This document shows, in pieces, positions 1 through 64,000 of a stretch of 64,000 nucleotides of DNA. The notes below the pieces were generated by a model that was not told where the DNA came from, made no database searches, and was given only the letters and a program-made list of their open reading frames with translations. Source of the stretch: Candidatus Thiodiazotropha sp. CDECU1. Lineage in GTDB: Bacteria; Pseudomonadota; Gammaproteobacteria; Chromatiales; Chromatiaceae. The position numbers and the translations under genes are program-made. The DNA is taken from positions 1,612,001-1,676,000 of the forward strand of contig NZ_OY734020.1 of NCBI RefSeq assembly GCF_963455295.1. The letters run 5' to 3'. Position 1 is the first letter of the stretch. Every line of letters starts with the position of its first letter.

Positions 1-2
1 GA

Positions 3-173
3 GGATTAAGGTCGGTCATGGAGGGTCTGCTGCGGAATGTGATGTTCGAGATGCCTTCGCTTGAAGATGCCGTCCACTGCCAGATCGACGAGGCACATGT
101 GAATGGTGAAAAAACGGTTAAACTTATGGATAATAAGGAAAACCAGCCGTTGCCCTTGAGCTGCAAGCTTTGA
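3..173 (+). CDS. clpX: ClpX-like AAA+ unfoldase, C-terminal fragment (5' end outside window)
   Basis: An open frame enters from the left edge and ends with TGA at 171-173. Its 56 residues begin GLRSVMEGLLRNVMFEMPS, which matches the C-terminal small-domain helix of ClpX (GLRS..E..L...M...PS), followed by a short variable tail. ClpX is the ATP-dependent substrate-unfolding partner of ClpP. Only the C-terminus is visible, so the Walker motifs and zinc-binding domain cannot be checked. A ClpX paralogue is possible, because the tail (ending PLPLSCKL) does not look like the usual ClpX tail. Confidence 0.7.
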   Translation, partial: GLRSVMEGLLRNVMFEMPSLEDAVHCQIDEAHVNGEKTVKLMDNKENQPLPLSCKL

Positions 174-464
174 ATCCTCAAATACTTTATTAATAATCCA
201 CTCTATAAGCTATCCATATCATAAGAAACGAAATCTCACTGCAGTACGCTGTTTTGACGACAAGTCGGGAAGCGGGCATCTATTGATGGCTCGATTGTTG
301 TGGTAGTGTCTATTACTCTGGCCTTGAGGCTGCAGTAACCTATAATCCAATATCATAAGAATCCACAAATAATTTGTGGTGAATACTTTTGCTTACCTTT
401 CGGGGGACATTGACGGTGATGTCACAGGTTTGCAAAAACATATAAGCAGGACGCAGCAATTGTC

Positions 465-2963
465 ATGCAGATTAAAACTGTAATTAATCGATTGAAGAGC
501 TCCCCTGGCCGGGAATGGGAGCAGTCGATTGTGCGCGTGGTGATTGCAACGCTAATGATTGGTTACTGCCTGTCATTGCAACTCCTCCCACCTGTGGATG
601 AGGGGATTAAACAACTTTGCATTATCAGTTCACTATATCTGCTTATCGCGTTCTGTATTGTTGCTGCCATATCCATCGATCCCAAACGTTATCGATTGCG
701 TCGTCAGCTGACCATTCTGTTCGATGTGGGCATGGTCACCTGGGCAATGCTGGTAGGTGGGGAATATGTGGCAATGCTCTATGTATTCTTTCTCTGGATC
801 AGTCTGGGTAATGGTTTTCGTTTCGGTACGCCTGCACTGCTTCTGGCCAGTGGACTGAGCATGGTCGGGTTCGGCATTGTAATAACGAACAATGAATTTT
901 GGCAGCAACACCCGCTTATGAGTAGCGGCCTGCTAGTCGGGCTCTTGATAACTACCCTGTATGTCACCCTGCTATTGAGACGTCTCGAACATGAAAAGTT
1001 GCAGGCAGAATCGGCGAGTAGGGCAAAGAGCCGTTTTCTGGCGAATATGAGCCATGAAATTCGCACCCCGCTGAACGGTGTAGTCGGCATCACTGATCTG
1101 TTAGCGGGAACCCCGATGGGCATCGAACAACGGGAGATCGTGCGTACTCTACAGGCATCAACCGAGACTTTGCTGAGTCTGATCGAAGACATTCTGGACC
1201 TTTCGAAAATCGAAGCAGGCAAGGTGGAGGTTTCCCTTAAAGATCTCGACATTCGTCAATTTATTGAAGATATTCTTGCCATGATGCGGCCCAGCGCCGA
1301 CGCTAAATTGATTAAATTGAAGAGCTGGATCGATGTGGATATCGCCCCGGTGGTGCGTACGGATCCACAACTATTGAGACAGATACTGATCAATCTTCTT
1401 AACAATGCCATTAAGTTCACTGACAAGGGGAGCGTGACATTGAAACTCTCTCCCGGCATTGAAAAGCCACATCAGGTTGGCGATTCCTGGTTAATGTTCG
1501 AGGTGATCGATACTGGGATTGGTATATCGGAATCTCAGCAAAAACAGATATTCGATCGTTTCAGTCAAGCTGACGATGAAACGGCGCGTCGCTATTCAGG
1601 TACTGGATTAGGTACATCGATCACAAAGCAGTTGGTTGAGCTACTGGGGGGGATGATCGAAGTCGAAAGTCAACTTGGTTCAGGTAGTCGTTTCTGGTTT
1701 GAATTACCGGCACTGCCCGGAGATCTGGCGAACAAAGGGATACGTCTGGATGAAGTCAAGGTGCTTTTATTTGCAGATCTGCAAGCAGACGAGATCCATG
1801 TTCTCGATCATCTGCAAGAGCTGCAGATGATAACGAAAGTATGCACCAGTGTTACTGATGGCTTCCTGGAGTTATTGAATGCGGAAAAGATGGATTCTCC
1901 CTTCGATATCGCGATTATAGACAATAATTACACTGGTCTTGCAACCGATGAACTGGTCAGTGCAATCAGGGCAGAAAAAAGCCTGGACAGCCTTTCAATA
2001 GTTTGTGTAAGAGATGATGACAAGACAAGTGATGGTGATGGTTGTTGCGCGGTCGTTTCACTTCCCATTACCACAGAAAAGCTGAAGCAAGCATTCAATT
2101 ATGTACTCAATGCGAAACGCAGAGGCGTTGGGGGCGCTGGGACCAAGGTGTTTAAGTCGTTACAACGTAAAACCATACAATCAAACATATTGTTGGCGGA
2201 AGATAATATAATAAATCAGAAGGTGGTAACGAAAATATTACAATTGCAGGGCCATGTCGTTGATGTTGCTGCTAATGGAGAGCAGGCGATAGCACTGTTG
2301 GATACAAAGTCATACGATCTGGCAATAATAGACTTGCAAATGCCTGATGTCAGTGGCATTGATGTTATTAACCACTACCGTGCCATGCATGTGGATCAGG
2401 CTCAGATGCCATTCATGATTCTTACTGCGAATGCAACAACAGAAGCAATAAAACGGTGCGATGAGGTTGGCGTGAGTGCCTATCTGACAAAGCCGGTCCG
2501 TTCATCCCATCTGCTTGAGGTGGTAAATCGTGTGTTGGGTATAGAGGCGATGAATATTCCTCCCGACACATTGATGGAACAGCCAATAAGAGATGCTGGC
2601 TCAGTTAAGAGTCTCCAGGTACTCGATCATAAGACGCTTGCTGATTTAGAGAAGTTGAGTAGTGATCCGGGCTTTCTCCAGAGCATAACAGATAGCTTTT
2701 TGCGTGACAGCGATGCTTTGCTGGTAACGATGCAGAAATCTTTAGAGAACGGAAAGCTTCAGCAATTTCGTGATTGTGCGCATGCAATCGCAGACAATGC
2801 TTCCGGTATGGGGGCCTTCTCACTCAAGACAGTCTGTTCTGCGGCGTCCTGTATAGAGCAGCCAGAATTCGAAAACAGCGGGGTAATGATGTTGGCGAAT
2901 ATTTCCTCGACCTATTCAGTGACCTGTCAAGCCTTACATCACTATCTGCAGCACAGGCCCTAA
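465..2963 (+). CDS. RpfC-like hybrid sensor histidine kinase
   Basis: An 832-residue membrane hybrid kinase. Residues about 20-172 form a multi-pass input domain of the RpfC type. The HisKA H-box has H197 in FLANMSHEIRTPLNG. The HATPase domain (about 300-415) shows DTGIGI and GTGLG. A degenerate receiver-like stretch lies at about 430-550. A clear receiver at about 574-690 has its phosphoacceptor at D623 (IIDLQMP) and K676. A C-terminal HPt domain retains its histidine at H773 (CAHAIADNAS), although the usual K-G-S after it is altered. In Xanthomonas, RpfC senses the fatty-acid signal DSF and controls RpfG. The RpfG-like gene nearby supports that analogy. No rpfF synthase gene is present here, so the ligand is unknown. 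It is convergent with the next gene. Confidence 0.85.
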   Translation: MQIKTVINRLKSSPGREWEQSIVRVVIATLMIGYCLSLQLLPPVDEGIKQLCIISSLYLLIAFCIVAAISIDPKRYRLRRQLTILFDVGMVTWAMLVGGEYVAMLYVFFLWISLGNGFRFGTPALLLASGLSMVGFGIVITNNEFWQQHPLMSSGLLVGLLITTLYVTLLLRRLEHEKLQAESASRAKSRFLANMSHEIRTPLNGVVGITDLLAGTPMGIEQREIVRTLQASTETLLSLIEDILDLSKIEAGKVEVSLKDLDIRQFIEDILAMMRPSADAKLIKLKSWIDVDIAPVVRTDPQLLRQILINLLNNAIKFTDKGSVTLKLSPGIEKPHQVGDSWLMFEVIDTGIGISESQQKQIFDRFSQADDETARRYSGTGLGTSITKQLVELLGGMIEVESQLGSGSRFWFELPALPGDLANKGIRLDEVKVLLFADLQADEIHVLDHLQELQMITKVCTSVTDGFLELLNAEKMDSPFDIAIIDNNYTGLATDELVSAIRAEKSLDSLSIVCVRDDDKTSDGDGCCAVVSLPITTEKLKQAFNYVLNAKRRGVGGAGTKVFKSLQRKTIQSNILLAEDNIINQKVVTKILQLQGHVVDVAANGEQAIALLDTKSYDLAIIDLQMPDVSGIDVINHYRAMHVDQAQMPFMILTANATTEAIKRCDEVGVSAYLTKPVRSSHLLEVVNRVLGIEAMNIPPDTLMEQPIRDAGSVKSLQVLDHKTLADLEKLSSDPGFLQSITDSFLRDSDALLVTMQKSLENGKLQQFRDCAHAIADNASGMGAFSLKTVCSAASCIEQPEFENSGVMMLANISSTYSVTCQALHHYLQHRP

Positions 2964-3009
2964 AATGTCCAAATGACAAATCTTGAATCGGTATTGAATG
3001 CTGTTGGAT

Positions 3010-4896
3010 CTATACGCGGTTGTTTTGCAACGCCGCAGCACGCTGCGAGAGATAATCGGAGTAGGCTTGTAAGGTGAGATTGAATGTTTTCTCTATTTCT
3101 TCCAGTACTTCATGGCTTCTATACTCGAACTCATATGCCCGTAATTTGGTTGCGTTACGGTTCAGTTCATACAGGGCAAAAGCACCAAGTTGGCCTGCGC
3201 TATCCAATAGAATTTGTGCCTGATCGAGAAACAGGCCAAATTGTTTTCTCTCCACCGCTTGATGCATGGTGCGTAATATGACAGACCCTTCAGCCTCAAA
3301 AATCTTGAACAAGTCATTAATGAAAGAAACGCCACTATCAAGACGCTCTAACCGCAGGAGTGTCATGTGATCCAATAAGCTGGTGTTTTGAAACTGTCTT
3401 ACATTGTTTTGGTCTGACGGCCTATGGTAGTTGCCGTGGGTGCGATCAGTTAACTGTTGTTGGGTGAGTATTGTGGGAATTATCTCCAGTAAATCATTCT
3501 CAACCACAGGTTTAAAGAGGCAGGCATGTACTCCTATCGAGCGGCACTGTTGCAATGTATCCGCATTGTTCTCATCACTGAGAAATAGAAAGGGTACCCA
3601 CTGTTTGTGAGGTGTGGTAAAGCGATGTAGTTTGAGAACTTGGGTGCCGCTCATGATTGGAAGTTTGATATTAACAATCGCAAGATTGATAGGCAGCGCT
3701 TCAAGCGCATCAAGGGCTTGATCACCATCATCTGCCATGCGCACATGATATCCGGCCTGAATGAGTATTTTGCTAAGGTTTGTCCGTTCAGACGAAACGG
3801 CGTCGGCAAGAAGAATAATATCCTGTTTCGCCTGACTCTCTTTAAACGCTCTATGCTCAGAAAGGCTGAATACGTTGGCGTAGTCCGGATACTGCTGTTG
3901 TACACCATGGAGTGTACTGAACAGTTGGGCCTTATCAAGCGGGCTGTCGATTAGTGCATCATAGCCTGCTTGAAATAATTTTTGAGAAGGTTGATGGAGA
4001 GCGGTAGGGCCTTTAAAACAGATCAATCGCATGCCATCAAGTTTAGGCTCATCTTTGATGAGTTGTACCAGCGAGATTGGATCAAGGTCCAAACCATGCT
4101 GATCGACGATCAGGGTCGAGTAGGAGACAAATCTATTGACCTGAAAGCGTGAGAGCATGTGTCTAAATGCCTGAACGCAGTTTTTACTGGTGGTGTAGTC
4201 GTAGTCCCACTCGTTGAGGTAGTTGGACAATAAGTCGAGCCGCTTGTCATTATTCGATATTATCAGGATTCGCGGCCCACTCTTCTCCAAGACTGGGGAT
4301 AGGTAACGGGGCTCCTGTTGCGGAATATAATCAGAATCCAAAGGTTCTCTATCTTCTGGATTGCCGGTTGTTGAATGGTTATGTTTGCGGATTGCCGCCT
4401 TTAAAAGCGGCAAGGTTGAATTGAGGCTGGCGGCTAAAACTATCAATAGGGATAGTGCGACCGCTGTTGCTGTGTCCAGTTGTAGCTGGGACAAGCTGGT
4501 GATGGCAAAAAGCATTGATATGAAAGCTGCCGGGATAGCGATAAGAGCATATCTCTGTCCCAGGGGTCTTGTCATAAAAAGCAGCCATCCACTCAGAAAT
4601 AGCATCAAAGCGACGGGCAGACCGGCCAATACCATGACCCCCAGATAGACTTGATCAAGAATGACCAGCGGTCCATTCAAATGCAGAGGGAGATGGAAGG
4701 GCTTGCGAATGGTGATCAGCTGGGTCATCCGTATCAGGCTGTAAAACGAGGCAAGAGTAAGGGTTGCTACCTGATCGGCCGACGGCGTCAGCCAGAGAAA
4801 TTGACCTCCCATGTAACAGATCACGATGCAACTTACGATAAGCGCCGTAGCGTGATAATAACTTCCTGTAGTGGATGGCTCTGCTGTAGCTGGCAT
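3010..4896 (-). CDS. Kinase-less RpfC-like membrane protein with degenerate receivers and HPt (pseudo-phosphorelay)
   Basis: A 628-residue protein encoded 14 bp downstream of the RpfG-like gene. The N-terminus (about 15-165) has several hydrophobic segments resembling an RpfC-type input domain. No HisKA or HATPase domain follows. There are two receiver-like folds (about 208-332 and 358-478) and a C-terminal HPt-like helical bundle (about 505-620). The sites needed for phosphotransfer look lost. The first receiver keeps D265 but lacks the usual lysine (LIDSP instead of LTKP). The second has N409 where aspartate is expected (AIVNIKLP). The HPt has Q561 where the phospho-histidine should be (DQAQILLDSAGQLGA). 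I infer a regulatory scaffold or decoy. Xanthomonas RpfH, an RpfC-input-like membrane protein in the same locus, is the closest known analogy. Confidence 0.75.
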   Translation of the reverse strand: MPATAEPSTTGSYYHATALIVSCIVICYMGGQFLWLTPSADQVATLTLASFYSLIRMTQLITIRKPFHLPLHLNGPLVILDQVYLGVMVLAGLPVALMLFLSGWLLFMTRPLGQRYALIAIPAAFISMLFAITSLSQLQLDTATAVALSLLIVLAASLNSTLPLLKAAIRKHNHSTTGNPEDREPLDSDYIPQQEPRYLSPVLEKSGPRILIISNNDKRLDLLSNYLNEWDYDYTTSKNCVQAFRHMLSRFQVNRFVSYSTLIVDQHGLDLDPISLVQLIKDEPKLDGMRLICFKGPTALHQPSQKLFQAGYDALIDSPLDKAQLFSTLHGVQQQYPDYANVFSLSEHRAFKESQAKQDIILLADAVSSERTNLSKILIQAGYHVRMADDGDQALDALEALPINLAIVNIKLPIMSGTQVLKLHRFTTPHKQWVPFLFLSDENNADTLQQCRSIGVHACLFKPVVENDLLEIIPTILTQQQLTDRTHGNYHRPSDQNNVRQFQNTSLLDHMTLLRLERLDSGVSFINDLFKIFEAEGSVILRTMHQAVERKQFGLFLDQAQILLDSAGQLGAFALYELNRNATKLRAYEFEYRSHEVLEEIEKTFNLTLQAYSDYLSQRAAALQNNRV

Positions 4897-4910
4897 GCGG
4901 TTATCCCTGG

Positions 4911-5975
4911 TTATGCTTCTGCATCGGTCCTTCTGGGGGTGGCTTTCAATGCATGATGAATCAACTCTACCTCATGCAGTTCACTGAGAAAGGCTTCGGC
5001 GCAGTCCGGATCAAAGTGCTTTCCTCGCTCATCACTAATATACTCAATCGCCTTTTCAATAGGCCAGCACTTTTTGTAGGGCCTGTCGGTTACCAGGGCG
5101 TCGAAGACATCTGCTATGGCGACAATTCGTGCCTCCAGAGGGATGTTATCCCCCTTCAGCCCGTTTGGGTAGCCATCACCATTGAATTTCTCGTGGTGAT
5201 TGAGTGCTATCACTGCTCCAATCTGAATATACTTTGAAAGGCTGTCTTTGAGAATCTCGTAGCCCAACAGTGTATGGCGTTGCATGATCATGAACTCTTC
5301 CGCGGTCAATCGACCAGGTTTCAGCAGTATGGCATCCGGTATGCCAATCTTACCAATATCATGCATTGGTGCCGACTGGGCGATCAAATCGCAACGTTCA
5401 TGAGTTAGGCCCAGACGATGGGCGATCAGCTTTGAATAACGGGATATGCGCAGGATATGGTTGCCGGTGTCCTCGTCCCGGTACTCTCCGGCTCTCGCCA
5501 GCCGCATCAGGGTCTCCTGTTCCCGGTCATGCAGTTCCTGGGTTGTTTTGCGTATTTCCCGCTCCAGCAACAGTGCCCGGTCCTTTATCAGTTTGCGTTG
5601 CAGGCTCATGGTGAGCATATTGTGACACCGGGCACGGCATTCCGTGTGATCGATAGGCTTGGTAATGAAATCGTTTGCGCCGGATTCCAGAGCAAGGTAG
5701 CGAATCGATTGATCCTCCACGCAGGTGACGATCATCACCGGGACATCATTGCAGCGGGGTATGCGCCTGAGCCACTTGATAAATTCAATGCCATCCATCT
5801 GCGGCATCTTGTAATCTGTGATGACTAGGTCGATATCATGGGTTTTGGCCCATTCGAGCGCCTGGGTGGGGTCTGCAAAGCAGGTTGAAGATACATCCTT
5901 ATCTATAGTACCAACCAACTCCTGTAAAATCATACGGGTAATGGATTGGTCATCAATGATAAGTACTTGAGACAT
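4911..5975 (-). CDS. RpfG-like response regulator, c-di-GMP phosphodiesterase (REC-HD-GYP)
   Basis: 354 residues. The receiver domain (about 1-120) has acidic residues DD at 8-9, phosphoacceptor D54 (VITDYKMP) and K107. A coiled linker (about 120-150) leads to an HD-GYP domain with H205-D206 (APMHDIGKIG) and the HHEKFNGDGYP motif at 260-270. All canonical HD-GYP residues are visible, so hydrolysis of c-di-GMP is expected once phosphorylated. The natural kinase partner is the RpfC-like protein at the left of the window. This gene leads the minus-strand pair with the kinase-less RpfC-like gene, 14 bp apart, suggesting cotranscription. Confidence 0.9.
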   Translation of the reverse strand: MSQVLIIDDQSITRMILQELVGTIDKDVSSTCFADPTQALEWAKTHDIDLVITDYKMPQMDGIEFIKWLRRIPRCNDVPVMIVTCVEDQSIRYLALESGANDFITKPIDHTECRARCHNMLTMSLQRKLIKDRALLLEREIRKTTQELHDREQETLMRLARAGEYRDEDTGNHILRISRYSKLIAHRLGLTHERCDLIAQSAPMHDIGKIGIPDAILLKPGRLTAEEFMIMQRHTLLGYEILKDSLSKYIQIGAVIALNHHEKFNGDGYPNGLKGDNIPLEARIVAIADVFDALVTDRPYKKCWPIEKAIEYISDERGKHFDPDCAEAFLSELHEVELIHHALKATPRRTDAEA

Positions 5976-6333
5976 AATGACAAGGTTTCGCTTAATTATT
6001 GCTCGGACCCTAGGGTCATCTATACCACATTTGAATCCATCAGTTGTGGCAATGGTAGATATATTTTGATGGACAGGCCCTACTCGTTAACGGCATCATT
6101 GTGCAATGCTTGACTTATCCTTGATGAATCTCGTCAATCTGCGTAGATATAATGAACCCTCATCAGTATGCCTCAGGAAATTCAGCACTCCTTGCTTGTT
6201 ACTGTAGTTAATCGATGGCAAATCCATCAGACATAGACAGTATGGTATTTTCGTTCCTGAATATTTCTAGAGTGATGTGAATTAACTTCCTGAAATGTTA
6301 ACTTATTTTTGATTTTAATGCGAGTGGTAAAAT
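5976..6333. other. Intergenic region upstream of the RpfG-like gene
   Basis: 358 bp without a convincing gene. It holds the promoter region for the RpfG-like gene on the minus strand and the 3' end of the two-receiver gene. No strong hairpin, tRNA or conserved repeat was seen. A short AT-rich stretch lies around 6240-6320. Confidence 0.5.
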
Positions 6334-7125
6334 TCACAAATCCTGCAGAATCTGTTGCAGTATTTGTTGAATGGATTCAGTTGTGAAGGGCTTGTCACAA
6401 ATTGCTGATACCCCGGATTTCTGTACTGCCGCCAGTCGGTTTTCATTGGACTCACTGGTGACCATTAGGATTGGGAGACCGGGTTGACCGCTCTTGGTGC
6501 GAATATAATCGATCAATTCCTGACCATTCATCACTGGCATGTTGTAATCGGAAATGACCATGTCGTAGTAGTGTTGGCTGATCAAATCTGCAGCTTCAGC
6601 ACCATCGCAGGCCTCGGAGATATTTTCAATTTCCATGGCCTCCAGGATGCGACGAATATGCTTGCGGGACATGCTGCTGTCATCGACTAGCAGAATTCGC
6701 AAGCCCTCGGTATCGATATCCTGGAGTTCCAGATTGGGCGTCTCTACGTAGTCAAGTGTGGCCTGCATGGCCAGGTAGAGGTCGTCACGGGTGAAGGGTT
6801 TTGGCAATATGGCGACGGCACCAGCCTGGCGGATCGGATCCAGGTAGGAGAGGCTGGTTTCACTGGAGATCAGCATAAATGCGCTCTGTAAGAGCTCTTC
6901 ATCATCGCGCATCTCGAACACCAGGTCGGTCCCGGTCATATCAGGTAGGTAGAGGCTGCTGATGACAACGTCCGGTTTACTTGAGGGCAGGGCTTGCAGG
7001 GTGTCGTAACCATTGCTGAAGGTCTCGATATGACTGATTCCCAGTTCTGCGAGTTGCTTGGCAATCAGTTTGCGCTGGGTCTGTGAGGGTTCAACCAGGA
7101 TGACTGACAGGTCTTTGATATTCAT
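6334..7125 (-). CDS. Two-receiver response regulator without output domain
   Basis: 263 residues made only of two receiver domains. The N-terminal one (about 6-128) has S57 where the phosphoacceptor aspartate should be (VVISSLYLPDMTG) but keeps the KP motif (LPKPF), so it is a pseudo-receiver. The C-terminal one (about 142-262) is complete: DD at 148-149, D193 (VISDYNMP), and K at DKPF. Such proteins act as CheY-like adaptors or phosphate sinks. There is no DNA-binding, enzymatic or HPt domain. It stands alone on the minus strand, upstream in the transcription direction of the RpfG-like gene but separated from it by 358 bp. Confidence 0.85.
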   Translation of the reverse strand: MNIKDLSVILVEPSQTQRKLIAKQLAELGISHIETFSNGYDTLQALPSSKPDVVISSLYLPDMTGTDLVFEMRDDEELLQSAFMLISSETSLSYLDPIRQAGAVAILPKPFTRDDLYLAMQATLDYVETPNLELQDIDTEGLRILLVDDSSMSRKHIRRILEAMEIENISEACDGAEAADLISQHYYDMVISDYNMPVMNGQELIDYIRTKSGQPGLPILMVTSESNENRLAAVQKSGVSAICDKPFTTESIQQILQQILQDL

Positions 7126-7295
7126 CCGCTTGCAATCAGTGTCTGGGTTATGCCTTGTGCAAATATATCTCGAATCATAGCAAGCTATTGGGGTTGATGT
7201 AGCAAGTGGTTTAGTGGTGCCGGGTGAATGGCAACTTTCCTAACACCCTGCTTGTCCGTAGAATTGGCAGCTAACAGCATTGGAGCGTAGCTATC

Positions 7296-8162
7296 GTGAG
7301 ATTGAGTGTTGAACAATTTCGTGCCTGGGACCGGAAATGTATAACCCTGCTGGGTATGTCCGGTGTCGGCAAGACCCGTTTATCGAATCTGCTGAGGCGG
7401 AAGGACTGGTTTCACTATTCGGGAGACTACCGCATCGGTACCCGCTATCTTGACGAGCCCATTCTCGACAGCATCAAAGAGCAGGCCATGCAAGTGCCCA
7501 TGCTGCGTGATCTTTTGCGCTCGGATTCTATATTCATTCGCAACAATATCGCCTTCAACAACCTGAAATCTGTCTCCACCTTCCTCGGCATGCTGGGCAA
7601 TCCGGAGCTTGGCGGGATGTCGCTGAGCGAATTCAAGCGACGTCAGGGTCTACATCGACAGGCTGAGATCGCCGCAATGTACGATGTGCCGAGCTTCATC
7701 CGCAAGTCGCGCATGATCTATGGTTATTCCCAATTCATCAATGATGTGGGTGGAAGCTTGTGCGAACTTGATGAGCCAGGTTTATTGGAGTTTCTTGGCG
7801 AATATTCGCTGATTCTCTATATCAAGGCTTCCGAGAAGGATGAGGCGGCATTGATCGAACGCTCTCTGTCCCGTCCAAAGCCCCTCTATTATCGCGAGGC
7901 GTTCCTCGATGAACAGTTGGCTGAGTACATGCGAATCAACGCCTTGGACTATGTCTCTCTGATCGATCCATATGACTTTACACGCTGGGTTTTTCCGCGC
8001 CTGTTTCGCACTCGAATACCGCGTTATGAGGCAATCGCTCGGGATTATGGCTATACAGTGACGACGCAGGAGCTGTCCATGGTCAAGAGTGAATCCGATT
8101 TCCTGCAGCTGCTGGAAGCAGTTATCGATAGGGAATCCAATGCTCGCTCTGTAGCGCTTTAA
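7296..8162 (+). CDS. P-loop ATPase of unknown function, upstream of metA
   Basis: 288 residues with a Walker A motif at 20-27 (GMSGVGKT). The rest is rich in charged helices. A possible Walker B-like strand, SLILYIKAS, lies near 174-182. I do not recognise a characterised family. Kinase-like or partition-like small ATPases are possible. It lies 12 bp upstream of the homoserine acyltransferase gene in the same direction, so the two are probably cotranscribed, but no functional link is evident from sequence. GTG or ATG start: the frame opens with GTG at 7296, preceded by a weak GGAG-containing leader. Confidence 0.7.
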   Translation: MRLSVEQFRAWDRKCITLLGMSGVGKTRLSNLLRRKDWFHYSGDYRIGTRYLDEPILDSIKEQAMQVPMLRDLLRSDSIFIRNNIAFNNLKSVSTFLGMLGNPELGGMSLSEFKRRQGLHRQAEIAAMYDVPSFIRKSRMIYGYSQFINDVGGSLCELDEPGLLEFLGEYSLILYIKASEKDEAALIERSLSRPKPLYYREAFLDEQLAEYMRINALDYVSLIDPYDFTRWVFPRLFRTRIPRYEAIARDYGYTVTTQELSMVKSESDFLQLLEAVIDRESNARSVAL

Positions 8163-8174
8163 CGGGGAGTAGCC

Positions 8175-9245
8175 ATGCCATTGGTCGCACATACTGAGTT
8201 ACCTAGCTTCAATCGCCTGCGTCAGGAGGGACAGAATGTCCTTTCTCCTGACAGGGCGACCCATCAGCACATACGCGAGCTGCATATCGGCTTGTTGAAT
8301 ATGATGCCCGATAGCGCAATCGAGGCGACTGAGCGACAATTCTTCCGTTTGGTGGGGGAGGCCAATCCCATTGCACAGTTTTTTGTCCATCCATTTACCC
8401 TGGATGAACTGCCGCGGGGTGAAAAGGCCAGGGCGCATATCGATGCCTTTTACGAGACCTTTGACCAGATCAAGCGGGATGGCCTGGATGCATTGATCAT
8501 TACCGGGGCCAATGTTTCGCACCCGAATCTGGCCCAGGAGGCGTTCTGGCAGCCCTTGACCGAGGTGGTCGACTGGGCCCATGACAATGCCACCTCCGTG
8601 CTCTGCTCCTGCCTGGCCACGCATGCGGTTATACAATCCCATCATAACCAGAAACGTACCCATATGGGGAACAAACTCTGGGGTGTCTACAGCCATCGGG
8701 TGATGGACCGGAAACACCCCCTGGTGAACGATGTCAACACCCGTTTCGATGTGCCCCACTCCCGTTTCAACCAGATTACCCGGGAGCAATTCCGACAGGC
8801 CGGACTCAAGGTCCTGGTGGAGAGTGAAGAGGGGGGTGTCCATTTGGCAGTCAGCCAGGACGGCTTCAGGGTAGTCTACTTCCAGGGTCATCCCGAGTAC
8901 GACACCATCAGCCTGCTCAAGGAGTATAAAAGAGAGGTTACACTCTATTTCAACCGTATCCGCGAGGACTATCCTCCTTTTCCGGAAAACTATTTCAGCC
9001 TGCGTAATCAGGCGATTTTCAATGAGTATCGCGAGCGTCTCGAGTCAGCGAAATCACGCCAGGAGCCAATGCCCCCGTTTCCCGAGGCATTGGTCACCGA
9101 TACCCTGGACAATACCTGGCATGATACGGCTGAGGCGGTGATCGGAAATTGGATAGGATTGGTCTACCAGATCACCCACCACATGCGGAATATCCCCTTT
9201 ATGGAGGGCGTGGATCCGGACAATCCTCTCGGTCTGGAAGAGTAA
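8175..9245 (+). CDS. metA: Homoserine O-acyltransferase, MetA family
   Basis: 356 residues, a little longer than E. coli MetA. Expected to acylate homoserine (succinyl- or acetyl-CoA as donor) in the first committed step of methionine synthesis. The glutamine-amidotransferase-like fold shows a probable nucleophile C146 in VLCSCLATHA and the catalytic pair H239 and E241 in FQGHPEYD. The N-terminal IGLLNMMPDSAIEATERQF block is typical of the family. A clear GGGGAG-type ribosome site precedes the ATG. Acyl-donor choice cannot be settled here: MetA sequences use either donor depending on one active-site residue, and I did not resolve it. Confidence 0.9.
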   Translation: MPLVAHTELPSFNRLRQEGQNVLSPDRATHQHIRELHIGLLNMMPDSAIEATERQFFRLVGEANPIAQFFVHPFTLDELPRGEKARAHIDAFYETFDQIKRDGLDALIITGANVSHPNLAQEAFWQPLTEVVDWAHDNATSVLCSCLATHAVIQSHHNQKRTHMGNKLWGVYSHRVMDRKHPLVNDVNTRFDVPHSRFNQITREQFRQAGLKVLVESEEGGVHLAVSQDGFRVVYFQGHPEYDTISLLKEYKREVTLYFNRIREDYPPFPENYFSLRNQAIFNEYRERLESAKSRQEPMPPFPEALVTDTLDNTWHDTAEAVIGNWIGLVYQITHHMRNIPFMEGVDPDNPLGLEE

Positions 9246-9322
9246 ACAAACATTGTCCGTAGCCAGGGTTGCCGGAGGGAAAATGAATGGATCCCGGCAG
9301 GTTCGCTAACTCACTGCAGTCC

Positions 9323-10960
9323 CTAGACAAACAGATCGGCATAGGCCGAATCGAAATCGGCCCCGGTCTGGAAATTCACCAGATTCGGGAACAGTGATCG
9401 CATCAGGGAATCGTCGACGCCGAACCAGCGGGCAATCGCTGCGTTGACCTGATCCTGGGCAGTAGTGGGAATGTAGCGTCCCTTGTCAGCGTAATCATCG
9501 ACACCGCCAAGCCGCAGATCAGGCAGGGTGCCGAACAGTTTGCCCCCGTCCAGGCTACCCGCCGAGTGATTACCGACTCCCCCCATCACCAGTTGGTTCG
9601 AGGCCCAGGCATGATCGGTGCCATCCCCGTTATTGGTCAGGGTACGGCCGAAATCGGACATGCTGAAGGTGGTGACTTGCTGGGCATATCCCAGCTCTTC
9701 CAGCGCCTTCTGAAACTTCCACAGGCCAATACTCAGCTCCCGCAACAACAGGGGATGGTTTTGGGCTTGACTGGCGTGGGTATCGAATCCATCCATCCGG
9801 ACTAGGAAAATCTGCCTGTTATAGCCTGGTCCCAGAACCCCGGAGGCCCCCATATGGATCATCTTTGTCACCGATTCAAGCTGCTCGATCAGGGTTCCTT
9901 TGATATTGCTGGAAAAGCCCAACTGCTCATTGGTAGGAATGGAAAACAGTGCCTGGCCATAGGAATCGGTGGTGGCAAAATCGATCTGGGTTGCCTGCCA
10001 GCTGCTCTCCAGAAAATCGAAGGTGGATACGGATTTGAGTAACAGGCGATTGTAGAGATCCTTGAAATAGTCACTTGTGGTCGGCGTATTGGCAGCGGTG
10101 AAATCGAGTCGACCGGTATTGCCTTGCACGCCGGACAGGGCATTGAACAATCCCCGCCGATCATCTCTGTCATTGCTGACGCCTGTTCTCAGGTGACCAA
10201 TACTGGGTGGGCTGTCGGTCTTTAATACCAGCGGGGAGCTGTTTCGGCCGACCAGCATGAGGGCGCTGTTTAAATAGGATAGGTTGAGTCCAATTGGATT
10301 ACTGTTGTTGATATCATTCCAGGCATCCGCGATACGTCCTGCCCAGCCAATATTGCCGAGATCATCGGCGCGCCCGGTTTGCAACTCCCGCTGCTGATGG
10401 TCGTGAGCGAACAGGAACTTCGGCAGTTCAGCACTCCCGGCGTGGATGTCTGCGCGGCTCACCGGTTCCACCAGGGTGCCGGTGTTCGCCACGATGCTTA
10501 CCCGGTCATCGTGAATCAACTGGGCCAACTCCGGCATAATACCGTTCACCGCCAGGTCGATCCCCTTGGCCGTCAATGGATAGAGGCCTCGTGTATAGGC
10601 GGAACTATGACGTTGATTCAGGTTATAGGGATTGGCGCTGCCAGATCCCAGACTACCCTGATTCAGATTGGTATTGCCGCTTGTCACCGAGGAGAGGCCA
10701 AGGTCTGTGTCAGCGACTGCCAGACTCCCTCTTACAGAGGCATAATCCGTATAGCCTCTACCCGGCGCGCTTGCATAGGGTATCAGCATATTGAATGGGT
10801 CATTGCCACCATAGAGGAATACGCAGACCATTGCCTTGTAGTCTGAAAAGGCCGGTGCGGCGGCCTGACACGGCCTGGTGTAGGCGAGCTGGCCGAGAGG
10901 GCCTAACAGGCTCAGGCCTCCCATGGCTGTGGTACGTTTAAGAAAATCCCTGCGTTTCAT
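9323..10960 (-). CDS. DUF1501 family protein with Tat signal
   Basis: 545 residues. The N-terminus MKRRDFLKRTTAMGGLSLLG is a twin-arginine-type signal (RRDFLK followed by a hydrophobic stretch and AxA near 33-35), so export in folded form is expected. The remainder resembles DUF1501 proteins, which share the alkaline-phosphatase/sulfatase-like fold; MVCVFLYGGNDPFNMLIPY and the FDTHASQAQNHP block are typical. Molecular function is not established. It follows the DUF1800 gene by about 34 bp on the minus strand; DUF1800 and DUF1501 genes are commonly paired, so joint action in the periplasm or at the surface is likely. Confidence 0.85.
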   Translation of the reverse strand: MKRRDFLKRTTAMGGLSLLGPLGQLAYTRPCQAAAPAFSDYKAMVCVFLYGGNDPFNMLIPYASAPGRGYTDYASVRGSLAVADTDLGLSSVTSGNTNLNQGSLGSGSANPYNLNQRHSSAYTRGLYPLTAKGIDLAVNGIMPELAQLIHDDRVSIVANTGTLVEPVSRADIHAGSAELPKFLFAHDHQQRELQTGRADDLGNIGWAGRIADAWNDINNSNPIGLNLSYLNSALMLVGRNSSPLVLKTDSPPSIGHLRTGVSNDRDDRRGLFNALSGVQGNTGRLDFTAANTPTTSDYFKDLYNRLLLKSVSTFDFLESSWQATQIDFATTDSYGQALFSIPTNEQLGFSSNIKGTLIEQLESVTKMIHMGASGVLGPGYNRQIFLVRMDGFDTHASQAQNHPLLLRELSIGLWKFQKALEELGYAQQVTTFSMSDFGRTLTNNGDGTDHAWASNQLVMGGVGNHSAGSLDGGKLFGTLPDLRLGGVDDYADKGRYIPTTAQDQVNAAIARWFGVDDSLMRSLFPNLVNFQTGADFDSAYADLFV

Positions 10961-10994
10961 TGCAATATCCTGATCAGTTGCATCGTATCCTGGT

Positions 10995-13796
10995 TTATTT
11001 TTGAATCATGTAGCTGCTGGAGGTGACAATCATGGTGATGGCATCACGAATCAGAGCGCGGGCCTCGGTGAATGAATTACGGTGGTTGGTGCCGGCACTT
11101 TCCAGCAGATAGTGCTTGAGTGCGGACCTGTAGTCAGATGACATCTGCCCGCCCAGCAGTAATAGGTCGAGATGATCGAGTAGGGCGTCAACGGCATTCG
11201 CCTTGGGCGTATCACCCTGGCTATCCGTGGATCTGTCATTGATCGATGCGAAGTCCCGGTTGCTGTCACCCTCCAGGGCCTGCTCGAAAATGGCCAACTC
11301 GGTGTCGAAATTGGTCAACAATATCTTTTCTGAATAGGTGTAGAACGAGCTGCCGTACTCGGCCAGGGTCTCTCCTGCCAAGTGGAGGACATAATTTTTT
11401 TCAAACCTGTGCAGGGTGCTGTAGATCAGGTTGTTGTATTCGATCAACATCTGATCTGTCTGTATCTGCAGCTCCGGCGCCACCAGGTTATGCGCCACAA
11501 AGCGGTTGTCTCTCGGAATGTGGTCCGGGCTGTAAAAGTTGAACACTGAAGGGGAGCGGAGAGGACCCTGCCCCAAACGTCTTTGCGGTGCCCTGATCCA
11601 ATACACGCCGTTCATCGCCACACCGCCTTGACTGTTCCAGCCGTTCAAGGGTGTGGTGTGGACAGCCCGAAGCAGCTGGGTATACGCCAGCATTGGCTCC
11701 TTTGCCTTGCCATAGGACGGATCGATCAGATGACGATCGTCCCGGGCTTCCGGGTCGAGGAGTATGGCCCGCACCACCGCTCTCAGGTCACCCTTTACAC
11801 CGTTGCCGTTGTTGTTGAAGACCTGCGCCACCCGCGCCAGATAGGCGGAGGATGGATTGGAACTGACGAGTCGCTGGATCAGATGCCTGCTCACATAGGG
11901 GGCGACATTCGGATGGCTGAACAGAACATCCAGTGCCCTGTCGAGACCGCTCTGGTCGCTGCCTGCATTGAGGGCGAAGGTCTGCCCCAGTAGCGTGACA
12001 GAGCCGTCGCCCCCCGCGGCAGCCTCGTCTTCATGGTGTTCCGAATGAAACACCATGGGTTGCGTGTAGTCGCCATCTCTACTGTTCAATCTCCCAAACC
12101 TGCTGTTTCTCGCCAGGTCCCAGCCCGTCATCACCTTGGCCAGCTCTTCTATATCGTTTTGCGTATAGGTGGGTACCAGATCGTTACCGGGATCGGGATA
12201 GCTGTTGCTGTCACCATCCCGGTTCGGACTGCCATCCAGGTTCAATTCATACAGCCCGACGGAGAATAGCTGGATCACTTCCCGGGCGAAATTCTCGTCG
12301 GGTCGGGCACCGGTTGCGAGGTCTGCCTTGCGGTTGCCCTGGTGCGAGAGGTAGACGCCCATGGCGGGACTTCGTGCAACCTCTCCCAGCAATCTCCGGT
12401 AGTTGCCGAATGCGTGCTGCACCAACAGGTCATAGTAGGCGGCCAGGGCTTCGCCACGGGATGCCAGAACCGGTACGCTATCCGAGGTGACCAGCAGCTG
12501 GCTCAGTGCATAGGCGACACGCTGACGCAGTTGATCGGAACCGATCTCGTTACTCTGGTTGGATGATCCCAGGGCATTCTCCCACCATGCGGCCATCTGG
12601 TAGTCCAAGGTTGTTCGGTCTGCGGTTGACTGGTTGAAAACACCGTTGGTGAGCCAATCGTTATCGGGTTCCGCCCGCAGGGCGATCTGGCGGGTGCGTT
12701 GCAGGTGGCTCAGCCAGCCATCGCCAGCACTGGAGTATGCGGATCTCATGGAGAGTTGACTATCGATCCAGCCAACCACACCCATTTGCTTGACCCGTTC
12801 GATATCTTCCCGGGTTGGCCCGTAGGTGGCTTGTGTCAATAGGCGGTGAGCCATGTTATCTGTCACTGGCCGCTGCTCCACGACGGTGAGGACAAAGCGG
12901 TTTTCGATACTCAACTCACCATCGGTGGCTGTGATTGTCAGCGGGTATGAATTTCCCAGCTCAGCCCAAGAGGGTTGTCCGGACAGGGTCTGTGTATCAG
13001 CCGAGAAATGTAACCAATAGGGAAGTTGCGAGACAGAATATCTCAACTCATCCCCATCGGGATCCTCAGCTTGTACGGTCAATGCATAGAGTGTATCAAT
13101 GGGTAGTTGGGCATTGTTACCGGATTGGGTAAATCTGGGGGGGCGGTTGACCGACGTTATTGTAATAGTGACATTTGCGCTTGCCGACAGGGAATTCCCA
13201 TCGCTGATGATATAGCTGAAACTGTCTGAGGTTGTAGCAGAACCGTCGTGACGATAGGTGACCCTGCCGTCGGCCTGCAACGTCACATCCCCATGCCTGG
13301 GGTTGCCTAGGGATTCGATTCTGAGTACAGAACCCTCACCAGCAGAATCATTATTCAGCAGGTGGAGTGTTACAGAGCCGCCCAGTTCCACACTGGCTTG
13401 GTCATCCACAGCAACGGGTGCCTGGTCCTCATTGACATAGGGTGGAATCAATATGGTGAGATCCACCTGGGCAGGGGCTGAGTAGGAAGCACCATCATAG
13501 GTAAGATAGGTGAAACTGTCAGTTGTAGCGGTCGAGCCATCATGCTGATAGACGATCAGGCCATCATCTTGGACGGTTATGGTTCCGTGTGAAGGAGCGG
13601 TTTCGGTCACTATTACTAATGGATCGTGATCCTTATCCCGATCATTCTGCAATACATCGATGACCGTACTTCTACCCTGTTCCAGGGTGGTGCTATCGTC
13701 AGTTGCAACCGGTGCTGTGTTTTCATCCAAACATCCGGACAGGACAAGGGATAATAGGACAGGTAGGATTGATGAGACAGTTTTCGACACTTCCAT
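10995..13796 (-). CDS. DUF1800 lipoprotein with cadherin-like repeats
   Basis: 933 residues. A lipobox LSGC at 19-22 marks it as a probable lipoprotein. Two cadherin-like/VCBS-type repeats (about 28-115 and 125-215, each beginning APVA.DD and containing DSF.Y) and an Ig-like domain (about 218-310, PPRFTQSG to VEQ) precede the DUF1800 region (about 315-930, starting MAHRLLTQATYGPT). DUF1800 has no settled function. The adhesin-like N-terminus suggests surface display. It is first in the operon with the DUF1501 gene. Confidence 0.85.
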   Translation of the reverse strand: MEVSKTVSSILPVLLSLVLSGCLDENTAPVATDDSTTLEQGRSTVIDVLQNDRDKDHDPLVIVTETAPSHGTITVQDDGLIVYQHDGSTATTDSFTYLTYDGASYSAPAQVDLTILIPPYVNEDQAPVAVDDQASVELGGSVTLHLLNNDSAGEGSVLRIESLGNPRHGDVTLQADGRVTYRHDGSATTSDSFSYIISDGNSLSASANVTITITSVNRPPRFTQSGNNAQLPIDTLYALTVQAEDPDGDELRYSVSQLPYWLHFSADTQTLSGQPSWAELGNSYPLTITATDGELSIENRFVLTVVEQRPVTDNMAHRLLTQATYGPTREDIERVKQMGVVGWIDSQLSMRSAYSSAGDGWLSHLQRTRQIALRAEPDNDWLTNGVFNQSTADRTTLDYQMAAWWENALGSSNQSNEIGSDQLRQRVAYALSQLLVTSDSVPVLASRGEALAAYYDLLVQHAFGNYRRLLGEVARSPAMGVYLSHQGNRKADLATGARPDENFAREVIQLFSVGLYELNLDGSPNRDGDSNSYPDPGNDLVPTYTQNDIEELAKVMTGWDLARNSRFGRLNSRDGDYTQPMVFHSEHHEDEAAAGGDGSVTLLGQTFALNAGSDQSGLDRALDVLFSHPNVAPYVSRHLIQRLVSSNPSSAYLARVAQVFNNNGNGVKGDLRAVVRAILLDPEARDDRHLIDPSYGKAKEPMLAYTQLLRAVHTTPLNGWNSQGGVAMNGVYWIRAPQRRLGQGPLRSPSVFNFYSPDHIPRDNRFVAHNLVAPELQIQTDQMLIEYNNLIYSTLHRFEKNYVLHLAGETLAEYGSSFYTYSEKILLTNFDTELAIFEQALEGDSNRDFASINDRSTDSQGDTPKANAVDALLDHLDLLLLGGQMSSDYRSALKHYLLESAGTNHRNSFTEARALIRDAITMIVTSSSYMIQK

Positions 13797-14220
13797 TTCT
13801 CGTTGCTCAGTGGATTCTGCAGTGGTTGCCAGGGCAACCAGGAATCGTGTTGTTGTTTGCTTGTTGGCGCTAAGAATAGGTTGTTGTTGTCCTGGAAATT
13901 GAGTAGTGCTTCATATTTTGTCTGTTTTATTATTCACTCAGCCAGTGAGTTGTGTGTGCTGCACAAATGCCACTAAAAAATGACATTGTTCATTCGACAC
14001 CGGGGATCTGATGGGAAAGCTCTCATCTGAGTTATATCCCCCTCTGATCAGTCCGTAAGATCAGGAAAGCTGATTTGGCACGCGAATATAGTTCCTGAAA
14101 TGTGATTTAGAATACTAGGGTCTGTTAACAGGCCCTAGTTCAGGCATTAGCGAGGGCTGGGATGCTGGAGGCTGGATCTGTCGCCAGTCTGGCGGGTGGG
14201 ATCTTGATCTAAAAAAAAAA
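13797..14220. other. Intergenic region between DUF1800 gene and tRNA-Asp
   Basis: 424 bp with no convincing gene. It contains the promoter region of the minus-strand DUF1800 operon, a 24-bp palindrome at 14115-14138, and a run of ten A residues at 14211-14220. On the minus strand that run is a T-tract directly after the tRNA, which probably ends its transcription. Confidence 0.5.
14115..14138. repeat. 24-bp near-perfect palindrome centred on GTTAAC
   Basis: The arms CTAGGGTCTGTT and AACAGGCCCTAG are complementary except for one position. The same TAGGGCCTGTTAACA core forms the ends of the nested element at 20005-20353, so this may be a solo terminal repeat or the scar of a related element. 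Confidence 0.6.
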
Positions 14221-14297
14221 TGGCGGAGCGGACGGGACTCGAACCCGCGACCCCCGGCGTGACAGGCCGGTATTCTAACCAACTGAACTACCGCTCC
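14221..14297 (-). tRNA. tRNA-Asp (GTC)
   Basis: On the minus strand the 77-nt sequence starts GGAGCGG and ends CCGCTCC-G-CCA with the CCA encoded. The D-arm contains AGTTCAGTTGGTTAGAA, the anticodon loop is CTGTCAC with anticodon GTC, and the T-arm is GCGGGTTCGAGTCCCGT. It closely resembles E. coli tRNA-Asp. A T-tract follows the 3' end. Confidence 0.97.
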
Positions 14298-14338
14298 GTA
14301 GTTGAGAGCGCGATAGTTTAAGGTTTTTCGCGCTCAGG

Positions 14339-15145
14339 TCAACCCAAACCTTGCAGCCAGGAGTGCCAGGCTTCAAACAGCCTTTGGTTGGCCGCGCCGA
14401 CTGCCATCTTTGGTTCCAGTCCGAGGCGAGACGAATCTGGCTGTGTGGCGGTTTTATCGCTCAGAGTGAAGCGGCCACCGGCTTCGCTAAAGATGAGCGT
14501 GCCCGCGGCATAGTCCCACAGCCTGGCGCCACCGTGGAGATAGAGCTGGAGTCGGCCCGCCGCCAGCCAGCACCAGTCGAGGGCCACACTGCCGATACTG
14601 CGTTGGGAGCGGTAGGGTGGGGCGGTTGCCAGGCGGGTCGCCAGGGGGGGATCGAGGCGCTTGAAATCGACCATGGCAACGCACTCTTGCAGTTGATCGA
14701 GACGACAGTTGATGCTCAACCGCTGTTGATTCAACCAGGCCCCAGACCCCTTTTCGGCGTGGAAGAGCTCATCTCTGACAGGGTCGTAGATAATGCCGAT
14801 CACTGCCTCGCCATTTATCATATAGGCCAGGGAGACGGCAAAGCAGGGCATGCCGGATACAAAGTTTGCGGTGCCATCCAAAGGATCAAGACACCAAAAA
14901 CCCTGATTTCCGTTATTTATGATTGCCATTTGATGCTCATATGACATCTCCTCACCCAATAGTGGAATCTGTGGGTAGTGGTGCTTTAATTCGATCATTA
15001 TGCGTTGCTGTATCGCCAGGTCCGCTTGGGTGACGAGGCTCCCATCTGCCTTGACTTGGCGTTCACAGCTGTCGAATCGCGGTATCAGTTCCGAGCGTGC
15101 GCTCGCAACGAGCAATTCACACAGTAGCTTGGTGTCAATAGTCAT
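14339..15145 (-). CDS. Inositol monophosphatase family phosphatase
   Basis: 268 residues. The metal-binding motifs are complete: GEE at 64-66, DPLDGTANF starting at D87 (with D90), and WDYAAG with D211. Members dephosphorylate inositol phosphate, histidinol phosphate or 3'-phosphoadenosine phosphates (CysQ), using Mg2+. The sequence does not fix the substrate. It starts just upstream of a divergent membrane-protein gene and is transcribed towards the tRNA. Confidence 0.9.
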   Translation of the reverse strand: MTIDTKLLCELLVASARSELIPRFDSCERQVKADGSLVTQADLAIQQRIMIELKHHYPQIPLLGEEMSYEHQMAIINNGNQGFWCLDPLDGTANFVSGMPCFAVSLAYMINGEAVIGIIYDPVRDELFHAEKGSGAWLNQQRLSINCRLDQLQECVAMVDFKRLDPPLATRLATAPPYRSQRSIGSVALDWCWLAAGRLQLYLHGGARLWDYAAGTLIFSEAGGRFTLSDKTATQPDSSRLGLEPKMAVGAANQRLFEAWHSWLQGLG

Positions 15146-15255
15146 GGTTTTATTATTTACCGCCCCTATTCGGTTTGCGTAATATCAACGCCAACCTCGG
15201 TTAATCGTGTCATATTCGATCACAGATCGATCGCATGCCTGGGAGAGAGCATACA

Positions 15256-15792
15256 ATGATTTTCGACGTAGATGAGTCGGTTCGCAAGCGGGCCAAGACA
15301 CCCCATGAGTTGTCGATGATAAATCTGGTGGGATGTCACCTGATTGCCGCACCTGCGGCAATCGTGCTGGATATCGGATTTATGGGGTTTTTGATTCCGC
15401 TGCTGCTGTCGCTCTCTGTCATCGGTTTTATCTGGTTTCGTGCCGGTGCTGAAACTGCATCCGGAGACTGGTTCGTTGCTGCACACTGGCGCCTCTCCGC
15501 CAATCGTACCCGTATCTTGATTATTGGTTATCTCATCAGTGCACTCATCTTGGGTATGGCAATGCTCGCCACCAGCGGCGATTCCAAAGGCGATATCATG
15601 ATGGTGGCCATATCGCGGGTTGCGGTTGTTCCGGCGCTTATAACAGTCATGATCTGCTTTGTACTGGAGTCGGGGTCTATCTATCAGGCGGGGAGAGGCG
15701 AGGTGCCTGATGGTATCGTGAAGCGGATGCCACCACCTGATACACTATCCGCGGTTCAGGATGGAGTCGTTGGACAAAATCAAAGCGGGTGA
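15256..15792 (+). CDS. Hypothetical membrane protein, four predicted TM segments
   Basis: I place the start at the ATG at 15256, preceded by GGGAGAGAG at suitable distance; an in-frame ATG at 15235 would add seven residues and overlap that ribosome site. The 178-residue product has hydrophobic segments at roughly 25-45, 46-65, 90-110 and 115-140, a cytoplasmic-looking charged N-terminus (DVDESVRKRAKTPHE) and a polar C-terminal tail. I do not recognise a characterised family. It is divergent from the phosphatase gene and convergent with the GGDEF-EAL gene, whose stop lies about 15 bp beyond. Confidence 0.7.
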   Translation: MIFDVDESVRKRAKTPHELSMINLVGCHLIAAPAAIVLDIGFMGFLIPLLLSLSVIGFIWFRAGAETASGDWFVAAHWRLSANRTRILIIGYLISALILGMAMLATSGDSKGDIMMVAISRVAVVPALITVMICFVLESGSIYQAGRGEVPDGIVKRMPPPDTLSAVQDGVVGQNQSG

Positions 15793-15807
15793 GCCTGGTG
15801 CCGCTAT

Positions 15808-18117
15808 TCAGTGGAGTCGCTTTGCACACTTATCCGCTGTCATCGGCCTTCCATAGCGGTAACCCTGCGCCATGCGATAGTCTGAAAGAATCAGATAAGT
15901 TTCCTGCTCGGCGGTTTCCACGCCTTCCGCTATCACTTCGATTCCCAGGCGATGGCCCAAGTCCTGGACGGTTTGAATAATCGCCTGATTGGCTTCGTCT
16001 GTGGTAATGTTTTGTAAAAATATCCTATCCAGTTTCAATCTGTCGATTGGCAGCTGCTTCAATCGCGCCAGAGAAGAGTGCTCGATACCGAAATCATCGA
16101 TAGCAATGGCGATTCCCAGTTCCTTGATCTGTTGTAGTATCTCAGCAGCGCTTTCGATTTGATCGGTATAGAGACTTTCAGTGATTTCGATAGTCAGCCA
16201 CTCTCCCTGGCAGTTTGTCTCTTTGAGGATATGTTGAATCGAGTCAACAAAATCCTTATGCAATAATTCACTAGCAGAAATATTTACTGCCATTGGTGGC
16301 GGGGTCAGGCCCATGCTGCGCCATGATTGAATTTGGCTGCAGACGTTGTGCAGTACCCACTGACCGATGGGGAAAGCCAAACCCACATCATCGGCCAACT
16401 CTAAAAAGTGGATTGGTGACACCAGTTCACGGCCCTCCTTATTCCAGCGTAGCAGGGCTTCCACACCGATCAATTTTCTTGAATGCAGTTCATATTGAGG
16501 TTGGTACAACAATAGGAAGTCGTCATCATTGACCGCGCTCTGCAGGGCTGCGATCGTATTCATCCGTTCTTGAATCAGCAGCGTCATGCTGGGATCGTAT
16601 AGTTGATAACTGTTATGGGTTTGCCTTTTTGCCCGATACATAGCTGTATCGGCACTCTGCAGCAGTAGTTTGCTTGTCTTGCCGTCATTGGGAAAAAGAC
16701 TGATGCCGATGCTGACGGATGGGTGGAGGCGTTTACCCTGGATGATTACCATCTGGTGAACTGACTCTATGATGTGTTCTGCCACGAAGGTGGCATCATC
16801 AGGGCGCCTGATATCCGCCAGCAGGATCACGAACTCATCCCCACTGATGCGCGAGACTACATCACCCTTACGGACAGCCTTGAGCAGGCGCCTGGCAACC
16901 ACTTCGAGCAGTGTATCCCCCGCGTCATGACCAAGACTGTCGTTCACTTCTTTGAATCGATCCAGGTCGAGAAAGAGCAGGGCGAGCATGGAATGATTTC
17001 TTGCTGCCCGTGAGACTGCTTGATCCAACAGGCGATTAAACATGAACCTGTTGGGTAATTGTGTCAGGGTATCTTTTTCGGCAAGTTGCTGCAGTTGTTG
17101 TTTATTGCTGCGCAATTCATCCAGCAGTTCAAGATGTTCAGTGAGGTCCCTATAGGTAACGACAATACCTGTGTTGCGATCATTGCCATCCGATAACGGA
17201 CTTGCCTGAAGTTCCATACGTAGGGGTTTGTCGCTTTTCTGAGGTATGTTATGGATGCTTTTTACTGGTCGGTTTGTCCTGATTACATCGCGAACCAAGC
17301 GTGCCGAGGGATTGATATATTTCTCGAACGCTTGCTCCTCCATACCATGATTGGAGAGGGTAAGTTTATGTGCGGCTTGATTTTGCAACACCAGTGACCT
17401 ATCCGTGGAGTAGACATACAGTGGATCAGCTACACCATCTATTATGGATTGCAGATTAGATTCGTTGGTGCGCAGCTTACGCAGGAAATTTTCAATCAAT
17501 AACCAGGCAAATAACACAATCAATGTAACGATAGCACCGGACCACCATAGTATTTCCCGAAAATCATTTTTCAGTACCGTGAGAAAGTTCCTATTCAGAT
17601 GGATTCGTGCGCTGCCAACAGCATCACCTGTCTGTTCATTCAGCAAGGGGATTTCCGATATCAAGCAGTTCTCGCAGTATGATAATCCACGGGCTAAGTC
17701 GAGCGTATCGGTTCCCTTAGTTACAGTTGCACTGTTAATGCTGACCTCTAGGCGCTGCACTATCGGTGTCTGCGTTGTGGGATCGCGCAACAGCATTATC
17801 GAATCCATTGCCTGCTCTAATTTTTGTGTACTGGACTCTGTTTCATTACTTAAAAATCTTGCCAAAATACCTGCCTGTGCTTCAGCGATCGCATTGGTTT
17901 GGGCAGTCAATCGAGGTTCCAGACTGAATTGCCAATATGCAAAAATCAATAGGTTTAGAATTATCGCCAAGGTAATGAATACAGTTGCAAGCACGTGGCT
18001 GTGAGCCAGCATATCGAGACTGACTCGTAGGTGTTGGCTGCTATTCATATGAGAGTTGAGCCAGGCTATAGCATCTGTGCCAGTGCCGTATCGCATCTTG
18101 GACAGTGCTTGTCTCAC
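15808..18117 (-). CDS. Membrane-bound PAS-GGDEF-EAL protein (c-di-GMP metabolism)
   Basis: About 769 residues from a GTG at 18117; in-frame ATGs at 18096 and 18048 are alternatives and none has a strong ribosome site. TM segments at about 40-62 and 190-210 bracket a periplasmic domain containing a C148-E-N-C151 pair. A PAS domain spans about 218-330. The cyclase domain has SGDEF at 425-429 instead of GGDEF, a variation that can still be active. The phosphodiesterase domain has E553-A-L with LYQPQ, DDFG and EGVE motifs intact. The protein probably makes or degrades c-di-GMP; the complete EAL set suggests degradation dominates. No partner gene is adjacent in the same direction. Confidence 0.88.
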   Translation of the reverse strand: MRQALSKMRYGTGTDAIAWLNSHMNSSQHLRVSLDMLAHSHVLATVFITLAIILNLLIFAYWQFSLEPRLTAQTNAIAEAQAGILARFLSNETESSTQKLEQAMDSIMLLRDPTTQTPIVQRLEVSINSATVTKGTDTLDLARGLSYCENCLISEIPLLNEQTGDAVGSARIHLNRNFLTVLKNDFREILWWSGAIVTLIVLFAWLLIENFLRKLRTNESNLQSIIDGVADPLYVYSTDRSLVLQNQAAHKLTLSNHGMEEQAFEKYINPSARLVRDVIRTNRPVKSIHNIPQKSDKPLRMELQASPLSDGNDRNTGIVVTYRDLTEHLELLDELRSNKQQLQQLAEKDTLTQLPNRFMFNRLLDQAVSRAARNHSMLALLFLDLDRFKEVNDSLGHDAGDTLLEVVARRLLKAVRKGDVVSRISGDEFVILLADIRRPDDATFVAEHIIESVHQMVIIQGKRLHPSVSIGISLFPNDGKTSKLLLQSADTAMYRAKRQTHNSYQLYDPSMTLLIQERMNTIAALQSAVNDDDFLLLYQPQYELHSRKLIGVEALLRWNKEGRELVSPIHFLELADDVGLAFPIGQWVLHNVCSQIQSWRSMGLTPPPMAVNISASELLHKDFVDSIQHILKETNCQGEWLTIEITESLYTDQIESAAEILQQIKELGIAIAIDDFGIEHSSLARLKQLPIDRLKLDRIFLQNITTDEANQAIIQTVQDLGHRLGIEVIAEGVETAEQETYLILSDYRMAQGYRYGRPMTADKCAKRLH

Positions 18118-18473
18118 GCCTGTTCAAATGGATTGATTGCGAAGCGCCATAAGGTGAATTGGTGAAAAGCCGAGCCTTGTCAGGCGGATCCAATGGATAG
18201 GTACTAGACGAATTGCGTTGACCGATATATAGCCATGAATGCAAAAATAACGCCTTGGCTCTAAAACTGCAGTTTAGATACATAATTCCTTTTGGCTGTT
18301 AACGATTCCGCCACTACACCGGACTTTTACTATGTCTGGCACATTTTTACAAATTAATGAGTTTTATGGGATTTTTGATCTTAATGAAGTATTAATATGG
18401 GAATGGTGTTACCAAACTCGTAGTGACCAACTAAAACACTAGAGATCTGAGAGCAAACTGGAGTAAAAATCAT
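18118..18473. other. Intergenic region with AT-rich segment
   Basis: 356 bp between the GGDEF-EAL start and the end of the PiT gene. No convincing gene. A candidate OmpR-type direct repeat, CTTAAT-GAAGT-ATTAAT, lies at 18380-18396, but it lacks the promoter context of the better sites elsewhere in the window. Confidence 0.45.
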
Positions 18474-20000
18474 TCAAGCAATCAATAGGTAGATCAAAGA
18501 GGCCAAAGCGGCCGCTACAGGAACAGTGACAACCCAAGCCAGAATGATGCGTACAAAGGTGGAGCGTTTGACGATTTCCTGTCGGTAGAGTTTTTGTAGT
18601 GATGTTCGTTCCTTGGTGCTGAGCCTTAAGCGGCTGTCCGATCTATTCAGCTCTGTCAATAGGTGCCCTTTATCGTTAAAGCTTGCGTTGTCAAATTGAC
18701 TGATAAAGGATTCGACCATGGTCTGGTCCCGGTATTGGTGTTGACGCCTCAGGGTCTCCAGGAGAATGGCATAATTTGTCTTCAATATTTCGCGTAAGAA
18801 TCCGATACCGAATATTGCGCCAACTGCAGTATGGGTACTACTGACCGGGAGGCCGAACTGGCTCGCCAGCAGCACGGTAATGGTGACTGACATGACAATG
18901 CAGAATGCCCTTACCTGATCGAGTTCAGTGATCTCGCTACCGACTGTCTTGATAAGGCGCTTGCCATACAGAACCAAGCCTAGGGGGATACCGATTGCTC
19001 CAATCAATAATCCCCACATGGTGATGTTTGCGGGTGCGGACTCACCGTTGACAAGCAGCGCCTCATTGATTGCGATCACTGGGCCAATGGCATTCGCCAC
19101 ATCATTTGAGCCATGGGCGAAACTGAGCAGCCCGGCAGCGAATATGAGGGGGATATTGAACAGTCTATTGACGGCTGATTTGGTATTGGGAAGCAGGGCG
19201 GTACGCTGCAGGATGGTGGGTTTTGTCACCATGTAGACACCCAGACCGATGGCAAAGCCGCACATCAAGGCAGTCAGAAAATCGACCCGCCAACTCACTT
19301 TTACCCCTTTGATCATCAGATAGGTGGCGAAACTCCAGGCCATAAAACCCACCAGCAGAGGCAGTACCCTTCCCGCGGCCTGTGACATCTTCTCCTGATA
19401 GGTGATAGTGCGCTTGATAAGATAGAGCAGGAGTGCGGCGATGACACCCCCCAGTACGGGGGAGAAAAACCAGCCGATGGTAATAGTCGTCAGGGTATGC
19501 CAGTTGACGACACTCAGCCCGCCAACGGTTATTCCCGCGCCGAGAACGCCACCGACGATGGTATGTGTGGTGGAGACGGGGGTGCCCGTGAGGGTGGCGA
19601 TATTCAGCCAAATTGCCGTGGCCAACATGGCGGAAAACATGGCATGGGTAATGGTTTCCGCGTCACTGAACTGATGGGTATCGACTATGCCTCGTTTGAT
19701 GGTGCTGATTACCTCGCCGCCCGCAAGAAATGCGCCGGCGGCTTCAAACAGCGCGGCGAACAACATGGCTGCGGTCAGGCTGATCACCGCGGAACCCACC
19801 AGGGGTCCAATATTGTTGCCAGCATCATTGGCACCGATATTCAGGGCCAGATAACCGCCCAGAATGGCGGCCAGAATCATCAATAAACTGCTGTCGACAC
19901 TACTGTAGAGATATTGATAACCGAGGCCAATGGCTAGCAGAAAGAGTAATGCGAACGCATGATGCGCGCTGTTGAGGGTAAGGTTCTGGGCCTTCAACAT
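18474..20000 (-). CDS. PiT-family inorganic phosphate transporter
   Basis: 508 residues with about ten hydrophobic segments. The two PiT signatures are present: GANDAGNNIGPLVG near residue 57 and HGSNDVANAIGP near 300, with internal repeat symmetry. Family members carry phosphate (often as a metal-phosphate complex or with H+ or Na+) through the inner membrane. A soluble loop at about 410-470 is charged. No pho-associated DUF47 gene is adjacent. The ATG at 19998-20000 is only 4 bp from the end of a nested palindromic element, so its leader, including any ribosome site, is formed largely by that element; CTAAGGC is the only weak match. Confidence 0.9.
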   Translation of the reverse strand: MLKAQNLTLNSAHHAFALLFLLAIGLGYQYLYSSVDSSLLMILAAILGGYLALNIGANDAGNNIGPLVGSAVISLTAAMLFAALFEAAGAFLAGGEVISTIKRGIVDTHQFSDAETITHAMFSAMLATAIWLNIATLTGTPVSTTHTIVGGVLGAGITVGGLSVVNWHTLTTITIGWFFSPVLGGVIAALLLYLIKRTITYQEKMSQAAGRVLPLLVGFMAWSFATYLMIKGVKVSWRVDFLTALMCGFAIGLGVYMVTKPTILQRTALLPNTKSAVNRLFNIPLIFAAGLLSFAHGSNDVANAIGPVIAINEALLVNGESAPANITMWGLLIGAIGIPLGLVLYGKRLIKTVGSEITELDQVRAFCIVMSVTITVLLASQFGLPVSSTHTAVGAIFGIGFLREILKTNYAILLETLRRQHQYRDQTMVESFISQFDNASFNDKGHLLTELNRSDSRLRLSTKERTSLQKLYRQEIVKRSTFVRIILAWVVTVPVAAALASLIYLLIA

Positions 20001-20004
20001 GCCT

Positions 20005-20353
20005 TAGGGCCTGTTAACACTAATCCAATGCGCCCCGCAGGAAGTGCCCTTGGGGTGCACTCTGCTGGGACTGTTTTTGCGCCCAGCAAGGCAGAATGAG
20101 CGTGGTGTAGCCCGGCTACATGAGCGAATGATAACGCCGCTGGGCGCAAAAACAGCCCCAGCCCTTCGGGTTGCGCCCCGAAGGAAGTGCCCTTGGGGTG
20201 CGCCTGAAAAAGCGCCACTCAGCGTTGCTCGTCGTTCATTTGGAGTGACCAAACTTCTCTCCTCGCGCCCATAGGAAGTGCCCTTGGGGTGCGCCTTGAT
20301 TGGCGCTTTTTCAGGCACAACAGAGTACATTGGATTAGTGTTAACAGGCCCTA
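20005..20353. mobile_element. MITE-like element with 26-bp terminal inverted repeats and nested palindromes
   Basis: Exact 26-bp terminal inverted repeats lie at 20005-20030 and 20328-20353, starting TAGGGCCTGTTAACAC. Inside are a 24-bp inverted repeat with one mismatch (20064-20087 with 20139-20162, GCTGGG to CCCAGC), a GTAGCC-GGCTAC core at about 20117-20130, a perfect 16-bp inverted repeat (20202-20217 with 20301-20316, GCCTGAAAAAGCGCCA) and three direct copies of GGAAGTGCCCTTGGGGTGC at 20040, 20183 and 20274. No transposase is encoded. It sits exactly between the PiT start codon and the DUF2959 stop codon. The short frames inside it encode repetitive HPKGTS peptides and are probably not genes. 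Confidence 0.8.
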
Positions 20354-20998
20354 GGAGTTCTGCATACCACGTATGAATTCGTCGGACTGCTTGATGGATT
20401 GGTTCATGCGATTGATCAGGTTATTGATGTCCGCCTTGAGGTTGCCGAATTCACCACGCAGAGAGCCGATCGCCTGGGCATTCAGGTTGTGCTTCAGGAA
20501 CAGTACATTATCACGAAAGGTGTTGAGCACCGGCTGCATGCTCTTTTCCGCCTTTTTCATCGAGCTGAGCATGGATTTGTAGCGCCGCTTGGTCTGGGTG
20601 AGTTTCTTGGCGCTGGTCGCCTTCAGGCTCTTGTTCTCATACAGGTCCAACTCCTCCTGCCACTCCTCAAACAGATCCTCGGCGACAGACTCCACCTTGC
20701 TGATGCGCTCAGAAACCTCCGCGGCGGCAGATTCACTGGCTTCAAACTCGTGATTCAGACTGTCGTAGGCCCGTTTCAGATCGCTCTCTTCCAGATTGAT
20801 AACAGAGGCGAATTGATCCAGCGCAGATTGAAACTGCTCTTGGGCCTCAGCCTGGGCATCACGCGCGGATTCCACCCGGTCGACCATAATGTCCCGCTTG
20901 TGAATCCCGACCTTCTCCATGGTGTCGTAGTAGACGCTGGAGCAGCCGGAAATAATCACTATTAGAGCAAAAAGCGTGTAATGACGTATTGAGAGCAT
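20351..20998 (-). CDS. DUF2959 lipoprotein
   Basis: 215 residues. A signal peptide ends in a lipobox (VIISGCSS, lipidated Cys at about 19). The mature part is almost entirely helical and coiled-coil-like, with charged heptads from about 40 to 210, typical of DUF2959 proteins. No function is established. The final codons read R-G-M-Q-N-S-stop; the TAG stop at 20351-20353 is the outermost triplet of the palindromic element, so the element supplies the stop codon. The original C-terminus may have been slightly different. Confidence 0.8.
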   Translation of the reverse strand: MLSIRHYTLFALIVIISGCSSVYYDTMEKVGIHKRDIMVDRVESARDAQAEAQEQFQSALDQFASVINLEESDLKRAYDSLNHEFEASESAAAEVSERISKVESVAEDLFEEWQEELDLYENKSLKATSAKKLTQTKRRYKSMLSSMKKAEKSMQPVLNTFRDNVLFLKHNLNAQAIGSLRGEFGNLKADINNLINRMNQSIKQSDEFIRGMQNS

Positions 20999-21224
20999 GT
21001 GAACTTTTCCCCGCGTAATCTGTTAGATTGGTCAATTCTGCCATAGAGTGATCAGGTATTGCGATAATTTGGTCTGTCAACATTTATGACCTGACACTGT
21101 CCGGGTTCTCCTGAATCAGTGAATAACGGCTATTGGACAGCTATGCAGATACAGTGGTAATGAAAAGATTCAGGGTACTCAATGGTTGAAATAGGTTATA
21201 TACAGCTCAGTGAAGGGTTCAGGC

Positions 21225-22112
21225 ATGCTGTATAAGCAGAATCTCCTATTGGGTGCTCTGTTCATCCTGTTGTCGGAGCTGATGTTTGCCTCGATGGGTG
21301 CAACGGTAAAGTTTGTGACCCAAACCTTACCTAGTGATATGGCTGTATTCATGCGCAATCTGTTCGGACTAGCCTTGTTGATGCCATTGGTCTGGAGTAA
21401 CGGCTGGGTCAGTTTACGCACCGAGATCTTTCATCTGCACATGTTGCGTTCGGTAGCCGGTGTTTCGGCGATGTACTGTTTTTTCTATGCCCTGGCCAAT
21501 CTGCCACTGGCTGACGGTATGTTGTTGAAAATGACATCACCCCTGTTTATGCCCCTGATCGCCTGGTTCTGGCTCAGCGAACCCTTACGTCAAACGATAC
21601 TGCTGGCCATAGGCATAGGTTTTATCGGTGTGGTTCTGGTTCTCAATCCCCAGGGGGAGTTCAGTTCTATTGCCTTGGTCGGCCTGTTGGGAGGCTGTCT
21701 GGCCTCGCTGGCAAAGGTGACATTAAGACGTCTCGGGCGCAGTGAACCCTCCATACGGGTGGTGTTCTATTTCGCCCTGTTGAGTACAATTATCTCATCA
21801 ATTCCCATGTTCTGGAGTTGGCAGCAGCCCACATCGGCTGAATGGGGTTGGTTGGCCTTGATCGGTCTCTTGGGCACCCTCGGTCAGTTGATGCTGACCC
21901 GTGGCTATGCGATTGCATCGGCGGCCAGGGTGAGTCCCATGACCTACACCTCCGTATTGTTCGGTGCCGGGTATGGCTATCTCTTCTGGCAGGAGACCTT
22001 GACCGGACAGTTCATCATGGGGGCGTTGCTGATTGCGGTTGCCGGTCTTCTGGCTATAGGCTTTCGTGAGCGTATCGATGATACCCTGGTGAGTGACCCG
22101 ACCCGGCCTTAG
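21225..22112 (+). CDS. EamA/DMT-family transporter
   Basis: 295 residues from the ATG at 21225, which has GAAGGG eight bases upstream; a GTG at 21210 would overlap that ribosome site. About ten TM segments are arranged as two EamA repeats (roughly 5-135 and 145-285). Drug/metabolite superfamily members usually export small molecules such as amino acids or nucleosides. The substrate cannot be told from sequence. It stands alone, about 230 bp from the divergent DUF2959 gene. Confidence 0.88.
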   Translation: MLYKQNLLLGALFILLSELMFASMGATVKFVTQTLPSDMAVFMRNLFGLALLMPLVWSNGWVSLRTEIFHLHMLRSVAGVSAMYCFFYALANLPLADGMLLKMTSPLFMPLIAWFWLSEPLRQTILLAIGIGFIGVVLVLNPQGEFSSIALVGLLGGCLASLAKVTLRRLGRSEPSIRVVFYFALLSTIISSIPMFWSWQQPTSAEWGWLALIGLLGTLGQLMLTRGYAIASAARVSPMTYTSVLFGAGYGYLFWQETLTGQFIMGALLIAVAGLLAIGFRERIDDTLVSDPTRP

Positions 22113-22150
22113 CCTATGCTGATTCAGCCGAAATGCCCGGGTATGATTTT

Positions 22151-22472
22151 CAGTCCGCAAATGAACGCGAATAAACGCAAATGGTTGTCTTGCGTAGGGT
22201 ACGGCTTGCCGCACTAATCTATAAGCATCAGTATGGTACTTGTGGATCCGGATGGTTAAACGGTGCGGCAAGCCGCACCCTACATATTGAGGTAATAGTC
22301 GCGAGTAGCTTGTAGGGTGGGGCCTTGCCCCACCAAATTGCCTGGGAATCGGACTGTAAAGGTGAGGTAGGGCCCCACCCTACTCAATAATCGACTGGCA
22401 TGGGAATGAGCAATAAAACACCTTCGCTTAATTCCTATGTAAGATAACCATTCGCGTTCATTTGCGGACTGA
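22151..22472. repeat. Composite palindromic repeat region (copy A)
   Basis: The gene-free stretch 22113-22534 is mostly repeat. The core at 22194-22283 has GTAGGGTACGGCTTGCCGCAC at one end and its near-complement at the other. A second hairpin pair (TAGGGTGGGGCCTTGCCCCACC with GTAGGGCCCCACCC) lies at 22313-22382. Flanking outer arms, CGCAAATGAACGCG near 22157 and CGCGTTCATTTGCG near 22453, are inverted. The same core occurs at 25417-25506 in opposite orientation and partly at 62947-63003. Confidence 0.75.
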
Positions 22473-22534
22473 CTCCGCTTTAGATCTTGCTTTCAAAGGC
22501 TGTTTCCAGGCGGTCACTGGGTTAGAATGGCCCC

Positions 22535-23896
22535 ATGTCAATGAACTGGTCTCAATTACTCTCGCATAAGCGCCTCGGTTCGAGTGATCACTCAGTAGCC
22601 AGCACTTCCCGTACGGATTTTCAGCGTGACCTGGACAGGATCGTTTTCTCCTCCGCATTCAGGCGTATGCAGGATAAGACACAGATATTTCCCCTCTCTA
22701 AAGTCGATTATGTCCGCACGCGTTTGACCCACAGCCTGGAGTCTTCCAGCGTCGGCCGCTCCCTGGGGACCCTGGTTGGAGAGCAGATCATCGCCCGTCA
22801 CCAGCTGCAGCAGAATGAAGCCTCCGATTTTGGTGATATCTGCGCCGCTGCCTGTCTGGCCCACGATATCGGTAATCCTCCTTTCGGCCACTCCGGCGAA
22901 GATGCCATTCGTCACTGGGCGGAAACCGGCGAATACGGCAAACAGCGTGTTGCCGTATTACAAGGCAGCCAGCGTGAGGACTTCCTCAACTTTGAAGGCA
23001 ATTCGCAGGGCTTTCGTGTCTTGACCCGTCTCCAGAACAGGGATAATGCCGGTGGCTTGCAACTGACTTGCGCTACACTTGCCGCATTCACCAAGTATCC
23101 CCGGGAATCCTATATCGGAAACGGACGCTTCCAGGGAGTTAGTGCGAAAAAGCCCGGTTTCACGGCGGAGGATCAGGCACTCTTCCGTGAGGTGGCCGAG
23201 ACCGTGGGATTGTTGCGGCGGGATCCGGTATTGGCCATCTGGCATCGACATCCTCTGGCCTTCCTGGTGGAGGCGGCTGACGATATCTGTTATCGGGTCA
23301 TCGATATAGAGGATGGCTATCGCCTGGGGCATCTGAGCTTCCAGGAGGCGATGGAGCTGTTCAGTGCGGTGTTGCCTGATTCACCCGCACGACACAATCG
23401 ATTGAAGCGTATCACTGGCACTAAAGAGAAGATCGAGTTTTTACGCGCCAAGGTGATCAGCCAGGCGATTAACGAGATTCTGAGCTGTTTTCTCGATTAT
23501 GAACAGGCGATCCTTGCAGGTCAGTTTGATCAGCCGTTAATGAGTCAGATTCCCCATCGTAGGGAGATGGATCGTCTGATTGAGGTCGCCCATGAAAAGA
23601 TCTATATCGCCCCGGAGGTGATTGAAATCGAGACTGCGGGATTCCAGGTGATCAGCGAACTGCTGGAGCGTTTCATCCCTATCATCGATGACGTGGCAGC
23701 CCATGGAGAACGTGCCAGTCCACGCAGCCAGATGATGATCCGGCTGATACCGGAACAGTTCATCGGTCCACAGGCCATGCCCGCAAAAGATGATTACACG
23801 CGGCTTTTAAGATTGACCGATTTTGTCTCCGGTATGACCGATTCTTATGCGGTTTCCCTGTATAAAAAGGTCACGGGTATCTCATTGCCGGGGTGA
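22535..23896 (+). CDS. dgt: dGTP triphosphohydrolase
   Basis: 453 residues of the HD superfamily. The metal ligands are visible in TRLTHSLESSSVGRSLG (H near 67) and AACLAHDIGNPPFGHSGED (HD near 112). The enzyme hydrolyses dGTP to deoxyguanosine and triphosphate, trimming dNTP pools. The N-terminal FQRDLDRIVFSSAFRRMQDKTQ block and overall length fit the family. It starts ATG-TCA-ATG; the first is preceded by no strong ribosome site. The upstream leader is repeat-rich. Confidence 0.92.
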   Translation: MSMNWSQLLSHKRLGSSDHSVASTSRTDFQRDLDRIVFSSAFRRMQDKTQIFPLSKVDYVRTRLTHSLESSSVGRSLGTLVGEQIIARHQLQQNEASDFGDICAAACLAHDIGNPPFGHSGEDAIRHWAETGEYGKQRVAVLQGSQREDFLNFEGNSQGFRVLTRLQNRDNAGGLQLTCATLAAFTKYPRESYIGNGRFQGVSAKKPGFTAEDQALFREVAETVGLLRRDPVLAIWHRHPLAFLVEAADDICYRVIDIEDGYRLGHLSFQEAMELFSAVLPDSPARHNRLKRITGTKEKIEFLRAKVISQAINEILSCFLDYEQAILAGQFDQPLMSQIPHRREMDRLIEVAHEKIYIAPEVIEIETAGFQVISELLERFIPIIDDVAAHGERASPRSQMMIRLIPEQFIGPQAMPAKDDYTRLLRLTDFVSGMTDSYAVSLYKKVTGISLPG

Positions 23897-23975
23897 AACC
23901 CATGGCGTCTGACGCCAAACAAGCTGCATAAAGTGACTGGATGGGCAGGTTTGGTTATATAGATTTGCATTTTAC

Positions 23976-25391
23976 ATGAGCGGAATCTCAAGTATGCGGT
24001 TGATGAAGCTGTTAAAGACTATTTTACGCGGTCATATCGTGGGTGGTGTGATTACTTTTTTAATCGTCATCACCGCTGGCGAAGTGATTGTGGAATTGAT
24101 GCGTCTGAATCAGCTGGAACATCAGCGGATCGAAGTGGTTAACAGACTGGCAATGATGCGTGCGGGTCTGGAAAGTGAAATCAATTCCACGCTCCACCTT
24201 ACCAGAGGATTGATCGCCTATGTGGCAATCAATCCGGATCTGGAGGGCAATACCTTCGATCTGTTGGCCAGCGAAATCATCTCTGTCGGCCGTAATATAC
24301 GTAATATCGGTCTTGCCCGAGATAATATCATCACTCACCTTTTTCCTTTGGCTGGGAACGAGGCCGCCCTGGGTTTGGAGTATGAAAAAATTCCTGAGCA
24401 ATGGCCTGCGATCAAGCGCGCCATCGAGATGGGTGGCACCACTGTTGCCGGCCCGGTAACGCTGGTTCAGGGGGGGGAGGCCTTTATTGCCCGCACACCG
24501 ATCTATACACGCAGTGGGTTGGGTGGACATCTGGCAGATCATAAACCTGCCTACTGGGGGCTGGCCTCTATTGTCATCGATATCCCTACACTGTTCACTG
24601 CGGCTGGTGCCGCAGTGGAAAAGGATGGTATTCAGTATGCCTTGCGTGGCAGTGATTCGCTTGGTGAGGAGGGTGAATTGATCTTTGGTGATCGGGCATT
24701 GTTTGAACAGGACTCTGTGCTGCAACCGGTGATTCTTCCAAACGGATCTTGGCAGATCGGAGCTCGGCCGGTTGGCGGATGGCAGGTGAACAAGATCTGG
24801 TATTGGACAATGCGGCTCACCGGGTGGTTGGCGGCCCTGCTGGTCGGGATCCTGATCGCGGCCCTGTTGCGGGCGCGCCTGATCAATAAACTGTTGGCTC
24901 TACATGACCATCTGACCGGACTGCCGAACCGGCGGCTGCTGGAGGACAGGTTTGAAAATATCCTGGCTCGCAATCAGCGCAAAGCAACCAAGGTTGGTGT
25001 TTTCTATATCGATCTGGATGGATTTAAAGGGATCAATGACCAGTTTGGACATAAGGTAGGCGATGGACTCTTGCTTGAGGTGGCTAAACGCCTGCAAGCC
25101 AGTACCCGCGCATATGATACGGTCGCCCGCATCGGTGGTGACGAGTTCATCGTCTTGGCCGATGAAATCAGAGACAGTGGCGGATTTAAACAGATGTTCG
25201 ATCATCTGTTATCGAACCTTAGAGGTGATGTCTATGTGGAGGGTCATCGACTAGAATTGCGGGCTAGCGTCGGTTCGGCACTCTATCCCGATGATGGGGA
25301 TGATATGGACAAGCTGTTGAAGGCAGCCGATCAAAAGATGTATCAACACAAACAACATGGCAAGGTCTATCGTATGGACTTCAATAGGTAG
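23976..25391 (+). CDS. CHASE-domain diguanylate cyclase
   Basis: 471 residues. TM segments at about 20-42 and 278-300 flank an extracytoplasmic CHASE domain (about 55-215, with the NIRNIGLARDN and AFIARTPIY blocks). The GGDEF domain follows directly, with GGDEF at 387-391, DLDGFKGIND metal-binding region at about 346-355, and no EAL domain. Expected to make c-di-GMP from two GTP in response to a periplasmic small molecule. A typical RxxD inhibitory site (RAYD) lies nine residues before GGDEF (378-381). It follows dgt by about 80 bp and may be read from the same promoter. Confidence 0.92.
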   Translation: MSGISSMRLMKLLKTILRGHIVGGVITFLIVITAGEVIVELMRLNQLEHQRIEVVNRLAMMRAGLESEINSTLHLTRGLIAYVAINPDLEGNTFDLLASEIISVGRNIRNIGLARDNIITHLFPLAGNEAALGLEYEKIPEQWPAIKRAIEMGGTTVAGPVTLVQGGEAFIARTPIYTRSGLGGHLADHKPAYWGLASIVIDIPTLFTAAGAAVEKDGIQYALRGSDSLGEEGELIFGDRALFEQDSVLQPVILPNGSWQIGARPVGGWQVNKIWYWTMRLTGWLAALLVGILIAALLRARLINKLLALHDHLTGLPNRRLLEDRFENILARNQRKATKVGVFYIDLDGFKGINDQFGHKVGDGLLLEVAKRLQASTRAYDTVARIGGDEFIVLADEIRDSGGFKQMFDHLLSNLRGDVYVEGHRLELRASVGSALYPDDGDDMDKLLKAADQKMYQHKQHGKVYRMDFNR

Positions 25392-25416
25392 CTACCCGCG
25401 AATATTATTTCAATAC

Positions 25417-25539
25417 GTAGGGTGCGGCTTGCCGCACCGTTTAACCATCCGCATAGACAAGTACCATACTGATACTTATAGATTGGTGCGGCAAGCCGCA
25501 CCCTACGCAAGATAACCATTTGCGTTCATTTGCGGACTA
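25417..25539. repeat. 90-nt twin-palindrome repeat (copy B, inverted) with conserved flank
   Basis: The core at 25417-25506 begins GTAGGGTGCGGCTTGCCGCAC and ends with its exact complement. It matches the core at 22194-22283 in reverse, including the loop (TATAAG and the ATCAGTATGGTACTTGT block). The flank at 25507-25539 (GCAAGATAACCATTTGCG to GCGGACTA) also matches copy A. It lies between the convergent CHASE-GGDEF and CpxA-like genes, and the last bases contribute the kinase gene's TAG stop. Confidence 0.8.
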
Positions 25540-26838
25540 ATCTTTATAAGTTGGCAGTGAAAAGTTGACCTGGGTGCCTTCTCCCGGTTGGCTCTGAATT
25601 GTCAGGTCTCCCCGATGCGCCTCGACGATGACCCGACAGAGATAAAGTCCCAGACCATATCCCCCGGTCTCGCGCTGACGCGCCTTGTCAACCCGGTAGA
25701 AGGGTTCCGTGAGGTGGGGCAGATGCTCACCTGGGATGCCTTCACCATGATCCTTTACGCCGACACGCCATTCCCGCTCTGTTATGCGGCTGCTGATCTG
25801 GACGGGGGGTGCGGACTCAGGTGTATGTCTCAAACCATTCTCCAGCAGGTTTTTTATCAGCAGCCGAATGCGCACCGCATCCAACTCGATGGGAAGGTTG
25901 TCATTCTCATGTTCACAGTTGATGGCTGCCGTGGAGAAGTGCTGTTGAATCACTGAATCTATGAGCAGCCCCGGGTCGACCGGTTGCAGATCGAGTTTCG
26001 CGTGCCGGTTTCCGAGGCGTTCCGTCTCCAGCAACTCCGCCAATTCCTGTTCCAGTAACTGCAGGTCCGCAATTATTCGGTCGCGGGGCTCACTGACCTG
26101 CATCAGTTCGGCATTCAGGCGCGCACGGGTCAGGGGAGAGCGCAACTCATGGCTGATGGCCAATAGCAACTGACGCTTGGCCTCCATCATCGCCTCGATC
26201 TCGTCAGCCATGGTATTGATGCTGTTTGCCAATTCTCCCAATTCGTCCCGGCGTCGGATAGTGATGCGGTGGTCCAGTTCACCGGAGCCGAATCGGGCAA
26301 CACTCTGGCGTATATCCTGGATAGGATGAAACAGACGCTTCACCAGATGGTAAGTGAGGGCAATGATCAGCAAAACGGTAACAATTGTGGCGCCAATGAC
26401 AAGCGCCAGTGCGCCACTATCCAGACGATCCCGGGTCAACAGCAGGATAGTGCTATCCTTGTCCCTGAGGCGAAGCAAGTATCGATGCTCATCATGATTG
26501 AACTCGATAGGACGTCCATTGCTGAGTCGGTGGGCATGGAATCTCAGCCGCCGGGTATCCAGGATTTCGCCCCGATTGGACCATGTCAGTTGTTTGGTAT
26601 GGATCTGAATATTGATTTGCAACCGTTGCGCCAATCTTTCTGCTGCCAGGGTATCGGGGGGAGAACCGATCTCTTCCAATAAATGTTCGATATATTCAGT
26701 CAGGTGGGGTTCGGCGAGGGATCGAAACTCCCCTTGGATACCGTAGCGGAAGCCGGTTCGCACCGTGAGTGCGATCAGAATACTGATACCGATAAACAGT
26801 ATGATCAGGCGACCGCTGAGGCTATGCCGTCTGGTCAT
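25537..26838 (-). CDS. CpxA-like sensor histidine kinase
   Basis: 433 residues. TM segments at about 10-28 and 143-165 bracket a periplasmic sensor domain; a HAMP domain (about 166-218) leads to HisKA with H230 in LLAISHELRSPLTRARL and an HATPase ending in GGYGLGLYLCRVIVEAH. It overlaps the response-regulator gene by four bases (26835-26838), implying translational coupling. With the regulator and the CpxP-like protein it forms a Cpx-type envelope-stress module. Confidence 0.88.
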   Translation of the reverse strand: MTRRHSLSGRLIILFIGISILIALTVRTGFRYGIQGEFRSLAEPHLTEYIEHLLEEIGSPPDTLAAERLAQRLQINIQIHTKQLTWSNRGEILDTRRLRFHAHRLSNGRPIEFNHDEHRYLLRLRDKDSTILLLTRDRLDSGALALVIGATIVTVLLIIALTYHLVKRLFHPIQDIRQSVARFGSGELDHRITIRRRDELGELANSINTMADEIEAMMEAKRQLLLAISHELRSPLTRARLNAELMQVSEPRDRIIADLQLLEQELAELLETERLGNRHAKLDLQPVDPGLLIDSVIQQHFSTAAINCEHENDNLPIELDAVRIRLLIKNLLENGLRHTPESAPPVQISSRITEREWRVGVKDHGEGIPGEHLPHLTEPFYRVDKARQRETGGYGLGLYLCRVIVEAHRGDLTIQSQPGEGTQVNFSLPTYKD

Positions 26839-27509
26839 GTTGCAGGGCCTACCAGGCGATATCCCGTACCCCAGACTGTCTTGATGTAATCAAGGGGTTT
26901 TAGCTTTTGACGCAGACGACTCACCAGGATGTCGACAGAGCGGGTATAGAGATCGGCCTCGATACCTTTTACTGCAGCCAGAATCTCATCTCGACTGTAG
27001 GCGCGACCGGGATGCTGCGCCAGTAGGGCCAGTAAGCGGTATTCGAGGGTTGTGAGATTGAGGCTTTGCTCCTCGACGAAGGCATCCTGTCGTTCCAGGT
27101 CGAGTCTTAATTTGCCCAGGATGATCTCCTGCCGGGTGTCTGGTTGTGAGCGGCTGCGTTTGAGGATGTTCTGTATCCTCGCCACCAACTCCCTGGGCTC
27201 GAATGGTTTTGCCAGATAATCATCGGCTCCGAGTTCCAGGCCGACCACCCGATCCATCACCTCACCCCGAGCGGTGAGCATGAGAATTGGCAGACTGCTC
27301 TGTTTCCTAATGGTACGGCACACCTCAAAGCCGTCCATTTCCGGCAACATGATGTCTAGAATCACCAGGTCCGGATTTGTATTTTCGATGCGCTTCAGGC
27401 CTTCAGAAGGGTGCGTCACCGCTTCCAGAGTCAAATCGTAACGGGAGAAATACTCTTTCAGCGGTGCAGCCAGGGCCTGGTCATCGTCAATCAGTAAGAT
27501 GCGGGGCAT
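26835..27509 (-). CDS. CpxR-like OmpR-family response regulator
   Basis: 224 residues from the ATG at 27509 (GGA lies seven bases upstream; a TTG four codons earlier is less likely). The receiver has DDD near 8-10, phosphoacceptor D52 (VILDIMLPEMDG) and KPF. The C-terminal winged helix (about 130-222) has TTLEYRLLALLAQHPGRAYSRDEI and DILVSRLRQKL, typical of OmpR/CpxR. It sits between the periplasmic CpxP-like gene, which it overlaps by 23 bp, and the kinase. It likely controls this operon through the site at 28097-28111. Confidence 0.9.
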   Translation of the reverse strand: MPRILLIDDDQALAAPLKEYFSRYDLTLEAVTHPSEGLKRIENTNPDLVILDIMLPEMDGFEVCRTIRKQSSLPILMLTARGEVMDRVVGLELGADDYLAKPFEPRELVARIQNILKRSRSQPDTRQEIILGKLRLDLERQDAFVEEQSLNLTTLEYRLLALLAQHPGRAYSRDEILAAVKGIEADLYTRSVDILVSRLRQKLKPLDYIKTVWGTGYRLVGPAT

Positions 27510-27993
27510 CACTATTTCCAATACTCAATTGCTCACCATCGTCACAGGCAAACTTGCAATGGCGATGTTCGCGATGATGTCTGATCATCGATTGTAGTTT
27601 ATCTCGTTGGCCTTGATTGAGATTATCACTGAAATCGGCAAAGGCATCTATGACATCCGAGCTGAGGCTGGCCAATTGGGCCTGCTTCTGCATCAGCAGG
27701 GTGCGGGCTTGTTCACGGTCGAAATCAGGGCTTTCAAGCAGATCGATAGCCTGGTCAACATAGCTTGACCTATCTCTTCTTAGCTCATTTACACTCAACA
27801 CTATCTGATCTTTAAGTGCTGTAAGCTGGTGGTGCTGAGAATCGTCGAGGTCGAGCTGCTTGCCGATCCGCTCAGTCATCCAACTGATGCGTCCCTCGGG
27901 GCCTGCGCAATAACCTTTAAAGCGGGCGATTGCCACACCGCTGATCAACAGCGTTACCAATACGATAAGTGTGATTATCAATGTCTTTCCCAT
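27487..27993 (-). CDS. CpxP/Spy-like periplasmic protein
   Basis: 168 residues from the ATG at 27993, which follows a TAGGAG ribosome site; a longer frame upstream is probably not translated. The N-terminus MGKTLIITLIVLVTLLISG is a signal anchor or signal peptide. The mature part is helical and acidic-basic alternating, with an LDLDDSQHHQLTALKD segment similar to the LTxxQ region of the Spy/CpxP family. It overlaps the regulator gene and is the first gene of the operon, unlike E. coli where cpxP is divergent from cpxRA. Inferred role: chaperone-like sensor of envelope damage that restrains the kinase. Confidence 0.7.
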   Translation of the reverse strand: MGKTLIITLIVLVTLLISGVAIARFKGYCAGPEGRISWMTERIGKQLDLDDSQHHQLTALKDQIVLSVNELRRDRSSYVDQAIDLLESPDFDREQARTLLMQKQAQLASLSSDVIDAFADFSDNLNQGQRDKLQSMIRHHREHRHCKFACDDGEQLSIGNSDAPHLTD

Positions 27994-28480
27994 GATGGAT
28001 CTCCTAGCATGATCGATACAGTTTTCGGACCGCTTGTCCTTGAGTAATAGTCTGCACTGCCCGATGCCGAAGATCCTCTCAGTGGTGTATCCACATGTAA
28101 CAAGTTGTAACCGGGATAGGGTTGCACCGCTAAGTTTCAATCAGAAGCGATTCGTCCTTAAAAAATATAATAAAAACAATGATATGCATTTGTTATATAA
28201 TGTTAAATATAGATTAATGTTATTAAATTCAACCATAAAAGGTAGTGTTTATTACAGAGTAGCCATCATTTGCCGACAATATCCTTATTAGGTAAAACTT
28301 TGAAAATCCTCAGGAATGAATAGATGGGTTTCATGCATGGAACTATGGTTGAATAGGCTGTTGTGAATTGGAGAACAGATTGGTATCTGTCTGATCGATG
28401 CGGGGAGCACCGGCTCTATTTGAACAAGCCCATTTGGAAATTTACTTGTTGTCATCAGTTGAGATTTTATTCTGCAGCAA
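27994..28480. other. Intergenic region between divergent cpxP-like operon and GGDEF-EAL-CZB gene
   Basis: 487 bp holding promoters for both divergent units. Apart from the CpxR-like site at 28097-28111 it contains a strongly AT-rich block (28150-28260). No convincing gene or hairpin was seen. Confidence 0.5.
28097..28111 (+). promoter_or_regulatory. Candidate CpxR binding site
   Basis: GTAAC-AAGTT-GTAAC is a direct repeat with five-base spacing, like the enterobacterial CpxR box GTAAA-N5-GTAAA. It lies about 105 bp upstream of the CpxP-like start codon, which is consistent with autoregulation of the operon. Confidence 0.45.
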
Positions 28481-31426
28481 ATGAGACTAAGCCAGAAAAT
28501 TCTGCTTATTACTATCGGCACGCTTTCATTCTCCTTGCTGCTTAGCTCTGCCGCCAATATATTCAGTTTCCGTTCAAATTATACCGATGCATTACTCACA
28601 GGCAGTTTCGGTATTGGACATAGCATTGAGAGCGTCCTGACTGAACTGCTGGGCCTTGGCTTAACCCTCGAGTCACTGTCTGGCGTGGACAAAAAGCTTT
28701 CCGACATTGCACAAGATAATCAGCATATAGAGTATGCCGGTGTGACAGACCTAACCGGCCTGGTGCTGTTTCACAATGATCATACACAGAAAGGGCAGAA
28801 ATATAGCGACCCTGTGACACTCAAGACCTTGTCTTCAAAACAACCCCTGTGGCAGATCTATCAGCAATCCGATGGGAAGTATTTTTACGATGTGGCTGTA
28901 CCCATCTTTGATGAAGGCAAACCAATCGGGGTAATTAGACTCGGTTTCTCCACAAAGGTCATTGATGAAAAGGTGTTACAGGCAATCAGGCAGGTTCTGG
29001 TCAATGTATTGATTACATTTATTATCATTGCGCTACTTCTCAATTTCTTTTTGCGCAAGCAACTTATAGAGCCTATCAAGCGACTTTCCAGGTATGCTAC
29101 AGCTATTGCAAGCGGCCGCTTCGGAGACTCAGTAAAGTTTCATAGTGGAGACGAGATCGGTACCCTGTCCAGTGCATTGGAAGACATGGGGAGCACTATC
29201 GAAAAACAGATCGACGAACTCAAGCGTTCCGGAATTGAGTTGGAAGAGAAAGTAGAAGCGCGTACCCAACAACTTGCGGAATCCAATGAGACATTACAAA
29301 CCAGCAATGCGAGCTTGAAGCAGGCACTGCAGAGAGCACAGGAACTGTCTGAGGCTCTACGTAATAGTGAAGAGCGCTTCAGAATGTTATTCGAAGCGAA
29401 CAAGGCGGTGATGCTTACGATTGATCCGGATACAGGCACTATTCTAGCGGCAAACAACGCGGCGGTTGATTTTTACGGATATGATCAGGATAAGCTGTTG
29501 GGCATGCAAATCAGCGACATAAATATTCTTAGTCAGAAGGATATCGATCTAGAGATGCAACATGCCCGAAATGAAGAGCGCCACCACTTCTACTTTCGCC
29601 ATGCCCTGGCGTCAGGTGAGATTCGAGATGTGGAGGTGCATTCAGGTCCGATCGACTGGAATGGTAAGGAGGTTCTCTACTCTATTATTCATGATGTAAC
29701 AGACAGAAAGAAGGCGGAAGCAGAGCTTGAATATATCGCCAATTATGATGCATTGACTGGCCTGCCCAACCGGCGTTTGAAGATAGACAGGCTACGTCAG
29801 GCGATAGCTAACAGTAAGCGGAATGGTGCCAGTGTAGGGATCTGCTATTTGGATCTTGATGGCTTTAAACCGATTAACGATCGCTTCGGCCATGATACCG
29901 GCGATCAGATATTGATCGAAATCTCACATCGATTACAAGCCACATTACGTGAAAAAGACACGGTTTCGCGTGTCGGTGGCGATGAATTCGTATTGATATT
30001 GAGTGATTTGACAGGTGTGCAGCAATGTACACAGATCCTGGACAGGATATTGGAGGAGATAGCAGAGCCCATACAGGTAGGAAATACCAATTTAGAGGTG
30101 AATGCCAGTATAGGGGTGACACTATTTCCGGAAGATGAAGTGGATGCCGATATCCTGATCCGGCATGCAGACCAGGCAATGTATTGGGCGAAGGAGGAGG
30201 GTAAAAATTGTTATCACCTGTTTGATCCGCACCAAAATAAGCAGGTCAAGGTGAATCGAGAAAACTACCAGCATCTTGAGAATGCATTGCTCAATGAGGA
30301 ATTTGTTATTTACTATCAACCCAAGGTTGATATGTATAGTTGTGAAGTGATCGGTGTTGAGGCTCTGATTCGTTGGATGCATCCTGAATATGGAATCACC
30401 CTGCCTGGCGAATTCCTATCGCTGATCACAAAAACTGACTTGGAGCTGGAGTTGGGTAAATGGGTAATGGATCAGGCGCTGCAGCAGGTAAGCGAGTGGC
30501 AAGGGAACGGCATCCAGCTTCCGATCAGCGTGAATGTGGGTGTGTATCATCTTCAGTCTCCAATTTTTACCGAGCAAGTGCGGGAACTCTTTTCAAAACA
30601 TCCCAACGTGAAACCGGAAATGCTCGAATTGGAGATTTTGGAGACAGCTTCCATCGAGGACACCAATGCAATCTACCATACCCTGACCGATTGTCATGAA
30701 CTTGGCATTAAGATCTCCTTGGACGATTTTGGAACAGGTTACTCCTCTCTCGCCTATTTTCATCGCCTTCCGGTCGATACCTTGAAGATCGATCAAAGTT
30801 TTGTACAGGCTATGCTGGATGACCCACAGGACCTGACCATAGTCGACAGTGTGGTTCGCCTTGCACATGCATTCAGACATCCGGTGATAGCGGAAGGTGT
30901 TGAGTCAATCGAGCATGCCTCAGCACTGCTTACCCTAGGTTGTCGATTCGGTCAGGGGTATGCTATCGCAAAACCGATGCCGGCGGAGAAGATACCAGCC
31001 TGGTTAAAAGAGTGGGAAGAGGATCAGCTTTGGAAAGATCTCAAGAAGAGACTCTTGAAAAGCGATCAAGTTGGTGTCGATCTGGCGATATCAAGCCACC
31101 AGAAATGGATGGATAATGTATTAGGGTTTGTTACTCAGGACAAGTCATTGGATCATAGCAAACTGGACAGTAAACACTGTACCTTCAGTTACTGGTTCAA
31201 TGGGATAGGATTTGTTCAGTACGGCAATATGCCTGACTATAAAGATATCAATAGACTACATGAAGAGATCCATGCGCTGGGTTACAAATTAGTCAGTATT
31301 AAAAATAATGGTAATATAGAAAATACTCAGCAGGGTGTTAATGATCTCATTACAATGAGCAAGCGAATGATAAGTCTAATTGACAACCTGGATGAAATTG
31401 AAGCAGAGGCATCTTCATTTAATTGA
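28481..31426 (+). CDS. Membrane PAS-GGDEF-EAL protein with C-terminal CZB zinc-binding domain
   Basis: 981 residues. TM segments at about 7-28 and 172-191 flank a periplasmic sensor domain; HAMP (about 192-245), a coiled coil (245-298), PAS (300-412), GGDEF (499-503), EAL (E627-A-L with YYQPK, DDFGTGYSS and EGVES motifs). Residues about 862-975 form a chemoreceptor zinc-binding domain with H873, C900, H927 and H931; the C-to-H and H-to-H spacings (27 and 4) match those of E. coli DgcZ, where zinc inhibits the cyclase. All catalytic motifs look intact, so it may both make and degrade c-di-GMP under zinc control. The tcdA-like gene follows immediately and may be cotranscribed. Confidence 0.9.
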   Translation: MRLSQKILLITIGTLSFSLLLSSAANIFSFRSNYTDALLTGSFGIGHSIESVLTELLGLGLTLESLSGVDKKLSDIAQDNQHIEYAGVTDLTGLVLFHNDHTQKGQKYSDPVTLKTLSSKQPLWQIYQQSDGKYFYDVAVPIFDEGKPIGVIRLGFSTKVIDEKVLQAIRQVLVNVLITFIIIALLLNFFLRKQLIEPIKRLSRYATAIASGRFGDSVKFHSGDEIGTLSSALEDMGSTIEKQIDELKRSGIELEEKVEARTQQLAESNETLQTSNASLKQALQRAQELSEALRNSEERFRMLFEANKAVMLTIDPDTGTILAANNAAVDFYGYDQDKLLGMQISDINILSQKDIDLEMQHARNEERHHFYFRHALASGEIRDVEVHSGPIDWNGKEVLYSIIHDVTDRKKAEAELEYIANYDALTGLPNRRLKIDRLRQAIANSKRNGASVGICYLDLDGFKPINDRFGHDTGDQILIEISHRLQATLREKDTVSRVGGDEFVLILSDLTGVQQCTQILDRILEEIAEPIQVGNTNLEVNASIGVTLFPEDEVDADILIRHADQAMYWAKEEGKNCYHLFDPHQNKQVKVNRENYQHLENALLNEEFVIYYQPKVDMYSCEVIGVEALIRWMHPEYGITLPGEFLSLITKTDLELELGKWVMDQALQQVSEWQGNGIQLPISVNVGVYHLQSPIFTEQVRELFSKHPNVKPEMLELEILETASIEDTNAIYHTLTDCHELGIKISLDDFGTGYSSLAYFHRLPVDTLKIDQSFVQAMLDDPQDLTIVDSVVRLAHAFRHPVIAEGVESIEHASALLTLGCRFGQGYAIAKPMPAEKIPAWLKEWEEDQLWKDLKKRLLKSDQVGVDLAISSHQKWMDNVLGFVTQDKSLDHSKLDSKHCTFSYWFNGIGFVQYGNMPDYKDINRLHEEIHALGYKLVSIKNNGNIENTQQGVNDLITMSKRMISLIDNLDEIEAEASSFN

Positions 31427-31458
31427 TCCTCACTTGTCATGTTACCGAAGGTTCCAAC

Positions 31459-32238
31459 TTGAACAATGAGAGACGTTTCGGGGGTATAGCACGCCTCTAT
31501 GGGCAACAGGCATTACAACGGTTTTCTGATTCTCATGTTGCCGTGATAGGCGTGGGTGGCGTGGGGTCCTGGGCCGTTGAAGCCCTTGCGCGCAGTGGTA
31601 TCGGTACGCTTACGCTGTATGATCTCGATCATATTGCGGAGTCGAATGTAAATCGTCAGCTACATGCCATTGAAGGTAACTTTGGCAAGGCCAAGGTGGC
31701 AGTTCTGGCTGAACGGGTATTGACTATTAATCCACACTGCCAGGTCAATCCTGTAGAGCTCTTTATTGACCAAACCACATTCGGAATGCTGCTTGACGGT
31801 GGATTCGATTATGTGATCGATTGTGTCGATAATTTCAGAGTAAAAACAGCTTTGATCGCGTTCTGCCGAAGCAATAAGATCCCGGTCATTACAGTCGGCG
31901 GTGCTGGTGGCCAGACTGATCCAACCAGAATCCGCTTGGCGGACCTAAGCCGTAGTGAGCAGGATCCACTGCTCGCGAAATGTCGCAAACTGCTGCGCAA
32001 GGAGTATGGCTTCTCGAGTAACACCAAACGCAGATTCAATATTCCCTGTGTCTTCTCGTCTGAGCAGCAGTGCTATCCCGATGCCCAGGGTGATGTTTGT
32101 CTGGAACGACCGTCTGACATTGAGAGTTCATTAAACTGTGGAGGATACGGCTCAGTGATGACGGTAACCGCGAGTTTCGGTTTGGTGGCGGTTTCCTATG
32201 TATTAAGGCGGATCTCCGAGGCAAGTAATACAGGCTAG
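31459..32238 (+). CDS. tcdA: TcdA-like tRNA threonylcarbamoyladenosine dehydratase
   Basis: About 259 residues. I choose a TTG start at 31459 with GAAGG eight bases upstream; it gives a first block (NNERRFGGIARLYG) that aligns with the family N-terminus, while earlier TTG 31423 overlaps the preceding stop. The ThiF-type Rossmann motif GVGGVGSWAVEALARSGIG and TVGGAGGQTDPTRI are diagnostic. TcdA uses ATP to cyclise t6A37 to ct6A in tRNAs reading ANN codons. The ATP-binding and arginine residues appear conserved. Its position after the c-di-GMP enzyme suggests readthrough rather than shared function. Confidence 0.88.
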   Translation: MNNERRFGGIARLYGQQALQRFSDSHVAVIGVGGVGSWAVEALARSGIGTLTLYDLDHIAESNVNRQLHAIEGNFGKAKVAVLAERVLTINPHCQVNPVELFIDQTTFGMLLDGGFDYVIDCVDNFRVKTALIAFCRSNKIPVITVGGAGGQTDPTRIRLADLSRSEQDPLLAKCRKLLRKEYGFSSNTKRRFNIPCVFSSEQQCYPDAQGDVCLERPSDIESSLNCGGYGSVMTVTASFGLVAVSYVLRRISEASNTG

Positions 32239-32285
32239 GTGTGGGGCGACATTACCCTCGCTTGGCGGGTAAAAACCGGAAATAA

Positions 32286-32876
32286 TCACTGTTTTATGGC
32301 CAATGCAACGGTATAGGTTTTACCCTGTTTGAGCTTTTTGTAATTGCCAAAAACTTCATTAAGATTGCGTTTCATATATTGCCTTAAACCATTGATGGTC
32401 ACGACATAGAGCTTTCCACCAGCTTTAAGACGGTGCATGGCATCATGCAGGATAAGGCATAGCATTTCCTTGCCCACCTTTGCTGGAATGTTGGACGCTA
32501 CAATGTTGAACTGTAATGCCGGATCGATATGCTCAAAACCGTTGCTGAGGATGGCTTTGGCATTCGTCAATTGATTGTGCTCGGCATTGGCATTACTGTA
32601 TTTGATGGCCATAAAATCCTTGTCGACCATCAACGTCTCTCCTTTCGGTGCCTTACGTGCCATGTAGAGACCAATGGGACCATAACCGCAACCCAGGTCG
32701 AGACAGTCGTCCGTGGGGGCAATCTGCATATATTCCACCAGTAGCCGGGTTCCCTCATCGATTTCGCGTGGGGAGAAGATGCCCCAGGTGGTGTGAAATT
32801 GCAGACGCTCACCCGCCAGTTCGTCCGTAAAGATGATATCTTCACGCAGTCTGTTCAGTTTCTCTTTGCTCAACAT
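32286..32876 (-). CDS. Class I SAM-dependent methyltransferase, small-domain (MTS) type
   Basis: 196 residues. Motif I is DCLDLGCGYGPIGLYMA (about 56-72), followed by an acidic strand end at VDKD and a C-terminal KAGGKLYVVT. It resembles the RsmC/RlmG-like methyltransferase-small group. The catalytic motif IV, usually NPPFH in those enzymes, reads SNIPAKVG here, so activity or substrate may differ. A SAM-binding protein is certain enough; rRNA is a plausible but unproven substrate. It is convergent with tcdA. Confidence 0.8.
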   Translation of the reverse strand: MLSKEKLNRLREDIIFTDELAGERLQFHTTWGIFSPREIDEGTRLLVEYMQIAPTDDCLDLGCGYGPIGLYMARKAPKGETLMVDKDFMAIKYSNANAEHNQLTNAKAILSNGFEHIDPALQFNIVASNIPAKVGKEMLCLILHDAMHRLKAGGKLYVVTINGLRQYMKRNLNEVFGNYKKLKQGKTYTVALAIKQ

Positions 32877-32929
32877 GGTGGCGGAGTGTTACCCGAGACT
32901 ATCTTCAAGTCAATCCCGGCAGGGCTAAA

Positions 32930-33550
32930 TCAGTCAACCAGGATATCCTGGATGAGGGTCAGCATCGGCTTCACATTCAAATAATCAATGGCGACCGGCC
33001 AATGACTTTTCTCATGTTGAAGTACCAGCGTAGGGAAGCTGCGCACCCCCATCCGCTGTACTTGTCCTATTTCGGACTCGAGTATCTGCTGTGTGGAATG
33101 GTGCTTTAACAGTTGGGTAAACTGCTGTTTGTCCAGGCCAATCTTCGTTGCCAGCGCGATGAGGGTAGTGTCATCCGAGGGGTTTCTTGCCTGCAGGTAG
33201 TAGGCCTGCTGAATCGCGAGTGTCATGGGCTGTTCTGTTTCAGGATCCATTGTTCTGGCAGCGATGACGGCGCGACAGGCGGGGTATGTGGCTCTTCTGG
33301 GTGTATTTCGTGTCCAGAAATCGAAATTAAATCGAGCAGTTGGTATTCTCTTCTCTATCTCCCGCCATGTGACCTGTAAGCGGGTCTGCATTTCGTCAGG
33401 CATCGGTTGAGAGGTATCCGCGGCCAGTCCTCCCAACAGGTAACTGCTTGAGATGGTATTTGGTAGCCCTGCCATAAGTGCCTGGAGTACCGGGCGAAAC
33501 CCCCAGCACCAACTGCACATTGGATCGTGGATATAGTAGAGATGAGGCAT
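32930..33550 (-). CDS. DsbA/FrnE-like thioredoxin-fold protein
   Basis: 206 residues from the ATG at 33550; a longer frame upstream adds 47 poorly conserved residues. The active site C12-S-W-C15 lies in HDPMCSWCWGF, and the cis-proline loop is RSFPTL near 170. There is no signal peptide, so it is probably cytoplasmic like FrnE or the 2-hydroxychromene-carboxylate isomerase relatives. It could act as a dithiol oxidoreductase or a glutathione-dependent enzyme. The gene is divergent from a small membrane-protein gene. Confidence 0.85.
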   Translation of the reverse strand: MPHLYYIHDPMCSWCWGFRPVLQALMAGLPNTISSSYLLGGLAADTSQPMPDEMQTRLQVTWREIEKRIPTARFNFDFWTRNTPRRATYPACRAVIAARTMDPETEQPMTLAIQQAYYLQARNPSDDTTLIALATKIGLDKQQFTQLLKHHSTQQILESEIGQVQRMGVRSFPTLVLQHEKSHWPVAIDYLNVKPMLTLIQDILVD

Positions 33551-33669
33551 GCCGGTCTTATTTCGAGCGCTTATAGGATATGCTATAAGAGTATATCCGA
33601 CTCGAGAATTATGATTGTCGATAGATTTTATGGTATGAGACAGTACACTGGCTGTAAGGCAGAATTCAG

Positions 33670-33858
33670 TTGAAATCCGCGCTCCTGGCAAAAATATCGT
33701 TCTGGTTGATAGTCATCGGCAGCATGGCATTACTGACACCTGAACCGGCCTGGCCGGAGTGGTTGGCGCGTATGTTGCTATCAGCCGGTGTCGCCCTCGG
33801 CGTTACCACAATCGGTGTCCTGATATGGCAGAGACATGGCGGCAACAGCGAAAAATGA
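33670..33858 (+). CDS. Small two-TM hypothetical protein
   Basis: 62 residues from a TTG start with TAAGG upstream. Two hydrophobic stretches (about 7-22 and 33-53) are separated by EPAWPEWLARM, and the tail is basic. No family recognised. It is divergent from the DsbA-like gene and ends just before the convergent chemoreceptor gene. Base composition is coding-like but the start codon is uncertain. Confidence 0.5.
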   Translation: MKSALLAKISFWLIVIGSMALLTPEPAWPEWLARMLLSAGVALGVTTIGVLIWQRHGGNSEK

Positions 33859-33890
33859 GATTGTTTGACGATCAGGCCGATCCCTAACCA

Positions 33891-36275
33891 TTAATCGCTT
33901 TCCAATATCTGTCGTTCAACCCTGTTGAGCAGTCCTATGATCTTGGCAGACAGGGGTTCGATCTCGTTGTAGAGCATTTCTGCCCTGTCCGTGTCGCCAC
34001 TCTCCATATGGCTGATAATCTCTTTTATCAAGGCATGTAGCTGCTGATGAGGCTGTTCAATGGCATGGATCTCTGATATTTCGCTATACCGACTGAGTGC
34101 TTCAGAGTAGTACCATTTACCAAGGGCGCAATCATGGTGTGAGACAGCCTCCGCGTGGGTCAGGGATTGTTTACCATCGAGGAAGGAGCGCACCCTGGCC
34201 TTCCATGCCAGATGGGCAGACTTTGCCGAGCTGAAATCGAAACTTGAATCACCGGAAAATTTAAATTGTTGTACAACGCGTTGTAGATCAGAGGCAAGAT
34301 TTCCCAAGTCGTTGGCGGTTTCAGAGGTGTCTTTGGCATTCTGGGATGTCTGTTTGCTGTTTTCACTGATATTGGTGATGTTTAGGTTTATCTCTTCGAC
34401 CACCGAACACTGCTCCTCTGCAGCTGTGGCGATTTGGGTATTCATTTCGTTGATGGTCCCGATCGCTTTGTTTATCTCGCTGAGGGAGTGAAGCGTCTCC
34501 GATGCCTGCAGCACCCTGTTATCCACGTTCTCTCTGCCGGCGGCCATGACCGATACCGCTTGTTGCGTGCCGTTCTGCAACGCCTGTATCATAGTCTCAA
34601 TCTCACCCGTGGATTGATGGGTGCGGTTGGCCAGTCCACGAACTTCATCGGCTACAACAGCAAAGCCGCGTCCCTGTTCACCTGCTCTTGCGGCTTCGAT
34701 GGCAGCATTGAGGGCGAGTAGATTGGTCTGTTCAGCGATACTTTTGATCACATCCAGGACAGATCCTATACTCACGCTTTCCTGTTCCACTTGCAGAATT
34801 GTTTTCTCTGCAAGTTCCACTTCATCTGCCAACGCCTGAATTGCATCCGCAGTCTGCTTAACGATCGTGCAGCCGGATTGCGCCTCGGTGGAGGCTGCTT
34901 TGGTGGCTTCTTCCGCAACAGATGCATTTTTCGCTATATCCGAGATACAGTTCGCCATCTGGTTCATGGCTGTCGCCACCTGTTCTGTTTCATGTTCCTG
35001 CTTCTGGATACGTCGGCTGATGTGGCTGGTATTTTCTGATGTTTGGGCGACAGCGCTGATAACCGATTCAGTCGATTGTGCCGTCTGCTGTATCAGGATA
35101 CGGATCTTGCCGACAAACTGATTGAAGCTTGCAGCGAGTAATCCAAGTTCATCATTGCCTTTCTGATCAAGCTGTTTCATCAAGTCGCCATTGCCATTGG
35201 CTATGTCTTGCATGGTCCTGACCGCATCCAGAATCGGATGGTAGATGAGTCGTGTCGTCAACCAGCTTATGAACAGCCCGATTATCAGGCCAAGCAGCAA
35301 AAGACTGGATACAAGTGTAGTGGTTGAACTTGTATCCTCAATCAGACGTTGACTGGTTTGTGAAATCGTGGACTCATGGTGTGCCACAAGCTGACCAAGC
35401 TGTTGATCGATTATTGTCAGCAGGGGAGTTATCTGGCTGCGTACCAGCCATGCATCACTGCGCCACTTATCACTGCCGTGAATCTCTAGAAGCTCTTTAT
35501 AGTGGTTATCAAATTGGGCCAGATTATGCGTGAATTGTTCGATGGAATCATATTGATCCAGGGTCAGCAGATCACTTATCCCATTGAGCTTGTCAACGAG
35601 TTTTTTTGCTCTTCCAAGGTAGAGGTTCAGGTCGTTTATATTTGATTCATTGCGAAAGGCGAGATAGCCCCGGATACCATTCATGATATTGCTCCAGGCA
35701 TACCTCAACTCGGTAAGATCATTCAAAATCTGTTTTCGTTCTTCGTCCGCGGGTTCCTCCATTTCAGATATAATCATCTGAGATGTGAGTTGCATCTGAT
35801 TACGGCTGATAGGATTAATATGCTCATTCGCATAGGCAATGCCAGGGAAGTTACCCTCATATGTCGCTGTCTGGCTGAGTAAAGCCTCAGCAGTCTGGTC
35901 GAACTGCTTTACTTCATCGTTCAGCAGCACGAGCAGTTGAGATGCGACGTTATCCTTCGCCTCTACACTTTTTGTTATAAGTGATTGAAGAATGTAATGA
36001 GTCTGCTCCTTTTTAGTTGAAAAATCCTTTAAATGAGTATCTTCCTTTGTCAGGAGATAGAATCCCAGAGACTCTACAGACTGTTTTAAACTACTCGCGA
36101 GGTCTTTAGTCAAGATCAACCTTGGCTGGCTTTTAAGCACCACACCATTCACACTCTGTTCAACATTACTCAAGCTGATGAGGGTGAAAATAGACGAGAC
36201 ACCAAGCACGCAGAGGATGAGCCCGAAGCCAAACCACTGCTTTGTGCGGATCGATAGGTTGTGCAGAATTGACAT
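33891..36275 (-). CDS. Methyl-accepting chemotaxis protein with C-terminal CZB domain
   Basis: About 794 residues from the ATG at 36275, which follows AGGGAAAAG; an earlier in-frame ATG at 36299 is less well placed. TM segments at about 12-32 and 315-338 flank a large helical periplasmic domain. HAMP (about 340-395) leads to a signalling domain with the hairpin tip [24 protein letters not shown] domain at the C-terminus has the zinc ligands H-28-C-27-H-4-H ([23 protein letters not shown]). Expected to control flagellar motors or another Che pathway; no che genes are in the window. The second CZB in this neighbourhood hints at a common zinc or redox input. Confidence 0.9.
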
Positions 36276-36653
36276 GATCTTTTCCCTGATATGGACCATT
36301 CCTACTCCAAATCCATATGCTGTTTTTTAATATGTATAGCGCTGTGAAACATTGTTCACGTGCTAGCTGTGTAATTATTACAGTGAACCAGGGGTTAAAT
36401 ATGATGCTCCAATATCAAACCCATATACTCCTTGGTTGCAGGATATATCGTCTTCGAAATTTAAAACTTTAGAGTGTGGCAGGCCGAGTTGGCTTGAAAA
36501 AAAACACCTTGTGAATAATGAAATATACTTCAATATCATAAAGCTAATGATATTTTATAAGAATATTATTATGTCGATAGGAGGAATGGCGTTCCGCAAA
36601 ATGCCGGATCCGTCTATCGCGCTGCTGACACTGACTGGGTAATACGCAACATC
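36276..36653. other. Intergenic region, AT-rich
   Basis: 378 bp between divergent chemoreceptor and TlpA-like genes. Strongly AT-rich around 36450-36570. Short frames here lack ribosome sites and similarity. Probable promoter region for both genes. Confidence 0.45.
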
Positions 36654-37184
36654 ATGAGACTTTTAAAAAGATCGGATTTTCTCTATCTCGTACCAGCACT
36701 GATCTTGTTATTGGTTTCAGCTGGCGGGCTTGCGAGAGGTGGATGGCTTGAGACAATGGAGACTGTCCATACTGCACCTGCATTGAATCTTAAGGATCTG
36801 GACGGGGTAAGCTATCGAATAAGTGATCTCAAAGGCAAAACGGTTTTAGTCAACTTTTGGACAACCTGGTGCCCACCCTGCATTGAAGAGATGCCGTCGT
36901 TGATAAGACTGGCAGCGGAGATGAGCCAGGAGGAATTTGTCATCCTCGCCGTCAATGTAGAGGAAAACAAGCGTCGTGTCAGTAACATAGCAAAACGCTT
37001 GAATGTTACTTTCCCTGTCCTTCTTGATCCAAAAAGAGAGGCGGGCAATGCATGGAAGGTTAAGGTCTTTCCCAGCAGTTTTCTGGTGGATGCCCAGGGG
37101 CGCTTACGCCATAAGGCAATTGGTCCGGTTGAGTGGGATAGTGATGAGATCACTTCGATTGTTAACCAATTGATACAGGAGTAG
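36654..37184 (+). CDS. TlpA/ResA-like membrane-anchored thioredoxin
   Basis: 176 residues. The N-terminal hydrophobic stretch (about 10-30) is a signal anchor or uncleaved signal peptide. The thioredoxin fold has C73-P-P-C76 in VNFWTTWCPPCIEEMPSL, and the cis-proline region VKVFPSSFLVD is present. Family members reduce disulfides in the periplasm, including haem-binding CxxC pairs in apocytochromes. Its position about 420 bp upstream of a nine-haem cytochrome gene makes a role in cytochrome maturation attractive, but the distance allows a separate unit. Start codon lacks a good ribosome site. Confidence 0.85.
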   Translation: MRLLKRSDFLYLVPALILLLVSAGGLARGGWLETMETVHTAPALNLKDLDGVSYRISDLKGKTVLVNFWTTWCPPCIEEMPSLIRLAAEMSQEEFVILAVNVEENKRRVSNIAKRLNVTFPVLLDPKREAGNAWKVKVFPSSFLVDAQGRLRHKAIGPVEWDSDEITSIVNQLIQE

Positions 37185-37608
37185 GGTGCGTTTGGCAACT
37201 TCCTATGTTGTGCTGAATAGCTTTGGGATCACTCGCATCGAAAATGAGTGTTGAGGATGTGAAGTGAAATAACGTGTCGATTTCTAAAAAAAAAAAAGAA
37301 TATGAACTGGATCACATATTAATACCTACCTAGGAATAAATTTCCCAGTCATCACTTCATCTTAAGTCACTCTTAATCTTGCTTTGCTACTTTTTGGGAT
37401 AACCTGCCCAAATTAATAAATGCCGTCTCTGTGATGTCGGACAAAAAGTACATAAAAACAATTAGATGGAATGAACACACTAGTCAGTGGCAGCTATTGG
37501 TCGGGGGATCATTGCAAGTAGTGTGCAATAACAACAACAGCACAAGACCGCCAGGATTGACAACCTGCGAGTAATAGAAACCATACAGGCAAGTGGAGGA
37601 GTTTGGTT
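37185..37608. other. Intergenic leader region of the first nine-haem cytochrome gene
   Basis: 424 bp containing the promoter at 37361-37391 and a leader of about 200 nt. An A-run lies at about 37287-37299. The ribosome site GGAGGA is at 37595-37600. No other gene was seen. Confidence 0.55.
37361..37391 (+). promoter_or_regulatory. QseB/PmrA-type box with extended -10, upstream of cytochrome gene 1
   Basis: CTTAAG-TCACT-CTTAAT (37361-37377) fits the HTTAAK-N5-HTTAAK repeat bound by PmrA/QseB-type regulators. Seven bases later comes TGCTACT (37385-37391), an extended -10-like element. The same arrangement occurs at 49570-49600 and 49877-49907. Confidence 0.7.
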
Positions 37609-40600
37609 ATGAAGTGCAATCAATTACTACCCAATAAAACTTATCGCTTCGTAACATACGCGATTTCATTAATCCTCACGTTGGTTGTTGCCACGGGTAA
37701 TACCTGGGCAAGTGATGATGATGAAGAGCGGGAGTACAACAACGAGAGGTACAGCAACGAGAAGTACAGAAGTGAGGAGGATAAGAGCAGCAAGGATGAG
37801 GACAGGGATAATTCTGAAGATGAGGAAAACTCAGAAGGGGGTGGTGGCAACGGCCTGGCGCTGCGTCCTAAGAATACCTTCAACATCATGATGAACTATG
37901 AACTCGGTATGCACTGTACCGGTTTCGAGTTCGCCTATTGTTGCGTGCTGCCTCCTTATAACTCGATCCTGGCCCAGGTTGTGAAGACGCAGCAGAGTGA
38001 TGAGGGCCAGACAGCCTTTGCGCGACTCCTGGAGGGGGACCCCGCTGAAGGTCTCGATGCCCTGGGACGACAGACTGTACTGCGGGATCCCGATCTCGAT
38101 GCAAACGGGGATTTCCAGAAATATGTCCTCGAGTATTGGCATGAAGCACAACCACGGGAAACTCGTCCCAACGTCGTACCCCAGACTTCGACACTGATCA
38201 GCGCCACCGAGGGCAATTCACTGCTGATGTGGAACACCCTCGCCGATTCCGCGGCGGTCAATCCGGACGGTTCGTTGGTGCTCTCGGGCCAAGACGGCAA
38301 CCCGACCTGGAACGGTGTCAGCGGCGCCATGCTGGGTGACGGCGATTTCAATGATCCCACCGACGACTACTGGAATGCGGTCTGGAATCACCTCTATATC
38401 TACGCCGACCTGGAAGGCTCCAATCCCACCGGTTCGACGGCTGAGTCCGATAAGATCCGGCTTGGCGTAACCGGCCACATCGAGTATCCGGACGATTGCG
38501 GTGCCGGTCTGCACCCGATGGGACCGGTCTCCCACCCGGATGGCGTACCGACCAATCCTGCTGTACTTAATGATTGCGGCGGTGCTTCCAAGGGCAATGT
38601 ACTGACCTTCTCCGGCGAGCACGGCACCGTTGTCTATACCCAGATGAAGGTGCTGGAGAACCTGCCGATCACCCTCACCTCGCCACGTATCTGGGAGGCC
38701 CTGGGGCTTCCCCTGACCCCGTTCGAGGACTCCATCAATTTCTTTGCCGACCCGGGCGCGATGTTCGAAGACTCGGTGCGTCCTTTCGTGGCGATGAAGG
38801 CCAGGTTGCGTCACTACGATGAGAATGCCTATGGCGGTATGGGTGATCCGGTGCTGCAGAATGGCGCGCCGGTGGAGGGATTCGGCACCGCGCCCATCGA
38901 TATCCCCAACTGCGAACGTTGCCACTCAGAGGTGGATACCACCAATTCACCCCATAAGAGCGGTGATGAGATCTGGTCCAAGGTTCAGCAGGAATATAAC
39001 TTTTGGATGAGTTACTACAACATAGGGCCAGGCGACTCGGACTGGTATCCGCGCCTCAAGAGTGCCGCCATCAGTATTCTCGGCCTGCATGACAAGAACC
39101 AGGGTACTGGATTCCTGGACAACTACCCGGCCTGCGGCACACCGGCGGAGTGCGATGCACTGGCCGCCGATCTGTCGGCGGAGAACAATCGTCCCGTATT
39201 CGCCCAGAGCACCCGTATCGGTAATACCACCGTGCTCTGCCAGCGTTGCCATGCGGACAATGTCATTGCGGTGGTCAAATCGGCATCGTTCACCGATGAT
39301 GATGGGAGCAGCAAAGTGATTCTGCCCATGTCCGAGGCGATTCATCAGACCCATCGCGGTGTCGGCGAGGGTGGCCCCATCGCCTTCAGCGACAGTCTCG
39401 GCCGCTTCGGCGGTTGCCAGGGCTGTCATCCCGCTCACCGTTCCAATGGCGACATGGCCGGTTATCCTATTACCGAAAGTGGCGACAACTTCTATGCCAG
39501 TACGGATAACCGTCTGGGCGCGGGCGGCTGTTTCGTCGGCCGTGACGTTCACTCCAATCCATTCAAGGATATCGACGGTGCGGGAACCCCTGAACACTTG
39601 ACCGCCATTGGTGAATGGTTGCGGGATAATGTCTCCCGTAATCAGGCGGGTCTTGCGGGCAGCGATCGCGACGACCGGGGTATCTGGTGCACCAATTGCC
39701 ACAACCAGCTGAGCCAGGAGATCTGGAAGCAGGAGAACATGGAGAGCCTGATAGATGGCATACCCGGTCCAGGGGCGAGCAACATACGCGCCCTGGCCTC
39801 ATTGGATGATATTGCCGCTGCAGTTGGGGTAGATACACAGCAGGCCCTGGACTGGCTCGATCCTCGGGATCCCAATGTGTTCCCTGAGGACGGTGCAATT
39901 CGTACTTCGGAAGAGACAATGGCCATCTGGCGCCGTGATCCGGGTCTCTGCGCCTACCTGGGTGGCAGTACCGATCCGGCCATCGACGCCAAGTTGGCCA
40001 CCATTGAGGTGGCTGGTGACGCCACCGCATGTACCACAGGTGCAGCGGCACCAGGTCCCGATTGTGATGGTGATGGTAATGCGGATTTCCAGATCTGCGG
40101 TAGCTTCGATGGGGATGGCGACTTCAGTGTCAGCATCCTGGACTTCTGTACCACCGACGACTGTGTGACCGCTGCCCAGCAGACCCTGAGCGGATCGATG
40201 GCGGCCCCGGTACCCTTCTCGGCGGCAACCGATGGACGCGACCACTGGCTGGCTGCCGGCGAGCCCCATTGCGCCGATTGTCACACCGCGCCCTATGTGG
40301 AGCCGAGTGGTCATCAACCGGGTAATGACCATCCACCCTTCAACTATCCGCGCAAGGCTGGACTGATGCGATACTCCCGCGGTCATCGGGACATCACCTG
40401 TCAGGGTTGTCATGAGTCGATCCATGGCCTCTATCCGGTCGCTCCCCATCTTGAGCAGGGACCGGGTGTGGACGGTGTGGATGCCACCACCTATGCCCAG
40501 GCGGCCTATCTCAACAGCGATGACAGCCACGGTCCGCTGAAGTGTGGTTCATGTCATATGTACGATACCCTGGCCGACAATGTGGATGCCCAGATTCCTG

Positions 40601-41064
40601 TACGGGTCTGTGAGCCGGGTGAAGATGGCGGCAACTGCGATAATGGTGAGGGTATGCATTTCGACGGCAGATCGATCGCCAGCGACTTCGATGCGGCGGT
40701 CAGTTGGGCCCATACTTTCACCGATAATCACGATCCCCGTGAAGACTTCTGTGTCAACTGTCATGAGAACGAAAACGACGAAGTCAGTGCCTCAGAAGGC
40801 GAGTGGCTGGAACATGCCATGAAGGGTCGGGTATCGCGCAAGACCATGGATCAGGTGGAGGAACTTATTTCGGGTGAGGTATTCGGTACCACGGATCCCC
40901 GCAACACCGTCTGTCAGGGTTGCCATGATGATGAATGGCAAGAGGTGGCCTGTAACGGTGAGGATGGTCAGGAGTGGAAGCTCCACCTCTCCGAAGGTCG
41001 GGTGTCGGAAAGCGTTTGGGAGCATGTCTCCCAGGATCGCACCGGCTCCACCTGCGGTTGGTAG
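37609..41064 (+). CDS. Nine-haem c-type cytochrome with LGMHC domain (cytochrome 1)
   Basis: 1151 residues from the ATG at 37609, set by the GGAGGA at 37595-37600; an upstream TTG adds two residues. A signal peptide (about 1-35) is followed by a very acidic low-complexity segment (36-76). Residues about 90-430 form a haem-free domain with LGMHCTGFEFAYCC and LPPYN. Nine CxxCH haem sites start near 435, 544, 603, 694, 888, 931, 979, 1048 and 1102. A calcium-loop-like DCDGDGNAD and DGDGD repeat lies near 820-840. No TM helix follows, so it is probably periplasmic or exported. Likely an electron-transfer protein or oxidoreductase; substrate unknown. A parvulin gene follows by 200 bp, and a paralogue lies 9 kb away. 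Confidence 0.88.
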   Translation: MKCNQLLPNKTYRFVTYAISLILTLVVATGNTWASDDDEEREYNNERYSNEKYRSEEDKSSKDEDRDNSEDEENSEGGGGNGLALRPKNTFNIMMNYELGMHCTGFEFAYCCVLPPYNSILAQVVKTQQSDEGQTAFARLLEGDPAEGLDALGRQTVLRDPDLDANGDFQKYVLEYWHEAQPRETRPNVVPQTSTLISATEGNSLLMWNTLADSAAVNPDGSLVLSGQDGNPTWNGVSGAMLGDGDFNDPTDDYWNAVWNHLYIYADLEGSNPTGSTAESDKIRLGVTGHIEYPDDCGAGLHPMGPVSHPDGVPTNPAVLNDCGGASKGNVLTFSGEHGTVVYTQMKVLENLPITLTSPRIWEALGLPLTPFEDSINFFADPGAMFEDSVRPFVAMKARLRHYDENAYGGMGDPVLQNGAPVEGFGTAPIDIPNCERCHSEVDTTNSPHKSGDEIWSKVQQEYNFWMSYYNIGPGDSDWYPRLKSAAISILGLHDKNQGTGFLDNYPACGTPAECDALAADLSAENNRPVFAQSTRIGNTTVLCQRCHADNVIAVVKSASFTDDDGSSKVILPMSEAIHQTHRGVGEGGPIAFSDSLGRFGGCQGCHPAHRSNGDMAGYPITESGDNFYASTDNRLGAGGCFVGRDVHSNPFKDIDGAGTPEHLTAIGEWLRDNVSRNQAGLAGSDRDDRGIWCTNCHNQLSQEIWKQENMESLIDGIPGPGASNIRALASLDDIAAAVGVDTQQALDWLDPRDPNVFPEDGAIRTSEETMAIWRRDPGLCAYLGGSTDPAIDAKLATIEVAGDATACTTGAAAPGPDCDGDGNADFQICGSFDGDGDFSVSILDFCTTDDCVTAAQQTLSGSMAAPVPFSAATDGRDHWLAAGEPHCADCHTAPYVEPSGHQPGNDHPPFNYPRKAGLMRYSRGHRDITCQGCHESIHGLYPVAPHLEQGPGVDGVDATTYAQAAYLNSDDSHGPLKCGSCHMYDTLADNVDAQIPVRVCEPGEDGGNCDNGEGMHFDGRSIASDFDAAVSWAHTFTDNHDPREDFCVNCHENENDEVSASEGEWLEHAMKGRVSRKTMDQVEELISGEVFGTTDPRNTVCQGCHDDEWQEVACNGEDGQEWKLHLSEGRVSESVWEHVSQDRTGSTCGW

Positions 41065-41264
41065 CAGGCGGAAAGGTCAGCTGTCATATTGGCGGATGGC
41101 AGTTGCATCTGGGAGGGGGGATCTCGGTCTCCCCTCCCAATCGCTTCGCAGTCGTCAGCCATTTTTAGGGTGAGTAGCATCATTCAACGATTATAAATAT
41201 CCAAAGACCTGTCTTATCGCCGATGTAGCATACAGTTGGCTGGAACAGGTCATTCGGAGGCAAA

Positions 41265-42704
41265 ATGAGAATTCCTGTAACACTGATGGCCGCTTGTCTT
41301 CTGGCCACTTCCGCATGGGGAGACACGGCTGCTGAGCCGGCACAATCCGATGCCAATGTCCTGGCCCGGGTTGGCGATCGGATCATCACCTTCTCCCAGC
41401 TGAACACCCAATTGAATAGCACTGCCGTGGTGGGTCTATCCACGCCGGCCCTGGGTACGCCCGAAAGGCGTACCGTCATGTTGACTCTGCTGGACAAGGC
41501 GATCAGCGTCAATCTGCTCTATCTGGATGGTGTCGGCAAGGGCCTGCAGGAGGATCCGGTTTTCAAGCGCGAGCTGCAGACCTACGCCGATGGCATGTTG
41601 GCGGGACTCTATCGCAGACACTATTTGAAGGCGGCCCAGGATATCAGTGATCAAGAGATCGATGGCTATGTAAAAAAGCACTTCGCCAAGGATATTGAGG
41701 TGGACGATACCTTGCGCCCCCTGATCGAGGCAAAGGTAAAAAAGGCAAAATATATCACCCGCAAACAGGGCTTGCGCAAACATCTGCATGCCGGAATGGA
41801 CGTGAAGATACACACCCGTCATCTCGATATCGAAGAGGACAGTCTACGTAGTGATGATCAGGTGATCGCTGAATTCGACGGCATTGCAATGACCTGGGGC
41901 GAGAGCAAAAAGTACCTTGCCACATTGAATAACTCCATCAACATCGAGCGACGCCTGGAGACCCTGAACGGTCTGATAGACAACTATCTGTTGGCGAAAA
42001 AGGGACGTCAAGCGGGGTTGGATCAGGGCCCTGACTTTAAAGCCGCCCTGGCCGAATTCAGCCTCACACGCCTGGTAAATCTACATCGCAAGGCGTTGGC
42101 GCAAGGCATGGAGCCGACCGAGCAGGAGGTACGGGACTATTTTGAAAAGCATAAAAAAGGTATCACCTTCAATGAACACCGCAAGTTGCAGATGGTGGTG
42201 GTGAAGGATGAGCAGACGGCACTGGAGATCATGGAAAAACTGGAAAAGGGAGAACTCACCCTCTACCAGGCGGCGCGCGACCACTCCATCGATCCCCGGG
42301 CAAAACAGACCTTGGGCGACTTCGGCTGGGTAGAGGAGGGCAGCGGTTTTCCAGCCTTGGACGAGGAGGCCTTCGCCCTGGAGATCGGTGAACTGGGAGG
42401 CCCGGTGGAGACCCCGGCCGGTTGGCATATTCTACGTATAACCGACCAAAGGGCATCGAAATATACCGATATCGAAGATCCCGATACCCAGCAGCAGACC
42501 CGTCGGCTGTTGCTCAAGGAGCGCCTCAACGAGTATGTGGTTGGACTGCGCAAACAGGATTATCCAGTGGTGGTCTATGAAGAGAACCTGAACCGGTTGA
42601 TGCAGGAGGAGGCGCAGTGGATCGCCGCCAAGAGCAGGGAGATGGAGCAGCATCCTGAACGCGCCAGGCTCATTCTTGAGGATATGAAGGCGCTGGTGGA
42701 GTAG
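41265..42704 (+). CDS. SurA/PpiC-type peptidyl-prolyl isomerase, periplasmic
   Basis: 479 residues with a signal peptide (about 1-20) and a strong GGAGG ribosome site. Helical N- and C-terminal chaperone-like segments surround a parvulin domain at about 305-400 (EHRKLQMVVVKDE, LGDFGWVEEGSGFPALDEEAF, VETPAGWHILRI). Parvulins catalyse cis-trans isomerisation of prolyl bonds; SurA-like ones aid folding of exported proteins. The gene follows the nine-haem cytochrome in the same direction, so a dedicated folding role for that large secreted cytochrome is a reasonable inference. A second half of the N-terminal region looks like a repeat of the first. Confidence 0.85.
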   Translation: MRIPVTLMAACLLATSAWGDTAAEPAQSDANVLARVGDRIITFSQLNTQLNSTAVVGLSTPALGTPERRTVMLTLLDKAISVNLLYLDGVGKGLQEDPVFKRELQTYADGMLAGLYRRHYLKAAQDISDQEIDGYVKKHFAKDIEVDDTLRPLIEAKVKKAKYITRKQGLRKHLHAGMDVKIHTRHLDIEEDSLRSDDQVIAEFDGIAMTWGESKKYLATLNNSINIERRLETLNGLIDNYLLAKKGRQAGLDQGPDFKAALAEFSLTRLVNLHRKALAQGMEPTEQEVRDYFEKHKKGITFNEHRKLQMVVVKDEQTALEIMEKLEKGELTLYQAARDHSIDPRAKQTLGDFGWVEEGSGFPALDEEAFALEIGELGGPVETPAGWHILRITDQRASKYTDIEDPDTQQQTRRLLLKERLNEYVVGLRKQDYPVVVYEENLNRLMQEEAQWIAAKSREMEQHPERARLILEDMKALVE

Positions 42705-42753
42705 TTTGATGTGTCCATACTAAACCTATCCTCAAAGGTTTAAACTCTGTTTA

Positions 42754-43539
42754 TTATGTCCGCGGCACATAAGCGACCTCTTTTAATTCGTTGATGATGT
42801 TCCCTCTTGCTAACTCATTCAAAGCCTTTTTTAGGTAACTCCTCACATTCGTATCGCAATGAGGAAGGGCAATGTTTGGCGATATCTCTTTTAGAAGCAA
42901 GAAGATCGCTAGTGAGTAGCTATGTTCTAGCTCGGTAAGATAGCCCCCTCCGGATGTTTGCCAGCCAGAGACGCCTGCGCTTGAATATTGTTGAAAATTA
43001 AAGGCTGCATTGGCTTGGAAAATACCAAATCCCAAAAAAGTTGCACCGATGTCTGTTGCGAATTCCCAGTTTTCCCAGCCGCCGGGTGGTGGTTCCGGTG
43101 CGGTTCCGGTGAGGTAGTGGGAAAGCTCATGGGCGAAGGTCGCAACCATTTGGGTTGGATTAACCGTGATTTTCGGATTGTAGGTAATCGTGGCCTCATT
43201 CTTTTCATTTACTGAAAAGGTGCCTAGGGGGTTTTGTTCTACATTTTTTACAATCAACGTGGGAGCAACATGAAGATTGGGATCTTTCTCTTGCGCCTGT
43301 AGTGTGACGGGCCAATTCTCCATACCAGCCAGTTTCATCACCTGCTGCAATGTTGCCTGGGCAGCAGATTCCTTAGAATCGACCGTGGCAGGAAAATACT
43401 CCTTAGTAGGCAGGACCAGCTGTACTTCCTGGTAAAAATCATCCCCACCAAAATGGGTCAGTAGCCATTTGAAACACTCTATTTGGAACAGGGTATCCTG
43501 TTCGGAAAGTAATGGTTTCTTTCGAAAAAGACTCCACAT
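42754..43539 (-). CDS. Putative zinc metallopeptidase (HExxH)
   Basis: 261 residues. The motif H137-E-L-S-H141 in MVATFAHELSHYL, followed by E159 and D163 in WEFATDIGATFLG, fits a gluzincin-like active site (HExxH plus downstream acidic ligand). No signal peptide is apparent; the N-terminus MWSLFRKKPLL is basic. No characterised family recognised. It follows, by 23 bp, a short membrane-protein frame that contains an in-frame stop. Activity is inferred from the motif only. Confidence 0.7.
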   Translation of the reverse strand: MWSLFRKKPLLSEQDTLFQIECFKWLLTHFGGDDFYQEVQLVLPTKEYFPATVDSKESAAQATLQQVMKLAGMENWPVTLQAQEKDPNLHVAPTLIVKNVEQNPLGTFSVNEKNEATITYNPKITVNPTQMVATFAHELSHYLTGTAPEPPPGGWENWEFATDIGATFLGFGIFQANAAFNFQQYSSAGVSGWQTSGGGYLTELEHSYSLAIFLLLKEISPNIALPHCDTNVRSYLKKALNELARGNIINELKEVAYVPRT

Positions 43540-43562
43540 GGTAAATTTTCCTACTAACAGAT

Positions 43563-43766
43563 TTAGATTACTGTGATTAGTAGATATACCGCTAATCCCA
43601 CTAACAACATCACTGCCAGGGCACCAATGGCAGCACTAAAAATGCTGTCTTATTCTATGAATCCATTCGGAAAGACAACCTTAACAATGCGATTCCCCAC
43701 TGATATTGAGAGTTCAGGTATTGCACCAAAAATAAACTGTGCTAAGACTTCTGTATAAATACTCAT
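43563..43766 (-). pseudogene. Small membrane-protein gene interrupted by an in-frame TAA
   Basis: From ATG at 43766 the frame encodes 38 residues (MSIYTEVLAQFIFGAIPELS and on to FPNGFIE) and meets TAA at 43650-43652. The same frame then continues for 28 codons encoding DSIFSAAIGALAVMLLVGLA and YLLITVI, a typical TM helix, before a second stop at 43563. The two parts read as one small protein with a C-terminal anchor. Readthrough, a nonsense mutation or a sequencing error are all possible. It lies directly upstream of the metallopeptidase gene. Confidence 0.5.
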
Positions 43767-43886
43767 CCTTGAAAACTGCTGAGAGGCTAAACAGACCTTT
43801 TTTTTTAGAACATTTAGCCATAAACCGCAAGCAGGCCAGGGGGGGGATGGGCCATGCATTAGGCATGCGGTGGGTTGATCACTTAT

Positions 43887-44303
43887 TCAGCGACTGTCGC
43901 TGAGGATGCGCGGCCAACGCTCATAGGCGGCGTCTTCCATCTCCGGGGTGATGGTGACCACATAGATGCGCCGCTCCTGTTCCCAGCGGGCCACCAGGCC
44001 CTGGATCCATTTCCCCGGGGTGACATCGAACCAGTGGCTGGCGCCCTCCATGTCCACCTCCATGAACTGGCTGACCAGCAGCTTTACCGGAATCGGCCGC
44101 CAGCGGTCCCAGCGACCGCCGTAGATGGCATCGAGCCTCGCCCAACCCCCCAGCGGCAGCTTGCCGAGCTGATGTTTGCGCCGGCCCCAGGGCAGCAGGT
44201 CGGCGCCGCCGTGCCTGTTTTTAACCGGCAGGCAGGCCCCGGCGGTGGGGAATTTGGTACGGAACTCCTGGCCGTTGAGGGTGTAGTGGACGGCGGTGCA
44301 CAT
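43887..44303 (-). CDS. Short SRAP-like (HMCES/YedK-related) protein
   Basis: 138 residues. It begins Met-Cys, and SRAP proteins use Cys2 to crosslink abasic sites in single-stranded DNA. Later blocks LLPWGRRKH, KLPLGGWARLDAI and RPIPVKLLVSQFMEVD resemble the SRAP order (RWGLIPSW, NARAE, R-C-L-I-P-A-x-G-F-Y-E-W), although the classical residues are partly changed and the protein is shorter than YedK (about 220). I regard the family call as tentative. It is last in a lexA-dinB-SRAP-like row on the minus strand, which supports a DNA-damage role. Confidence 0.55.
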   Translation of the reverse strand: MCTAVHYTLNGQEFRTKFPTAGACLPVKNRHGGADLLPWGRRKHQLGKLPLGGWARLDAIYGGRWDRWRPIPVKLLVSQFMEVDMEGASHWFDVTPGKWIQGLVARWEQERRIYVVTITPEMEDAAYERWPRILSDSR

Positions 44304-44335
44304 GGCTTAGCCCGCTATGCGTGCTAAGCGAACGC

Positions 44336-44370
44336 CAAAACTCAAAACTAAAAACTCAAAACTCATAACT
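44336..44370. repeat. AACTCAAAACT-type repeat (half copy) at the dinB-like 3' end
   Basis: Direct copies of ACTCAAA/ACTAAAA units. The last codons (SSYEF) and TGA stop of the polymerase gene lie within it. Related full elements occur at 45651-45768 and 60902-61023. Confidence 0.7.
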
Positions 44371-45639
44371 ACTGACTTTTGCGGGTTGTTGCAGGATGGT
44401 TTCCCTATGCCCAAACGGCTTCCACGCCGGGGCGATGACATTGGGCATTTTCGAGCGGTTCAGCAGGCGCACGGGGGCCAGGGCGAATTCACCGTAGCGC
44501 TGGTTGATATGGTCCATGGCCTGGTTGAGGCGGTCCTGGCGCTGCTGGTTCGGCTGCAGGAAGTCGAACTGGTAGTCGGCGTACCTGGGATCCAGGGCGG
44601 TGATCTGCACCTGGTGGCAGCCCTGGCCGGCCCAGTGGTGGTCGAGGAAGTCCTGGCACATGGCGACGATCTCCGGGCCGTGGTCGGTGGGCGGGTTGCA
44701 ACGGTATTTGCGGGCGAGATAGCCCGCGTCGATACGCACCCCGATGTAGAAGTGGCTGGCGCGGAAATGGTGCAGGCGCAGCCGGGTGGCCACCTTTTCC
44801 GCCATATGCAGGAGGAAGGTTTCGATCACCTCCCGCCGGCGGGTGTCAGGGGGCATGACCTTGCCATGGCCGATGGATTTCGGCGCATCGACCTCACTGT
44901 GCACCGGGTCGGGATCGAGTCCCTGGGTCATCAGCCAGATACGCCGCCCCGGGTTGCCGAAGCGGCGTCCGATCTCGCCGATGGGCAGGCGGCACATGTC
45001 GCCACAGGTATAGACGCCCCGTTCCGCCAGGTAGCGGCCGATGCCCTTGGCGATACCGCACAACTCGGTGACCGGCACCTTGGCGAGGGTCTGCTGCGCG
45101 GTACCGGGAGGGATAATGGTCAGGCCGTCGGGTTTGTTGAGTTTGGCGGCGTACTTGGCGCTGGTCTTGTCGCCGCTGACCCCCACCGAGCAGAGCACCC
45201 CCCCGGAGGCCTCCAGCACCGTCTGCTTGACCTGCCGGGCGATCCGTTGCGGGGTACCGAGCAGGCGTTGGCAATGGGTGATGTCGAGGAAGGCCTCGTC
45301 CACGGAGAAGATCTCCATGTCCGGGGTGATGCTGGAGAGTGCCTCCATGATGCGGGTGGAGACCTGGGCATAGCGTTCCGGATGGGCCGGCACCTGGACA
45401 AACCCGGGACAGATCCGCTGGGCCTCTTTCAGACGCATGCCGGTATGCACGCCATAGGCGCGGGCCTCATAGGAACAGGTAATGATGCAGGTCCCCTGGG
45501 CGCCATTGGTGATACCGATGGGGCGTCCCTGCAGCTCCGGGTGGTCGATCTGTTCCACGCTGCAGAAGAAGGCGTTCATGTCCACCAGGATCATGGCGCG
45601 GGACCAGTGGGCTTTGGGGTGGGTGTCGTCGATATACAT
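44356..45639 (-). CDS. dinB: Y-family DNA polymerase (DinB/Pol IV-like)
   Basis: 427 residues. The catalytic carboxylates are visible in MILVDMNAFFCSVEQ (about 16-30) and SVDEAFLDITHC (near 114). The fingers/palm, HhH thumb region (ELCGIAKGIGRYLAERGV) and little-finger domain follow in order. It extends lesion-blocked primers at low fidelity during SOS. Ahead of the first Asp there are 15 extra residues (MYIDDTHPKAHWSRA); an internal ATG could be the start, but no ribosome site favours either. The C-terminus runs into a repeat. The gene is downstream of a LexA-like repressor with SOS-type operators, separated by a palindromic repeat. Confidence 0.88.
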   Translation of the reverse strand: MYIDDTHPKAHWSRAMILVDMNAFFCSVEQIDHPELQGRPIGITNGAQGTCIITCSYEARAYGVHTGMRLKEAQRICPGFVQVPAHPERYAQVSTRIMEALSSITPDMEIFSVDEAFLDITHCQRLLGTPQRIARQVKQTVLEASGGVLCSVGVSGDKTSAKYAAKLNKPDGLTIIPPGTAQQTLAKVPVTELCGIAKGIGRYLAERGVYTCGDMCRLPIGEIGRRFGNPGRRIWLMTQGLDPDPVHSEVDAPKSIGHGKVMPPDTRRREVIETFLLHMAEKVATRLRLHHFRASHFYIGVRIDAGYLARKYRCNPPTDHGPEIVAMCQDFLDHHWAGQGCHQVQITALDPRYADYQFDFLQPNQQRQDRLNQAMDHINQRYGEFALAPVRLLNRSKMPNVIAPAWKPFGHRETILQQPAKVSSYEF

Positions 45640-45650
45640 GATTGCTCAAG

Positions 45651-45768
45651 AGTTTTGAGTTATGAGTTTTTAGTTGCGGTGTTCGCTTCGCTCACGTTGG
45701 ATAAAAAACGTGTGCGTAGCACACTCATCAACTCAAAACTCAAAACTCAAAACTCATAACTAAAAACT
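45651..45768. repeat. Palindromic repeat element of the AACTCAAAACT family (copy 1)
   Basis: The left end (45651-45675, AGTTTTGAGTTATGAGTTTT and on) and right end (45730-45768, AACTCAAAACTCAAAACT and on) are inverted repeats. The middle holds GTTCGCTTCGCTCACG and CGTGTGCGTAGCACAC stems. The layout matches copy 2 at 60902-61023. It lies between lexA-like and dinB-like genes. Confidence 0.75.
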
Positions 45769-45774
45769 TCCTAT

Positions 45775-46371
45775 TCACTTGTAGCGTCTCAGCTGACACA
45801 CCAACACCCCCTGGATCCTCACCCGCTTTGCCGCATAGATCATGGGGGGGATGCCGGGGTTCTCGGCGATCAGCTTGATACGGCCGCTCTTGAGGCGTCT
45901 GAGGCGCTTCAGAGTGGCCTCCTCGTCGTCGATCAGGGCCACCACGATGGCGCCGTCGTCGGCGGTGTCGCAGCGTTCGATCACCGCCAGGTCGCCATCG
46001 AGGATGCCGGCGTCGATCATGGAGTCCCCCTTCACCTGCAGGGCGTAGCGGTTGGGGCCGAACAGGTCGTTCAGCTCGAGGCGGTCCTGACCGGCGATGG
46101 CCTCGATGGGCTGGCCCGCTGCGATGCGGCCCAGTAGGGGAAGGCTGGTTTTCGACAGCGCCTCCTCGTCCACCAACTCGATGCCGCGCTTACGCCCGGT
46201 GATCAGGCGTATCGCGCCCGCCTCGGCCAGGGCCTGTACGTGGCGATGGGCGGTGCCTTTGGAAGTGATACCTATGCCTTCGGCAATCTCAATCAGCGAG
46301 GGGGCGTATCCTCGCCTCTTCAGGTAGCGGCGGATGAAGCTCAGGGTGCGGTCCTGGGTAGGGGTTAGCAT
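45775..46371 (-). CDS. LexA-like SOS repressor with divergent DNA-binding domain
   Basis: 198 residues. The C-terminal S24 peptidase domain has the A85-G86 cleavage site (LLGRIAAGQPIEA), nucleophile S117 (VKGDSMIDAG) and K155 (EATLKRL), so RecA-stimulated self-cleavage is expected. The winged-helix N-terminus (ILSF..., PSLIEIAEGIGITSKGTAHRHVQALAEAGAIRLI) departs from the classical gammaproteobacterial LexA recognition helix. Two inverted GTTC-N7-GTTC sites lie just upstream, matching the alphaproteobacterial-type LexA box rather than CTGT-N8-ACAG. It is first in the row with dinB-like and SRAP-like genes, so this is probably a second LexA for a private damage cassette. Confidence 0.88.
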   Translation of the reverse strand: MLTPTQDRTLSFIRRYLKRRGYAPSLIEIAEGIGITSKGTAHRHVQALAEAGAIRLITGRKRGIELVDEEALSKTSLPLLGRIAAGQPIEAIAGQDRLELNDLFGPNRYALQVKGDSMIDAGILDGDLAVIERCDTADDGAIVVALIDDEEATLKRLRRLKSGRIKLIAENPGIPPMIYAAKRVRIQGVLVCQLRRYK

Positions 46372-46375
46372 ATTG

Positions 46376-46428
46376 AGTTCTCCAAATGTTCTTCATAGTG
46401 ACATAGATTGTAGAACATTAGGAGAACT
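46376..46428. promoter_or_regulatory. Pair of inverted GTTC-N7-GTTC operators upstream of lexA-like gene
   Basis: AGTTCTCCAAATGTTCT (46376-46392) and AGAACATTAGGAGAACT (46412-46428) are inverted 17-bp copies with one mismatch, separated by 19 bp. Each contains GTTC-N7-GTTC. They lie within 60 bp upstream of the lexA-like start codon, as expected for autorepression. Confidence 0.75.
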
Positions 46429-46542
46429 GTTGATAGGGGGGGATTGTGAATTGAAAATTCAAAATTAAACTAAAGTGTTTTGTAATTGGTCGAGAAATTC
46501 TCTATATTCGCATGATAAATAAAAGATATTTTGGGGATAGCC

Positions 46543-46896
46543 ATGCCTAACCGGGTGCTGCAGCGTCTTTCTCTTGTTCTCGCTATCGTGATGTTGAGTG
46601 TGTGGGGAGTGATCCTGATCGTCGATCCCCACCTGATTGCGGGTTATTTCAGTGTTGAGCCGGTCAATCAGGCCTTCGCGGGGATGATGGGGGCCGCCCT
46701 GCTGGGATTGGCCTTCATTTCACTGGCCGGCGTTACCCGTTGGTTGGAAACACCACGGGCGCTGGGCGTCGCCATGGCCATTTTGGTGGTGGAGACCGCC
46801 TACCTGATGCTGGGTTCCGGTGACATGCTGGTGACCCTGCCCACCACTATCAGTCTGGTAACCGCTGCCGCTGTGGCCTTCTTTTTGCTTGTCTAA
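46543..46896 (+). CDS. Small four-TM hypothetical membrane protein
   Basis: 117 residues from the ATG at 46543 (GGGGA eight bases upstream; an upstream TTG is less likely). Four hydrophobic segments at about 10-30, 41-65, 75-92 and 95-115 with short loops. The second half begins ALGVAMAILVVETAYLMLG. No family recognised; DUF4345-type small membrane proteins look broadly similar. It is divergent from lexA. Confidence 0.65.
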   Translation: MPNRVLQRLSLVLAIVMLSVWGVILIVDPHLIAGYFSVEPVNQAFAGMMGAALLGLAFISLAGVTRWLETPRALGVAMAILVVETAYLMLGSGDMLVTLPTTISLVTAAAVAFFLLV

Positions 46897-47234
46897 ATGC
46901 CATATCTGTCTGCTTTCTATATTAAAATCAATAACAAACATTACCTGGCATGGTAGCTGTCATGCCCTGATGCAGGCATTGGGGAATTGAATTCGTTAAA
47001 TATGTCTAAAATCGAAACAATAAACTTCTGGTATTGGGTGAAATTGGTATATAATTCCCAATTATAGAGTCCAGCTAGGCTGATAAATCAGATATTGATT
47101 CTAAAATCTATAGTTAATCAGCCTCAGCAGAAACGGAGCAGCGCGAACAGGAAAACAACCTGCTGTGGCGAGGTGTTCGTGGAATCGCTTACACCTGAAT
47201 GGCCTGGCATACAAAATTGTTGCGTGGGGGATCT
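46897..47234. other. Intergenic region upstream of the QseB-like regulator
   Basis: 338 bp, AT-rich at 46980-47120. It should hold the promoter of the two-component operon; TATAAT-like bases occur near 47050. No HTTAAK-N5-HTTAAK site of the type found near the cytochrome genes was seen. No gene recognised. Confidence 0.45.
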
Positions 47235-47927
47235 ATGACAAGTGGAATAAATTTGCTGCTTGTAGAAGACGATGAAATGTTAGGTGATGGTATCCAGACC
47301 GTACTCGCACGGCGTGGATTAGCCATTGACTGGGTGCGCGACGGTCTCAGTGCCATGCAGTCCTTGAAGAGTGTCCGCTATGATGTCCTGCTGTTGGATC
47401 TGAACATTCCGTGGCTCTCCGGCTTGGAGGTCTTGGCGCGTCTGCGAGCGGAGGGAAATCAGATACCCGTGCTTGTGTTGACGGCGCGCTCCGAGGTTGT
47501 CGACCGTGTCCAGGCACTGGACGGCGGTGCTGATGACTATGTGGTCAAACCATTCGATATCGAGGAGTTGTGTGCACGTATTCGCGCGCTGCACCGTCGC
47601 CACAGCGGTCTGGAAGAAGAGATTTTGCGTCACGGTGATTTGGTGCTGGATCCTTCGGCGCATACGGTAACCATTCAAAATGATGAGGTGTCACTGTCGG
47701 TGAAGGAGTTCGATATTCTCCAGAGTCTGATGGAAAACATGGGACGGGTCATGTCGCGCAGGAAGCTGAGCGAAAAGGTCTACTGTCTGGATGACGATGT
47801 TGAAAGCAATGCCATCGAGGTCCATATCCATCATCTACGAAAAAAATTGGGAGAACATCCGATTCGCACCGTGAGGGGAGTGGGGTACGTCATAGAAAAA
47901 CCCATGGGTGGATCAGCAAGACGCTAG
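47235..47927 (+). CDS. OmpR-family response regulator, QseB/PmrA-like
   Basis: 230 residues from the ATG at 47235, preceded by GTGGGGGATCT; an in-frame start 12 codons earlier is weaker. The receiver has EDDE at 11-14, phosphoacceptor D55 (VLLLDLNIPWLSG) and KPFDIEEL. The winged-helix domain has SLSVKEFDILQSLMENMGRVMSRRKL and SNAIEVHIHHLRKKLG, the QseB/PmrA/TctD-like pattern. The kinase gene follows after 305 bp. Three candidate binding sites of the QseB/PmrA type lie before both nine-haem cytochrome genes and at the end of the kinase gene, so it probably activates cytochrome expression. Confidence 0.9.
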   Translation: MTSGINLLLVEDDEMLGDGIQTVLARRGLAIDWVRDGLSAMQSLKSVRYDVLLLDLNIPWLSGLEVLARLRAEGNQIPVLVLTARSEVVDRVQALDGGADDYVVKPFDIEELCARIRALHRRHSGLEEEILRHGDLVLDPSAHTVTIQNDEVSLSVKEFDILQSLMENMGRVMSRRKLSEKVYCLDDDVESNAIEVHIHHLRKKLGEHPIRTVRGVGYVIEKPMGGSARR

Positions 47928-48232
47928 TTTATCGTAGAACTTCAGAAAGCTTCGTGTTCCTGTCCATAAGCGATTTGGTTAACACCAGGTCTCTGGTCTG
48001 ATAGCCATTCCTGATTCGATATCTCAGCAATGTATCTTACTGTGTTGAGCATGGATGTATCGAAAACTCGATTTTTCCTTGTTTTTAGTTCCTGACCTGT
48101 GCTGATTGTTATGTTGCAGATGGTGATTGGAAGCGGTTTCAGGTTCAATTTTGAATAAGCAGGTAGCGAATCGACTGGATAGGAATAGATGGATTCAGTG
48201 TCCTGAAGTATCACCGTGCAAAGGAGTTATAG
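47928..48232. other. Intergenic region between regulator and kinase genes
   Basis: 305 bp, longer than normal for a two-component operon. The AAGGAG ribosome site for the kinase lies near 48221. No terminator, box or gene was seen. Confidence 0.4.
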
Positions 48233-49585
48233 ATGATCGTGCGTTCCCTAAGCATGCGCCTGCTGCTGATGTTGCTGATTTCGACATTGCTGTTATGGGG
48301 CACGATCCTCTATTTTACCTGGTGGCGAACCAGCAGTGAAATCAACCAGGTCTACAATGCCGAATTGGCATTGGTAGGCCAGTTGTTGGCGGTTGCAACT
48401 GAACACGAATCGGAAGAGTTCGACCTGGATGAGTATCAAACCGACTTAAATGAATCCAAGTATACATTTCCTTTGCTGTTTCAGGTTTGGTCCCATGAAG
48501 ACAGGTTGATGATACGTGGCCCTGAAGCACCTGATTTCCCATTGTCCAGTTCTATTCTTGATGGTTACACAGACAGCGATATAAATGGTCAGATGTGGCG
48601 TGTCTATACCATGAACCTGACAAATCATGATTTCCGGGTACAGGTTGCCCGCAGCCATCTGACAAGCCATCAATTGGTGCGTGATTTCGTTGTGGATGTC
48701 ATCAGACCGCTGTTGATCGCCCTACCTTTGTCGGGAATTCTCTGGCTTATCGTGCATCAGGGTTTGCAACCGGTGCGGGAGGTGGCACGTCTGATCAGAG
48801 AACGCGATTATGCTCATCTCAATCCCATTCAGCCAAGCCATGTACCCAAAGAGATTGCTGGAGTGGTGGATGAGCTGAATAGACTATTGGCAAGATTGAA
48901 ACAATCCATCGATCGTAATAGCCGCTTTACAGCGGATGTGGCGCATGAGTTACGCACGCCGATCGCGGGTATGCTCGTACAGCTTCAGTCGGGCACAAAC
49001 GAATCTGAGGAGGAAAAGGGCAGGTCGGGTTTCTCACAGGTCAAGAAAGGATTGAATCGTCTCAACCATGTGATAAATCAATTACTGGTGCTGGCCTCCA
49101 TCGAACCGGAAAAGATTCGTCATGGTTTTAACGAACTGGATCTTGAGGCATTGGCGCAGGAGACCCTGGCGGACATTTCACCGCAGGCATTGAGTAAAGA
49201 TATCGAAATGGCACTGGAGTGCAGTGAATCGGTCACCATGCAAGGTAATCGGGAGTTGATTGGAATATTACTCAACAATCTTGTCAGCAACGCCATCAAA
49301 TTCACTCCCAACAAGAGTAGTGTCACGATCAAAATTGCCCGTGTAGGGGACGGTGTACTTCTGATTGTGGAAGATCAGGGACAGGGCATACCGGATGATA
49401 AGAAAAAATGGGTGTTCGAACGCCTCAATCGTCTGCCCGGTGAGACCGAAGCGGGCGCAGGATTAGGCCTGTCCATCGTTAAGGAGATCTGTGAGATCCA
49501 TCAAGGATCCATCACCCTCAGCGATCCTGAACAGGGTAGTGGCTTAATTGTGAATTTGTTCTTTCCTTGTTTAAGAAAATCTTAA
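48233..49585 (+). CDS. QseC-like sensor histidine kinase
   Basis: 450 residues. TM segments at about 8-30 and 155-176 bracket a periplasmic domain of about 120 residues. HAMP-like linker (176-230) precedes H238 in RFTADVAHELRTPIAGM; the HATPase has NNLVSNAIKFTP, EDQGQGIPDD and GLGLSIVKEICEIH. AAGGAG ribosome site upstream. It is partner to the QseB-like regulator. The signal is unknown; QseC/PmrB-like kinases respond to metals, pH or small molecules, and a redox or mineral signal would suit the cytochrome context. The last codons overlap a candidate promoter. Confidence 0.9.
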   Translation: MIVRSLSMRLLLMLLISTLLLWGTILYFTWWRTSSEINQVYNAELALVGQLLAVATEHESEEFDLDEYQTDLNESKYTFPLLFQVWSHEDRLMIRGPEAPDFPLSSSILDGYTDSDINGQMWRVYTMNLTNHDFRVQVARSHLTSHQLVRDFVVDVIRPLLIALPLSGILWLIVHQGLQPVREVARLIRERDYAHLNPIQPSHVPKEIAGVVDELNRLLARLKQSIDRNSRFTADVAHELRTPIAGMLVQLQSGTNESEEEKGRSGFSQVKKGLNRLNHVINQLLVLASIEPEKIRHGFNELDLEALAQETLADISPQALSKDIEMALECSESVTMQGNRELIGILLNNLVSNAIKFTPNKSSVTIKIARVGDGVLLIVEDQGQGIPDDKKKWVFERLNRLPGETEAGAGLGLSIVKEICEIHQGSITLSDPEQGSGLIVNLFFPCLRKS

Positions 49586-49600
49586 TTATCGCCTGCTAAT
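49570..49600 (+). promoter_or_regulatory. QseB/PmrA-type box with extended -10, at the end of the kinase gene
   Basis: TTTAAG-AAAAT-CTTAAT (49570-49586) followed after seven bases by TGCTAAT (49594-49600). Same architecture as the sites before both cytochrome genes. It overlaps the kinase stop codon and points towards a terminator at 49785-49818. Confidence 0.65.
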
Positions 49601-49606
49601 TTACCT

Positions 49607-49818
49607 ATTAGTAAGACGATTTCTCTGATTTTTATAGACAAAAAACGGCCAGGATCGGAGAGAAATTATCCAATTGATAATCGTTAGATTCGCACATGGC
49701 GGGAACTTTAACAAACCCTGAATGGGCAATATAACGGCTTGTATATTACGAATAATCATAGACGATTGGTCGATTTACCCTTGCCCGCGTGTCCTCCCCA
49801 CATGCGGGTTTTTTTTTA
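49607..49818 (+). ncRNA. Candidate small RNA between kinase gene and cytochrome gene 2
   Basis: Inferred transcript of about 210 nt from the promoter at 49570-49600 to the terminator at 49785-49818. There is no convincing coding frame inside. The segment GAGAAATTATC near 49662 recurs near 49841. It could equally be just the 3' untranslated region of the two-component genes. Confidence 0.35.
49785..49818 (+). terminator. Rho-independent terminator
   Basis: CCCGCGTGT and ACATGCGGG (one G-T wobble) pair around a seven-base loop and are followed by nine T residues. It ends the two-component transcript or a small RNA, ahead of the promoter of cytochrome gene 2. Confidence 0.8.
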
Positions 49819-49876
49819 TCTGAATTTGCGACCTGGCGCAGAGAAATTATCTGAATGAGAAGCACATCCTGCCTGC

Positions 49877-49907
49877 CTTAAGCAAACCTTAATATAATCT
49901 TGCTAAT
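49877..49907 (+). promoter_or_regulatory. QseB/PmrA-type box with extended -10, upstream of cytochrome gene 2
   Basis: CTTAAG-CAAAC-CTTAAT (49877-49893), seven bases, then TGCTAAT (49901-49907). About 100 nt of leader follow to the cytochrome start codon. Matches the site at 37361-37391 in box, spacing and -10. Confidence 0.75.
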
Positions 49908-50010
49908 TTGATTTCGATAGCCACCAGTCCGCAATGGAAAGTAGGGAAACACCTACAGCTACAGTCTGGTATTAGCCATATTCACAGCTATACCTGGGGA
50001 GATCTTTTCA

Positions 50011-53000
50011 ATGGGTACCTGTACAAAACGACCATCCAGCAGAGCTATGCATCTGCTGCTATGCACTGCTTTGATTTTCGGCTTTTCAAGCACTCTTCTT
50101 GCCGCGAAGAGACCCTCCGTTTTCGATATCGATCGGGCAAAATGGGATTCCAGGAAAGATCAGCTTGTAGTTAAGGGAGGAGGTGCCACTAACCAGGATG
50201 TGAGCATATTGAATGCAGCGACAGGGGAGGTACTTGGTACAGTCGCCTCAGGTCGTGATTGGCGATTCAAGCTAACGATCACCGATGATGCTCAGGTTCC
50301 CTGTCGGGTATCAGCTGTTCGCACATCGGACGGAACGACAGTTGAGAAGGATGTTAGCCGAGCGCCAAGCAACTGTGATGATGGATCTGGTGACACCCCA
50401 AATGAGCCGCCCACAGCGCAAGCCAATGGCCCGTATAGCGCCATTACCGGTTCTGCCATCGATTTCAGTAGCGCCGGCTCCAGTGATACGGATGGCACTA
50501 TTGACTCCTATACCTGGAACTTCGGTGACGGTAATGAAAGTAGTGACCCCAACCCCAGCCATACTTATGCGGATCCAGGCACCTATACGGTAACCTTGAC
50601 GGTTACGGATAATGATGGCGACAGCGATAGTGACAGCACGACAGCCAGCGTTGAAGATGATCAACAACCGGGTAATGGGCCACCGACAGCGAACGCCAAT
50701 GGTCCGTATAGCGCCATTACCGGTTCTGCCATCGATTTCAGTAGCGCCGGCTCCAGTGATACGGATGGCACTATTGCCTCCTATGCCTGGAACTTCGGTG
50801 ACGGCAATGATAGTAGTGACCCCAACCCCAGCCATACTTATGCGGATCCAGGCATCTATACGGTAACCTTGACGGTTACGGATAATGATGGCGATAGCGA
50901 CAGTGACAGCGCAACCGCTACCGTTGAAGATGATCAACAACCGGGCAATGAGCCACCGACAGCGAACGCCAATGGTCCTTATGACGGTATGGCCGGTGAG
51001 GCTGTGAGTTTCACCAGCGCGGGTTCGAACGATCCTGAAAATTCTGCACTGACTTATACATGGGATTTCGGAGATGGGAATGGCAGTACCGAGGCCAATC
51101 CAACCCACACCTATGATGCCCCTGATGTGTACGATGTATCCCTGACTGTAGCGGATGCCGATGGGCTCTCAGACAGCGATTCAACGACCGCGACGATCCA
51201 GGACGATCAGCCGCCACCGCCAGTATCGGGTGTGTCAATCAACTCCACCAGTCAGAATGGTGTACCGACAGGTGCGGCTGTGTCAGAGCTGCAGCTGATC
51301 AATGGTAACGACTATAAGGTGTTTGCGGTGAATGACCTGGGTATGCATTGCGGAGATTTCGATACCCGTATTTCAAGTATCCTGCCACCCTTCAATGTGC
51401 TGCATGCGACGGTTATACAGCGTGGTCAGGAGCCCAATATCCTGGGTCGTGATGATGGCGCCGAAGTCTACTATTCAGCGGCATCGAATCCGGATGATCC
51501 TATTTTGACGGGCGAAAACTCCGCGGGTTCCGGCCCAGTCTATTCCAGCAGAAACCCGATTACAGGTGAGGTATTCAAGACCAATTTCTGGGATGTGGCG
51601 CGAGAGGCCTATGCACCATTCTATCCGGCTGAACCATTCTTTGCGGATGGTGTGCTTTCACTTTTCTATCCGGATGGACCAGTGGCAGACATTCTCGATG
51701 TGGGTCTTCCGATGCCGAATGTGGAGCTCTTTTACCTGACAAGTCCCGGGACATTGGAGGCAGATCAACAAGACATGCCTGGTCGTGATGGTCCATATCT
51801 CGTGAATGCTGAACAGAAGTTCGAAGCCTATGTTGTGGATCAGCCCTTCTTCATCAATCCGGCATTTCAATTTGGCTATGTCAAAGAGGGTGTGAACTGG
51901 TTTGAAGCACCCGGTATTCCCGTGACGGCATTTGACGATGACGGCAGAGAGAATCCATGGCCGCTTTATCGTGTCCAGGCAAAGGTTGCTGGGAATGTGG
52001 TTGCCTCTGTGGATACGGTCGTCCCGATCTCCGGTGAAGCCAACTGTGGCGCCTGTCATGGTGCTGCAGAGGATGGTGGCAATGGTACAGCAACCGGGCA
52101 GCTTGCCTATATCGCTAGCGCTTTCGACGATGATCCGCAATATGGCGTTGTACCTCTGGAGGTCAGCAAGGAGTATGCGGCAGACTTGAATCTGGTGCGT
52201 TTGCATGACTTGAAGCACAGTGATAAATATCCCGAGGGTTTTGGCACGCTAGAAGAGAATACGCCTGTCGTCTGTCAGCAGTGTCACTATACGCCGGCCC
52301 TCGATCTTGCCCAGCTTGGACCGCTGGACGGGGATGTAGGCACCACCGCGAATGGTCGTAGACAGGGCAACGTCAAGAGTATGTCAAACGTGATGCATAG
52401 CCATCATGGCAGTGTGACAGACGGGGCAGGTAACAAGCTCTTCCCTGATATGCCTGCAGCGATCAAGGATGAGTTTGGTATCGTCGCCAATCATGAAGAA
52501 CGCCGACAGGTCTTGGAAGAGACCTGTTATCAGTGTCATCCAGGTCGTCGTACCGACTGTCTGCGCGGCGCGATGTCCAACGGCGGCATGCTTTGTCAGG
52601 ATTGCCATGGTGATATGGAGCAGGTGGGTGACGATTTCACCCGTGGTGTATCACCGACAACCCCAGGTGCGTTTGAACTGGGAGGTGATTTCTACACCAA
52701 TGCAGATCAGCCTCGTGTGCCTTGGGCCAATGAGCCGGGTTGCGGTTCCTGCCACACCGGTGATGCCATGAGTAACCTGGCCGGCACATCCGGAACCGTG
52801 GTCAATCCTGCCGATGCGGACGGTAATGAGGATAATATCCGTCTCTTCCAGGCCTTTCGCTCGGGTGATGCCAAGGCTACCCCGATTGTGCCGACCAATA
52901 AGCGTTTTGCAGAGAATGTCATCGAAGCCGACAATCCTGCAGTGTCGGGTCCAAACGATCCACGCATTGGCAATCCCATGTTGTATCGTGTCAGCACCGG

Positions 53001-53433
53001 GCATGAAGGGGTCTTCTGTGAAGCCTGTCATGGATCGACTCATGGCATTTGGCCGAATAAGAACGAGTTGGCCAATGACAACGTGGCGGCCGGGCAGTTA
53101 CAGGGTCACAAGGGCACTATCATAGAGTGCAGCACCTGTCATGAAGGCGATCTCGGCGACACCCTGGGTGGTCCGCACGGTATGCATCCTGTCGGTGCAA
53201 CAAGCTTTGCCGACGGAGGTCATGCCAGCCTTGTTGAACGTAATTCGGATCAGTGTAAGGCGTGTCATGGCGAAGACGGGTTAGGTACCGTACTCTCCCG
53301 CATGGCCACAGACCGTGTGCTTGAATGTGACAACAGCACCAGCTTCTGTCCTGACGGCAACAACGCCGAGTTCACCAAGGGCTATATGGTTGGCTGTGTC
53401 GAATGTCATGAGTATCAGATAAATCACGATTGA
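50011..53433 (+). CDS. Nine-haem c-type cytochrome with PKD repeats and LGMHC domain (cytochrome 2)
   Basis: 1140 residues. Signal peptide (about 1-32), an Ig-like segment (33-122), three PKD-type repeats with a 91-residue period (starting near 133, 224 and 315), then the LGMHC domain (about 430-675) with VNDLGMHCGDFDTRISSILP and a DDDGRENPWPLYRVQAKV end block. Nine CxxCH sites start at 679, 755, 839, 862, 911, 1003, 1040, 1082 and 1129. No TM helix. PKD repeats suggest surface or extracellular display. It shares the LGMHC domain and haem number with cytochrome 1 but the haem segments differ in spacing. GGGGAGA upstream as ribosome site. Terminator follows. Role: electron transfer with an unknown substrate, possibly extracellular. 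Confidence 0.88.
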   Translation: MGTCTKRPSSRAMHLLLCTALIFGFSSTLLAAKRPSVFDIDRAKWDSRKDQLVVKGGGATNQDVSILNAATGEVLGTVASGRDWRFKLTITDDAQVPCRVSAVRTSDGTTVEKDVSRAPSNCDDGSGDTPNEPPTAQANGPYSAITGSAIDFSSAGSSDTDGTIDSYTWNFGDGNESSDPNPSHTYADPGTYTVTLTVTDNDGDSDSDSTTASVEDDQQPGNGPPTANANGPYSAITGSAIDFSSAGSSDTDGTIASYAWNFGDGNDSSDPNPSHTYADPGIYTVTLTVTDNDGDSDSDSATATVEDDQQPGNEPPTANANGPYDGMAGEAVSFTSAGSNDPENSALTYTWDFGDGNGSTEANPTHTYDAPDVYDVSLTVADADGLSDSDSTTATIQDDQPPPPVSGVSINSTSQNGVPTGAAVSELQLINGNDYKVFAVNDLGMHCGDFDTRISSILPPFNVLHATVIQRGQEPNILGRDDGAEVYYSAASNPDDPILTGENSAGSGPVYSSRNPITGEVFKTNFWDVAREAYAPFYPAEPFFADGVLSLFYPDGPVADILDVGLPMPNVELFYLTSPGTLEADQQDMPGRDGPYLVNAEQKFEAYVVDQPFFINPAFQFGYVKEGVNWFEAPGIPVTAFDDDGRENPWPLYRVQAKVAGNVVASVDTVVPISGEANCGACHGAAEDGGNGTATGQLAYIASAFDDDPQYGVVPLEVSKEYAADLNLVRLHDLKHSDKYPEGFGTLEENTPVVCQQCHYTPALDLAQLGPLDGDVGTTANGRRQGNVKSMSNVMHSHHGSVTDGAGNKLFPDMPAAIKDEFGIVANHEERRQVLEETCYQCHPGRRTDCLRGAMSNGGMLCQDCHGDMEQVGDDFTRGVSPTTPGAFELGGDFYTNADQPRVPWANEPGCGSCHTGDAMSNLAGTSGTVVNPADADGNEDNIRLFQAFRSGDAKATPIVPTNKRFAENVIEADNPAVSGPNDPRIGNPMLYRVSTGHEGVFCEACHGSTHGIWPNKNELANDNVAAGQLQGHKGTIIECSTCHEGDLGDTLGGPHGMHPVGATSFADGGHASLVERNSDQCKACHGEDGLGTVLSRMATDRVLECDNSTSFCPDGNNAEFTKGYMVGCVECHEYQINHD
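50407..51225 (+). repeat. Tandem 273-bp PKD-coding repeats
   Basis: Units start at 50407, 50680 and 50953. The first two are nearly identical in DNA (for example GGCCCGTATAGCGCCATTAC against GGTCCGTATAGCGCCATTAC), while the third has diverged. This points to a recent tandem duplication within the gene. Confidence 0.85.
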
Positions 53434-53448
53434 TTGGTGGTTACACTT

Positions 53449-53480
53449 ACCCGCGTGTCTTCCCACACGCGGGTTTTTTT
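53449..53480. terminator. Terminator after cytochrome gene 2 (possibly bidirectional)
   Basis: ACCCGCGTGT and ACACGCGGGT form a perfect 10-bp stem with a six-base loop, followed by seven T residues. It lies between convergent genes, 8 bp before the end of the first PhnD-like gene. The stem is close in sequence to the terminator at 49785. Confidence 0.9.
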
Positions 53481-53487
53481 ATCCCAA

Positions 53488-54420
53488 TCACTCTCTACCA
53501 TTGGCGGATATCAGTTCTTCATACTCCTGTTTTAACACGCGGGCCGAGTGCAGGTCCTGATCAGTTATTTTTACCATGCCTTTTGCCTTGAATAGGGATA
53601 GCAGGTGGATGGTTTTTGGGTATTCATGCAGCCGGGCCATCATCTGGTCAACGTGCCGGGTAAAATCGGATGGTACAGATTTATTCACGCCAATGACCAT
53701 GGGGACCATGGGTTCCGAAGCGATCAGGACCTCCAATTGGTGGGAAATTTGTGTGTTCAATTCGCTGGCCAGGCTGAAGGAAGCATCTGTGACCAGGGCC
53801 GCATCGGCCTTGTTGAAAAACAGATCAATAATTGCAGTGTTGATATCAGTAACCGCATTTGAAGTTGAAAAGAAACCCTCGGCAACGGGAAGCCCCTGTT
53901 TCATGAGCGCTACGTCGAGAAATAGCAGTCCGAGATTGAACCCTGTAGGGTGGATCAGACGTTTTTGTCTCAGTTGCGCCAGGTTTTTTATTTTGTCTGA
54001 GCGCCGGGTCAAGAGAATAATATTTTGTAATTTATTCGGCCCGATAATGACCGAGTAGCGATAGGATGGGTTGATCATGTGATCGATTTCGAGGTAGTCC
54101 AGGGTGTTGGTCAGGACTGCATCGAGCCGATGTTGCCGCATATCTTGAATGGCATCCTGTGGTGAATTAACGTCGATAAACATCCCCTTCTTGCCAATGT
54201 TTTTCATGAAATCAAGAAAAATCATTTCGGTTGCAATGCTGGTATCGATACGGTTGGTGGAAAACACCAGACGCGACATGATACCGATAATGGCAGTATC
54301 GCGATCGTAAGGGTCGTTAGCGTAACTTCCATGAATGAAAAAAAACGTCAGGCATAACCCGATTAACAGTCGCCCTTTGTGCGAGTTAATTTGCATCGCC
54401 TGAGCTGCTAGGGTAATCAT
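53488..54420 (-). CDS. PhnD-like periplasmic binding protein 1
   Basis: 310 residues from the ATG at 54420 (GAGGAAAC directly upstream). The signal peptide covers MITLAAQAMQINSHKGRLLI and the hydrophobic run to about 36. The mature part resembles phosphonate/phosphite-type solute-binding proteins (PhnD), with TAIIDLFFNKADAALVTDAS, a diagnostic block shared by all three paralogues here. No ABC permease or ATPase is nearby, so it more likely senses a ligand than imports it. Last gene of a five-gene minus-strand row; overlaps the end of the previous gene by about 35 bp. Confidence 0.8.
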   Translation of the reverse strand: MITLAAQAMQINSHKGRLLIGLCLTFFFIHGSYANDPYDRDTAIIGIMSRLVFSTNRIDTSIATEMIFLDFMKNIGKKGMFIDVNSPQDAIQDMRQHRLDAVLTNTLDYLEIDHMINPSYRYSVIIGPNKLQNIILLTRRSDKIKNLAQLRQKRLIHPTGFNLGLLFLDVALMKQGLPVAEGFFSTSNAVTDINTAIIDLFFNKADAALVTDASFSLASELNTQISHQLEVLIASEPMVPMVIGVNKSVPSDFTRHVDQMMARLHEYPKTIHLLSLFKAKGMVKITDQDLHSARVLKQEYEELISANGRE

Positions 54421-55342
54421 GTTTCCTCGATCCAAGCAGTTTCATCATTGCCTGATATTCACTGAATAAGCGACGGCTTTCGAGTATTTGACTCTTTTTC
54501 AATTTAACAAACTTTTTAGCTTGAAATAGTGAGAGCAAATTCTTGATACGCGGGTTTTCATTAGCCTTGGTGAGATGGCTGCTGACTTCTTGAGTTATGG
54601 AAATCGGAATATTTTTATTCATAGCAATAATCTGAGGAACTATATTGACGGATGATAAGAGTATCTCCAGGTTCTTCGGAATCTGCTTGTTTAATTCAGC
54701 AGCTAGTTCATATGTAACATCTGTCACAAGAGCGCAATCTGTTTTACCAAAAAACAGATCGATTACTGCTGTGTTGATATCGTTTACCTCTTCAATGTGA
54801 GCAAAAAAGTTTGCACTTTGTGGAAGTCCTCTCTTTAGCAGTTCAATATCGAGATAGTAGTTGCCATGAAAATGCCCACTTGGGATGGATATAGATTTAC
54901 CTCGTAATTCCTCAACTTTAGAGATATGGTCTTTTTTTCGCGTAATCAGAAGTATTTTTTGATGGATATTCGGGGAGAATAGTACTGTGTGTATGTAATC
55001 GGTATTGAGTAGATGCTCCATTTTGAAATAGTCAAATATGTCAATGAATACTGCATCAATATAATTATTGGACAAGTCCTGTTTTAGTTTTTCAACGTCC
55101 ACATAAAGCTTGATTTCAGACTTCATGCCTATCTGGCCAAAGATCTCTTTGATAAGAACATTGGTGGCAATGGTTGTGTCTTTCGCATCGGCAGAATACA
55201 AGACTTTTTCCATGCGGCCGAAATAGCCAATATCGGGTATGTCGCCCTGATATCTTTCTGATAAGGGTGTCGTGCCGGCATGTGTTGACAAAAGAAGCAA
55301 GCAACAGCACATCAGGCAGGCAATGGAAAATCGAGTGTTCAT
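54386..55342 (-). CDS. PhnD-like periplasmic binding protein 2
   Basis: 318 residues with signal peptide MNTRFSIACLMCCCLLLLST. The binding-protein core has TAVIDLFFGKTDCALVTDVT and ELAAELNKQIPKNLEILLSS, paralogous to proteins 1 and 3. The gene follows the GGDEF-EAL gene by 60 bp and overlaps the next gene. Ligand unknown; the divergence between paralogues in the ligand-contact region (before LFF) hints at different ligands. Confidence 0.8.
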   Translation of the reverse strand: MNTRFSIACLMCCCLLLLSTHAGTTPLSERYQGDIPDIGYFGRMEKVLYSADAKDTTIATNVLIKEIFGQIGMKSEIKLYVDVEKLKQDLSNNYIDAVFIDIFDYFKMEHLLNTDYIHTVLFSPNIHQKILLITRKKDHISKVEELRGKSISIPSGHFHGNYYLDIELLKRGLPQSANFFAHIEEVNDINTAVIDLFFGKTDCALVTDVTYELAAELNKQIPKNLEILLSSVNIVPQIIAMNKNIPISITQEVSSHLTKANENPRIKNLLSLFQAKKFVKLKKSQILESRRLFSEYQAMMKLLGSRKHDYPSSSGDAN

Positions 55343-55402
55343 GTCAGGATAAAAATACAGATCGTCACAATTTGTTGATTGTGAAACTTGGCTGTGACCG
55401 AA

Positions 55403-57853
55403 TCAGTTTATTTGCCTCCCTTCTTTTTTACGATGAGTATTGAGTAAGGTTACATTGGTTTTTTTAATTAATGCCTTGAGTTCGTCAGCACTCATCGGTT
55501 TGTGGAAGTAGTAACCCTGAATCAATTTACAGCCATGGGTTCTCAACCACTCTACCTGAGCTTGATTTTCAACGCCCTCACCTATGGTGATGATCTCCAG
55601 GTCACGGGCCAGTGATATAATCGAGTTCGAGACTGCAATCGTTTTGCGGTCGTGAGGTATTCTGTTGATAAACGATTTATCGATCTTTATTACATCGATA
55701 GGCAGTTCAGTAAGATAGCTGAGTGATGAAAATCCGGTGCCGAAATCGTCAACCGCCAAGCCAAAACCCAACCTTTTCAATTGATTTAAGAGAGGAAGAT
55801 TCTTACCCTCTTCGTTGACCAGTACGTGTTCAGTAAACTCAAGCTGAATATGATGTGAAGAGACGTCATACTCGATGAGGGTTTTTTGCAGTCGTTCGGT
55901 AAAATTAGTATCGAGTAGTTCATTGCCAGAGACATTGATGGAAACGGTGATATCAAAATCCCATGCTTTGATCTGTTGGCAGACTCTGTCAAAAACCCAC
56001 TCACCAACATCACGGATCAAACCAGCCTGTTCAGCGATGGGGATGAATTTGCCTGGTGGTATCATGCCACGATCAGGGTGTTTCCAGCGTAGCAGAGCCT
56101 CACAGTGGTGGATCTCACGATTTTCGCTATCAACGAATGGTTGATAGACCATATAGAGTCCGGACGTAGCAATCGCCTTTCTGAGTGAGCTTTCGATGTC
56201 AAGATAGTCACGTATGTCATGGTGCATCTCCTCCGAAAAGAAACGAAATGCATTTTTGCCACTCTTTTTCGCTGCATACATGGCTGTGTCGGCATTCTTG
56301 ATCAACTCTTTTGTATTTAAGCCGTCATTAGGGTAGACCACTACGCCAATGCTTGCACTGACACGTAATTCACGGTCATTGCAATAGAATGGAACCTGAA
56401 AGCGTCTCAGGATGGCAGCGGTAACCTGGCTGATGGATTCCTTGCTTTTGACCCCCTTTATAATGGCTGTAAATTCATCGCCGCCGAGTCGGCAGACAAT
56501 ATCATCGCTACGCAGGGACTCCTGGATACGCCAGCCTGATTCACTCAGGACAATATCACCAACCTCATGGCCGAGGGAGTCGTTAATGATCTTGAAGTTG
56601 TCCAGGTCGAGAAAAATGACAGCCAAGCCGCTGTTGAATGCTTCCGATTCATCGACGGCCTCGGTGAGGCGGTCCATGAAATAGCGACGATTGGGCAATT
56701 TTGTCAATTTATCGATATAGGCAAGAACCTCCAATTCGTGTTCCAGCTGCTTGCGTCGGGTAATGTCGGAGAGTATGACAAAATAACCACCGCTATCCAT
56801 TTCATCAATATCAAAGCGCTCAATGCGCATGGTCATGTGGGTCAGGTCGTGATTGATCGTGCTGATGGTGATATCTGTCGACCAGTCGTGTTGGTTGATA
56901 TTTGAGAATTCATTTGTGATTTCGTGCTGTTTGCTTCTACCTACCTTCAAATGATTGAGAAATGTGTAAAGAGACATGCCAGTGAAGTAGTCGTCACTTT
57001 GATTAATAATATTTTTCAAGGCAGCGTTTACGAAAATGAGCTTATCGTTATTATCGAATATGGCGATGGCATCATTGGTATCTTCAACCAGGCGTGCAAG
57101 ACGACGCAGATCCCGGGTGTTACTGTCGAGACTTTCAGCCATGCCATTTAGAGTATTCGCTAGCACGCTGATTTCACCAATCGCATCGGTGGGCGCGCGT
57201 GCGGTCAATTCGCCATTTGCCAATCTATCGGCTGTATCCCGCAGTTTGCTCAGTTGCTGCCCAAGTCTCAATGAGCTGGTGTGCAGAAGAAAAAGGGATA
57301 TGAACACCAAAATAAAGCTGAATACCATTACATTTATGTAATAGCTTGATTTTAAGGCTTCATATTCAGTGGCAGATAAACCGAGGGTGAAGATACCCCA
57401 GTTGAGGCCGCTGATATTGATTGGCGTGGTAAAAATAAATTCGTTGGCAGCATCATCGTTACTGACAGTCTTTACATGTTCGATCGTATATGGGGAAGTA
57501 GATTCTAATAGAGAGCGATCAAAAGGCTGTTCCAAACTATGAACTGTCCACTCATCACCGGTGAGCTTGATCTTAATGCCGTCCGACGAGGTAAATGTCA
57601 CAAATGATATTTCAGGTGACTGCTTTAAGACCTTTCTGACATAGGATATAACAAAGCTGAAGTCCTCTGTATATAATGCTTCACTGCAAGCAGCTATGGT
57701 TGAATGGGCGAAGGTATCCCCTTGAATAGCGATCATTCGTACCAGTTTGCTGTTATAGAGAGGCAGCAGGATGATGGAAAAAATGATATTGACACCCAGC
57801 AGAATCAAGGCGATCCGTTTAAAGAGATGTCTGAAGATCGTGGTCTGTTTCAT
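55403..57853 (-). CDS. Membrane HAMP-PAS-GGDEF-EAL protein in PhnD-like operon
   Basis: 816 residues. TM segments at about 14-34 and 172-192 flank a periplasmic domain of about 135 residues. HAMP (193-245), PAS (about 250-368), GGDEF at 457-461 (CRLGGDEF), EAL at 585-587 (HHCEALLRW) with YQPFVD, DDFGTGFSS and EGVEN motifs. All motifs look intact. Its ATG overlaps the stop of PhnD-like gene 3 by four bases, so they are translationally coupled. I infer that the periplasmic domain receives the ligand state from the PhnD-like proteins and adjusts c-di-GMP. Confidence 0.9.
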   Translation of the reverse strand: MKQTTIFRHLFKRIALILLGVNIIFSIILLPLYNSKLVRMIAIQGDTFAHSTIAACSEALYTEDFSFVISYVRKVLKQSPEISFVTFTSSDGIKIKLTGDEWTVHSLEQPFDRSLLESTSPYTIEHVKTVSNDDAANEFIFTTPINISGLNWGIFTLGLSATEYEALKSSYYINVMVFSFILVFISLFLLHTSSLRLGQQLSKLRDTADRLANGELTARAPTDAIGEISVLANTLNGMAESLDSNTRDLRRLARLVEDTNDAIAIFDNNDKLIFVNAALKNIINQSDDYFTGMSLYTFLNHLKVGRSKQHEITNEFSNINQHDWSTDITISTINHDLTHMTMRIERFDIDEMDSGGYFVILSDITRRKQLEHELEVLAYIDKLTKLPNRRYFMDRLTEAVDESEAFNSGLAVIFLDLDNFKIINDSLGHEVGDIVLSESGWRIQESLRSDDIVCRLGGDEFTAIIKGVKSKESISQVTAAILRRFQVPFYCNDRELRVSASIGVVVYPNDGLNTKELIKNADTAMYAAKKSGKNAFRFFSEEMHHDIRDYLDIESSLRKAIATSGLYMVYQPFVDSENREIHHCEALLRWKHPDRGMIPPGKFIPIAEQAGLIRDVGEWVFDRVCQQIKAWDFDITVSINVSGNELLDTNFTERLQKTLIEYDVSSHHIQLEFTEHVLVNEEGKNLPLLNQLKRLGFGLAVDDFGTGFSSLSYLTELPIDVIKIDKSFINRIPHDRKTIAVSNSIISLARDLEIITIGEGVENQAQVEWLRTHGCKLIQGYYFHKPMSADELKALIKKTNVTLLNTHRKKEGRQIN

Positions 57854-58752
57854 TGAGATATAACTTTGTTCTTCAGTTTTGCGTACTCTTTATTGAGTCT
57901 ACCCAGAGTGCGAAAATCATCATTGGTAATCTTTTTTACCCCCTCAAAACGAAAGTTCTTTTTCAGATATCGCAAACGGGGAAAGTCATTGAGTGTCTCC
58001 GCGAAAGGTAGATACTTCTCAACTAGATGGGGTGAAAATCCTTTCCGCATGCCAATTACCATGTGGATCAATGGTGGAGAGCTAAGGATCGTTAGTAGAG
58101 ACTGTGGAATTTGACGATTCAGTTCACTTGCGACTTCAAAGGAAAAGTCTGTCACCAGGGCGGCATCGACCTGGCCGAAGAAGAGGTTGATTATGGCAGC
58201 GTTGGTTTCGGCCGTATAACGTACTTCTGAAAAAAACTCGGCCGCCACGGGCATGCCTGCGCGCATCAATTCAACATCGAGATACCGCTGGCCAACCATA
58301 TGCCCGGTAGGTACGATAAGTTTTTTGTTACGTAGTGCTTCTAAACTATTGATACCGCTGTCACGTCTTACAAGAAGAATATATTTTGACTTGATGGATG
58401 GTCCATGTTGTATTGCATAGATGTGCTCTCTGCTTAGATATTCGATATTGTTAAGAAAAAATACCGGACTCATGAATGAGGCATCAAGCTTGCCAGAAGT
58501 AAGCTGGTTTTCCAGTATCTGGTCCGTTTCGTAGATCTTGATCTTGAGCTGATTATTCTCATCCTTGTACATCTCGTTGAACAGTAGACTTATGAGAATC
58601 TCCAGGTCAGCGATCCGCATGTCATAGGTGGATTCCGCACTGCCACCGACACGAATAACGGTCCGATCATCGGCAGCAGCCGAGACCGATACCAAAAAAA
58701 ACATTCCTATGATTCCGATCAATCCGTGGAGATGCCTAAGCTTTCTGTTCAC
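57850..58752 (-). CDS. PhnD-like periplasmic binding protein 3
   Basis: 300 residues with signal peptide MNRKLRHLHGLIGIIGMFFL and cleavage near SAAADD. Contains NAAIINLFFGQVDAALVTDF and SELNRQIPQSLLTILSS, paralogous to the two later genes. Starts 20 bp after the TolC-like gene and is coupled by a four-base overlap to the GGDEF-EAL gene. The adjacency to a signalling protein without an ABC transporter suggests a sensory role. Confidence 0.82.
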   Translation of the reverse strand: MNRKLRHLHGLIGIIGMFFLVSVSAAADDRTVIRVGGSAESTYDMRIADLEILISLLFNEMYKDENNQLKIKIYETDQILENQLTSGKLDASFMSPVFFLNNIEYLSREHIYAIQHGPSIKSKYILLVRRDSGINSLEALRNKKLIVPTGHMVGQRYLDVELMRAGMPVAAEFFSEVRYTAETNAAIINLFFGQVDAALVTDFSFEVASELNRQIPQSLLTILSSPPLIHMVIGMRKGFSPHLVEKYLPFAETLNDFPRLRYLKKNFRFEGVKKITNDDFRTLGRLNKEYAKLKNKVISQ

Positions 58753-58772
58753 TGAATTGAAATCATTGCGCT

Positions 58773-60200
58773 TTACTCAATCGCCTCGCTTCCCAAGAGG
58801 TAGGCGATTTCGGCCAGGTGAAGTGCCTGATCATGGGCGGCACGGGCAAGGTTGGCGCGTACCATGGCATCCATTAGATTTGCCTCGATGACCTTTTCGG
58901 TTTTCACCGCACCGGTCTGGTAGGCACGATTGCTAAGATCGAGGTTTTGCTCCGAGGTGTCGACCGCTTGCTGTGTGATGGTGATCTGTTTCCGTGCGGC
59001 CCCGGCCTGTAGGAAGAGGTGTTTGATCTGTGTCGCAGTGCTTTCGCTGAGGAGCAGCTTCTGCTGCTCCTTTTGTGCCTGTTCCGCCTTGGCCGCCGCG
59101 ACGCGATTTCTGATCAGGCCGCCATCAAACAGCTTCAGCTCCATGCCGATTGCCAAATGCCAGGCATGTTTGTTTTCATCCACACTCAGGCCGCCATCCA
59201 GGTCATTTTCGAAGCCATTCACCGAGGCCATCAGGCCGATGGTTGGATAGTGATCACTTTTGGCAGTATCGACTTTTGCCTCATAGGCCTCCACGGCCAG
59301 TGACAACTGTTCAATCTGGGGATTGAATTTCAGTGCCTGTTCGATGAGTCGGTCAAGTTGCAGATCTTTCCCGGTATTCGGATACTCTTTTGTGCCGAGC
59401 TGGATCTGCACCTGCCACTCCAGCCCCATGGTAAAGGCTAGTGCGGCCAACGCGGCCTGATTTTTGGCTGCCAGCTCTTCATAGGTCGATTCCGCCAGGG
59501 CATGGGCCAGTTTGCTTTGCAGTAGATCGAGCTTGTTAACCGAATCGGAACCACCATCGTAGAAGGCCTGGGTGATATCTCTCAATACTTCGAAGGAGAT
59601 GGTGATATCCTGAGCCAGGGAGGCAAGCTGCTGAGTATAGAGTGCGGTATAGTAGTAACGTTTTACATCCTGCACGATCTGCAGATTGGTTCTATGTACC
59701 TCCTTGGTGGCGATATCGACCCCGAGCCTCGCCTGTTCAATCAGACTCGAACGTTTGCCCCCGGTATAGAGCGGGTAAGTCATTTCCAGGGAGTAGTGAG
59801 AAGTGTCCCTGCCCAACATATCGATATCCAGTGCGGGTACTTGCACCGGTGGCAGCATACCTGGGGCCACATCGAAACGTTGTGCCGGGTACTCGAAAAT
59901 TGCCGTCTCATCCCGACGTAGGAAATTGGCATTCAGGCTGAGTGTTGGCCAGTAGGTTGAGCGGGCCTGTTGGTACTGGGCCTCCGCAATCGCGACTGAT
60001 TTTTGCGAAATGGTCTTTAGTCGATTGTTTTCCAGCGCCGTGGCGATTGCCTCGTCCAGGGTGTAGGACTTGGCGCTATTAGCCGATACTGGCTTGATTA
60101 AGGGGAGTAACAGGAATAAAAGTAGTAAGGCAAATGCTGGAATAAACCCAATGAGAAAAGGGACAGGCTGAGCAGCCTCCCTTGTAAGTCGTTTTGTCAT
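58773..60200 (-). CDS. TolC-family outer-membrane efflux protein
   Basis: 475 residues from the ATG at 60200, preceded by GAGG; the longer frame adds 19 residues with no signal. Signal peptide and hydrophobic run reach about 40. The two repeated TolC halves show YTLDEAIATALENN, LEMTYPLYTGGKRSSLIEQA and MELKLFDGGLIRNRVAAAKA, and long coiled coils (about 180-260 and 390-460). Normally pairs with an inner-membrane pump and a membrane fusion protein; neither is next to it. First gene of the operon with the PhnD-like and GGDEF-EAL genes, so it may deliver a secreted product under c-di-GMP control, but this is speculative. Confidence 0.85.
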   Translation of the reverse strand: MTKRLTREAAQPVPFLIGFIPAFALLLLFLLLPLIKPVSANSAKSYTLDEAIATALENNRLKTISQKSVAIAEAQYQQARSTYWPTLSLNANFLRRDETAIFEYPAQRFDVAPGMLPPVQVPALDIDMLGRDTSHYSLEMTYPLYTGGKRSSLIEQARLGVDIATKEVHRTNLQIVQDVKRYYYTALYTQQLASLAQDITISFEVLRDITQAFYDGGSDSVNKLDLLQSKLAHALAESTYEELAAKNQAALAALAFTMGLEWQVQIQLGTKEYPNTGKDLQLDRLIEQALKFNPQIEQLSLAVEAYEAKVDTAKSDHYPTIGLMASVNGFENDLDGGLSVDENKHAWHLAIGMELKLFDGGLIRNRVAAAKAEQAQKEQQKLLLSESTATQIKHLFLQAGAARKQITITQQAVDTSEQNLDLSNRAYQTGAVKTEKVIEANLMDAMVRANLARAAHDQALHLAEIAYLLGSEAIE

Positions 60201-60376
60201 TTTATTATCCTCTGCAATGACTGTGTCCAGCCATGAACACGCAATGCAGGCTGCCAACAGAGTCCCTCTTAGTTTCCAACCGAGAGGTGTAGTGTTCCAT
60301 TTACTACATTAATAATAGTCTAGATTTATTCTAAAATTGTAGCAAATAAGCTAATTCTCATGTTCCACGTGGATGA

Positions 60377-60880
60377 TCAAACGCCACCACTATGAATCGT
60401 CTCGTAGTAGATTTTTTCCAATTGATTCTTATGCAGGGTCTCTTCGTTGGCGAGGAAGAGAAACAGATCCTTGATCGGTCCCGGTTGGGTGCTTTTTGCC
60501 AACGCGTGGTACTGTTCCATGGCTGCGTGTTCGCGACCCAGGGCATATTGAAGAACCGCCTGATCGTCGGGTTTATCTCCCAGTTCAGGCAGGTGGATGC
60601 AATCCGAAAAGCGCTTGTCACTGGCCGGGGTCTCCACCATGGCCTGGATATGCTGTCCGATATCGGGTCGTGACCTGAGCTCGTTGAACAGATCGAAATG
60701 GCGCTGCTCCTCGTCAGCAAGTTCCTCCACCAGATAGCGGATCTGTTTGCTGACCTTGGGGATCAGGGCGGTGTAGAAGTCCCGCGCAGTGCGCTCGAAC
60801 TCGATCGCCACCTCGAGGATCTCGCTGAGGCTCTTTTTTGATTGCAGCCTGTCTTGGCCGCTACTTTGTCCTTCGTTCAT
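60377..60880 (-). CDS. Ferritin-like diiron protein (rubrerythrin-type, no rubredoxin domain)
   Basis: 167 residues from the ATG at 60880 (GGGG upstream; a longer frame runs into a repeat). Four-helix bundle with the diiron ligands EFERTARDFY, ADEEQRHFDLF, GREHAAMEQYH and NEETLHKNQLEKIY. No CxxC rubredoxin domain. Such proteins reduce peroxide or handle iron. It lies downstream of the ferredoxin/GltD-like gene, separated by a palindromic repeat. Confidence 0.82.
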   Translation of the reverse strand: MNEGQSSGQDRLQSKKSLSEILEVAIEFERTARDFYTALIPKVSKQIRYLVEELADEEQRHFDLFNELRSRPDIGQHIQAMVETPASDKRFSDCIHLPELGDKPDDQAVLQYALGREHAAMEQYHALAKSTQPGPIKDLFLFLANEETLHKNQLEKIYYETIHSGGV

Positions 60881-60901
60881 ATCCAACCCCGGTATGTTGT
60901 A

Positions 60902-61023
60902 AGTTTTGAGTTTTGAGTTTTTAGTTATAGTGTGCGCTTCGCGCACGCTCTATAGATGAAGAAAATAAGTGTGAGCGAAGCGAACTCATCCAACTCAAAA
61001 CTCAAAACTAAAAACTCAAAACT
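60902..61023. repeat. Palindromic repeat element of the AACTCAAAACT family (copy 2)
   Basis: Left end 60902-60926 (AGTTTTGAGTTTTGAGTTTT and on) inverted to right end 60992-61023 (AACTCAAAACTCAAAACTAA and on). The middle has GTGCGCTTCGCGCACG and GTGAGCGAAGCGAAC stems, as in copy 1. Lies between the GltD-like stop and ferritin-like start. Confidence 0.75.
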
Positions 61024-61034
61024 AATATCTAAAA

Positions 61035-62891
61035 CTACTTTCCCCCTAGCCATGTTTCGATGCTCTCCGCCACACGATGACCATCCGCGACGGCATGCAC
61101 CACATCCGGTCCGTTGACACAGTCACCCGCGGCCCAGAGCCACTCCACCGAGGTGCGGCCGTTTTCATCGATCTTGATACGCCCCCGGTTCCACTCCAGT
61201 TCTTCACTGAGGTTCTCTCCGAGTATCGAGACATCGGACATCTGGCCGATGGCCTCGATCACCATATCGCCCTCATGTATCCGCTCATCGCTTTCATCAT
61301 AGGCGGGAGCGAAGCGACCCTGGTCATCGAAGATGGAGCGAACCTTCCAGGTCTTCAGACCTTTCAGACGGCCTCGTTCGACTATGCAGGCCTGGGGGCC
61401 CCGTGCGTCGAAAATCTCAATACCCTCCTCATGACACTCCTTGACCTCCACCGGATCGGCAAGGAAGTGGGCCTTGTCTTCAAGGGCGGTCACCGTTACG
61501 GCCACCTGGCCATGCTTGCGTTTCTGCATCCGGGCCAGGCTGCGGGCGATATCCATGGCCACATTGCCGCCACCGATAACAACGGCCTTTTTGGGTAGTT
61601 TGAATTTTTCATCATTGGTGATCATGCGTAGCAGATCCACCGCTTTTGTGACCTGCTTGTGATCCGCCCCTGGTATCCGGGTAGAGCGTCCCAGGTGGAG
61701 ACCGATCGCCAGCACCACGGCATCGTAATCGCTCTGCAACTGCTGCATGCTGATATCCACGCCGACCCGGGTATTGGTCTGGATCTTCACCCCCAACGAG
61801 GTGATGACATCGACATCCCGGTCGAGCATATCGTAGGGCAGGCGATAGGAGGGAATGCCGTATCTGGGCATACCGCCGGCCGCTTCCCTGGCCTCGAATA
61901 CGGTCACCTGATGGCCTTTTCGAACCAGATCGTAGGCGGCAGTGAGACCGGCGGGGCCGGCACCGATGATGGCAATCCGTCTGCCGCTCAGATAGTCGAC
62001 CTTCTCCTCGGCGGCGATCTGTTTGATCCGCTCATGATCCACCGCATCCATGGCATAGCGCTTCAACCAGCGAATCGCTACCGGCTCGCCACGCCGGCCG
62101 ATGGAACAGGCATCCTCGCAGCGATGGGTACAGACACGACCGCAGACATGGGAGAAGGGGTTGCTTCTATAGATCCAGCGCACGGCCTCTTCAGGCTTCC
62201 CCTGCCAGATCGCACGGATATACTCCGGTGCATCCATATGGGTCGGGCAGGCATCATTACACATGCCGCACTGTACACAGCGCGAGGCCTCGATCACCGC
62301 CTGTTGTTCACTGTAGCCATGCACGATCTCATTGAAATTATCGATCCTGGCTGCCGGTTCCATCTCCTGCATCTGCTGCCGATCCAGGTCCAGCATGTCG
62401 GAGTCGACACTCTTCTGCCACCCCAGGCCGTAGAATTTACCATGAATGCCGGTCTCGTCCGGCAGAATGAAATAGCTGTCGATCTCCTCCTGGGTACAGG
62501 TATGGACATACTCCCGGGAGAGGGATATGGACCCGGTGGGGCAGATATCGACACACAGGGCACACCAGCAACAGCGTCCATAGTCGATGGCAGGACGCAG
62601 GTTGCGTATGCCGTTGATCGGATCTTCGGGCAGGTGAGGGACCTTCACCATGGTAATCGCCGCATTGTCGCAGACCTTCTGACAGGAGCTGCAGCCGATA
62701 CACTTTTCGTGATCATTGAGGTGAAAACCGCGATAGTTGGCTGCCGCCGGTCTCGGCTCCAGAGGCACGGTGACGGGCTTGCGGGCGAAGAACTGGAGTG
62801 CCTTTAACGGCGCCAGGATGGAACCATGATCTCCATGTGCGATTGGAGAATTTTGAATATTGAATTTTGACTTTTGAATTGGCTTTGTCAT
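61035..62891 (-). CDS. Ferredoxin-domain flavoprotein, GltD-like (electron-input subunit)
   Basis: 618 residues. The N-terminus (5-20) is encoded by an AT-rich repeat. Two 4Fe-4S ligand sets are visible: C64-x2-C67-x2-C70-x3-C74 and C107-x2-C110-x2-C113-x3-C117, resembling the NuoI ferredoxin. Then a GltD-type N-terminal Fe-S domain (C205, C208, C211, C215 in CVQCGMCNDACP) and two dinucleotide-binding sites (IAIIGAGPAGLTAAYDL near 307; AVVIGGGNVAMDIARSL near 445). It should pass electrons between NAD(P)H, FAD and ferredoxin-type centres. The NuoD-like gene lies upstream in the same direction, so it may feed a complex I-like enzyme. Confidence 0.85.
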   Translation of the reverse strand: MTKPIQKSKFNIQNSPIAHGDHGSILAPLKALQFFARKPVTVPLEPRPAAANYRGFHLNDHEKCIGCSSCQKVCDNAAITMVKVPHLPEDPINGIRNLRPAIDYGRCCWCALCVDICPTGSISLSREYVHTCTQEEIDSYFILPDETGIHGKFYGLGWQKSVDSDMLDLDRQQMQEMEPAARIDNFNEIVHGYSEQQAVIEASRCVQCGMCNDACPTHMDAPEYIRAIWQGKPEEAVRWIYRSNPFSHVCGRVCTHRCEDACSIGRRGEPVAIRWLKRYAMDAVDHERIKQIAAEEKVDYLSGRRIAIIGAGPAGLTAAYDLVRKGHQVTVFEAREAAGGMPRYGIPSYRLPYDMLDRDVDVITSLGVKIQTNTRVGVDISMQQLQSDYDAVVLAIGLHLGRSTRIPGADHKQVTKAVDLLRMITNDEKFKLPKKAVVIGGGNVAMDIARSLARMQKRKHGQVAVTVTALEDKAHFLADPVEVKECHEEGIEIFDARGPQACIVERGRLKGLKTWKVRSIFDDQGRFAPAYDESDERIHEGDMVIEAIGQMSDVSILGENLSEELEWNRGRIKIDENGRTSVEWLWAAGDCVNGPDVVHAVADGHRVAESIETWLGGK

Positions 62892-62946
62892 CGTCTAAGT
62901 ATCTTGACTCGTTGTGACAACGGATGCTATCCGTTGGATAGGCTCC

Positions 62947-63003
62947 GGTGCGGCAAGCCGCACCCTACCGACGATTGTGATGTAGGGTGCGGCTTGCCGC
63001 ACC
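62947..63003. repeat. Short copy of the GTGCGGCAAGCCGCAC palindrome family (copy C)
   Basis: GGTGCGGCAAGCCGCACCCTAC (62947) and its exact complement (62982-63003) flank 13 bp. Same stems as at 22194 and 25417, with a different loop. Confidence 0.8.
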
Positions 63004-63021
63004 GTTCAGGAACTGAGCTGT

Positions 63022-64000
63022 TCATCGGTCCACCTCGGGAGGACAGGCATCTAGCGAAAACATGGTCTGTGCAATATCCTCGATACGCGACCCCACCGAT
63101 AGTTTTTCCAGGACCTGTACCGCATGCATCGACGAGGGCCCCCGCACGTGTACCCGGTAGGGTTTGGGACCACCGTCCGAGACCACGTAGTAACAGAGTT
63201 CGCCCTTGGATGACTCGACCCGGGTGTAGACCTCTCCAGCCGGTACATTCCAGGCCAGCGGGTTGGGTATGGGGGCGCGAATCGGACCATGGATATCGGG
63301 AAGCGCTTCTACTACCTGACGTACTATGCGGATGCTCTGCATCAATTCATGACGCCGTACCAGGGTGCGGGCCCAGGCATCGCCGCTCTCTTCGGTGGGT
63401 ATATCGAAATCCAGTTGATCGTAGATCAGGTAGGGATCGTCCCGGCGGACGTCGAACTCGAGACCGGTGGCGCGCAGGTTCGGTCCGGTTACACCCCATG
63501 CGAGGGCCTGCTCCTGGCTCAATACGCCGACGCCCTTGGCGCGCTTGACGAAGACCTGGTTCTTGAAGAAGAGGTCGTCGTAGTCGGGGAGACGGGACTC
63601 GATATAGTCGAGGGTTTCACTCACACGTTGCAGAAAGCCGGGTGGCAGTTCCCGCCGCACTCCGCCGGGGATGTTGTAGATACTGTAGACACGGCCCCCG
63701 GTGAACTCCTCGAACAAATCCAGGACCAGATCCCGATCCGCAACCCCCCAATACATGGTGCTGTACATGCCGGTGGTGGCGGCATGTCCACCGAAGGTAA
63801 AAAGATGGGCGGCAATACGCGACAGCTCCAATTGCATAACCCGGATCCAGGTAGCCCGTTGTGGGACATGCAGGCCGCACAGCTGTTCTACCGCCATGGA
63901 GTAGCAGAGCTCCATGGGGGATGGGTCGGGTACGCAGATACGCGGCACCAGGGCGATGTTCTGAATCCACAGGCGCTGTTCCATCAACTTTTCGAAACCC
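63022..64000 (-). CDS. NuoD-like complex I 49-kDa subunit, 5' end outside window
   Basis: Residues visible run from FEKLMEQRLWIQN at the window edge to the C-terminus (about 325 residues). The Q-site and loop blocks PRICVPDPSPMELCYSMAVEQL, SRIAAHLFTFGGHAATTGMY, and VYSIYNIPGGVRREL match NuoD. The C-terminus reads SLDACPPEVDR, with one cysteine where NiFe hydrogenases have two and NuoD normally none, so it is intermediate in appearance. The N-terminus is not visible, so the first two hydrogenase cysteines cannot be checked. It is transcribed towards the GltD-like gene. Confidence 0.8.
   Translation of the reverse strand, partial: GFEKLMEQRLWIQNIALVPRICVPDPSPMELCYSMAVEQLCGLHVPQRATWIRVMQLELSRIAAHLFTFGGHAATTGMYSTMYWGVADRDLVLDLFEEFTGGRVYSIYNIPGGVRRELPPGFLQRVSETLDYIESRLPDYDDLFFKNQVFVKRAKGVGVLSQEQALAWGVTGPNLRATGLEFDVRRDDPYLIYDQLDFDIPTEESGDAWARTLVRRHELMQSIRIVRQVVEALPDIHGPIRAPIPNPLAWNVPAGEVYTRVESSKGELCYYVVSDGGPKPYRVHVRGPSSMHAVQVLEKLSVGSRIEDIAQTMFSLDACPPEVDR

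Follow-up and report, generated by a model that had tools for sequence, protein, structure and literature searches.

The response regulator PmrA recognizes a tandem DNA element, quoted in an excerpt of PMC10729948 as (C/T)TTAA(G/T)-N5-(C/T)TTAA(G/T), and the Salmonella PmrA box is given in a portion of PMC3973317 as CTTAAG, five bases and XTTAAT. Enterobacterial promoters that PmrA activates, such as pbgP/arn, carry this box over the -35 position and precede lipid A modification genes.

The DNA considered here, hereafter the window, is a stretch of 64,000 nucleotides from a Candidatus Thiodiazotropha-type lucinid symbiont with a genome of 4.46 Mb. Sulfur-oxidizing bacteria of this kind inhabit the gills of lucinid clams. 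Three sites with a shared box-N7-TGCTA architecture were found where the initial annotation had placed them, at 37361, 49570, and 49877, and all three carry the PmrA-type box. Site 1 (37361..37393; + strand, as for all window features below) reads CTTAAG-N5-CTTAAT, followed after N7 by an extended -10 element, TGC-TACTTT, with a predicted start at 37401 (A); site 2 (49570..49602) reads TTTAAG-N5-CTTAAT, with TGC-TAATTT and a predicted start at 49610 (A); and site 3 (49877..49909) combines the box of site 1 with the -10 element of site 2, with a predicted start at 49917 (A). The core hexamer after the seven-base gap is thus TGCTAC at site 1 and TGCTAA at sites 2 and 3. Of the three, only site 2 overlaps coding sequence, sites 1 and 3 lying between genes.

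Site 1 precedes cytA (37609..41064), which encodes a c-type cytochrome of 1151 residues with an N-terminus that appears signal-like by eye, and the predicted leader is 208 nt long. Site 3 precedes cytB (50011..53433; 1140 residues, three PKD domains), with a predicted leader of 94 nt. Both products had been described as nine-haem proteins, and nine CXXCH motifs were counted in each. A TlpA/ResA-like thioredoxin gene (36654..37184) lies upstream of site 1 and a gene for a PpiC-type peptidyl-prolyl isomerase (41265..42704) downstream of cytA; both recur as neighbors in cytA loci covered that far. Matches to PF22113, the family of the MtrC/MtrF outer-membrane cytochromes, reached 28.9 and 24.3 bits, below the Pfam cut-off of 30. 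The sequence of cytB matched PDB entries solely in the PKD part, with none outside it. A structure of the haem part was predicted with a mean pLDDT of 75 from 46 sequences (L062 and L069, which belonged to the 47 non-redundant stretches listed, were left out), and a Foldseek search with this model found no PDB structure at E 0.001. An Rfam scan of the window returned a single tRNA and nothing else.

The regulator, its kinase, and their distribution

The QseB/QseC-like genes proposed for 47235-49585 are indeed present: an OmpR-family response regulator of PmrA/QseB type (47235..47927, 230 residues), found in 22/22 genus genomes at E 1e-70, and a sensor histidine kinase of QseC/PmrB type (48233..49585, 450 residues), found in 20/22 at E 1e-90. 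The regulator has the receiver and winged-helix domains and the DNA-contact residues by which the PmrA/QseB subfamily is recognized; compared with the six published base-contacting residues of PmrA, four are identical, one is similar, and one is different (N188, V192, H195, and R210 are conserved, S stands in place of T187, and H in place of N196). The kinase contains 2CSK_N, HisKA, and HATPase_c domains, as expected of a QseC/PmrB-type protein. The best curated matches of the regulator are QseB (234 bits against an NCBIfam equivalog cut-off of 345) and then PmrA (223 against 330), and those of the kinase are QseC (233 against 475), a heavy-metal sensor subfamily (190), and PmrB (175 against 314). 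Because all of these scores lie far below the curated cut-offs, the two proteins appear to form a separate branch, and by the cut-off test the regulator is classed as a relative within the QseB/PmrA family, not as an orthologue. An acidic stretch (ESEE, ELEE, or similar) occurs at an equivalent position in the aligned kinases, but it is present in the divergent paralogue L218 as well. An iron-sensing motif named EYRDD was absent from the papers listed by a literature search and is given no weight here.

Across 22 genus genomes, a generalized form of the pattern gave 46 matches against 2 for the reversed control and covered all 22, with the proviso that related sites are not independent observations and that part of the box doubles as coding sequence at positions of the site 2 type. 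All but one of the 46 matches fall into four recurring target classes or are relic promoters. The pattern precedes the kinase-linked cytB in 19/19 cases and cytA in all 11 genus genomes that possess it. In a separate, named collection, NTTAAK-N5-CTTAAK-N7-TGNTA was present at 17/17 loci with the regulator and kinase beside cytB, a count that overlaps with the preceding one, as most of these loci belong to the same genus; they include L053 and L065, whose regulators are just 56-60% identical. Two metagenome-assembled genomes (L052 and L076), which are possibly incomplete, have the architecture before cytB and no regulator relative at E 1e-50, and the open cytB frame of L076 does not reach upstream to the box. 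Second cytB copies located away from the regulator (L032, L033, and L046) have no such site. None was detected in the DNA examined for 21 more distant cytA relatives (46-50% identical) either, so the link between promoter and cytA appears confined to close relatives. It is supported by these comparisons that the promoter architecture accompanies the regulator and the two cytochromes throughout the genus.

A paralogous QseB-like regulator (G000:2584829-2585482) is 51% identical to that of the window and has the same contact residues. It is the sole one of 14 OmpR-family matches (E 1e-25, window regulator included) to share the contact series SNVHHR, and a box with N7-GGTTA lies upstream of its own gene, so that the promoters could be real and activator-dependent and yet be governed mainly by the paralogue, or be shared by both proteins. 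This arrangement is unlikely, as the window regulator is present in 22/22 genomes and stands beside the cytB promoter in all 19 with a kinase-linked cytB; moreover, G147 and G148 retain it together with the cytA box, although both the kinase (none at E 1e-90) and the linked cytB are gone.

Site 2 and the probable replacement of cytB

The last codons and stop of the kinase gene lie within the box of site 2, the stop codon (49583-49585) being inside the second half-site. Downstream, a terminator-like hairpin with a T run (49783..49817) would end a site 2 transcript after about 208 nt, and a similar hairpin follows cytB (53449..53480). The stretch 49764..49816 is 85% identical over 52 bases to 53432-53480 and, leaving L028 aside, 84-93% identical to cytB 3′ ends in 11 further relatives, which marks it as what is left of the 3′ flank and terminator of a cytB copy since lost. 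Because of this hairpin and remnant, service of the cytochromes by all three promoters is not supported: the initial link between promoters and both cytochromes holds at the sequence level for sites 1 and 3, while site 2, separated from cytB by the hairpin, probably drives neither gene.

Site 2 probably once drove an older cytB copy from the ancestral position that it still occupies, overlapping the kinase stop; the gene that it served would have been deleted, leaving promoter and terminator behind. The intact cytB that follows 49877 was apparently acquired by horizontal transfer as a replacement, and there is a tree conflict, with constrained trees rejected for both cytB (p-AU 0.0002) and the kinase (p-AU 1.7e-68). 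We infer a sequence of loss and gain in which the replacement came from another lineage, probably bringing its own promoter copy as site 3.

It is quite unlikely that, once the older cytB was lost, site 2 was instead kept by selection, either as the source of a functional small RNA (about 208 nt) or as a decoy that titrates the regulator. Such a role would fit the intact state of both promoter and terminator and the similar promoter-remnant-terminator units in G007, G147, and G148. However, the inner sequences are unlike between lineages, the fold is ordinary (z -1.68), and the remnant, at 96.8% identity to L028, evolves no more slowly than nearby non-coding DNA (95.7-97.1%); a small RNA was rejected as a candidate on these grounds. 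The units of G147 and G148 are uninformative on selection, because the two are 100% identical over 2 kb, beginning some 200 bases ahead of the box.

Promoter geometry and the rarity of the pattern

The distance between the box and the -10 element is fixed, with the box over the -35 position, as is found in activated promoters of the PmrA type. Of 66 box contexts, 16 have TGNTANNNT at a gap of 7, and no other gap accounts for more than 2. The aligned logo displays an extended -10 element, TGN-TANNTT, with a purine start 8 bases further on; among columns unselected by the search, the last T of the -10 element is present in 31/32 aligned sites and a purine at the predicted start in 30/32. These columns show, at the level of aligned sequence, what would be a real promoter with the geometry of PmrA-activated promoters.

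Given the genus-wide conservation, this geometry, and the kept PmrA contact residues, the regulator likely activates the cytochrome promoters directly. We infer activator-dependent promoters of the sigma-70 type (class II) at sites 1 and 3, where a phosphorylated dimer of the PmrA-type regulator would occupy both half-sites (TTAAG/TTAAT) in head-to-tail orientation across the -35 position and bring RNA polymerase to the extended -10 element, with transcription starting at approximately 37401 for cytA and 49917 for cytB.

Since the box covers the -35 position, the bound regulator might conversely block polymerase at a self-sufficient extended -10 promoter, and blocking by PmrA at the arn promoter is proposed in an excerpt of PMC10729948. 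Repression of this kind is very unlikely here: a fixed spacing between box and -10 element is needed for activation and not for mere blocking, a consensus -35/-10 promoter scan of 36500-54500 listed none of sites 1-3, and the geometry resembles the activated arrangement in which the -35 position coincides with the first half-site of pbgP, as presented in a portion of PMC4660055.

Rarity resides in the combination of box, N7, and TGNTA, and the box alone is less special. With up to three mismatches, a 28-base pattern occurs in the window at three places, sites 1-3 (shuffles averaged 0.32, and none of the 100 gave as many as 3). Exact matches in the 4.46-Mb genome number three, all within the window; allowing two mismatches adds three further places, for six in all, against three for the reversed control. 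The box alone occurs at four places in the window (7 rows; shuffle mean 0.06), the fourth, at 18380, being intergenic and without TGNTA at N7, and at 23 distinct places in the genome (33 rows against 18 control rows). The mild enrichment of the box alone and the coding overlap at site 2 could suggest chance similarity or coding constraint, which nonetheless has almost no probability, in keeping with the earlier judgment, in view of the 46 matches against 2 across the genus, the location of sites 1 and 3 outside genes, and the conservation of the -10 element and start purine beyond the search pattern.

The reading as a whole, comprising class II activation at sites 1 and 3, a relic at site 2, and a replacement cytB, is assigned a probability of roughly 0.8. 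Within it, the kinase would serve as the sensor of a signal.

A proposed multihaem cytochrome regulon compared with known systems

The novelty is a new PmrA-type regulon, and the mechanism itself is already known. A broader interpretation is tentative and rather doubtful: the symbiont genus may possess a two-component regulon dedicated to large, possibly extracellular multihaem cytochromes and responsive to an external signal, perhaps ferric iron or redox state, with mobile cytochrome cassettes that carry a copy of the promoter, its binding site also forming the end of the kinase gene, and plug into the resident regulator. If this is true, a newly acquired cytochrome would come under the control of the resident regulator at once. 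From the relic one can see how such a gene may have been lost and replaced with its regulatory link kept. For a class of functionally uncharacterized multihaem cytochromes in chemosynthetic symbionts, the locus supplies a regulator, a promoter, and start sites that can be put to the test, and a literature search for Thiodiazotropha with "multiheme cytochrome" (in that spelling) found no paper combining both. Remaining regulon members can be sought with the strict promoter rule; a tetrahaem operon (G000:2472561) was considered and rejected, its box being conserved by eye in 12/12 close orthologues without N7-TGNTA.

The two cytochromes share many CXXCH motifs with the outer-surface cytochromes of the MtrC/OmcA type, although the PF22113 match is weak and below cut-off. 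They differ from these in having nine haems and, in cytB, PKD domains, and no similar solved structure was found for cytB, by sequence beyond the PKD part or by fold. QseBC and PmrAB provide the best curated matches of regulator and kinase, yet far below the cut-offs. The box had been attributed to PmrA/QseB-type regulators jointly; it agrees with the PmrA consensus, whereas the E. coli QseB consensus in an excerpt of PMC10729948 is unlike it. The Salmonella box in the portion of PMC3973317 is identical to that of sites 1 and 3. As in the PmrA-activated pbgP/arn promoters of enterobacteria, two TTAA half-sites separated by N5 lie over the -35 position. In the excerpt of PMC10729948, an E. coli arn oligonucleotide has TAAAAT at the distance from the box, counted by eye, at which TANNTT occurs here. 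Compared with these promoters, the sites described here add the TG of an extended -10 element, and their targets include multihaem cytochromes, whereas the enterobacterial targets are lipid A modification genes.

Occurrence of the promoter architecture in the genome and the genus

A single promoter architecture, in which two TTAA-type half-sites separated by five bases (the box) are followed after seven bases by TGNTA, is present at three places on the plus strand of the window (site 1, 37361..37393; site 2, 49570..49602; site 3, 49877..49909), exactly where the initial annotation had located it, and the genome-wide search proposed there returned the exact form, TTAAG-N5-CTTAAT-N7-TGCTA, only at these sites in the single-contig genome (4,463,383 bases). 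With up to two mismatches, this form occurs at 6 places versus 3 for the backwards-read control, and the looser NTTAAK-N5-NTTAAK-N7-KGNTA occurs at 5 versus 1. The box alone is found at four places in the window (shuffle mean 0.06), the fourth, at 18380, being intergenic and without TGNTA at N7; genome-wide it yields 33 rows (23 distinct places) versus 18 control rows, so that the box alone weighs little, and the box with its −10 element weighs much.

Across 22 genomes of the genus, TTAAK-N6-TTAAK-N7-TGNTA gave 46 matches versus 2 in a reversed control, with at least one in each genome. The PmrA/QseB-type OmpR-family regulator (47235..47927, plus strand) was found in all 22 (E 1e-70), the QseC/PmrB-type kinase (48233..49585, plus strand) in 20 (E 1e-90), kinase-linked cytB, the nine-haem cytochrome with three PKD domains (50011..53433, plus strand), in 19, and the nine-haem cytochrome cytA (37609..41064, plus strand) in 11 (E 1e-100). 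By coordinates, a match lies ahead of 19/19 kinase-linked cytB genes and 11/11 cytA genes, the latter assignments resting on the coordinates of pattern and cytA matches. Sixteen further matches comprise five promoters that have lost the intact cytB behind them (site 2, its copy in genome G149, and single sites in G007, G147, and G148), five before a small, apparently secreted protein, five before a family of 154-179 residues, and one, G150:C4:300, without a recurring target. Outside the genus, the 82% identical cytA of G024 has a box with N7-GGCTA, and the architecture was absent from the scanned DNA of 21 more distant cytA loci.

The small, apparently secreted protein (loci L171, L179, L187, L230, and L232 in G147, G153, G157, G159, and G160) and the 154-179-residue family (MFNYLEKKSEK...; L180, L181, L182, and L024, preceded by the promoter in G154, G155, and G156) had no Pfam match in the one member of each scanned. 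The latter gene adjoins an efflux-pump-like gene on the opposite strand in these three genomes, and the window genome has a 36-38% identical relative whose box is followed by N7-CGCTAGGATT.

In a scan of named genomes, 78 cytB loci were obtained from the best 80 of 108 matching stretches, six of them (L100-L105) matching only the PKD part. A window-like regulator and kinase lie directly upstream of cytB in 17 of the 78, and among these matches NTTAAK-N5-CTTAAK-N7-TGNTA stands between kinase end and cytB in 17/17, including L053 and L065, whose regulators are just 56-60% identical. Among the remaining 61 loci, many on short contigs, the available DNA held the TGNTA/GGNTA architecture in three: L044, where it ends in GGCTA, and the MAG loci L052 and L076, whose genomes gave no regulator relative at E 1e-50; in L076 the open frame of cytB does not begin until well 3' of the box. 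Locus L077 has the architecture with one mismatch, and three cytB copies away from the regulator (L032, L033, and L046) lack it. The cytB of the window shares 98% identity with that of a gamma proteobacterium symbiont of Ctena orbiculata, and many Candidatus Thiodiazotropha counterparts reach 69-86%, identities that place the window genome among Thiodiazotropha-type sulfur-oxidising symbionts of lucinid clams.

Site 2 and the history of cytB

The proposal that all three promoters serve the cytochromes has sequence support for sites 1 and 3, which lie ahead of cytA and cytB, but not for site 2, which would be the relic promoter of an older, probably deleted cytB. The kinase gene of relatives terminates within the box (its stop codon is there in all 19 genus loci examined of 20, at box+13 in 15 and box+2 in 4) and cytB mostly starts ~120-150 bases from the box start; the window genome and its conspecific have ~280 additional bases after site 2. 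The last part of this addition, 49764-49816, matches 53432-53480, just after cytB, at 85% (E 6e-8), and is also 84-93% like the cytB 3' ends of 11 relatives other than locus L028, the match to locus L030 extending into the final codons of cytB. Both window stretches also contain terminator-like hairpins of one type. These resemblances point to the probable deletion of an older cytB copy, of which the promoter and terminator stayed behind. The predicted ~208-nt RNA from site 2 folds barely above the expectation for its make-up (z -1.68), and no sign of selection keeping it was seen.

G007 and G147/G148 have likewise lost cytB and retained the promoter, with different remnants (the cytB ends VECHENEINHD and, degraded, VECYEDFEVS, then a stop). 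G147 and G148 have lost the kinase and kept the regulator; their loci L220 and L222 are 100% identical for 2 kb or more starting ~200 bases 5' of the relic promoter, and differ by several per cent or more further upstream (regulator gene 661/693), a block that we read as a recent exchange. Adjoining cytB on the minus strand (53488-58752) are what we take to be three PhnD-like periplasmic binding protein genes flanking a GGDEF/EAL gene; the first of them has, as judged by eye, a relative that also faces the relic promoters of G007 and G148.

The kinase tree groups the window genome with G096, G118, and G007, and the cytB tree with G153, G157, and G160. Constraining cytB to G096 and G118 was rejected (p-AU 0.0002), as was constraining the kinase to G153, G157, and G160 (p-AU 1.7e-68), the groups having been chosen after quick trees were seen. 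The leader after site 3 resembles, by eye, those of L029 and L030, from the G153/G157/G160 side of the cytB tree. This conflict and the similar leader mark the intact cytB as a likely replacement from another lineage, which probably arrived with its own promoter.

The regulator, its paralogue, and possible function

The assignment of the regulator to the QseB/PmrA type is borne out insofar as the QseB and PmrA models are its closest, but it scores far under their equivalog cut-offs. Its 230 residues align to PmrA/BasR without gaps. According to excerpts of PMC4660055, PmrA makes base-specific contacts through N188, N196, and R210, and T187, V192, and H195 touch bases; the regulator has N192, H200, R214, S191, V196, and H199 there, four identical, one T to S, and one N to H. 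Among 14 OmpR-type matches in the window genome (G000) at E 1e-25, the regulator included, these six letters recur only in the paralogue at G000:2584829, which is the main rival regulator of these promoters. This QseB-like paralogue (L285 / L137, G000:C1:2584829), apparently followed by a kinase-like gene, is preceded by TTTAAG-N5-ATTAAG-N7-GGTTA, which suggests self-regulation and, possibly, cross-talk.

Both cytA and cytB have nine CXXCH motifs and, by eye, signal-like N termini. The modelled part of cytB had no solved-structure match and the MtrC-like Pfam score is under the cut-off for both, so that a role at the outer surface can be suggested but no more. An acidic stretch is conserved in the periplasmic part of the kinase; according to PMC4074579, ColS requires an ExxE motif for iron and zinc sensing, and Salmonella PmrB responds to ferric iron. 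As the paralogous kinase L218 also has an acidic stretch, no signal is assigned. No paper was found pairing Thiodiazotropha with 'multiheme cytochrome'; lucinid and multiheme searches gave, among the matches listed, none on lucinids by title, and multiheme and two-component searches none on a cytA/cytB regulon by title and abstract start. The cytochromes named in sections of two lucinid symbiont papers (PMC12172469, PMC6712303) are others.

Promoter anatomy and comparison with PmrA promoters

In an alignment of 32 sites less than 85% identical, selected solely on box, gap, and KGNTA, the TANNTT hexamer ends in T in 31/32, the sole exception being the G150 site, its preceding base is T in 24/32, and a purine stands 8 bases after its last base in 30/32, counts that include many sites related by descent and are thus not independent. 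Conservation of these unselected columns is characteristic of an extended −10 element together with a start of transcription; the predicted starts in the window (37401, 49610, and 49917) are each A. Loci taken without regard to TGNTA supplied 66 box contexts; TGNTANNNT is found at gap 7 in 16 of these, and at every other gap in at most 2.

The predicted cytA start lies within a palindrome, TTGGG-N8-CCCAA (37394-37411), which several cytA promoters retain and that of G024 (L110) lacks; it is a possible operator of a second regulator. Elsewhere in the genome (L255, G000:C1 near 2472561), a CTTAAG-N5-CTTAAG box beside a GGGA..TCCCA inverted repeat precedes a tetrahaem cytochrome operon adjoining an NHL-repeat-like gene; such a box occurs in 12/12 close orthologues without the N7-TGNTA element, perhaps reflecting a different regulator or binding mode.

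The first half-site occupies the −35 position, an arrangement that PMC4660055 reports for the PmrA-activated pbgP promoter. In the E. coli arn oligonucleotide given in PMC10729948, TAAAAT is, counted by eye, as far from the box as TANNTT is here. The Salmonella PmrA box, described in PMC3973317 as CTTAAG followed after five bases by XTTAAT, is matched exactly by sites 1 and 3.
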